DNA from: Pseudomonas sp. GM78
Lineage (GTDB): Bacteria; Pseudomonadota; Gammaproteobacteria; Pseudomonadales; Pseudomonadaceae
NCBI RefSeq assembly: GCF_000282475.1
Contig: NZ_AKJF01000016.1
Coordinates: 1 to 32,084 of the forward strand
Direction of reading: 5' to 3'
Length of the DNA: 32,084 nucleotides
Part shown: in pieces, positions 1 to 32,084 of the stretch
Numbering within the stretch: the first letter of the stretch is position 1
Layout of the letters: each line of letters opens with the position of its first letter
The notes under the pieces: model-generated
What the model was told of the DNA's origin: nothing
Databases searched by the model: none
What the model saw: only the letters and a program-made list of their open reading frames with translations
Translations under genes and position numbers: made by a program

Positions 1-547
1 CGCCACAATCGCTGACGAAATAATCGACTTGCATACTGCGACCCTTGATCCGAATGGAATAGCAGGCCAGAAGGTCTGCCACATTGCTCGTAGGCCATAT
101 CCAACGCCTTGATCACCAGATCGGCGTCCGGCTTTTCCGATAACCCCCAGCCCACCACCCGGCGCGTGCAAAGATCCAGCACGACAGCCAGGTAATGCCA
201 TTTCCCCTGGGCCTGTACGGACCGGACACTTGGTTGGGGGCCGGGACATCGAACTCCCGATTCAAGATGTTCGGGATATCGAGTCGCTCTACCGTCGCTC
301 GTTTGTAGGCATGTGATCCGGGTTGTTTACTGACTAAATCAAGCTCACGCATCAAGCTGCGCACTTTGAACCGGCCGAGCTGCTCACCGTATTCAAGCAT
401 CAGCGACAAGATGCTGCGGCTGCCGGCAGCGCTACGACTTTGCGTGAACAACTCGCTCACCCGGCTGCGCAACCGAAGCCGTTCAACATCGGGCGTGCGG
501 CGCCTAAGGCGCTGGGCGTAGTAGCACGAACGAGTGACTTCAAACAC
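1..547 (-). pseudogene. IS3-family transposase OrfB, broken and cut by the window edge
   Basis: The minus strand encodes an IS3-type OrfB (DDE transposase) that cannot be functional. Positions 547 to about 215 read as the N-terminal helical part (YYAQRLRRR..., then REFDVPAPNQV). At about 215-240 the expected stretch with the first catalytic aspartate (usually WCGDITY) is missing and the frame changes. In the new frame the sequence resumes as GKWHYLAVVLDLCTRRVVGW and continues to FHSDQGSQYAS (second catalytic aspartate) near position 20. The gene then runs off the window. OrfA lies just upstream, and normally the two are joined by a programmed frameshift. The element is a dead remnant marking the left edge of the accessory region. 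The family call is firm; the subgroup is not determined. Confidence 0.85.
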
Positions 548-591
548 CTTGCACAGCCAATCAACCGGCTCATGGACGCTCAGCTGATTGA

Positions 592-924
<333 letters not shown>

Positions 925-942
925 TCTCGCCTAAATGGGTGT

Positions 943-962
943 CCGGTTTCATTAGACCACTA
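943..962 (-). repeat. Putative IS3 terminal sequence, inverted copy at 17045-17064
   Basis: Read on the minus strand, these 20 bases (tagtggtctaatgaaaccgg) lie just upstream of OrfA, where the outer terminal repeat of an IS3 element should be. The plus strand at 17045-17064 matches 19 of 20 bases. The copies face each other across the five-gene operon and the hemopexin gene. The match is seen directly; calling it an IS end is inference from its position. Confidence 0.5.
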
Positions 963-990
963 CATGGAATGGATAAGATGACACTCAAAG

Positions 991-1362
991 TTGATTGTGA
1001 GTTCTGGAGGCGTAAATTCCGACACGGGCAGCTCCTGGTGGAGCGTAGCGCATCACATCGCTCTTTTTGGCTCTATAATTGCCAGCATTGTGGCGGGCGC
1101 ACTCATTCAGGTGGCACCGAATGATTCGCCACATATAGCAGCCACCACTCTTACGGCCATCGCTGCAGCTTTGACTGGTATGGCTGCGGCAGGCGGGTTT
1201 GAGCGCAAATGGCGCAGCAACAGATTGAGTCGAAGTAGAATTGATGGGCTGCTATTGGATCTGGACGCTGACTCAATCGATATTGGGGCGATCACCAAGC
1301 AGCTCAAAGTAATAATCCTTCGGCACGATCAAGACATAGTTCTTCAAGATCCAGCAACGTAG
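991..1362 (+). CDS. Small two-transmembrane protein, SLATT-like, probably 5'-truncated
   Basis: The 123-residue product has two hydrophobic segments (about 21-42 and 49-70) separated by a short loop. A basic cytoplasmic-looking motif follows (FERKWRSNRLSRSRID, 70-85), then an amphipathic helical tail. This pattern resembles SLATT/DUF4231-type two-TM proteins, which are predicted membrane-perturbing effectors of nucleotide-signalling defence systems. No sensor or nucleotide cyclase partner gene is nearby. The start is uncertain: the first in-frame initiator is TTG at 991, there is no clear ribosome-binding site, and an in-frame TGA lies at 979. The IS3 end lies about 30 bases upstream, so the original 5' end and promoter were probably removed by the insertion. 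Assignment to SLATT rests on topology and the basic motif only. Confidence 0.45.
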   Translation: MIVSSGGVNSDTGSSWWSVAHHIALFGSIIASIVAGALIQVAPNDSPHIAATTLTAIAAALTGMAAAGGFERKWRSNRLSRSRIDGLLLDLDADSIDIGAITKQLKVIILRHDQDIVLQDPAT

Positions 1363-1475
1363 GAAGTTCAATTCGGTGCGATGATCTCCTCACTGGAATC
1401 GCGTTTAATTTCGGCCAGGCTTTGACTATTGAATTCCCACGTCACGATTTCAATAATCACGATTTGGTGGCGCGA

Positions 1476-1691
1476 TTACAGCGCTTCTCGCGCACCTTCA
1501 GATCCGAGCGAGTGCAGATAGCGCAGGCAACCTTCAATCACGGAGGCCAGCTAGGTGTCCTCGATCCAGGCCGTGAGCTCTTCCAGCTTCTGTCAGGTGT
1601 CAAGTCGACACCGGTGCCGCAGTTCCTTCTCGTCATATCCGATCCGCTTCAGCGCTGCTTTGGCCGATCGTTCTTTTCCACTCTTGGTCAT
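1476..1691 (-). pseudogene. Small gene with two in-frame stops, unknown family
   Basis: A 72-codon frame begins with ATG at 1691 behind a good ribosome-binding site (AGAGGTAGGTC). It opens MTKSGKERSAKAALKRIGYD and is broken by TGA at codon 33 and TAG at codon 47 before TAA at codon 72. Between the stops it still reads like protein: QKLEELTAWIEDT, then LASVIEGCLRYLHSLGSEG. The basic N-terminus and helical remainder could suit a small DNA-binding protein, but I do not recognise the family. It lies just downstream of the OrfA-like gene at 1701-1982 on the same strand. Most likely a decayed gene; suppression of two different stops is less likely. Confidence 0.4.
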
Positions 1692-1700
1692 GACCTACCT

Positions 1701-1982
1701 CTACAATTCCAGTGGCCGGGAGCCCAACGTCTTGATGGTGGAGGCGATGCAGCGCCCGTGGTCGAGATAGTACCCGACAGCCTTTTCCCGTTGGGCCAGT
1801 GAGTACTTCGGCTTCGGGAGCACGTAGCCACGCGACAGGTTGAGGCATCGCTCGTACTCTTCATGCCAGCTCTTCAGAGAATTCTTCGTCGGGTAGCCCA
1901 ACTGACGAATGGTTGCCCCGGTGCGCTTCCCCAGTTTGATGTAGAGCTTGACTGCTCGGATGCGGTCTTCGTATGAATACAT
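1701..1982 (-). CDS. IS3-type OrfA-like transposase, orphan remnant
   Basis: The 93-residue product starts MYSYEDRIRAVKLYIKLGKR and contains two successive helix-turn-helix units: ATIRQLGYPTKNSLKSWHEEY (about 23-43) and a second beginning YSLAQREKAVGYYLDHG (about 60-76). This arrangement is familiar from OrfA proteins of IS3-family elements, which bind the element ends. The C-terminus looks cut off at IKTLGSRPLEL, inside the second unit, and no OrfB follows. It sits between the 3' end of the five-gene operon and the small pseudogene at 1476-1691, so it marks insertion and decay at the downstream edge of the operon. Confidence 0.65.
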   Translation of the reverse strand: MYSYEDRIRAVKLYIKLGKRTGATIRQLGYPTKNSLKSWHEEYERCLNLSRGYVLPKPKYSLAQREKAVGYYLDHGRCIASTIKTLGSRPLEL

Positions 1983-2040
1983 GAACTACCTCCAGGTAGT
2001 CCAAGATTTCTACCGCACCCCCGGTATCCGGTTCAAACCA

Positions 2041-3735
2041 TTAATCGGTTGGTGGGCCCGTGAAATCGAAAAAGAGGCCGGCGTTGCTTTCTCCACGACC
2101 GGCCTTTTTCTGCCGACCCCGCCAGAGGTGGGTGGAGCCATCGGTCCATCTGGCCAGTTGGTCGACCATTTGCAGGCGTACTCCTGCGCGGCTTACTTCC
2201 TCCTCATACACTCGGTCGATGTCGAGACCGAGCAAGCTCGTGGCATCGCGGAGCGTGACATTGTCAGGCTCAAGGAGCAGACCGCGCTCCAGCATGAGCG
2301 AACCGTTACCGTCGGCGCTGGGGTCGATGGTGACGAGTGGAACCCAACCTTGGGGTATCCAGGTAGCGACCTGATAGACGAGGTCAGGAGGCGTTTCGCC
2401 TTCGGGGAGATTCTCCACGCTGAGCGGTTCAGGTTTGCCAGGGGCGACGGCAACCGGGCGGCCAGCGAGGCCCAGTATAGACTTCTCAATGATCCAGGCG
2501 AGGTTCGCTTGCTCATCGCGTTCGAGCAACACATCCTCGAGCGGGGCGCTTTGTTGGCCGTAAAGGACCGCAGGCGGGATGAGGAGGAATGATTGGTCCG
2601 CCAACGGATCTTCCGTGGTGGAGAGTTGAAACATCCGCCCAACCTCGTCTTCGTCTTGGGTGAGATGGGTACCGATGAGGGTTTCAACGCCAAACGTATC
2701 GGTCACGATGATCCAATCGATACGGGTCACGGAGCCGACGGGCAGTTCCAACGGTACAACGAACCAATCGGGGCTGTAGATCACGGCATATTCGGTGGCA
2801 AGCATACGGGCGATGTCAGTGGGGCCGGCATCGACCGTGCCTAGATCGATGAGTCCGTCCTCCATCTCCCAGAAACGGTCTACGGGCATACCAGGGAAGC
2901 TCACCGGTTTGGGGAGGTAATGGGCATGGATCGATTCAGGAGCAACTTTGGCTGTGTCGAGTGAGGCGTGTGGGGCCACGTCGAGGTGGTACCAATCCAG
3001 GCCCGTGCCATCATACTCGGTGGCGGTCATGGTGATTTCGCTGTCAAAGGCGGGTGAGGAGACCGAAAAGGCGTATTCAAGCCGCTCCTTTTGCCAGGTG
3101 TTACCTTGCGCGTCATCGCTGGGGATGCCCAGTTCATCGTTCATCCACTTGCGCCAAGCCTTAAATACTTCGTTGAACTTGTCAGGATTGCCGGAGGCAG
3201 CGCGGATATCAGCGAGTGCTGCGTTTTTTTCGGCGTTCGCACTGATGCCATTGATGGCGTTTTTGAATATGGCTGCGTAGCGGAGCTCGTGCGTGCCTGT
3301 ATTTTGGTCCCGGTCGTTTTTCGGCGGGAATGGAAAGCGATCCCGCAGTAGCGGAACGGCTGCTGCCAGACCGTTGGCTAGGAGCTCCCGTTCGAGGCGC
3401 AAACCACCTTTCGCGGCAAGCTCCCAGGCGCGTTCAATTGCTAGAGGTTCAGCTTCGATAAGAGGCTCGAGCGGCATCGTATTCGGATCGTAATCGACTG
3501 CGGCACTGGGAGCGTCCGATAGCAGCCCGGGGCGGTAGCGCGCCAGTGGGGCCCAAGATGCGCGAAGCTCAATATCGACGGGCGACCCGCCGTCGTCCCC
3601 GGTAAACTCTCCGAGCTGGAGCTGGCGCGCCAAGAACCACATGGGGTCGGCGACTTCGGCCGCGAGGCCCACATCGATGTCGGTGGTTGCGGCGTGCGGT
3701 TCGATACGCGCCCAGGTAGTCAGTTGCTCAGTCAT
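2041..3735 (-). CDS. Operon gene 5: conserved 564-residue protein of unknown function
   Basis: Last gene of the five-gene operon. The N-terminus carries a striking motif, DPMWFLARQLQLGEFTGDDG (30-49), followed by SPVDIEL. I recall variants of it (DPLWLLARQWQLGEF-like) from uncharacterised proteins in many bacteria. The C-terminal region has EEEVSRAGVRLQMVDQLARW and the terminal GRGESNAGLFFDF. No signal peptide, membrane segment or known catalytic motif is visible. Composition is that of a soluble, mixed alpha/beta protein. The ATG overlaps the previous stop by 8 bases (ATGACTGA), with an AAGGA-like ribosome-binding site just upstream, so translation is coupled to the 1550-residue protein and the two products probably act together. 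Function unknown. Confidence 0.85.
   Translation of the reverse strand: MTEQLTTWARIEPHAATTDIDVGLAAEVADPMWFLARQLQLGEFTGDDGGSPVDIELRASWAPLARYRPGLLSDAPSAAVDYDPNTMPLEPLIEAEPLAIERAWELAAKGGLRLERELLANGLAAAVPLLRDRFPFPPKNDRDQNTGTHELRYAAIFKNAINGISANAEKNAALADIRAASGNPDKFNEVFKAWRKWMNDELGIPSDDAQGNTWQKERLEYAFSVSSPAFDSEITMTATEYDGTGLDWYHLDVAPHASLDTAKVAPESIHAHYLPKPVSFPGMPVDRFWEMEDGLIDLGTVDAGPTDIARMLATEYAVIYSPDWFVVPLELPVGSVTRIDWIIVTDTFGVETLIGTHLTQDEDEVGRMFQLSTTEDPLADQSFLLIPPAVLYGQQSAPLEDVLLERDEQANLAWIIEKSILGLAGRPVAVAPGKPEPLSVENLPEGETPPDLVYQVATWIPQGWVPLVTIDPSADGNGSLMLERGLLLEPDNVTLRDATSLLGLDIDRVYEEEVSRAGVRLQMVDQLARWTDGSTHLWRGRQKKAGRGESNAGLFFDFTGPPTD
2069..2105 (-). terminator. Possible intrinsic terminator inside the 3' end of operon gene 5
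   Basis: On the minus strand a 7-base GC-rich stem (AGGCCGG at 2105-2099 pairing with CCGGCCT at 2081-2075, 17-base loop) is followed by CTTTTT. It lies about 30 bases before the stop codon of the 564-residue gene, so it overlaps coding sequence. It could end operon transcription, or be a by-product of the GRGESNAGLFF codons. Confidence 0.3.
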
Positions 3736-6700
3736 CGCTGGTCCTTAAATCACGGTTAGCCGCCCGCCAGATTTCGTTGGTGCCATTGAGCCATTCTTTA
3801 GCGATCGCGTGGAGCCGTTCAATGTGGTCCATGCCGTCGCGGGCATAGATGGCGGGAAGGTATTCATCCACGGCGGTGGGTTCGAGCTGCGGTAGCTCGA
3901 CTGTCCGCAGCGAAGCCAGTTCCAGCGTGTCGCAGAGCATGGCTTCGATCATGGTCCACGACCACGGCGAGGCGCCTGCGGGGTCTGGATGGACCGCAAG
4001 CAGGATCGATTGCGGGGCACGGGCGTTGGGCGCGTTGTAGTTGAGACCGACACCAGTGGTTTGAGTCGCAGAGGGGATGATCTCGGTCCACTGGTCAAGG
4101 ACCAGTGCTTCGATCTTCGGGAGAGATCCACCGCTGGCTTCGACGACAACCATGTGGGTTTGGGGGCCTTGCCAGGGCTGGTAGCGGCGTAAAGGGTTTT
4201 TCTTCGCACCTTTGACGACAACCTTCTCGGGCAGCATACCGCCCAGCCAGTTGGTCTTTTCACCCAGTGGCAGCTGGAAGACACGTGGCACGGGTACATC
4301 CTTGTCGTTGAGGACTGAGGCGAAGGTGCTCAGGTCGTCATAGGCGGCGACAGCCGGCTGCACTCTGGCCATGTGGGACAGCCACTTTTCGACATCGTCC
4401 GCATTGGCTGCAAACGAGGCGTCGTCGAGCAAGGGTGATTTCACACCAAGCGTCAGGGTAACGGTGGGGCCGAGCAGGGCGCGAGCTTCTGCGATCAGGT
4501 GATCAAGCGGGGAATCAGTGTCTTTGGGGGTGGTTGCCTGCTGGGCAGCCGTGGGGAATGATTTGAGTCTTGCCGCCTCGGTCGCCATGAGAATTGCTTC
4601 GGCGGAACAGATTGCTGCACGGATGCGGTCGGTGAGGTGGGTGTCCTTTGGTCCGACAGCGCTGGGTACGCCAAAGGTTGCGAGAATCTGGAGGTACTTA
4701 TTGATAGAAGCATTATCGAGTTTCTCTGCCTTGACGGCACCGAGCTCGCTTGGGAGAGATGCCTTGAGGTTTGTCAGAGCGTCTTTAAATGTGCACTCTA
4801 ATTTATCTAGCAATGCCCTGAGACCCTTGAGTTCACGTTTGCCTGGGGCTGGGGCAAGGGGGTCGCCAGGCAGTTGTAGATCGCGCTGGGTCAACGGGCG
4901 AGCCGTAGAAAGTACATCGCGTGCCGCGCCTGCCAGAGCCTGCAATTGGTCCCAGCTGTACCCCTTACCGGCGTCTCTGACCCTCGCTCCATCCTTGCCG
5001 GCCTTGGCGACGCAACGGTCGGCCAGGGGCGACTGGGCGGCGATGCCGCCGGTTGCCTCGCATATGACATCGAGGGCGCAGATCGGCGGTTTGAGGTCAG
5101 ATAGCTTGATCAATCCCAGATCTTCTTCGCCCGACGGTTTAGGCAGGTAAATTTGGACTTGCCAACGACTTGCTGAGCCCAGTAGGCGCCGTGCCCAGTA
5201 CTCGAGCGAAGAGCAAAGGCGCGCACGCGGCGCGTTGTCGCTCCATCCCTCAACGCCAGGATCGCCGCCGTCCAGGGCCAGGACGAGCCGATGGTTTATG
5301 GCCTGGCCGTTGCGCGGGCTGCGGACCACATCCAGGTCGGGCGGCAGCGGATCGCCTCGGGCAATGGCGTTGAGCGTTGCCGCAGCCCGCGCATGATTGC
5401 CGCCGACAATGTTGTGGACGCCTTCGGCGACGAGAATATCGGCTACGGACTCTACGGCAGCATCGACCACCTGCATGGCGGCGTCGGCTGGCTGGAAGGC
5501 TTTGTCGTACTCATCCATCCGGTCACCGCTGACACCGTCCGGCAATTGTTTTTTTCCGCTGTCTATCCACACCTTCCACTGCCGCCAGGCGGTCCAGGCT
5601 AGTTCACCATCGACGACATTGTCAGGGACGGTCTGTTCGGCGTCGCTCTTATCCGTTGGCACACTGCGCTGCGGGAAGAGTTCACGCAGTGAATAGACGT
5701 GTCCGGAGAGTTCAGCATCCTGCAATGAGCGCTCCAGGCGATAGCCCAAGACCGCACCTAATGGTTGCCCATTGTGTACAGCATCGATGAGGTTTACCGC
5801 CGTCCGGATCCGCGCCGAGGTCAAGTCGATACGAGCCAGGGAGCTTCCATCTTCGTTGGCGCGACTGAGTTCGGCCGAGCGAAGCACGGAGGCGGTCTCA
5901 GCCTGGGTGATCGATGGCGCATGCACCCAACCCACTTGCGGCCGAGGCGTAACCAAAGGGAGTTCACTATCGCGGTCCACAAGTTCTGGCTGAGCGTCCT
6001 TGGCGGCAGGATCGGCAGGTTCATGGGGCTTGGGATAGGGGGGAAGATTGACAAGCCAGCCATAGGCACCGATGCGTAGGCCCTCCGGTTGCGCTTGCCG
6101 CAGGAAGTCGAGCCGGCAAGTGGCAATGGAGGTGATCCATGCATCGAGACGGGTGCCGCAGGATGCCAGGGTTTCGCCCATGAGCCGGGCGAAATCATCA
6201 CCGCAAAGTCCTGCCGGATTGTCGGCTGTACGCGCCGCCGCACAAAGACCGGCTATCGATTTCTGCGTGTCGGAAAAGGCCATGATCGGTGGAGCTTCAT
6301 CAAGCTGCTTTGGATGCACGCCGATGATCTTTGTAATGATCGCCTCTTGCTCCACGAGCTCGGAGGGGCTGAAGTCAGCGAACTCCTCACCGATCTTGAA
6401 TTTGAGATCCTCGGCGAGCTTGCCAAGCTTGGTCGTGGGGATAACTGACGGTGGTTGAAGATCGGAGGCGAATCCGGACTGAACGGAGGTGAGCTCGACC
6501 AAAATGCGGTGGTCACCCGAAACTTCAGTTACCACCGCTAGCGCCGAGTGCTCGTTGGCGAGGAGCAGCGACCGAATGAGTAGCTGGTAAAGGAGGTCGC
6601 GGGGTGCCTTACCCTCGGGCCATAAGTCGGCTGACTTGAGCTCGCCGACCTTGGAGGAGGCGAGTTTCGCGAGGTAGTCGAGCGGCAGCTTGCCTATCTC

Positions 6701-8380
6701 GGTTTCGACTGCCGGAATGGTCAGGAGTACCGGTTCCTGCATGTCGTAATCGAGGAAACGTGCCTTCTTGGGGATACCGGGAATGGTGCCCAGCAGGATT
6801 CGATAAATTCGCCCCTGAATTGAAGCGGCGAGTAAGCCGACATCGTCCGGGTCTTTGATGTTGATCAGGTGAATGGGATTGCTGCATTGGGCCAGCGTTC
6901 CAGCCTCGCCGGTCACGGTGCGCACGCAATATCCATTGGCATGGGGTACTGGTCCGAGGCCCATGATCTCGACAAAGTTCTGGCTTGCCGATTCGGCATC
7001 CTTGAGGTCGCGGGTAAGTCTGGGTGTTCTTTCGGCGCCGTATTCCCAGAACGGTCGTAGGCGGTCGAGCAGGGTCGCAAGCTGCGTGAGCATTGTTTTG
7101 TTCTCAGCCTCGTTAGCCTGCTGTTTCCATGATGAATGGTCGGTAACAGGCAGGATCCCGTAGGGTTGACGACCGAGTCGTAGCACCGGCAGAGGGCCCC
7201 GGCTTCGTACGTAACTGCGGAAATGACCGCGACCGAAGCTGAGTGCGGAATTCAGCCCTTCAATCAGTGGCTTGTCCGTTGTGCCATCGAACACCTTCGG
7301 CATCAGGAGGTTGCCGATCATCTCGCCCCAGGTCACCGCAAAAAGCGCATCGTTCATCAGCCGGGCGTGGTCCTGTTCATGCAGGGTCGCGTTGTCCAGA
7401 TCATCGAACGTCCCTGCCGGAAGGCCGAACGCAGCGGCGAGTACCTCGCAATTGCTGCCGCCGCCGCTCAGGACATCTTTTGGAAAAGGCAGCGTTTTGG
7501 CAGCAGTGGCGGGGCGCACCGAGCCCGGGTCGGGACGGGACTGCCAGCCGGAACTGGCCCCCTTGAGGTTGTTGGTCGGTGTGCCCTGCGCAAGGATGCC
7601 GGCGCCTCGCCGCTCCTTGTGCTGTCGGACCATCCTGGCGAACGCCTGGGACTCGTTTTTGGGTTCCGCGTCTTCGCGCATGCCGAAGACGAGAACGCGG
7701 CTGATAGTGCCGGTTCGTGCGGCAGTAGGATTGCCGGCATCGTCGAAAAGATCGACGGTCACTGCCATGCCGGCAGCTTCAGCCATCGAATAGTCAGCAA
7801 GCCACAGGGTATCGGCATCAAACTTCAACCGGCTTTGCGGATCAATGTTGAGCCGCTGGTCTGCATCCTGGGCGAAGCTGACGGCGAGCGGTTTGCGTAC
7901 CGGCTGGCTTATGACTGAAAAGGCGTGTTGATTGCCCACCCAACCGGTGACAACCCACCTGTCAGGCAGGAGTTCGGCAGTGGCGGCCGGGCTGTCGTTG
8001 CGCTGGGGGGCGCCGTGGTCGTCCTTGGTGTTCTTTTGCACGGAAGCGGCGCGATAAGGGCCGACGCGGCGGACCAGACGCTCCCAGAGCGCGCGCTCAG
8101 CGATGTACGAGGACTCATCCTCGGGAGTATTGGCGACGTCGGCCCAGTATTCAGTGCCGGCCTCGACTTCGGCTTTGCTGAGATCCTGCCTGTTGTCCCG
8201 GATCGAGATATCGTCAGGATAGATGCGCAAGCGCAGCACTGGCATTGAAAGCTCACGACCATCCGCGAGTTTGGCAAGGCGATTACCGAAGCGCATTTCC
8301 AGGCGTACCGGCAACAGTGCAAGCGGCAGGTTGCGCTCCAAACCGCTGAAGATGTCATTTGGGATTGGCAATGTAGTCAC
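3728..8380 (-). CDS. Operon gene 4: conserved giant protein, 1550 residues, unknown function
   Basis: The N-terminus contains LLPVRLEMRF (22-31) and LRLRIYPDDISI (49-60). A central motif reads GRQPYGILPVT (403-413), and the C-terminal part has LDQWTEIIPS (about 1428-1437), a stretch ending APQSILLAV, and then CDTLELASLRTVELP. From memory, the same motifs recur in large unannotated proteins of actinobacteria and myxobacteria; no function is known to me. There is no signal peptide, transmembrane helix or recognisable enzyme motif, so the protein is probably soluble. GTG at 8380 is the only start near the preceding stop, giving a 26-base overlap; the ribosome-binding site is weak, which suits translational coupling. 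The extreme length in a bacterial operon suggests a structural or scaffold role, but that is inference. Confidence 0.85.
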   Translation of the reverse strand: MTTLPIPNDIFSGLERNLPLALLPVRLEMRFGNRLAKLADGRELSMPVLRLRIYPDDISIRDNRQDLSKAEVEAGTEYWADVANTPEDESSYIAERALWERLVRRVGPYRAASVQKNTKDDHGAPQRNDSPAATAELLPDRWVVTGWVGNQHAFSVISQPVRKPLAVSFAQDADQRLNIDPQSRLKFDADTLWLADYSMAEAAGMAVTVDLFDDAGNPTAARTGTISRVLVFGMREDAEPKNESQAFARMVRQHKERRGAGILAQGTPTNNLKGASSGWQSRPDPGSVRPATAAKTLPFPKDVLSGGGSNCEVLAAAFGLPAGTFDDLDNATLHEQDHARLMNDALFAVTWGEMIGNLLMPKVFDGTTDKPLIEGLNSALSFGRGHFRSYVRSRGPLPVLRLGRQPYGILPVTDHSSWKQQANEAENKTMLTQLATLLDRLRPFWEYGAERTPRLTRDLKDAESASQNFVEIMGLGPVPHANGYCVRTVTGEAGTLAQCSNPIHLINIKDPDDVGLLAASIQGRIYRILLGTIPGIPKKARFLDYDMQEPVLLTIPAVETEIGKLPLDYLAKLASSKVGELKSADLWPEGKAPRDLLYQLLIRSLLLANEHSALAVVTEVSGDHRILVELTSVQSGFASDLQPPSVIPTTKLGKLAEDLKFKIGEEFADFSPSELVEQEAIITKIIGVHPKQLDEAPPIMAFSDTQKSIAGLCAAARTADNPAGLCGDDFARLMGETLASCGTRLDAWITSIATCRLDFLRQAQPEGLRIGAYGWLVNLPPYPKPHEPADPAAKDAQPELVDRDSELPLVTPRPQVGWVHAPSITQAETASVLRSAELSRANEDGSSLARIDLTSARIRTAVNLIDAVHNGQPLGAVLGYRLERSLQDAELSGHVYSLRELFPQRSVPTDKSDAEQTVPDNVVDGELAWTAWRQWKVWIDSGKKQLPDGVSGDRMDEYDKAFQPADAAMQVVDAAVESVADILVAEGVHNIVGGNHARAAATLNAIARGDPLPPDLDVVRSPRNGQAINHRLVLALDGGDPGVEGWSDNAPRARLCSSLEYWARRLLGSASRWQVQIYLPKPSGEEDLGLIKLSDLKPPICALDVICEATGGIAAQSPLADRCVAKAGKDGARVRDAGKGYSWDQLQALAGAARDVLSTARPLTQRDLQLPGDPLAPAPGKRELKGLRALLDKLECTFKDALTNLKASLPSELGAVKAEKLDNASINKYLQILATFGVPSAVGPKDTHLTDRIRAAICSAEAILMATEAARLKSFPTAAQQATTPKDTDSPLDHLIAEARALLGPTVTLTLGVKSPLLDDASFAANADDVEKWLSHMARVQPAVAAYDDLSTFASVLNDKDVPVPRVFQLPLGEKTNWLGGMLPEKVVVKGAKKNPLRRYQPWQGPQTHMVVVEASGGSLPKIEALVLDQWTEIIPSATQTTGVGLNYNAPNARAPQSILLAVHPDPAGASPWSWTMIEAMLCDTLELASLRTVELPQLEPTAVDEYLPAIYARDGMDHIERLHAIAKEWLNGTNEIWRAANRDLRTSDD

Positions 8381-11300
8381 TCGCTTTAAGGAGAACCTGA
8401 AATGGACGCTGGAAGAGCAAGGTGGCGATTTGCCCGGCGTCGGTCGACGGGCCCCAGCGAGCCGGGGGCGTGTCTGGTTTCCAATTTTCCTGGTTGGGTA
8501 TGCCCTTGCTGACAGTCAGGTGCTCGCGGTCGACCAGGCTTGCGAGGTTCTGCCAGGAAAGATCGTCGGGGGTAGGCCCCTTGGCTTTGCCATCGCCAGG
8601 ATTCTCGGCGGGTTTTTCAGCCTCGTCTGGATTCTCGTCAAGGCCAAACTTGGGCTCATCCATGGGCTGAGTGAGAGCGATGTACCAGCAGCTCTTGTCG
8701 GCGAGATCGGGAGCCCTGAGAAACTCTCGGCTTGCAGCCAGGCCGGCATAGGTGATGTCGGGATCGAGGAAACCCGGGAACATCTGTCGAATGGGATTGA
8801 GGTCGGGGTTGCCGATGGTCTGGATGAATTGGCCTGCATCCACGCGGCCGTGGATGGCAGATATGTCGGTATTGGGATACACCCGGAGCAGATCGCCACG
8901 CACAACCACGACGATATCTTCGCCGGGATGGAGGTCATCGGATGGACCGTTCTCGCCCAGACGCTTGGTCCATTCGTGAAGGGCGGCAATGTCGTTGGGC
9001 CCCGTGGAAGACCAGAAGTGAGCAAAACAGGTGCCCATGAGGTCTGTCGGATAGCGCCGCCATTGCAGTTCGCGCGCCATTTCGTAGTTCGCCCCCACCA
9101 AGAGCGCCTCGACGAAGCGAGCATTGGTGATGAGGATGCTGATCGAGTTCAGCGGCAGTTTTTCGGAGTGCCCCAGCAACCATTGCGGGTTGAGTCGCTT
9201 AAGTCGTTCGAGCACCGCATCTGGAAAGCGGGGTGCGGCCATAATCTGATGTGCTGGCGAGCGACGACGAGGGAGGCCGACAACTCTCTCGCTTGCCAGT
9301 GGCAATGCCCATTTGAGCATGCGGGTGTATTGACCCAGCGGTTCGAGACAATCAACGATCGATTGCTTGACGGTCTCGGTATCGAGCTTTATCACGGGGC
9401 GCAGCGCAGTGCGCTGTTCGGCAAGCGTGACAATTGGAGGCATCTGCTCGGTAACCGCTTTGACAATTTCGCTATCGTTCAGAATGGCGGGTGGACCGAA
9501 TTGGTAGTCGTGGTTGAACTGGGAAAAGAGGACACTCTGCATGCGCAAGTTTTGGCCTACAGCGGTGATCTTGTCGGCGTTCTGCTCAGTAATGGCACCT
9601 ACGAATTTGTTGAGGTTCTCCTGGCTTTTTTCAGAGAGCACATAGGTGGTATTTGCGGCGATGGCGGCTTTGCCCAGCACGCCGCCGGGTTGAATCAGTG
9701 TCGGGAGCTCCTTGGCTGCAACTGCAAACGCGTGCAACGGCTGGCCGACCTTGGCGGGTGCGGCAGCAGCAATAGCGTGGATTTGGGGGGAAAGCAGCGC
9801 TTTATCGGCGGCCCGGGTTGCAAGCTTTTTGAACTGGGTCGGTGTCGCGATGACGACGGCCTGGACAGTAGGGGACGCGACCAGGCCGGGGACGACGACG
9901 AATTGGTTCAACAGCTTCCCCAGCCCTGCGCCATTGCCCGCCTGTTGGACTATGAGCCCGCCCGGTTCAATGCCGAGTTTGCCGATATCCGGAACATGGC
10001 CTTCATCGTCGAGTTGACCGGCTTCGAACCGTTTGTGTTCGACTTCCGGGGCAAGGACGATTCTGTCCTTGAGGGTGGGGATGGTTGCGGTCAGCGCCTT
10101 GAGCTTATTGATACTGTCATCGAGCGTCAGGCCACTCATGGCGATGGTAACTCTCTCGCTGAGCGTGGGATCTTTGAAGAAATCCCTGAACTGCTCCGGT
10201 GCGACGTGCTGCACAGGAGTAAAGCGATTGCGCAAGACCGAACTGCCAGTGAGCATGATCGGTACAAGACTCTCGACGATGCCGGTGTTGTGCTGCGCGC
10301 CGTGAACCTGCATCGATGATCGCGCGACGGCCTTGGCGGCAAAACGCGTCGCGCGTCCAAAAGCGGCGCCAACGACGGTGAGCGGTAGCGAAGTGGCGAC
10401 GATCCGGGTAGCGACAGTCGTGCCGTCCACTATCAGGCGCCCAAGGGCCGGCGAGGTGAGGCGCAGGACGCTGGTTGCGCTGCGAACTTCGAGCCGCTTC
10501 TTGTGGAGCTGCAGTGCGGTGCTGAGGAAGACCTGGCTCCAACGCGCGCGGCGGTTGGCATCGGCGATGGACTGTAGCTGCTGCCAGGCTTGCGCCATCA
10601 GCGCTTCCTGGTCCTGTTGCACAATCCGAGTGCCAAGGGCTGCGGCGGCGCGCATTTCTGGGTCGGCATTGAGTTCCGTCAGCCAGGGAGCATTGCCGCT
10701 GACCACCACATCAGGACTCTGGGGCTGGTCGTCGATTGACGCCATCTGGGCATGCCAGCGGCCATAGATCGGCGGGCCGACCACGTAGCGCTCCTTACCC
10801 TTATCGTTCTTGGCTTTGGCCTTGGTGAGGTTCACCAGCATTTTGAGCTTGTTGTCGACGACCTGGCGAAGCTGCGCTTGGGTCTTGTCGTCTGAGATCG
10901 GAGAGAGTGGACCGGGCTTGCCATTGTTGGAGATTGCCGTGCCCATGTGTAGGGTGATCGGCTCGAATTCAGTCTTGCCGTTTGCGCCGAGCTTGGCAGC
11001 AAGGCGTGATGCCTTGGGGTGCAACCAGATACTGCGTTCGCCAACCGAGGCATCCGGTATGCAGGCGGTCAGCTTTTGTGCCAGCGTCTCGAAATCTCCT
11101 GCTGGGCCAGTCTTGAAGCGCCAATAGTGGAAGACCGGCAAGCGAACTTTAGCGTGTGAATCAATCGACCAGGCCAACGATGGTTCGGGGCCCGTCTCCT
11201 TCTCGAATTTAGGTATTTCGCCAAGCCCCGCCTGAACACCCAGGGCGAAGGTGGGAACGACGCACGCTACCCAGCTGTGGTTCTTCTCAAGTTTGCGCGG

Positions 11301-11870
11301 ACAGATCAGGCGCGAGATGATGAGACCACTATTGGACTCCCAGTCCTTGAGCAGATCGGCAGCTCTGCCGTCGGTTGCGACTTGCACATGGGCCCAGGCC
11401 CAGCTTTGGTTGAGGTCCGGCAATAGCTTAGGGCTAACAGTCAGGGTCGGGTTGGGTGCACCGGGTTTTATTTCCCAGTCATTATTTTTGTGGCAATCCT
11501 CAAGAACGATGAGGTTGATCCAGGGCTTGAGTTGATGGTGCTCGTTGGGCGCGTTAGGGGTGAGCAGCCAAGGGAGATCCGGGTGGGCAAATTCGATATG
11601 GGCGAGATAGTTTGCCTCGTGGATGTCGTTCTTGGGGCCGGGCGCCATCCTGACAACTTGGCTCGTTTCGAAACCGGTGACGTCTCCCGGGCCCAGCAAA
11701 CCATATTCACATTCGAAGTTGGTGTGTCGTTCCGCTCCTTCGCGCTCGGTCAAGTGCAACACTAAGCTAACCTTGGCCCTGGCGCGACCGTCCTTGAGAT
11801 TCCCCGCAGCAATCCCTGCCGCAGATCCGTGTCGGGAATAGGGGAGGAATTGATAGTTACTGGTGCTCAT
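8355..11870 (-). CDS. Operon gene 3: conserved giant protein, 1171 residues, unknown function
   Basis: I chose ATG at 11870 (MSTSNYQFLPYSRHG) over the in-frame ATG at 11885. The inner start overlaps the previous stop as ATGA and has GGGAG 8 bases upstream. The N-terminal part has YGLLGPGDVTGFE (56-68), then HPDLPWLLTPNAPNEH and LKPWINLIVLED (114-125). The C-terminal part holds NYEMARELQWRRYPTD (928-943) and GDLLRVYPNTDISAIHG. These motifs are familiar from uncharacterised proteins of distant bacteria, typically hypothetical. The middle (about 400-800) is helical and alanine-rich, with repeated LKDR/AAAP-type segments. No signal peptide or membrane segment is seen. It probably partners the products of its overlapping neighbours; the activity is unknown. 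Confidence 0.85.
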   Translation of the reverse strand: MSTSNYQFLPYSRHGSAAGIAAGNLKDGRARAKVSLVLHLTEREGAERHTNFECEYGLLGPGDVTGFETSQVVRMAPGPKNDIHEANYLAHIEFAHPDLPWLLTPNAPNEHHQLKPWINLIVLEDCHKNNDWEIKPGAPNPTLTVSPKLLPDLNQSWAWAHVQVATDGRAADLLKDWESNSGLIISRLICPRKLEKNHSWVACVVPTFALGVQAGLGEIPKFEKETGPEPSLAWSIDSHAKVRLPVFHYWRFKTGPAGDFETLAQKLTACIPDASVGERSIWLHPKASRLAAKLGANGKTEFEPITLHMGTAISNNGKPGPLSPISDDKTQAQLRQVVDNKLKMLVNLTKAKAKNDKGKERYVVGPPIYGRWHAQMASIDDQPQSPDVVVSGNAPWLTELNADPEMRAAAALGTRIVQQDQEALMAQAWQQLQSIADANRRARWSQVFLSTALQLHKKRLEVRSATSVLRLTSPALGRLIVDGTTVATRIVATSLPLTVVGAAFGRATRFAAKAVARSSMQVHGAQHNTGIVESLVPIMLTGSSVLRNRFTPVQHVAPEQFRDFFKDPTLSERVTIAMSGLTLDDSINKLKALTATIPTLKDRIVLAPEVEHKRFEAGQLDDEGHVPDIGKLGIEPGGLIVQQAGNGAGLGKLLNQFVVVPGLVASPTVQAVVIATPTQFKKLATRAADKALLSPQIHAIAAAAPAKVGQPLHAFAVAAKELPTLIQPGGVLGKAAIAANTTYVLSEKSQENLNKFVGAITEQNADKITAVGQNLRMQSVLFSQFNHDYQFGPPAILNDSEIVKAVTEQMPPIVTLAEQRTALRPVIKLDTETVKQSIVDCLEPLGQYTRMLKWALPLASERVVGLPRRRSPAHQIMAAPRFPDAVLERLKRLNPQWLLGHSEKLPLNSISILITNARFVEALLVGANYEMARELQWRRYPTDLMGTCFAHFWSSTGPNDIAALHEWTKRLGENGPSDDLHPGEDIVVVVRGDLLRVYPNTDISAIHGRVDAGQFIQTIGNPDLNPIRQMFPGFLDPDITYAGLAASREFLRAPDLADKSCWYIALTQPMDEPKFGLDENPDEAEKPAENPGDGKAKGPTPDDLSWQNLASLVDREHLTVSKGIPNQENWKPDTPPARWGPSTDAGQIATLLFQRPFQVLLKASDYIANPK

Positions 11871-13849
11871 GCCTGAAGCTCCCATTGCGCAATTGCGGTC
11901 AGAGCACGACCGGCCGCATCGGTCAGACCGATAGTGGCTCCCGGCTGGACGGCAATACCGGGGTCCAGAACCGTTATCAATTGCTCGAACTTGTGGACGG
12001 GGCGCAAGTGCTCACCGATGATCACGCTCGAAAAAAAATCATCCCGGTTGAGCTTCGCCATGATCAGGCGATCGTTACGTAGTTCGCGGATTTCGTAGGT
12101 ACAGGGGCAGCTCGATTCCAGCCCTTGCATAGAGGCCGCCGATCCGATGTCGAGACCACAAGGAAGATCGACATAGCCGCTGCGGCTGAGCCGGTCATTG
12201 CCTTCGATCCGCAGGAAGCGGTCGGGGATGAACTTGTCCATCACCAACCTGAGCTCGATCTTGTCTAGGTTGACGCTAAGGGTCACCGGCTTGGGAAGGG
12301 TGACGCCATCGACCAGTGCCAGTTCAGTTGCTATCGGGATTCTGTGCTGCCGGAAGGATACGCCGCTCAAGGGATGAAACAGCGTGTCCTCGCCAGCTCC
12401 ACCTCGCAACCTCACAATCGGCGGCACTTCGGCGGAGGTCACAGCCCAGTTTGAAGGTTCCTTCAACGCCTCCTGGAGAACGCAGAGTGGATCAAGTGCC
12501 GATGCCCGTACGGCTTCTGGTCCCCAGCTCAGTGACGGCAAGTCGATATCGACATCGAAGAATAGGATCGAGATCGAGGCATGCCCGTTTATGCGCCATT
12601 TAGCGGGGCCGCTGAAGACTCCACTGAGGCTGATACTGGCGACGTCGAAATCGGCGCATTCGACGCTGACCTCACCCGTCAAATCAGCCTCGAAAGTGAA
12701 GGGGTCATATTGGATAAATGCGTCGAAATGCGCGTGGCCGTGGATACCATAACCATCGATGCCCGCGATCAGCTCGACCACGGCACCGAACTGCAGTGCA
12801 GTGGTGGTGATGGCGAGATAGGCCTCCGCCCGCAGCTGCATCAGCGGGTTGGGTGACAGATCGACGCTGAGCCGCCGCATCCCGGTCATCCCTTCAGGAG
12901 CGGCATACCCAGGGTAGAATCCACCCGCTGACAGGACAAAGAGCGGGTCGGGACCGGTGATCATGCGAAGGCGGATATCGCCATCGACTGGCATGAAAAT
13001 GATGCGCGAATTGCGGAGCGTTGCATCGATGCGCACACCCGATTGGTCGATATCACCCTTGATCAGGGCTTGCAGGTAGATGAGAGGAGCGGACTCAGAA
13101 GGAAGCGTAACCGCGATACGGCCAAGGATGATGGCCTTGGCGTCGGCGGTTGACAGGATGATGGCAAGGGTCGCAGACATCATCGTCGGTGTGCCCCAGC
13201 CCATCTTTACCATCGGCCCGACAAGCACGCCGCCATCCTTGTAGGGGAAGCAGCGGCTGGCCACATCAAGCAAGTGCGGCGCTTCGACGACGGGGTCTCG
13301 GGGGAAGAGCAACCGGGAGAGGTCGCCTGCACTCAAGGCATCGGTCAGAGCATCCTCATTGGCATGACGGTTTATGCCGACAATGCCACCTACACCGACA
13401 AGGGTAAAACCGAATGAGAGCTGCAGTGGCGGGTTGAATTCGGCAGCCATGAGCAGGAGCGTCGAAAACTGGTCGAGCCCGATGACAGCTAGCGCATTGA
13501 CGCTGATAACGCCCAGATTGGCCGCGAATGAGCCCCTCAGTTCCTTGTTGCTTTCGCCATATTGCGCTAGATATCCGCCGCCGCTTACCGGCGGGACGGT
13601 GATTTCGGCGGCCATGCCTCGAGGCGGTTTTGGAATAGGGTTGAATGAAAGCGCTCCGAGGTCGCCATCGCCGCCCTTTTTGAGCTGGATTTCGATCATC
13701 GCGCCGAACCTGTCCACCGTCGCAGAGATGCCTGGCAGGCTGATGGAAGCAGTCGCGTCAATGCCAAAAGACAAGAGCGTATTCGGATTTTCCGAAGGCC
13801 GAGACGAGGAAATGTCGAGATCGATGATGATCTTGGTGCTGTCGCTCAT
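11867..13849 (-). CDS. Operon gene 2: DUF6603-like beta-rich protein, 660 residues
   Basis: Residues about 100-445 match the DUF6603 pattern as I know it: GVGGIVGINR (152-161), LLFPRDPV (180-187), GGVLVGPMVKMGWGTP (206-221), and a long run of alternating hydrophobic strands ending GPAKWRINGHASISILFFDV (414-433). Such alternation suggests an elongated, all-beta body with one hydrophobic face. The last 200 residues form a separate domain with a CPC pair near residue 590 and no family I recognise. There is no signal peptide. The ATG overlaps the upstream stop as ATGA (13846-13849), so it is coupled to the 293-residue protein, whose beta-rich part looks similar in style. DUF6603 has no established function. 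A scaffold or lipid/hydrophobic-ligand role would be speculation. Confidence 0.8.
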   Translation of the reverse strand: MSDSTKIIIDLDISSSRPSENPNTLLSFGIDATASISLPGISATVDRFGAMIEIQLKKGGDGDLGALSFNPIPKPPRGMAAEITVPPVSGGGYLAQYGESNKELRGSFAANLGVISVNALAVIGLDQFSTLLLMAAEFNPPLQLSFGFTLVGVGGIVGINRHANEDALTDALSAGDLSRLLFPRDPVVEAPHLLDVASRCFPYKDGGVLVGPMVKMGWGTPTMMSATLAIILSTADAKAIILGRIAVTLPSESAPLIYLQALIKGDIDQSGVRIDATLRNSRIIFMPVDGDIRLRMITGPDPLFVLSAGGFYPGYAAPEGMTGMRRLSVDLSPNPLMQLRAEAYLAITTTALQFGAVVELIAGIDGYGIHGHAHFDAFIQYDPFTFEADLTGEVSVECADFDVASISLSGVFSGPAKWRINGHASISILFFDVDIDLPSLSWGPEAVRASALDPLCVLQEALKEPSNWAVTSAEVPPIVRLRGGAGEDTLFHPLSGVSFRQHRIPIATELALVDGVTLPKPVTLSVNLDKIELRLVMDKFIPDRFLRIEGNDRLSRSGYVDLPCGLDIGSAASMQGLESSCPCTYEIRELRNDRLIMAKLNRDDFFSSVIIGEHLRPVHKFEQLITVLDPGIAVQPGATIGLTDAAGRALTAIAQWELQA

Positions 13850-14727
13850 GGCGCGCTCGAATGGTTGAGTTCGAAGACCGGTGACTGGCCCTTCTCCACA
13901 GTGAGCGAGGGGCTGTACTGCTCGTTAAGTGGGTTGGTGCTGAACATGACCCAAAGATTTCCGAGCAAGGGCCTCAGGTCTGCCTTGGCTCCAAGGCCAG
14001 GTGCCTTGGGCTCGCCCATCTGCGCAAAAACGCTCCAGTCAATCGTGCCGTCGGCAGTGACCTCGAGTTTGCCTCCGAGCGCTGGTGCACCGATGGTCAG
14101 GTCGAATCCCATATCTGCTGCGGTAGTGCCAGCGAGGATGGGTGCGGCGAACGCCATCTTGGCGGTGATGCTGGCGGTGCCGACCCCCACTCTGGTTATC
14201 GCGCCTCCGATGGGGATACGGAATTCGACATCGCCAACTCCGGCGGCCTCGAGCTTTAAATGGCCGACGTCCTTGTTAATTTTTGGGCCCTTGCGGGTCG
14301 AGACGATGAAGCCGCTGATGGCATTCGGACCGAGGGATATGGCTAGACTGAGTTCGGCTTCGCCGGCGCCTAAGGGTTGGGTGAAGTTGAGGAGCAGTGC
14401 CCGGTTCCAGTTCTCACCAGGATTATCCCAGACGCCGATGGTAAGCTGTTCGCCTACGATATTTCTGAGCTGGACGGCCAGGAAGATCATCAGGCTCAAC
14501 CAATCGGGTGGATCGACCACCCGCTGGAGTTCCTTCCATAGGTCATCGGGTAGCTTGGCGATCTGGCGCTTGGCATTGTCGGCAACTGTCCCGACCTGCT
14601 CGATCGTTTTGGACAGAATGTCGGTGAACCGATCGGGCGCCTTCTGCACAATTTGGCTAGCCTCAGCAATGCCGTTCTGAAGCACTGTTGCGAGCTCATT
14701 CGCCAGTTGGTCTAATGCAGATGCCAT
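13846..14727 (-). CDS. Operon gene 1: helical-plus-beta protein, 293 residues, unknown function
   Basis: First gene of the operon. Residues 1-75 are strongly helical and amphipathic (LDQLANELATVLQNGIAEAS, then IEQVGTVADNAKRQIAKLPD), with an apolipoprotein- or phasin-like look. From about 85 onward the sequence is beta-rich, with regularly alternating strands such as AELSLAISLG, GFIVSTRKG and GTASITAKMAF, similar in style to the DUF6603-like product encoded next. No signal peptide, no true transmembrane helix and no catalytic motif are seen. The start ATG at 14727 has GGAGTTGAGCG just upstream. Since it heads the operon and is ATGA-coupled to gene 2, it may bind that protein. Family not recognised. 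Confidence 0.8.
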   Translation of the reverse strand: MASALDQLANELATVLQNGIAEASQIVQKAPDRFTDILSKTIEQVGTVADNAKRQIAKLPDDLWKELQRVVDPPDWLSLMIFLAVQLRNIVGEQLTIGVWDNPGENWNRALLLNFTQPLGAGEAELSLAISLGPNAISGFIVSTRKGPKINKDVGHLKLEAAGVGDVEFRIPIGGAITRVGVGTASITAKMAFAAPILAGTTAADMGFDLTIGAPALGGKLEVTADGTIDWSVFAQMGEPKAPGLGAKADLRPLLGNLWVMFSTNPLNEQYSPSLTVEKGQSPVFELNHSSAP

Positions 14728-14783
14728 TCGCTCAACTCCAGCCGATTGCGGGGATGAGGTATACGCGCGAAATAAATGCTCAG

Positions 14784-14789
14784 ATTATC
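14784..14789 (-). promoter_or_regulatory. Candidate -10 box for the five-gene operon
   Basis: The minus strand reads GATAAT here, one mismatch from TATAAT, 57 bases upstream of the first start codon. No good -35 box sits at the right spacing. The rest of 14728-14920 contains no gene that I can see. Confidence 0.2.
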
Positions 14790-14920
14790 CAGCGGATTGG
14801 GTCGTTGGAAGTTAGCTTCAAATGTTAGCGCGTACAAACGGCGTCCTCAGAACGATTGGAAATTGAGTAAATTTCGGAATTTCGGCGTTTTCCAAGGTGG
14901 TTGTCGCGTCAGCCATCAAA

Positions 14921-15199
14921 CTATGCAGCTTGATCGAGGTGCTGCCGCTCCTGATTGGGGTTCAGCAGCACCGTACCAATCGGCTTCCAATTGCGAGTTC
15001 GTCCTGACCATCGCTCTGGATTCTTGTTTCGTGCCTGTTCATACAGCTCATGGCGTAGGGCCAGGATTTCCCCGTCTTGGCCCCGGTGACGTTCTGCTGG
15101 TGTAACGAAGCGGATACGGCTATGGCGATGCTCGTGGTTGTACCAACGGATAAAGTCCCGCACCCAGCACCTCGCAGCGTCCAGGCTTTCAAAGCCCTT
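14921..15199 (-). pseudogene. IS3-family transposase OrfB, C-terminal fragment
   Basis: Reading down from about 15199 the frame gives KGFESLDAARCWVRDFIRWY, then NHEHRHSRIRFVTPAERHRG and a tail ending NPNQERQHLDQAA before the stop. This is the last ~92 residues of an IS3-type OrfB: the block after the third catalytic residue, with the WYNHEHRHS and RFVTPAERH motifs. Everything upstream is missing and is replaced by a group II intron fragment starting at 15211. It lies about 190 bases upstream of the operon start and transcribes in the same direction. Confidence 0.8.
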
Positions 15200-15210
15200 A
15201 TGCGTCTGAG

Positions 15211-15291
15211 GTTGCGAGCGACACAGACATCAAAGGCATAGTGCAGAAACATGTTGGCCAGCAACGGGCTTACGATGCCACCTTGCGGCGT
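15211..15291 (-). pseudogene. Group II intron reverse transcriptase fragment
   Basis: The 27 codons read TPQGGIVSPLLANMFLHYAF then DVCVARN, the signature fingers/palm segment of group II intron reverse transcriptases just before the YADD active site. No upstream or downstream intron protein remains. The fragment is squeezed between IS3 and IS5 remnants, showing nested insertion and deletion. Confidence 0.75.
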
Positions 15292-15309
15292 ACAGCACGT
15301 TCGAAAAAC

Positions 15310-15681
15310 GAGCTCGATCCCCCAGATAGCTATTGATTAGCGCCAGAATCCCAGCTGCCACCTTGTGTTACTCCAGCAAGCGCCGGAAGTTGATCATGGT
15401 GATTGCATCGGAAATGCGCTCCTGGCTTGGGTCGGCGAACTGACGCAGGATTGTGCTTTAGTGCAGCGCTTACTCCTTCGCCGGATCGCTGTAGCCGAAC
15501 CAGTTCTGCATCGGGTGTACACGCACACCATCAACGAATAGTATGACCGACCACCTTCGCCATTCGGGTAGTGCGGCTCGATCAGGCAATTAAGGCCTTC
15601 CATGGCACCCCCATCAGGAACAACTCCTTGCGCGTCTGTTTGCGTTTGCCGACGTACTTAGCGTCGGCGAAGGTCACCTCC
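15310..15681 (-). pseudogene. IS5-family transposase, N-terminal fragment with frameshifts
   Basis: From about 15681 downward the minus strand reads TFADAKYVGKRKQTRKELFL, then after a frame change IEPHYPNGEGGRS, QNWFGYSDPA, and near the end INFRRLLE, an in-frame stop, HKVAAGILALINSYLGD. These are the successive N-terminal motifs of IS5-family transposases (LIALIEPHYP, MQNWFGYSDPAMEEALYE, NFRRLLE, ILAVINGYLGDRG in intact members). Several frameshifts and a stop are present and the catalytic DDE domain is absent. Confidence 0.75.
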
Positions 15682-15751
15682 TTCAGCGCGTCTCTAAAAA
15701 CGGATCTGAACGTTGGCTTCAAAGTGAAGATTTGCAATATATGTTATTTCA

Positions 15752-15769
15752 AATTTACAAGTGTAAATT
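15752..15769. promoter_or_regulatory. Perfect palindrome upstream of the hemopexin gene
   Basis: AATTTACA and TGTAAATT form a perfect 8+8 inverted repeat with a 2-base centre, 51 bases before the ATG. It lies in an AT-rich stretch that differs from the flanking IS debris. Size and place fit an operator for a dimeric regulator; the regulator is unknown. Confidence 0.4.
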
Positions 15770-15820
15770 CTTACCACTCTTCCTACACTGATCCCAACTG
15801 GTGCACTGGGAGGTGGTGAA

Positions 15821-16990
15821 ATGATTACTAAAGCATACTTCATTTATGGTGGAAATTACGTTAGATATGATGCCGCAACAGATTCAAGTGATGCAGGATA
15901 TCCAAAGCAGATCTCCGGTAATTGGCAAGGCTTTTCCGCCTCCGGATTTGACGCAGGGATAGAGGCTGCTGTAGATGATAACGGATTAAAAATATACTTC
16001 TTTAAAGGAGGTCAATATGTTAGATATGATATTTCTTCAAATAGGATTGATAATGGCTATCCGTTGAGGATTGCCGACCTTTGGCCTGGAATGTCTGACT
16101 CTGGATTTGACTCAAATATTGATGCTGCGGTCAACTGGGGTAATGGCAAGATATTCTTCTTTAAAGGCAACCAATATCTAAGGTACGACTTGGCCGCAGA
16201 TCATACGGATAATGGCTATCCTGTTTTAATATCAGATGGGTGGCCTGGCTTTCAAGCGGCGGGCTTTGCAGATTCAATAGACGCGATAGTAAACTGGGGG
16301 AACGGCAAGGTTTATTTCTTCAAGAGCGACAAATATTTGAGATATGATATTGCTGCCGATGCAATAGATCCAGGATACCCAGATGATATTGGTAATGGAT
16401 GGGATATAGGCCCGCAAGGAAGGATAGACGCCGCATGGACGATTTCACATCAACCAATAAATCCCACGAACTTCAACTACTTAGGTCAACAATTCTTTGC
16501 AAAACTAAAAGCCACCTGTGTGCAACTGAATTGTAGCGCTGAAGACCTGCTGGGTGTAATGGAAAGTGAGAGCAGCATTCAACCAAGTGCGCAAAATCCC
16601 AATGGCAAGGCAACAGGATTAATCCAGTTCATGCCTCAAACCTTGATAGGTCTTGGATGGAATAATGGTCCAGATGCATTCAGGCAACTATCTGCATTAG
16701 ATCAATTGCCCTATGTAGAGAATTATTATCGTCCACATGTAGGCAAGCTCGCAACAGCAGGACGGTTATATCTGGCTACATTTCTCCCCGCCTTGCTAAC
16801 CCCCAACACCCAAGAGGCAGATGTTGTATGTGAGCCCGGCGGAATAAATAGTCAATTTTATCAGCCAAATCAGATGCTGGACACCAATAAAGATGGGAAA
16901 ATTACTGTAAGCGACCTAACTGAGCGCATCACCAAGGTTCAGCAAGGCGCCAGATGGGACGCATTGTTGGCATTACTGAATGGCGCTTGA
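15821..16990 (+). CDS. Hemopexin-repeat protein with lytic-transglycosylase-like and EF-hand segments
   Basis: The 389-residue protein starts with four hemopexin/photopexin-type repeats (about 3-50, 55-104, 107-156 and 160-206), each carrying YFFKG..YLRYD, a DNGYP turn and IDAAVNW. Residues about 220-330 look like a lytic transglycosylase/lysozyme fold: VMESESSIQPSAQNP with the catalytic Glu at 248 or 250, then TGLIQFMPQTLIGLGW (265-280). An EF-hand loop follows, DTNKDGKITVSD (354-365), with ligands at 1, 3, 5 and 12. No signal peptide is present, so export would need a dedicated machine or lysis. GGGAGGTGG precedes the ATG. The gene is visibly AT-richer than its neighbours, pointing to recent transfer. 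A secreted, calcium-dependent peptidoglycan-cutting effector with a binding propeller is a reasonable inference. Confidence 0.85.
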   Translation: MITKAYFIYGGNYVRYDAATDSSDAGYPKQISGNWQGFSASGFDAGIEAAVDDNGLKIYFFKGGQYVRYDISSNRIDNGYPLRIADLWPGMSDSGFDSNIDAAVNWGNGKIFFFKGNQYLRYDLAADHTDNGYPVLISDGWPGFQAAGFADSIDAIVNWGNGKVYFFKSDKYLRYDIAADAIDPGYPDDIGNGWDIGPQGRIDAAWTISHQPINPTNFNYLGQQFFAKLKATCVQLNCSAEDLLGVMESESSIQPSAQNPNGKATGLIQFMPQTLIGLGWNNGPDAFRQLSALDQLPYVENYYRPHVGKLATAGRLYLATFLPALLTPNTQEADVVCEPGGINSQFYQPNQMLDTNKDGKITVSDLTERITKVQQGARWDALLALLNGA

Positions 16991-17044
16991 ATTCAGATAA
17001 GTCCCTAGTGTGGTGTTTCATAAAAGCCACCGAAAATCACTTTC

Positions 17045-17064
17045 TAGTGGTCTAATGAAATCGG
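17045..17064 (+). repeat. Right copy of the IS3-end-like sequence
   Basis: tagtggtctaatgaaatcgg matches the inverted copy at 943-962 in 19 of 20 bases. Only this end is left; the sequence diverges at once into the 152-base element. The interval 16991-17173 holds no gene, only this end and that element. Confidence 0.5.
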
Positions 17065-17067
17065 GAA

Positions 17068-17219
17068 TGTTGGCGCCTACGCCGAATTGACCCAGTTGCC
17101 AAGATATCTCTGGCCATGTCTGATTCCTCGCGAACCACTACCTTTGCTGGATTTGTGCCGTTTTGGGCATGAGTCAATTTTGCGTCAGCACGTGGGTCAA
17201 TTCGGCGTAGGCGCCAACA
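17068..17219. mobile_element. 152-base element with perfect 27-base inverted ends, IS21-like
   Basis: Positions 17068-17094 (starting tgttggcgcctacgccgaat) are the exact reverse complement of 17193-17219. Just inside the right end, gagtcaattttgcgtcagc (17171-17189) is an imperfect repeat of gggtcaattcggcgtaggc (17194-17212). Repeated copies near the tip are typical of IS21-family ends. The interior is too short for any transposase. It may be an internally deleted IS21-type element or a MITE. It supplies the last codons of the integrase gene. No flanking direct repeat is evident. Confidence 0.55.
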
Positions 17220-18319
17220 ACGCTTGGGTTGGTGAGAGTCTCAAGGTGTTCGCCTAGTAGGTTCCATGCGGCAGTCATTTCGGCTGTATAGCTGTGGCGC
17301 TGGTAGATTCGCTTCACCTTATTTTCTTCGGTGTGATTCAGGCAGCGCTCAGCAACTTCAGGTATCACTCTCAGTGCGGTCATTAACGTTGCGCCTGTGC
17401 GACGAAGGTCATGAGGAGTCCATTTGCCACCTGGAAGCAGCAGGCTTTGAGCTTTAGCACTGCGTCGGCTCATTGTTCCTTGCTCAGGCTGGCGTTGACG
17501 ATCACCCAGCTGTTTGGTCACGGTCTTGGAGTTGACTGGACCACTGTTATCGGTATTTGGGTAGCACCAGGCCGAACTGCTATTGACGCTCTGAACCCGC
17601 TCAAACTGATTTACAGCGAAGTTTGGCAGGAAAACAGTATGCGGCTTGCCATTCTTGCTGTGCTCAGCAGGAATTAACCAAGTGCGCTGCTTGAGGTCCA
17701 CATGCTCCCAACGACTATTTAGTAGCTCACCGATGCGGCAGCAGGTGGAAAGTGCAATCCAGATTGCAGCTTCTGTCGTCATTAGAAGTCCCGCCTTTGG
17801 AGCTTTCTTCGCAAGGCTACGAATTTCATCATTAGTCAATACTCGGTCGCGTTCGACGTCTTTACCGCCAATTTTTGCTTTTCGGATACTAGCGCTGGGA
17901 TCGTGCTCTATGAGGTCACGGTCTACTGCGAATCTGAACATCTGGCGCATCAGGGAGAAGGCAATTTTTGCAGCACGGTTGACGCCTCTGGCAAGCATGG
18001 TGTCAGTTACTTCTGTGATGTGGCCTTTTTTCACGTCCGCTACGGCGTATTGGCCTAGAAAGGGCAATACGTCTTTTTCAAACATTCGTCGCACTTCTGC
18101 GCCGCCATCTTTTCGATTGATCAAATCGACCCTGGCCCAGTGTTCAAACAGCTCGCTCTTGCGGGAGGCCTGGCGAGCAAGTTCGGTTTCTGCAGTGGCT
18201 CTTTCCGCATCTAACCGTGCTAGCTCGGCGTTGCGGGCACCCATACGTGCAGCTTCTTCGGACTCAAGGTGTTCACGGACGTTTTTGATGCCAGCTTTAT
18301 GAAGACTGGCCAACTCCAT
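17174..18319 (-). pseudogene. Tyrosine-type phage/island integrase, truncated at both ends
   Basis: The open frame of 381 residues contains the tyrosine recombinase catalytic domain: STCCRIGELLNSRW (first Arg), WTPHDLRRTGATLM (His-x-x-Arg), and CLNHTEENKVKRIYQRHSY, whose Tyr in RIYQRH is the expected nucleophile. The core-binding domain precedes it (SELFEHWARVDLINRK onward). The usual N-terminal arm-binding domain (DUF4102-type, about 90 residues) is missing: the frame begins in a charged linker ([14 protein letters not shown]) exactly where RND pump sequence begins on the other strand. The C-terminus (VVGAYAELTHVLTQN) is encoded by the 152-base element, not native integrase. It is probably non-functional and marks an island that suffered a deletion at this edge. 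Confidence 0.8.
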
Positions 18320-18325
18320 TGCTCT

Positions 18326-20260
18326 CTGCTGGTGGACGACGCCATTGTCGTGGTGGAGAACGTTGAGCGGGTGATGTCCGAAGAAGGGTTGTCACCCAGG
18401 GAGGCCACGCGCAAATCCATGGTGCAGATCCAGGGCGCACTGGTAGGCATTGCGCTGGTGTTGAGCGCGGTGTTTGTACCGATGGCCTTCTTCGGCGGCG
18501 CGACAGGCATCATCTATCGGCAGTTCTCGGTCACCATTGTCTCGGCCATGGCGCTCTCGGTACTGGTGGCGCTGGTGTTTACCCCGGCCTTGTGCGCAAC
18601 CATTCTCAAGCCCATCGATGCCGATCACCATCACAAGAAAGGCTTCTTTGGCTGGTTCAACCGCAGCTTCGATCGCGGTGCCGAACGCTACAAAAACGCT
18701 GTGGCAACCATCGCCCGGCGCAAAGGGCTGTTCCTGGTGATTTACCTGTTGATCGTCGGTGCCATGGCCTGGCTGTTCCCACAGATTCCAACGGCATTCC
18801 TGCCGGACGAGGATCAAGGCACGATGGTGGTCCAGGTGCAAATGCCGCCCAACACCAGCGCCGGCAGAACGCAAGCGGTGCTCGATGAAATACGCGGCTA
18901 CCTGATGGAGCATGAAGGTGACGTACTGGAGTCGGCGTACACGGTCAACGGCTTCAACTTTGCGGGGCGCGGGCAGAACTCCGGCATGTTGTTCATCGGC
19001 TTGAAACCGTGGGAAGAGCGGGAAGGGAGCGACACCTCGATCTTTTCCTTCACCCAACGCTTGCAGGCGCGTATTTCGCAAATCAAGGACGGTACGGCGA
19101 TCGCCATTGTGCCCCCTGCCATCCTGGAAATGGGTAACGCCAAAGGCTTCGACATGTTCCTCCAGGATCGTACGGGCCTGGGCCACGAGACCCTGATGGC
19201 GGCGCGTAACCAGTTCCTGGAACTGGCTGCCCGAGACCCTGTGCTGATGAACGTGCGGCCCAACGGATTGAATGACGAACCGCAGTATCAGGTGGTCATC
19301 GACAACGAAAAGGCCCGTGCGCTGCAGGTCAGTATCAGCGACATCAACAACACCATGAGTACGGCGTGGGGTTCTGCCTATGTGAATGACTTCATTGATC
19401 GAGGTCGGGTCAAGAAAGTGTACGTGCAAGGCGAAATCGATTCGAGGATCTCTCCTGAAGATTTCGAGAAGTGGTACGTGCGCAATGCCCGTGGCGAGAT
19501 GGTGAAGTTCTCGTCGTTTGCCAGTGGCTACTGGACTTACGGCTCACCGAAACTTGAGCGCTACAACGGTATTCCCGCGGTGGAGATCATGGGCGAGCCG
19601 GCGAACGGCTACAGCTCCGGAGACGCGATGCAGGCGGTGGAACGGATCGTGAAGCAACTGCCTGACGGCATCGGTGTGCAGTTCACCGGCATTTCCTTTG
19701 AGGAGCGCCTCTCCGGTTCGCAGGCACCGGCGCTCTACGCCATTTCGGTATTGATCGTTTTCCTGTGCCTGGCCGCGCTCTATGAGAGTTGGTCGGTGCC
19801 GGTATCGGTGATCATGGTCGTGCCCCTGGGAGTCATTGGCGCCGTGTTGGCGACGCTGATGCGGGGGCTGTCCAATGACGTGTTCTTCCAGGTCGGACTG
19901 CTGACCACCGTGGGGTTGTCGGCGAAAAACGCGATCCTCATCGTCGAGTTCGCCAAGGCCTTGCACGAAGAGCATGGCAAACCCCTGGTGGAAGCCGCGG
20001 TGGAGGCTGCGCGCCTGCGCTTGCGGCCAATCATCATGACGTCGCTGGCCTTCATGCTCGGTGTATTGCCCCTGGCCATTTCCAATGGCGCCGGCTCTGG
20101 CAGCCAGCATTCGATCGGCACTGGTGTTATCGGCGGGATGATCACGGCGACGTTCCTGGCGGTCTTTTTCGTGCCGATGTTTTACGTGGTGATCTGCCGG
20201 CTGTTCGCCCCCCAAAAAAAACCTGGCCCGGTGGAAATGCCTGAAGGAGAGCGCGCATGA
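18326..20260 (+). pseudogene. RND multidrug efflux pump inner-membrane subunit, 5' part missing
   Basis: Homology to MexB/AcrB-type pumps begins abruptly at [17 protein letters not shown], the TM4 segment with the two proton-relay aspartates (AcrB D407/D408 equivalents), and continues to the normal C-terminus. All of TM5-TM12, the second periplasmic loop and the TM10 lysine ([10 protein letters not shown]) are present. About 400 N-terminal residues (TM1-3, PN1, part of PN2) are absent. The upstream open frame from 18269 is antisense integrase sequence, not pump. No membrane-fusion (MexA-like) gene precedes it. The fragment could not transport; the reading frame itself is undamaged, so the truncation looks recent. 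It overlaps the outer-membrane factor gene by ATGA. Confidence 0.9.
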
Positions 20261-21672
20261 AAACGTTTCGTCGCAATGCTGCGCTTTCATTGGTCCTGAT
20301 GAGTGTGGGCGGCTGCTCGCTGATTCCCCACTATCAGCGGCCTGAGGCGCCGGTGGACAGTGCCTGGACGACGCCTGTCGAAACGCGGGCAACCGGTGGG
20401 GATCGGGTGACCTGGCAGGCCTTTTTCCATGATGAGCCTTTACGCCAGTTGATTACTCAAGCGTTGGACAACAACCGCGATGTGCGCGTGGCGGCGCTGA
20501 ACATCGAGAAAGCCCAGGCGCAGTACCGGATCAGCCGTTCGCAAACGCTGCCTTCGATCGACGGCTCCGGATCCGGCACGGCCCAGCGCTTGCCCGGTGA
20601 CGTGGCATCCAGCGGTTCGACCGGCACCAGCCATCAATACAACGCGGGCATCGGGTTTACCGCCTATGAACTGGATTTCTTTGGTCGGGTCGACAGTCTC
20701 AAACAGCAGGCCCTGGAAAGCTACCTGGGCACTATCGAGGCGCAGCGCAGTGTCAGATTGGCGCTGATTGCCCAGGTCGCGACGGCGTATTACCAGTTAC
20801 AGGCTGATCAGCAACTGTTGGCGATTGCCCGGCAGACGTTGGCGAGCCAGCAGAGCAGTTATGAGCTGGTTCGCAACAGTTACCGCATGGACGTCGCCAC
20901 CGAGCTGGATTTGAGTCAGGCAGAGAGTACGGTGCGCACCGCCGAGGCCAGTCAGGCGCAATATTCCAGAGCAGTGGAGCAGGACAAGAATGCGTTGGTG
21001 TTGCTGGTGGGCAAGCCGTTGTCGGCACCCTTATTCTCGGCCGTCCAGCTTGATGCCTTGAATGTGGAGAGTGACCTGGCGGTGGGCATCCCGTCCGATC
21101 TGTTGACGTGGCGACCGGACATCCTCGCCGCCGAGCACGCCTTGAAAGCCGCCAACGCCAACATCGGCGCGGCAAGGGCTGCATTCTTTCCGAGCATACA
21201 GCTGACCGCATCGACCGGTTCCGCCAGCGCCGATCTCGGTCAGCTGTTTGCAGGCGGGCAGGGTGCCTGGACGTTTGTGCCGTCGATCAACCTGCCGATT
21301 TTCAACTACGGACGCAACCAGGCCAATCTCGATGTCGCCAAGGTGCAAGCGTCGATCGAGGTGGCCAATTACCAGAAGGCTATTCAGGTGGCATTCCGGG
21401 AGGTGTCCGATACCTTGGTCGCACGTGAGTCACTCGACATCCAGGTCAAGGCCGAAAGCCAATTGGTCCAGGCCAATGCCCGCAGCTATCGCCTGGCTGA
21501 AAGCCGTTATCAGGAAGGCGTGGACACCTACCTGAACGCTCTGGATTCCCAGCGCAATCTGTACAGTGCCCAGCAGACGCTGGTACTGACCAAGTTGTTG
21601 CGCATCAACAACCTGGTTTCACTGTACAAGGCGCTGGGTGGCGGGGAAGAGGTGGGAAGCAGCTCACGATAG
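20257..21672 (+). CDS. Outer-membrane factor lipoprotein of an RND efflux system (OprM/TtgC-like)
   Basis: The 471-residue protein has a lipoprotein signal ending VGGC (acylated Cys20), then the NodT/OprM-type architecture of two repeated halves. Typical motifs are [20 protein letters not shown] near 135-155, the coiled-coil [20 protein letters not shown], and in the second half [20 protein letters not shown] and [18 protein letters not shown]. It forms the trimeric exit duct in the outer membrane. The ATG overlaps the pump stop (ATGA at 20257-20260), as in mexAB-oprM and ttgABC operons. Because the pump and any upstream promoter are lost, expression is doubtful unless driven from new upstream sequence. 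The gene itself is intact. I cannot say which of the several Pseudomonas Opr proteins it is. Confidence 0.9.
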
Positions 21673-21701
21673 CGACTGATTCAGCACTCGGTTTCCTCCT
21701 T

Positions 21702-21735
21702 GGCCCATGAGCGTTTTTTGTCATGGGCCTTTTTT
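21702..21735 (+). terminator. Rho-independent terminator of the efflux operon
   Basis: GGCCCATGA pairs perfectly with TCATGGGCC across a 10-base loop and is followed by six T residues, 30 bases after the outer-membrane factor stop codon. Confidence 0.85.
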
Positions 21736-21808
21736 GGTTCGGATCTCGGTGCCGGCCTTTTTTTGCTTTCCCTCGCTTGAGCAATGGCATAGATGGGCTT
21801 CATTCCAC

Positions 21809-21922
21809 CTAAATCGAGCGGCTGAACGCTGCCCAGTCAACGTACCAGAGTTTGCCGATCTGCTCGCCGGAAACCGTTCCGTTCCGGATGCCCTTCATCA
21901 CGGGCATGTTTTCGAGAGGCAT
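21809..21922 (-). CDS. 37-residue excisionase-like protein
   Basis: The frame MPLENMPVMKGIRNGTVSGE, continuing QIGKLWYVDWAAFSRSI, has GCGAGG about 10 bases before the ATG and an in-frame TGA upstream, so this start is the only one. The second half matches the wing of MerR/excisionase-type winged helices (...G.I.G..IG..WYVD...F), which bind DNA at phage or island ends. It is shorter than usual excisionases, so it may be a remnant or a minimal protein. It lies convergent to the efflux operon, beyond its terminator. Confidence 0.45.
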   Translation of the reverse strand: MPLENMPVMKGIRNGTVSGEQIGKLWYVDWAAFSRSI

Positions 21923-21994
21923 AGCGATATCCTCGCCCGCCGATCAATGGCAGGCTTATGCTTTAATGAATTAGATCTTGAGTAGGGGGTGGTG

Positions 21995-22171
21995 ATGCAT
22001 AAGGTTTTTCGAAACATGGGGTTCATTACCGGGGTACCAATGGTGATTGTTGGACTCGGCGTTTGCCTGAACCAACTACTTTGGGGGCGAAGTGTCGGTT
22101 ACTTGGCTTTTGCCTTTTTAGTCTCAGGCTGCACGTTGTTGCTGATTGGATGGCTGCAGAGGAACAAGTGA
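21995..22171 (+). CDS. Small two-helix membrane protein, 58 residues
   Basis: The product MHKVFRNMGFITGVPMVIVG... has two hydrophobic segments (about 9-27 and 35-53) and a basic C-terminal tail (WLQRNK), so it should be an inner-membrane hairpin with both ends in the cytoplasm. I chose ATG at 21995 because AGGGGG lies just upstream; a GTG two codons earlier is in frame. No family recognised and no obvious partner. Confidence 0.55.
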   Translation: MHKVFRNMGFITGVPMVIVGLGVCLNQLLWGRSVGYLAFAFLVSGCTLLLIGWLQRNK

Positions 22172-22231
22172 AATTCTAGGTCTTACCCCGGCCCCTTGTA
22201 GCAGTACACGTAGGCGAACAGGCGAGGGTGA

Positions 22232-22402
22232 TCATGGCGTCACCTTCTGGCCGAGCAGCACGTCGCTGACAACCCCCCAGAGCTGGGCCAGCGACCACTG
22301 GAACCGGTCGAAGTCACCACCCGGCTCAGTGCAATGAAAGTCGTCGGCCTTCATTCGGTAGGTTGATCCAGCAGGAATAACCCTGCGATGCGCCTGGAGC
22401 AT
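22232..22402 (-). CDS. Possible small protein, 56 residues, unknown
   Basis: The frame starts MLQAHRRVIPAGSTYRMKAD and continues DFHCTEPGGDFDRFQWSLAQ then LWGVVSDVLLGQKVTP. The balanced composition and WSLAQLWGVVSDVL helix look protein-like, but there is no good ribosome-binding site and an inner ATG (MKADDF) is an alternative start. I do not recognise it. The surrounding 22172-22530 otherwise shows only debris. Confidence 0.3.
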   Translation of the reverse strand: MLQAHRRVIPAGSTYRMKADDFHCTEPGGDFDRFQWSLAQLWGVVSDVLLGQKVTP

Positions 22403-22534
22403 GTCTACGCGCCAACCTTCCGACGTATGCCTCCGATAGCCGCTGTTTAAGCCATCGCCAGGTGTCGCCCGCCAGCGAAAATACGCCCCCCCGTAACGAT
22501 GACCGCCTACTCACCTACGGTCACTCGAGGCTGG

Positions 22535-22752
22535 ATATTTCACTGCGGAACAAGGTTCACCGCAACCGCTCTCACTGCCGCGGCTCTCACTGTTGGCTGC
22601 CGAGAGCCATTGTCGAGGTGTCGGATGATGTCCTCGGAATCGTTTCGCTGGCCGAAAGTGGTCTGGACATCTGTCAGGCCTATGACTTCATCATTCGCGA
22701 GAACGTGCAGCGGGGCCCTCAGCAGTCCGCTCTGCAAGATGATCTTCAATGA
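22535..22752 (+). pseudogene. LysR-type regulator, C-terminal fragment
   Basis: Codons from about 22615 read IVEVSDDVLGIVSLAESGLD, ICQAYDFIIRENVQRG and end QDDLQ. This is the effector-binding domain of LysR-type regulators (pattern VSDDVLGIVSLA.SGLGICQ.YDFIVRE.V.RG). The upstream piece (RGWIFHCG) is in another frame. The N-terminal helix-turn-helix and about 40 C-terminal residues are missing. It may once have regulated the cupin/GNAT or oxidase/transporter genes nearby; now it cannot bind DNA. Confidence 0.65.
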
Positions 22753-22762
22753 TCAACCGAGG

Positions 22763-23470
22763 CTATTTAACGGCATATACTTTGCGCACATAGCGCGTGC
22801 TTTTCCATGCGCACGGCGCACCTTGTGGCACGAACACAGTGTCCCCGGTATCAACGGTCACATTCGATCCGTCAGGTGCCAGTAAAGCCACGCTGCCTTC
22901 GATCAAATGCATCAGCTCATTGAGTTTGTGCCCTCGGCCGTGACGTTCGTAAGGTGTCGAATCCCAGACGCCGACGCGCAGATTGGTTGCGGCATCTTCG
23001 AAGGTATTACGTGACCGGCATTGCGGTGTCGGGCCAATCAGTATCTGTGGCTCCGGTTCTGCTGAAGGCGACAGGATCGCCAGCGGGTCGAGCAGGGTCA
23101 GGCCGGGTGTTGGCGCTGCGGTGGTCATGGCACAAAACGCCCACTGGGTGCCAACCCGAGCCTCGATCCGCAAGGCTGTGCCGCGACCGATTACCGCGCT
23201 GGTGCCGAGAGACAGTTCCAGCGTCTGTTCTTGGGTTTTCAGCGTCACGTGGCCGGAGTGGACCACCATCACTTCGGTGTGCGGGAAATCCTCGATATCA
23301 AAAACTTCACCTGCCTCGACGATGCCGGCGGACACACCGTCAGTCCCTGACCAAGCGACCTTGCGACCGTCCGTGAATGGATCGGCCGCACTCAATGGCA
23401 GTTGTTTGAAAGGCGTGACGACGCGGCTGCCATCGGCGCGAGCCAATAGCAAAACAGTAAGTTGGGGCAT
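22763..23470 (-). CDS. Bicupin domain protein (DUF861-type)
   Basis: The 235-residue protein (start MPQLTVLLLARADGSRVV) has two cupin folds. The first (about 40-110) includes EDFPHTEVMVVHSGHVTL; the second (about 163-235) includes VWDSTPYERHGRGHKLNELM, HLIEGS and DTGDTVFVPQGAPCAWKS, the DUF861 pattern. Such proteins bind a metal or small ligand; members are linked to ureidoglycine and amine metabolism, but the reaction here is not evident. I chose ATG at 23470, behind GGAG, rather than the longer frame to 23692, which overlaps the acetyltransferase gene. It lies 61 bases after the GNAT gene in a probable two-gene operon next to the oxidase/transporter cluster, so it may act on the same compound. 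Confidence 0.8.
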   Translation of the reverse strand: MPQLTVLLLARADGSRVVTPFKQLPLSAADPFTDGRKVAWSGTDGVSAGIVEAGEVFDIEDFPHTEVMVVHSGHVTLKTQEQTLELSLGTSAVIGRGTALRIEARVGTQWAFCAMTTAAPTPGLTLLDPLAILSPSAEPEPQILIGPTPQCRSRNTFEDAATNLRVGVWDSTPYERHGRGHKLNELMHLIEGSVALLAPDGSNVTVDTGDTVFVPQGAPCAWKSTRYVRKVYAVK

Positions 23471-23531
23471 GCGGGTGACACTCCATTTGAATGAGGGAGT
23501 TGGGGCGTGAAAATCGGGGCAAGCCAAATGC

Positions 23532-24386
23532 TCAGCCGATGGCTTGAGTGACCAGTGCAAACTGCCGTACACCGTTGGCCGTTTTGGGGGGGGTGCTGCG
23601 GGCCATCTGAGCCACGGTGTCGACCTTTTTGAGCCCGGCCGACTCCAGCCAATCGGCCAGGCCACAATCGGCCGGAATATCGATGCGCACAAAGGCGTCC
23701 GGTACTTGGGCCAGCAGCACTGCGATCAGGTGTTGGGCCTGCTCGAGGTTTTCGGCGATCACCGGGCCGATGCAACGACCACGGCCGAACGGACGCAGCA
23801 GGGCGAAAGCATGCACCTGGCCGTCGCGCACAATGCCCACCGAATGCTCGACGACAGCGAATAGCTCGCTGAGCACTGCTTGCCGGTCCAGTCCGCTGCC
23901 GGCGTTGGCCAGTTCCAGCACCCGCGCCTGATCCACTTTGCGCAGCGGATGGCATTCTTCACCGTCTGCCAATGGCGACGCCACGGGCGCTTGCGCCTGG
24001 CCCTGATGCTGCTGAATTAGGCCGAATTCGACAAACCCCTGGCTGGCATAGAGTGGTGCCCCGGCCAGGGTTGCGTTCAACATCGGGGTGCTTGACTGGC
24101 AGGCCTCAAGCGCGAGTTCCATGAGTTTGCGACCGATGCCCTTGCCTTGGTAATCGTCGCTGACGATCACCAGGCCAATGGTGGTGTACTCACCTTGGGG
24201 ACAGGCGAAGGCCGTACCGATCAGACGCTGACCATCGAGCACTACAAAGCCGTTGCTGACCCTTTGCAGCATGGCCCAGTCGTCGAGCCGATGGGGCCAC
24301 TTCAACTGTACGGACAGTGCGTGGGCAGCAGGCAGGTCGGCGCTGCTCATGGCGCGATAGACGTAAGAGGGAAGCGGTGCGGACAT
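23532..24386 (-). CDS. GNAT-family N-acetyltransferase
   Basis: The 284-residue protein has an N-terminal GNAT domain (about 8-125). Strand 4 and the acetyl-CoA loop read TTIGLVIVSDDYQGKGIGRK, with QGKGIG at 80-85, followed by NATLAGAPLYASQGFVEFGL. A second, C-terminal acyl-CoA-like domain (about 145-280) with GRGRCIGPVIAENLEQAQHL resembles the Acetyltransf_18 module seen in fused GNAT proteins. It transfers an acetyl group to an amine of unknown identity. ATG at 24386 has GGAGA 8 bases upstream. It heads the pair with the bicupin gene and diverges from the HAD/oxidase/transporter cluster. Confidence 0.85.
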   Translation of the reverse strand: MSAPLPSYVYRAMSSADLPAAHALSVQLKWPHRLDDWAMLQRVSNGFVVLDGQRLIGTAFACPQGEYTTIGLVIVSDDYQGKGIGRKLMELALEACQSSTPMLNATLAGAPLYASQGFVEFGLIQQHQGQAQAPVASPLADGEECHPLRKVDQARVLELANAGSGLDRQAVLSELFAVVEHSVGIVRDGQVHAFALLRPFGRGRCIGPVIAENLEQAQHLIAVLLAQVPDAFVRIDIPADCGLADWLESAGLKKVDTVAQMARSTPPKTANGVRQFALVTQAIG

Positions 24387-24536
24387 GGCGAGTCTCCGAT
24401 AAAGAGTGTGCGCGAGCGGCCGGTTTTCCGGCGTGGTGACGCCTGTATCCCATCTGTTTGAAAGCCTGACAAGAGGGGATGGAATATTCGGCAGATTCCG
24501 CGAAGCACAGACCCCAAGACCACACTTACTACTTAA

Positions 24537-24559
24537 TTGCTGCCTGAGGTCGGCAGCAA
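24537..24559. promoter_or_regulatory. Perfect inverted repeat in the divergent intergenic region
   Basis: TTGCTGCC and GGCAGCAA form a perfect 8-base inverted repeat with a 7-base centre. It lies 150 bases before the GNAT gene and 420 before the dehalogenase gene. It could be an operator for the divergent units or a weak hairpin; no strong T-run follows. A second small repeat, CTTTTAACCCTATAAAAG, follows at about 24571. Confidence 0.3.
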
Positions 24560-24626
24560 ATGCTTGGCTCTTTTAACCCTATAAAAGGCTAAACCTGAGA
24601 CTCACCGACTTAGGGTGGAATGTGCC

Positions 24627-24764
24627 ATGAATAGCTTCAATTCAGAGGGAGGCAGGCGAGCACCGCATGAACAGATGGGGAAGCTGCCGTGCGGCGCAGT
24701 TTCTGCGGGCAAAGGCGGGATACGCAGTCCGCGCAGGCTAATAAAGGTCCATAGGTGCGCATAA
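24627..24764 (+). other. 45-codon open frame in the intergenic region, uncertain
   Basis: The frame starts MNSFNSEGGRRAPHEQMGKL and ends KVHRCA. The ribosome-binding site is poor (GGTGG). The opposite strand is also open over 65 codons (24602-24799), which suggests a structured or repeated DNA element rather than a gene. The rest of 24387-24978 shows no gene. Confidence 0.2.
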
Positions 24765-24978
24765 ATAAGGGGTTTGCCCAAGGTTGGAGCGCACCGCAAA
24801 GTCTGCTGAGGGGAACGGCTAAAACGGTTATTTGTATCGAACGAAGATGACTTTTAACGCCATCTGCTGATTTCACGGTGTTGTAATGGCGGTGTGCTGC
24901 AGCGTTTCATCGCTGCCGCGCAAACCAGGCAAATGCTTGTCGCGCCAATGACCTCAACGAACTTCAGGAACGCACTCA

Positions 24979-25647
24979 ATGAGCTTTCTTCGCCCCAAAT
25001 TCATTACGTTCGACTGCTACGGTACGCTGACCAATTTCCACATGGGCACGATGACGCGCGAGCTGTTTGCTGATCGCGTTCCACCGGAGCAAATGGATCA
25101 GTTCGTCAAGGATTTCTCGGCCTATCGTCTGGACCAGGTCATGGGTGACTGGATGCCCTACGACGAAATTCTCAAGACTGCCTTGGCGCGCACTTGCAAG
25201 CGCTGGGGGATTGAATACCGCGAGGAAGGCCAACTCTATTACGACGCCGTGCCAACCTGGGGCCCGCACCCGGACGTGCCGGCCGGCCTGTCGAAAATCG
25301 CCGACAAGATCCCTTTGGTGATTTTCTCCAACGCCAGTGACAGCCAGATCATGTCCAACGTCGACAAGCTTGGCGCGCCATTCCATAAGGTCTTCACCGC
25401 CGAACAGGCCCAGGCCTACAAGCCACGGCTGGCTGCGTTCGAATTCATGCTCGACAACCTTAACTGCGGTCCGGAAGACATCTTGCATGTATCCTCCAGC
25501 TTCCGTTACGACCTGATGCCGGCACACGACATGAAGATCAAGAACAAGGCTTTCGTCGCCCGTGGTCACGAAGTTCCGGCCAATGATTTCTACGGCTATC
25601 AGCAGATCACTGACATCGGTGGGCTGGCAGCGCTGGTCGGTCTGTAA
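24979..25647 (+). CDS. HAD-superfamily hydrolase, haloacid dehalogenase type II-like
   Basis: The 222-residue protein shows all HAD motifs: FDCYGTLTN with nucleophile Asp12, VIFSNASD with Ser117/Asn118, YKPR with Lys148, and VSSSFRYDLMPAHD with Ser172 and Asp178. The order and the C-terminal block match type II L-2-haloacid dehalogenases, which hydrolyse a C-halogen bond, although many such proteins act on phosphates. A single AGGA-like ribosome-binding site precedes the ATG. It is 31 bases upstream of the FAD oxidase and first in a probable operon with the peptide-type transporter. The substrate in this context is more likely a metabolite of that pathway than a xenobiotic. Confidence 0.85.
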   Translation: MSFLRPKFITFDCYGTLTNFHMGTMTRELFADRVPPEQMDQFVKDFSAYRLDQVMGDWMPYDEILKTALARTCKRWGIEYREEGQLYYDAVPTWGPHPDVPAGLSKIADKIPLVIFSNASDSQIMSNVDKLGAPFHKVFTAEQAQAYKPRLAAFEFMLDNLNCGPEDILHVSSSFRYDLMPAHDMKIKNKAFVARGHEVPANDFYGYQQITDIGGLAALVGL

Positions 25648-25678
25648 CGGCATCTTCATTGGCATAGGCGGATTAAAC

Positions 25679-26953
25679 ATGGGCAGTGAATCCTACTGGC
25701 TCGACACCGCACCGGCCTTCACCGGTGCTCAGCTCGGCGCATTGCCCGGGCAGGTCGACGTGGCCATCGTCGGTGGTGGTTTCACCGGGTTGGCGGCGGC
25801 TCGGGCGTTAGCCCTCAAGGGCGCCAGTGTCGTGGTGCTGGAAGCCGGGCGGGTGATCGGTGAGGCCTCGGGCCGCAACGGTGGTCAGTGCAACACCGGA
25901 GTCGCCCAGGATTACGCCGGCCTCAGTGCCAGCCTCGGTGCCGACAAGGCGCGGGCCTATTATCAGGCCTATGAAAGCGCGGTGCAGAGTGTGGTATCGC
26001 TGGTGCAGCAGGAGCAGATCGCCTGCGATCTGATCCGCAACGGCAAGCTGAAGTTGGCCGCCAAGCCGATGCACTACGAAGGCCTGGCACGGACGTACGA
26101 ATTGATTCGCCGGGAAGTCGATGCCGATGTCGAGTTGTTGTCCGCCGACCAGACCCGCGCCGAAGTCAATTCGGCGCAGTTCCACGGTGGTTTGCTGCAA
26201 CGCAACGGCGTGCAGATGCACGTCGGGCGTTTTGGCGTCGGCTTGGCTGAAGCGGCGGTGCGTCACGGCGCGCTGATCCACCAGGGCACCTCGGTGCTGG
26301 ACTGGAAAGCCCGGGCCGGCGGTTATCAGGTCAACACCAGCAAGGGCTCGCTGCACGCCGGGCAAGTATTGCTGGCTACCGGTGCCTGTCAGCACGGAGG
26401 TCTGGGCTGGTATCGGCGGCGGATCGTGCCGGTGGGCAGTTTCGTAGTCGCAACCGAAGTGCTTCCCCAATCGCTGATTGACCAGTTGCTGCCAGGACAT
26501 CGTGCCTATGTCACCAGCCGCATGATCGGCAACTATTTCCGCCTGACGCCGGACAACCGCTTGCTGTTCGGCGGCCGTGCGCGGTTTGCCATGTCCGACA
26601 GCGTCAACGACGCCAAGAGCGGCAAGGTGCTGCAAGCGGCTATGGCGCAGATGTTCCCGCAGTTGGCCAACGTGAAAATAGATTATTGCTGGGGTGGGTT
26701 GGTGGACATGACGTCCGACCGTTTGCCCCGGGCCGGCCAGCACGGCGGTGTTTATCACTCCATGGGTTACAGCGGCCATGGGGTGCAGATGTCTGTGCAC
26801 ATGGGCCAGGTCATGGCCGAAGTGATGGGCGGGAAAGTCGAGGCCAACCCATGGCGCGAACTCGACTGGCCGGCGATCCCCGGTCATTTCGGCAAACCGT
26901 GGTTCCTGCCTTTCGTGGGCGCCTATTACCGTTTCCAGGACTATCTGCATTGA
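25679..26953 (+). CDS. FAD-dependent amine oxidase, PuuB/DAO-like
   Basis: The 424-residue protein starts MGSESYWLDTAP (ATG at 25679 with AGGCGG upstream; the longer frame overlaps the previous gene). It has the Rossmann dinucleotide motif VAIVGGGFTGLAAARAL (28-44), Glu55 for the ribose, and the SGRNGGQCNTG motif (64-74) typical of gamma-glutamylputrescine oxidases and related D-amino-acid-oxidase-fold enzymes. The C-terminal part holds YCWGGLVDMTSDRLPRAG and YHSMGYSGHGVQMS, which close the flavin site. It should oxidise a secondary or primary amine to an imine with release of peroxide. Its neighbours (dehalogenase, binding protein, permeases) suggest uptake and oxidation of an imported amine- or peptide-like compound. 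Confidence 0.88.
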   Translation: MGSESYWLDTAPAFTGAQLGALPGQVDVAIVGGGFTGLAAARALALKGASVVVLEAGRVIGEASGRNGGQCNTGVAQDYAGLSASLGADKARAYYQAYESAVQSVVSLVQQEQIACDLIRNGKLKLAAKPMHYEGLARTYELIRREVDADVELLSADQTRAEVNSAQFHGGLLQRNGVQMHVGRFGVGLAEAAVRHGALIHQGTSVLDWKARAGGYQVNTSKGSLHAGQVLLATGACQHGGLGWYRRRIVPVGSFVVATEVLPQSLIDQLLPGHRAYVTSRMIGNYFRLTPDNRLLFGGRARFAMSDSVNDAKSGKVLQAAMAQMFPQLANVKIDYCWGGLVDMTSDRLPRAGQHGGVYHSMGYSGHGVQMSVHMGQVMAEVMGGKVEANPWRELDWPAIPGHFGKPWFLPFVGAYYRFQDYLH

Positions 26954-27047
26954 GTTGATGTTGTGGCGTCACCGTCGTCTACGTTCCCAGGACGTTCCGG
27001 TCAACCGGGACACTCGAGCCTTCTTATTTTCGACAGGTACAACCGAT

Positions 27048-28685
27048 ATGACAGACAACAATAACGACTCCAAACTGATCTCCGGCCAAGAAAGCCTGCG
27101 AGTATTCGAAGGCCTCAATCGCGGCATGTCACGCCGCAGCGCGCTGCAAATGCTCGGTGTGGCGGGTGTCGCCGCCGTGGGAGCAGGTAGCCTGTTTGGT
27201 ACCGCCGGCAAGCTGTTCGCCGACGAAGCGGCTGCCCCCGGCAAAGGCAAGCCGGGTGGGCGAATTCGTGTCGCTGGCATGTCCAGCTCCACCGCGGACA
27301 CCCTCGATCCAGCCAAAGGCGCGCTGTCCACCGACTACGCGCGCCACTTCATGTTCTACAACGGCCTGACCCGTTTCGACAGCCATCTGGTGCCGCAACT
27401 GGAGCTGGCCGAGCGCATCGACAACACCGATGCCACGCTGTGGACCATCACCTTGCGCAAGGACGTGACCTTCCACAATGGCAAAACCCTGAGCGCCGCT
27501 GACGTGGTGTTCTCGTTGTCGCGACACAAGGACCCTCTGACCGGTTCCAAGATCATGCCGCTGATGGAGCAGTTCACCGAGATCAAGGCTACGGGCACCA
27601 ACGAGGTACAGATCCGCCTGAGCGCGCCGAACTCCGAGCTGCCGTCGATCCTTGCCGTGTCGCACTTGCTGATCGTTCCTGAAGGCACCACCGACTTCAA
27701 TCAGGGCATCGGCACCGGGCCGTTCAAGGTCAAGGAATTCAAACCGGGCGTACGTTCGGTTGCCGCGCGCAACACCGGCTACTGGAAACCGGGCCTGCCG
27801 TATCTCGACGAGATCGAGTTCATCGCGATTGCCGACGAACCGTCGCGAGTCAACGCGTTGCTGTCCGGCGACGTGCATATGATCAACGAGGTCAACCCGC
27901 GTTCCACCAACCGGATCAAGGCCAGCGCCAAGCACCGGGTCGTCGATGCACCATCGGGCAACTACACAGACTTGATCATCCGCCAGGATCAGATGCCGGG
28001 CAAAAGTGCGGAATTCACCCAGGCCATGAAGTACCTGCTGGACCGCGAACAGGTCAAATCCGCTGTGTTCCGTGGCTTTGCCGTCGTCGGTAACGATCAT
28101 CCGATTGCACCCGGCTCGCGTTACTACAACGCCGACCTGCCGCAAAGAGTCTATGACCCGGAAAAAGCCAAGTTCCTGCTGAAGAAGGCCGGAATGGAAA
28201 GCATCAGCATGCCGGTGGTGGCCTCACCAGCGGCCACCGGTTCGGTGGACATCGCGGTGCTGCTGCAGCAATCGGCGAAGCAGGCCGGCCTCAAGCTTGA
28301 CGTCAACCGCTTGCCGAGCGACGGCTACTGGTCCAACCACTGGATGAAGCACCCGCTGAGCTTCGGCAACATCAACCCGCGGCCGAACGCCGACGTGATG
28401 TTCTCGCAGTTCTTCCAGTCGAAGGCGCCATGGAACGAATCCGGTTGGCAGAACGATCAGTTCGACCAGCTGCTGATGCTCGCCCGCGCAGAAACCGACG
28501 ACGCCAAACGCAGCAAGATGTACGCGGACATGCAGGCTCTGGTGCATGACCACAGCGGTATCGGCGTGCCGGTTTTCATCAGCAACATCGACGGTGTCGA
28601 CCAGCGCATCAAAGGCTACGGCAGCAACCCGCTGGGTGGCTTCATGGGCTACATGTTCGCCGAGCAGGTCTGGCTGGACGCTTGA
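27048..28685 (+). CDS. Tat-exported substrate-binding protein of a peptide-type ABC transporter
   Basis: The 545-residue protein is an SBP_bac_5/DppA-like binding protein. An unusually long leader precedes the twin-arginine motif SRRSALQMLG (28-37), so it is exported folded to the periplasm. Family motifs follow: LDPAKGALSTDYARHFMFYN, the WTITLRKDVTFHNGKTLSAADVVFS block, and IGTGPFKVKEFKPGVRSVAA. ATG at 27048 has ACAGG upstream; a longer frame from 26955 lacks a ribosome-binding site. It is followed by two permeases and an ATPase, forming the capture component. The ligand cannot be read from the sequence; with the amine oxidase upstream it may be an opine, oligopeptide or amine conjugate. Confidence 0.9.
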   Translation: MTDNNNDSKLISGQESLRVFEGLNRGMSRRSALQMLGVAGVAAVGAGSLFGTAGKLFADEAAAPGKGKPGGRIRVAGMSSSTADTLDPAKGALSTDYARHFMFYNGLTRFDSHLVPQLELAERIDNTDATLWTITLRKDVTFHNGKTLSAADVVFSLSRHKDPLTGSKIMPLMEQFTEIKATGTNEVQIRLSAPNSELPSILAVSHLLIVPEGTTDFNQGIGTGPFKVKEFKPGVRSVAARNTGYWKPGLPYLDEIEFIAIADEPSRVNALLSGDVHMINEVNPRSTNRIKASAKHRVVDAPSGNYTDLIIRQDQMPGKSAEFTQAMKYLLDREQVKSAVFRGFAVVGNDHPIAPGSRYYNADLPQRVYDPEKAKFLLKKAGMESISMPVVASPAATGSVDIAVLLQQSAKQAGLKLDVNRLPSDGYWSNHWMKHPLSFGNINPRPNADVMFSQFFQSKAPWNESGWQNDQFDQLLMLARAETDDAKRSKMYADMQALVHDHSGIGVPVFISNIDGVDQRIKGYGSNPLGGFMGYMFAEQVWLDA

Positions 28686-28729
28686 TGGTGGTCAGGTAGT
28701 ACGTCAGGGACAGTGCAGGAGGGTAGGCG

Positions 28730-29686
28730 ATGAATAGCAACACGCTGTGGTTGATCGGCCGGCGTCTGGGCGCCGCGGTCGTGACTTTGTTGATCGTGTC
28801 GATGGTCGTGTTTGCGATCACGGCAGTGCTTCCCGGGGACGCAGCGCAACAATCCCTCGGGCAGTTCGCCACGCCGGAACAGGTGGCGGCACTGCGCCTG
28901 AAACTGGGGCTCGATCAGCCCGGTGTGGTGCGTTACCTGCACTGGTTGATGAACCTGCTCAGCGGCGACATGGGCCAGTCGGTGTCCAACGCCATGCCGG
29001 TCGGCGAGTTGATGGCCGGCCGAGTGCCCAACACCCTGATGCTGGCGGCCGCCACGGCGCTGGTATCGGTTCCGGTGGCGCTGATTCTGGGCATCGGCTC
29101 GGCAATGGGGCGCGGTGGGCGCATTGACAGCTTCCTGAGCTTCTTCACCCTGGCCATGGTCGCCGTCCCGGAGTTTCTGGTGGCGACTCTGGCGGTGCTG
29201 ATTTTTGCGGTGAATCTGGGCTGGTTGTCGGCGCTGTCCTATGCCAGCGACATCACTTCACCCTGGCAATTCATGCGCACTTATGCCTTGCCGGTGATGA
29301 CTTTGTGCTGCGTCATCGTTGCGCAAATGGCCCGCATGACTCGGGCGGCGGTGATCGATCAACTCGACAGCCCTTATGTGGAAATGGCCCGGCTCAAAGG
29401 CATAAGCCCAATGCGCATCGTGCTGACCCATGCCTTGCCTAACGCAATCGGGCCGATTGCCAATGCGATCGCCTTGAGCCTGTCGTACCTGCTGGGTGGG
29501 GTGGTCATCGTCGAGACAATCTTCAACTATCCCGGCATCGCCAGTTTGATGGTCGATGCCGTTACCAACCGTGACATGGCGCTGGTCCAGGCCTGCACCA
29601 TGCTGTTCTGCACGGCGTACCTGGGGTTGGTGCTGATTGCCGACCTGTGCGCGATTCTGTCCAATCCGAGGCTGAGAAACCAATGA
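28730..29686 (+). CDS. ABC transporter permease, DppB/OppB family
   Basis: The 318-residue protein has six predicted transmembrane segments, beginning with LGAAVVTLLIVSMVVFAITA. The N-terminal BPD domain has PGDAAQQSLGQFATPEQV, and the cytoplasmic coupling loop reads MARMTRAAVIDQLDSPYVEM followed by ARLKGISPMRI, the EAA-type motif that contacts the ATPase. A strong AGGAGGGT ribosome-binding site precedes the ATG. It is one half of the inner-membrane channel; the second half overlaps it as ATGA. Confidence 0.92.
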   Translation: MNSNTLWLIGRRLGAAVVTLLIVSMVVFAITAVLPGDAAQQSLGQFATPEQVAALRLKLGLDQPGVVRYLHWLMNLLSGDMGQSVSNAMPVGELMAGRVPNTLMLAAATALVSVPVALILGIGSAMGRGGRIDSFLSFFTLAMVAVPEFLVATLAVLIFAVNLGWLSALSYASDITSPWQFMRTYALPVMTLCCVIVAQMARMTRAAVIDQLDSPYVEMARLKGISPMRIVLTHALPNAIGPIANAIALSLSYLLGGVVIVETIFNYPGIASLMVDAVTNRDMALVQACTMLFCTAYLGLVLIADLCAILSNPRLRNQ

Positions 29687-30558
29687 ACAATCTCATTGTT
29701 AAATCGACGCCTGCGACACCCGACCTGTCGGTTGGCAAGGTGTCACATGGTCCGGCCTGGCTGGGTCTGATCGGGGCTGCAACCTGTGTCATCTGGTTGC
29801 TGGTGGCGATCTTCGGGCCGTTGCTGGCGCCGCACCCGGTGGGCGAAGTGGTCTCCGACAATGTCTTTGACAACATCAGTGCCCTTTACCCGTTTGGCAC
29901 CGACTACCTGGGGCGCGACATGCTCAGTCGCGTGCTCGTCGGCGCACGCTTCACAGTTGGCCTGGCATTGATTGCGGCAGTGTTGGCCAGTGGCTTGGGC
30001 ACCGGTTGCGCGCTGCTGTCGGTGGTTTCGCCCAAATGGCTGGACGAAGTCATCAGTCGCTTGATGGATGCCTTTATCTCGATCCCGAGCAAGATGCTGG
30101 CGCTGATCATGGTCTCCGCCTTCGGATCTTCCGTGACCTTGTTGGTCTGTACCGCTGTGCTGAGTTTCACCCCCGGCGCGTTCCGCATCGCCCGCAGCAT
30201 GGCAGTGAATATCGAAACCCTGGAGTACGTACAAGTCGCTCGTACACGTGGCGAGCGCCGGTTGTACATCGCTTGCGTGGAAATCTTGCCCAATATGCTC
30301 AACCCGGTGCTGACTGACCTGGGCCTGCGCTTTGGTTTCATCGTGTTGCTGCTCAGTGGCATGAGTTTTCTCGGCCTCGGTGTGCAACCGCCCGATGCGG
30401 ACCTCGGTTCGCTGGTGCGGGAAAACATCGGCGGCTTGAACCAGGGGGCGCCAGCCATCGTGATCCCGGCCCTGGCCATCGGCACCCTGACCATCGGTGT
30501 GAATCTGTTTATCGACAGACTGTCGTCCCGACGTAGTCGCCGTACGGGAGGCCATTGA
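29683..30558 (+). CDS. ABC transporter permease, DppC/OppC family
   Basis: The 291-residue protein starts MNNLIVKSTPATPDLSVGKV at the ATG that overlaps the DppB-like stop (ATGA, 29683-29686); the longer frame is a shadow. It has the DppC-type N-terminal helix with AIFGPLLAPHPV, then FGTDYLGRDMLSRVLVGARF, five further hydrophobic helices and the EAA-loop YVQVARTRGERRLYIACVEI. It pairs with the DppB-like permease. The stop is immediately followed by the ATPase gene, one base apart, so all four transporter genes are one transcription unit. Confidence 0.92.
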   Translation: MNNLIVKSTPATPDLSVGKVSHGPAWLGLIGAATCVIWLLVAIFGPLLAPHPVGEVVSDNVFDNISALYPFGTDYLGRDMLSRVLVGARFTVGLALIAAVLASGLGTGCALLSVVSPKWLDEVISRLMDAFISIPSKMLALIMVSAFGSSVTLLVCTAVLSFTPGAFRIARSMAVNIETLEYVQVARTRGERRLYIACVEILPNMLNPVLTDLGLRFGFIVLLLSGMSFLGLGVQPPDADLGSLVRENIGGLNQGAPAIVIPALAIGTLTIGVNLFIDRLSSRRSRRTGGH

Positions 30559-30559
30559 A

Positions 30560-32084
30560 ATGAGTGAATTGATTCGAGTCCAAGACCTGCGCGTGGTCGC
30601 CTGTGGTGCGCGCGGTGAAACGGAAATCGTCAAAGGCGTAAGCTTCGCCCTGAAAAAAGGTGAAGTCCTGGCGTTGATCGGTGAATCCGGTTCCGGCAAG
30701 ACCACCATCGCTCTGGCGTTGCTGGGTTATGCCCGGCGTGGTTGCCGGTTATCCGGCGGCGTGGTCCAGGTCGGCGAGCACAACATGCTCGCGCTGAGTG
30801 AGCAACAATTGCAGGGGCTGCGCGGTAATCGGGTGTCGTACATCGCGCAAAGCGCGGCGGCGGCGTTCAACCCGGCGAAGAAACTGATCGATCAAGTGGT
30901 GGAAGGGGCGTTGATTCATGGCCTGGGCACCCGCGTCGTGCTCGAAGCCAAGGCCGTCGAATTGTTCCGTGACCTGGCCTTACCGGACCCGGGCAACATC
31001 GGTCAGCGCTACCCGCACCAGGTCTCTGGCGGGCAGTTGCAACGGGTGATGGCGGCCATGGCACTAATCAGCGATCCGTTGCTGGTGGTGCTCGACGAGC
31101 CAACCACCGCCCTTGACGTGACCACCCAGATCGACGTGCTGCGTGCCTTCAAACGTGTGGTTCGGGAGCGTGGGGCGACAGCGGTCTACGTCTCCCATGA
31201 CCTTGCGGTCGTCGCGCAAATGGCCGATCAGGTCGTCGTGCTCAACGGTGGCCAGATTTTCGAACAGAGCGCGACCGCGCCGCTGCTCAAAGGCCCGGCT
31301 CACGAATACACCCGCAGCCTGCTGGCCGCCGCGCGGCCGGACACTACGATTCGTCCTCCCTGCGGTGTCGCTGAAGACGAACCGCTGCTGACCATCAAGA
31401 GCCTGACCGCCGGTTACGGCAACAAGAACGCACAAGGCATGCCGTCGATCCGTGTACTGGAAGACATCGACCTGACTGTGCGCCGGGGCCAGGCCATCGG
31501 CGTGATCGGTGAGTCGGGCTCGGGCAAATCGACCCTGGCGCGAGTGGTGGCGGGCTTGTTGACGCCGGCGTTGGGTGGCTTGACCTTCGATGGCCAGCCA
31601 CTGGGTGGCTGCCTGTCCGAGCGCACTGACGACCAGTTCCGCCGCATCCAGATGGTCTTTCAGAACGCCGACACCGCGCTCAACCCGATGCACAGCATCA
31701 GCACCATTCTGAGCCGGCCGCTGAAGATGCATTTCGGCCTCAAGGGCGCGGCGTTGCGCGAGCGTATCGGCGAGCTGCTGGATCTGGTGCGCTTGCCCCG
31801 GACCTTGGCCGAGCGCCGTCCAAACGAACTGTCCGGCGGGCAAAAACAACGGGTCAATTTGGCCCGGGCGCTGGCCGCCAAACCGGATCTGATCCTCTGC
31901 GATGAGGTGACCTCGGCGCTGGATACCGTCGTTGGTGCCGCGATTCTCGAACTGCTGCGCGACCTGCGTCAGCAACTGGGGGTTTCGTACCTGTTCATCA
32001 GCCACGACATTTCTACCGTGCGGGCCCTGTGCGACGACATTGTGGTGATGTACAGCGGTCGCAAAGTCGAGGCGGGCAGCCGCC
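30560..32084 (+). CDS. Fused dual-domain ABC ATPase of the peptide-type transporter, 3' end cut
   Basis: The visible 508 codons contain two complete nucleotide-binding domains in one chain, as in GsiA- or YejF-type proteins, instead of separate DppD and DppF. Domain 1 has Walker A GESGSGKTT (41-49), signature VSGGQLQRVM, Walker B LLVVLDEPTTALD and the switch His in YVSHDL. Domain 2 has Walker A GESGSGKSTLA, the Q-loop MVFQNADTALNPMHS, signature LSGGQKQRVNLARA, Walker B LILCDEVTSALD and the switch His in FISHDI. The window ends shortly after this, so the short C-terminal tail is missing. The start is ATG at 30560, with GGAGG upstream. Confidence 0.92.
   Translation, partial: MSELIRVQDLRVVACGARGETEIVKGVSFALKKGEVLALIGESGSGKTTIALALLGYARRGCRLSGGVVQVGEHNMLALSEQQLQGLRGNRVSYIAQSAAAAFNPAKKLIDQVVEGALIHGLGTRVVLEAKAVELFRDLALPDPGNIGQRYPHQVSGGQLQRVMAAMALISDPLLVVLDEPTTALDVTTQIDVLRAFKRVVRERGATAVYVSHDLAVVAQMADQVVVLNGGQIFEQSATAPLLKGPAHEYTRSLLAAARPDTTIRPPCGVAEDEPLLTIKSLTAGYGNKNAQGMPSIRVLEDIDLTVRRGQAIGVIGESGSGKSTLARVVAGLLTPALGGLTFDGQPLGGCLSERTDDQFRRIQMVFQNADTALNPMHSISTILSRPLKMHFGLKGAALRERIGELLDLVRLPRTLAERRPNELSGGQKQRVNLARALAAKPDLILCDEVTSALDTVVGAAILELLRDLRQQLGVSYLFISHDISTVRALCDDIVVMYSGRKVEAGSR

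What the first reader, a model, noticed from the sequence alone, without database searches (positions are those of the whole stretch)
2041..14727. Five-gene operon of large conserved proteins with no known function
About 12.7 kb of one strand encodes only five proteins (293, 660, 1171, 1550 and 564 residues). All junctions overlap, there is no enzyme motif, and no signal peptide was seen. Only one protein resembles a named family (DUF6603). The three big ones carry sharp motifs (DPMWFLARQLQLGEF; NYEMARELQWRRYPTD; GRQPYGILPVT) that I recall from unannotated proteins of distant phyla. That combination points to a conserved multi-subunit machine or giant soluble complex rather than random island filler. 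Its role (contractile or secreted assembly, lipid or ligand shuttle, antagonism) is open.
Basis: partly seen in the sequence, partly recalled or inferred. Interest (0 to 1): 0.88.

Follow-up and report, generated by a model that had tools for sequence, protein, structure and literature searches.

The report
Widespread four-gene giant protein complex
A block of four very large, uncharacterised proteins travels as one unit between distant bacteria and salt-loving archaea, often with a changing cell-attacking or protein-cutting enzyme gene beside it, and may encode an undescribed molecular machine.

Summary
Window 2041-14727 (minus) carries five overlapping genes; four (P0002 DUF6603, P0003, P0004, P0005) form a unit conserved in Pseudomonadota, Actinomycetota, Gemmatimonadota and haloarchaea. 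Searching with P0005 alone gave 33 genomic loci: 29 hold all four families, one more does once extended, three end at a contig edge with P0004 still adjacent. P0004 and P0005 are fused in 16 of 33. P0001 was recognised at three other loci and may be a split-off N-terminus of longer DUF6603 proteins (hint). Four IMG/VR scans found no relative (29, 76-78); PHROGs, PADLOC and PDB sequences gave nothing credible. New here: the gene coupled upstream of DUF6603 varies: WD40 propeller (14 of 35), PhoD-like (3), M64 peptidase (2), subtilase (2), P0001 (4), others (10). The window has a hemopexin-transglycosylase gene nearby; three Streptomyces loci also have hemopexin genes. Models: DUF6603 is a strongly amphipathic beta-meander; P0005 has no credible PDB fold match. 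Best reading: a modular complex that carries or displays interchangeable hydrolases or propellers and touches membranes or lipid through DUF6603. The conserved unit is shown; complex and function are inferred.

The parts
13846..14727 (-). P0001, 293 aa; relatives recognised only in a Microvirga, a Rhizobium MAG and a Marmoricola; possibly a split N-terminal part of longer DUF6603 proteins
   Evidence: hhalign to N-termini of long DUF6603 proteins E 2e-4, probability 46%: suggestive only
11867..13849 (-). P0002, 660 aa, DUF6603 (PF20248); predicted long amphipathic beta-meander
8355..11870 (-). P0003, 1171 aa core protein; N-terminal domain shared with a distant cousin operon
3728..8380 (-). 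P0004, 1550 aa core protein (GRQPYGILPVT motif)
2041..3735 (-). P0005, 564 aa core protein (DPMWFLARQ motif); fused to P0004 in 16 of 33 loci; no credible PDB fold match
15821..16990 (+). divergent hemopexin-repeat protein with an SLT/phage-lysozyme-like part (389 aa); candidate accessory enzyme
   Evidence: Hemopexin E 4e-46, SLT E 2e-5; hemopexin genes also upstream of the core in L100, L106, L108
17174..18319 (-). tyrosine integrase-like gene, probable island border
   Evidence: sequence read; family name recalled
113..1982 (-). IS3-type transposase frames and remnants, probable other island border
   Evidence: sequence read; family name recalled

Best explanation
Genes 2041-13849 encode one mobile, operon-encoded multi-protein complex. 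P0003, P0004 and P0005 form its scaffold; P0004 and P0005 bind each other directly. DUF6603 (P0002) supplies a long amphipathic beta-sheet that contacts a membrane or holds lipid. The complex carries or displays an exchangeable accessory protein encoded next to it, usually upstream of DUF6603: a peptidase, a PhoD-like phosphatase, a peptidoglycan hydrolase or phospholipase, or a propeller-type binding protein. It thus works as a modular particle that brings hydrolases to target envelopes or surfaces, most likely in competition between microbes. Shown: the co-conserved unit, tight gene coupling, P4-P5 fusion, exchangeable neighbours. Inferred: physical complex, membrane contact, delivery, antagonism.
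For: All four core families in 29 of 33 loci found by P0005 alone; the other four are explained by flank or contig ends. 10 of 11 plasmid loci read have all four, including three of four haloarchaeal ones. P4-P5 fusion in 16 of 33. 66 of 77 same-strand core junctions have gaps of at most 20 nt (duplicate loci not removed). Gene coupled to DUF6603 (gap at most 60 nt) in 35 of 51 loci: WD40 14, P0001 4, PhoD 3 (one below its curated cut-off), M64 2, S8 2, serine-protease context 2, eight others not identified. Near but not coupled: astacin, Tle1-like phospholipase, PLD, M23 with peptidoglycan-binding domain, hemopexin. DUF6603 strands alternate hydrophobic and polar residues (z 7.6); its best PDB fold match is apolipoprotein B100, then porins, with TM-scores of 0.25 or less.
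Against: No signal peptide seen, and no secretion gene was noticed among the neighbours, so how the complex would leave the cell is unknown; immunity genes were not looked for. In 16 of 51 loci no gene is tightly coupled upstream, and the commonest coupled gene is a WD40 protein, not an enzyme. Hydrolases are common in actinobacterial genomes; the distal control covered 64 of 130 genes, only 25 of its 128 families are listed, and it contains one annotated phospholipase-D-like gene. The DUF6603 model is moderate (pLDDT 72, pTM 0.53). The window's own accessory gene is divergent, not in the operon.
Confidence: 0.38

Rival explanations
1. A lipid or hydrophobic-ligand carrier: DUF6603 forms a hydrophobic groove (apoB- or AsmA-like in behaviour) and the large partners dock it to membranes; neighbouring lipases and PhoD proteins process the ligand.
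For: Amphipathic strands; best fold match apoB100; Tle1-like, PLD and weak LCAT neighbours; cousin DUF6603 proteins reach about 3290 aa.
Against: No AsmA, TamB or chorein Pfam match in P0002 or in three long cousins at E up to 1; peptidase and peptidoglycan-enzyme neighbours are not explained; found in archaea and Gram-positives without an outer membrane.
Confidence: 0.22
2. A cell-surface or extracellular scavenging complex in which the accessory hydrolases digest environmental polymers for nutrition.
For: Broad hydrolase range; propeller, hemopexin, Ig-like and lamin-tail domains nearby or annotated in core genes; soil, sediment and root-nodule sources in several records.
Against: No signal peptides seen in the five window proteins; patchy, mobile distribution on plasmids and islands; no recurrent transporter neighbour was noticed (not counted).
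Confidence: 0.15
3. An intracellular conflict or phage-defence complex whose hydrolases are the killing domains.
For: Cytosolic-looking proteins; mobile islands; exchangeable peptidases and an EEP-family neighbour.
Against: No PADLOC match for the five; no NTPase or nucleotide-sensing family in the core by Pfam; peptidoglycan-directed domains make little sense inside the cell.
Confidence: 0.1
4. A tail-like or contractile injection structure or phage remnant.
For: SLT and phage-lysozyme-like accessory domain; one of 50,697 phage records has the end of P2 and P3-P4-P5.
Against: No credible PHROGs match, no relative in IMG/VR in four scans; among viral models only one unnamed protein at E 1.7e-5 but TM 0.12; the phage record is labelled UNVERIFIED, has no annotation, and its flank reads like an actinobacterial chromosome (by eye).
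Confidence: 0.03

Closest known systems
DUF6603 (Pfam PF20248)
   Same: P0002 is a member by curated score (287 bits, cut-off 27).
   Different: A family of unknown function; no paper in the held library uses the name. It covers one of four core genes.
Distant cousin operon in Pseudomonadota (found here)
   Same: DUF6603 followed by a protein sharing the P0003 N-terminal domain (hhalign E 2e-13) and, in seven of eight loci, a 285-345 aa protein with weak P0003 C-terminal similarity (E 0.001, probability 20%).
   Different: DUF6603 proteins of 1513-3286 aa; the next large protein shows no relation to P0004 (E 0.15); no match to the P0005 profile was found.
Streptomyces umbrella toxin particles
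   Same: Works-like comparison: large antibacterial protein complexes with exchangeable toxin parts (only the listing with titles and abstract beginnings was seen).
   Different: No umbrella-type domain found by Pfam in the five proteins; domain composition of umbrella toxins is recalled.
Tc toxins, eCIS, T6SS effectors
   Same: Interchangeable payload genes beside a conserved apparatus; a Tle1-like phospholipase gene is near one scanned locus and, by eye or annotation, several others.
   Different: No Tc, sheath, tube, spike or baseplate family in the core.
Bridge-like lipid transfer / AsmA superfamily; apolipoprotein B
   Same: Long amphipathic beta-sheet.
   Different: No Pfam relation; TM-scores 0.25 or less; no N-terminal membrane anchor seen.

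Membership tests
DUF6603 (PF20248) | score above the curated cut-off over most of the model | tested here: met
   287 bits against 27, model positions 21-474 of 502
Contractile injection systems / eCIS | sheath, tube or baseplate homologues in the core | tested here: not met
   no Pfam family beyond DUF6603; PHROGs only one E 0.06 hit of unknown function
Tc (ABC) toxins | TcA/TcB/TcC domains in the large proteins | tested here: not met
   no Pfam or credible NCBIfam match; no PDB sequence match for the P0003, P0004, P0005 profiles
Bridge-like lipid transfer / AsmA | AsmA, TamB or chorein domain match | tested here: not met
   none at E up to 1 in P0002 or three cousin proteins
Bridge-like lipid transfer / AsmA | open hydrophobic beta-groove fold | tested here: inconclusive
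   amphipathic meander predicted, pTM 0.53, low TM-scores
Umbrella toxins | ALF-repeat scaffold and lectins (recalled) | tested here: not met
   no such domain by Pfam in the five proteins
Known anti-phage defence systems | PADLOC model match | tested here: not met
   0 families for the five proteins
Modular effector-bearing complex (works-like) | physical association of accessory hydrolase with the core | not testable with these tools
   only gene coupling seen

The most novel reading that the evidence does not exclude
A previously undescribed class of modular protein particle, shared by bacteria and haloarchaea, in which a DUF6603 amphipathic beta-sheet makes membrane contact and three giant scaffold proteins load interchangeable peptidases, phospholipases, phosphatases or peptidoglycan hydrolases for attack on other cells.
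Probability: 0.3. Interest if true: 0.92.

Novelty: categorically new. Interest (0 to 1): 0.74.

Why it matters
Four giant gene families, three of them without a Pfam or NCBIfam name, move together between domains of life and keep their order and tight spacing. If they build a carrier for exchangeable lytic enzymes, it would be a new kind of antagonism or delivery machine, without detected homology to tails, Tc or umbrella toxins, and it would give a function to DUF6603. The conserved unit makes the question directly testable by co-expression and cryo-EM.

Tried and rejected
Phage origin: four IMG/VR scans (P0005, A1, A2, A5) gave no relative; P0004 was not scanned there; the single phage record looks mislabelled. 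Homology between P0003, P0004 and P0005: hhalign gave nothing except a weak P0004-P0005 match (E 0.0055, probability 7%). Phmmer of P0003 (three hits at E 1.3-1.6) and P0004 (none) against the PDB: noise. Transporter hits of the DUF6603 profile (E 0.05-0.08) taken as chance. Cousin-operon large proteins against P0004 or P0005: no relation; reversed-alignment controls also gave nothing. Viral fold library: one unnamed hit at E 1.7e-5, TM 0.12, otherwise weak. Paper searches: 'DUF6603' 0 papers; two hemopexin combinations 0 papers and one irrelevant paper; umbrella-toxin and lipid-transfer listings only looked at. Unsupervised gene calling picked wrong strands in several GC-rich loci, so counts rest on profile hits in six frames or homology-trained calls.

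Results against my reading: G572 has only a 49-residue P0005-like match and no core neighbour on the 3.6 kb fetched to its contig end. Halobellus (L045) has no detectable P0005. L024 has an inverted half-operon; L030 and L034 have DUF6603 downstream with two extra genes between. The L006 genome (L092) has no coupled upstream gene. L059 falls short of E 1e-3 with the P0003 profile in the larger protein set. Two core junctions exceed 1 kb.

Rows dropped before counts: six duplicate loci before the coupled-gene count (L005, L023, L027, L115, L116, L075); L045, whose DUF6603 gene was not called, counts among the 16 without a coupled gene. Of 130 distal genes, 70 were printed, six rows of L030 and L034 (some of them core genes) were dropped and 60 were never scanned. 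Of 13 plasmid records two (H11, H12) were not fetched. In the junction count duplicates were kept. P0001 was sought by tblastn in L001-L040 and the window and by alignment of chosen upstream genes, not by profile everywhere.

Full report
What is there. The window is a whole 32,084-base contig (C16) of a 7.29 Mb genome; I take it to be a Pseudomonas from size and flanking RND/OprM-like genes (inference). Five overlapping minus-strand genes fill 2041-14727. The block lies between IS3-type frames at 113-1982 and, on the other side, a hemopexin/SLT gene (15821-16990; GC 51% and 44% in the kilobases it spans, against 57-62% in the block), an integrase-like gene and an RND transporter frame that seems to lack its beginning (names recalled except hemopexin/SLT). 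Of 59 genomes of the genus searched only this one has P0005, and of 299 of the phylum only this one: probably a recent, mobile acquisition.

Is it more than chance. tblastn of P0003 finds 13 of 72,556 plasmid records, from Streptomyces, Nocardia, Rhizobium, Paraburkholderia, Gemmatirosa and four haloarchaea. A scan of the species-genome collection with P0005 patterns gives 33 loci, 26-64% identical in the best segment. In six-frame profile searches 29 of the 33 have all four families on the fetched DNA. L006 has P3-P4-P5 within its flank, and P2 directly beside P3 in the extended stretch L092. L008, L010 and L019 end at a contig edge with P4 beside P5. The order is P2-P3-P4-P5 on one strand in the complete loci except L024 (halves inverted) and L030 and L034 (P2 downstream, two extra large genes between). 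P4 and P5 are one frame in 16 of 33. The profiles include many of the same rows; more independent checks are the plasmid loci (10 of 11 read have all four; L045 lacks a detectable P5; five of them are not in any of the profiles: L041, L043, L044, L046, L047, all complete) and an actinobacterial sample in which 4 of 245 further genomes had a P0005 match: G417, G474 and G559 have the complete block, G572 only a 49-residue fragment. Core junctions are tight: 66 of 77 with at most 20 nt (duplicates kept, two over 1 kb).

The fifth gene. P0001 relatives were recognised at L067 (Marmoricola), L072 (Microvirga) and L073 (Rhizobium MAG), each just upstream of a short DUF6603 protein. P0001 plus P0002 (293 + 660 aa) is close to the roughly 965 aa of many Streptomyces DUF6603 proteins, and hhalign gives E 2e-4 but only 46% probability to their N-termini. 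I read P0001 as a possible split-off N-terminus, unproven.

A distant cousin. DUF6603 without P0005 occurs in 8 others of 299 Pseudomonadota genomes. All eight have, directly downstream, a protein that matches the P0003 profile in its N-terminal part (E 1e-4 to 2.5e-13 in the small set; L059, the weakest, falls short of 1e-3 in the larger set; hhalign of seven of them E 2e-13, reversed control 0.54). A 285-345 aa gene follows in seven of the eight, weakly similar to the P0003 C-terminus (E 0.001, probability 20%), then, where the stretch reaches it, a large protein unrelated to P0004 as far as tested. A DUF6603-P0003 pair may therefore be the oldest part (inference).

The neighbours. For 51 loci without duplicates (in one, L045, the DUF6603 gene was not called), 35 have a same-strand gene within 60 nt upstream. 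Pfam identifies 14 as WD40 propellers, 3 as PhoD-like (L042, L078; L087 just under the curated cut-off), 2 as M64 peptidases (L089, L114) and 2 as subtilases (L094, L096). Four are P0001. In L046 the coupled gene has no Pfam family but overlaps a trypsin-like gene; in L044 there is a weak Nal1 match below its cut-off. Eight are not identified: four had no Pfam family at E 0.01 (L030, L076, L095, L113) and four were scanned only within the tally (L034, L074, L097, L112). Within a few genes lie an astacin (L103), a Tle1-like phospholipase and a PLD protein (L101; Tle1-like sequences in L085, L099, L102, L105 by eye and DUF2235 by annotation in L038), an M23/peptidoglycan-binding protein (L112), an EEP-family protein (L095), hemopexin proteins (L100, L106, L108) and a downstream subtilase (L047). 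The window has the hemopexin-SLT gene. As a rough control, 64 of 130 genes at 6 kb or more gave mainly ABC transporters, response regulators and TetR regulators (4 members each) at the top of the 25 of 128 families listed; this set contains one annotated phospholipase-D-like gene, and it is not a genome-wide enrichment test.

Structure. AlphaFold2 of P0002 with 29 rows gives 25 strands and few helices in residues 1-442 (pLDDT 72, pTM 0.53). The strands alternate hydrophobic and polar residues far beyond shuffles (2.94 against 1.43, z 7.6, 0 of 2000 shuffles). Foldseek's best PDB match is apolipoprotein B100 (E 1e-3, TM 0.23), followed by porins: local likeness of long amphipathic beta-meanders, not a family assignment. 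P0005 gives a mixed alpha/beta model (pLDDT 73, pTM 0.73) without a PDB match better than E 0.087.

Mechanism. Shown: one coupled, mobile, cross-domain unit; P4-P5 fusion, from which I infer contact; an exchangeable neighbour slot. Inferred: P3-P4-P5 form a scaffold, DUF6603 touches membrane or lipid, and the slot supplies what is delivered or displayed. The mix of peptidases, phospholipases, phosphatases and wall hydrolases resembles payload sets of antagonism systems more than a metabolic pathway, but the WD40 majority and the missing secretion signals keep this at about 0.4.

Known or new. No paper in the held library contains 'DUF6603' (most subscription papers are not held). The core fails sequence tests for tails, Tc toxins, AsmA proteins and defence systems. 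I therefore call the kind new while leaving the function open.

Noticed in passing
L036 (MT835531.1): A GenBank record named UNVERIFIED Bacteriophage sp. holds the end of P2 and P3-P4-P5 beside what reads (by eye) like an actinobacterial regulator; probably a misclassified bacterial contig.
   Followed up: partly
L057-L064: Cousin operons in eight Pseudomonadota genomes with DUF6603 proteins up to about 3290 aa; upstream of the L058 copy lies a metallo-beta-lactamase-like gene (just under Pfam's cut-off).
   Followed up: partly
L030:11725-16781, L034:11698-16844: Two extra large proteins sit between P5 and DUF6603 in two Rhodobacteraceae-like loci; the three scanned have no Pfam match, the second of L034 was not scanned.
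   Followed up: partly
L037, L041, L042: Haloarchaeal P4 proteins are enlarged to 2225-3225 aa; in L037 and L042 P4 is annotated BGTF surface domain and P5 lamin-tail domain.
   Followed up: no
L075/L114, L076, L094, L096: Some actinomycetes (G361, G365, G618, G621) carry two or three DUF6603 loci; copies with M64 or S8 peptidase genes upstream differ from their other copies.
   Followed up: partly
window 15821-16990: The hemopexin-SLT gene has much lower GC (44% at 16001-17000) than the block, suggesting a separate origin.
   Followed up: no
window 18269-20260: An RND efflux pump frame seems to begin inside the protein; the island may lie in or beside a broken gene (by eye).
   Followed up: no
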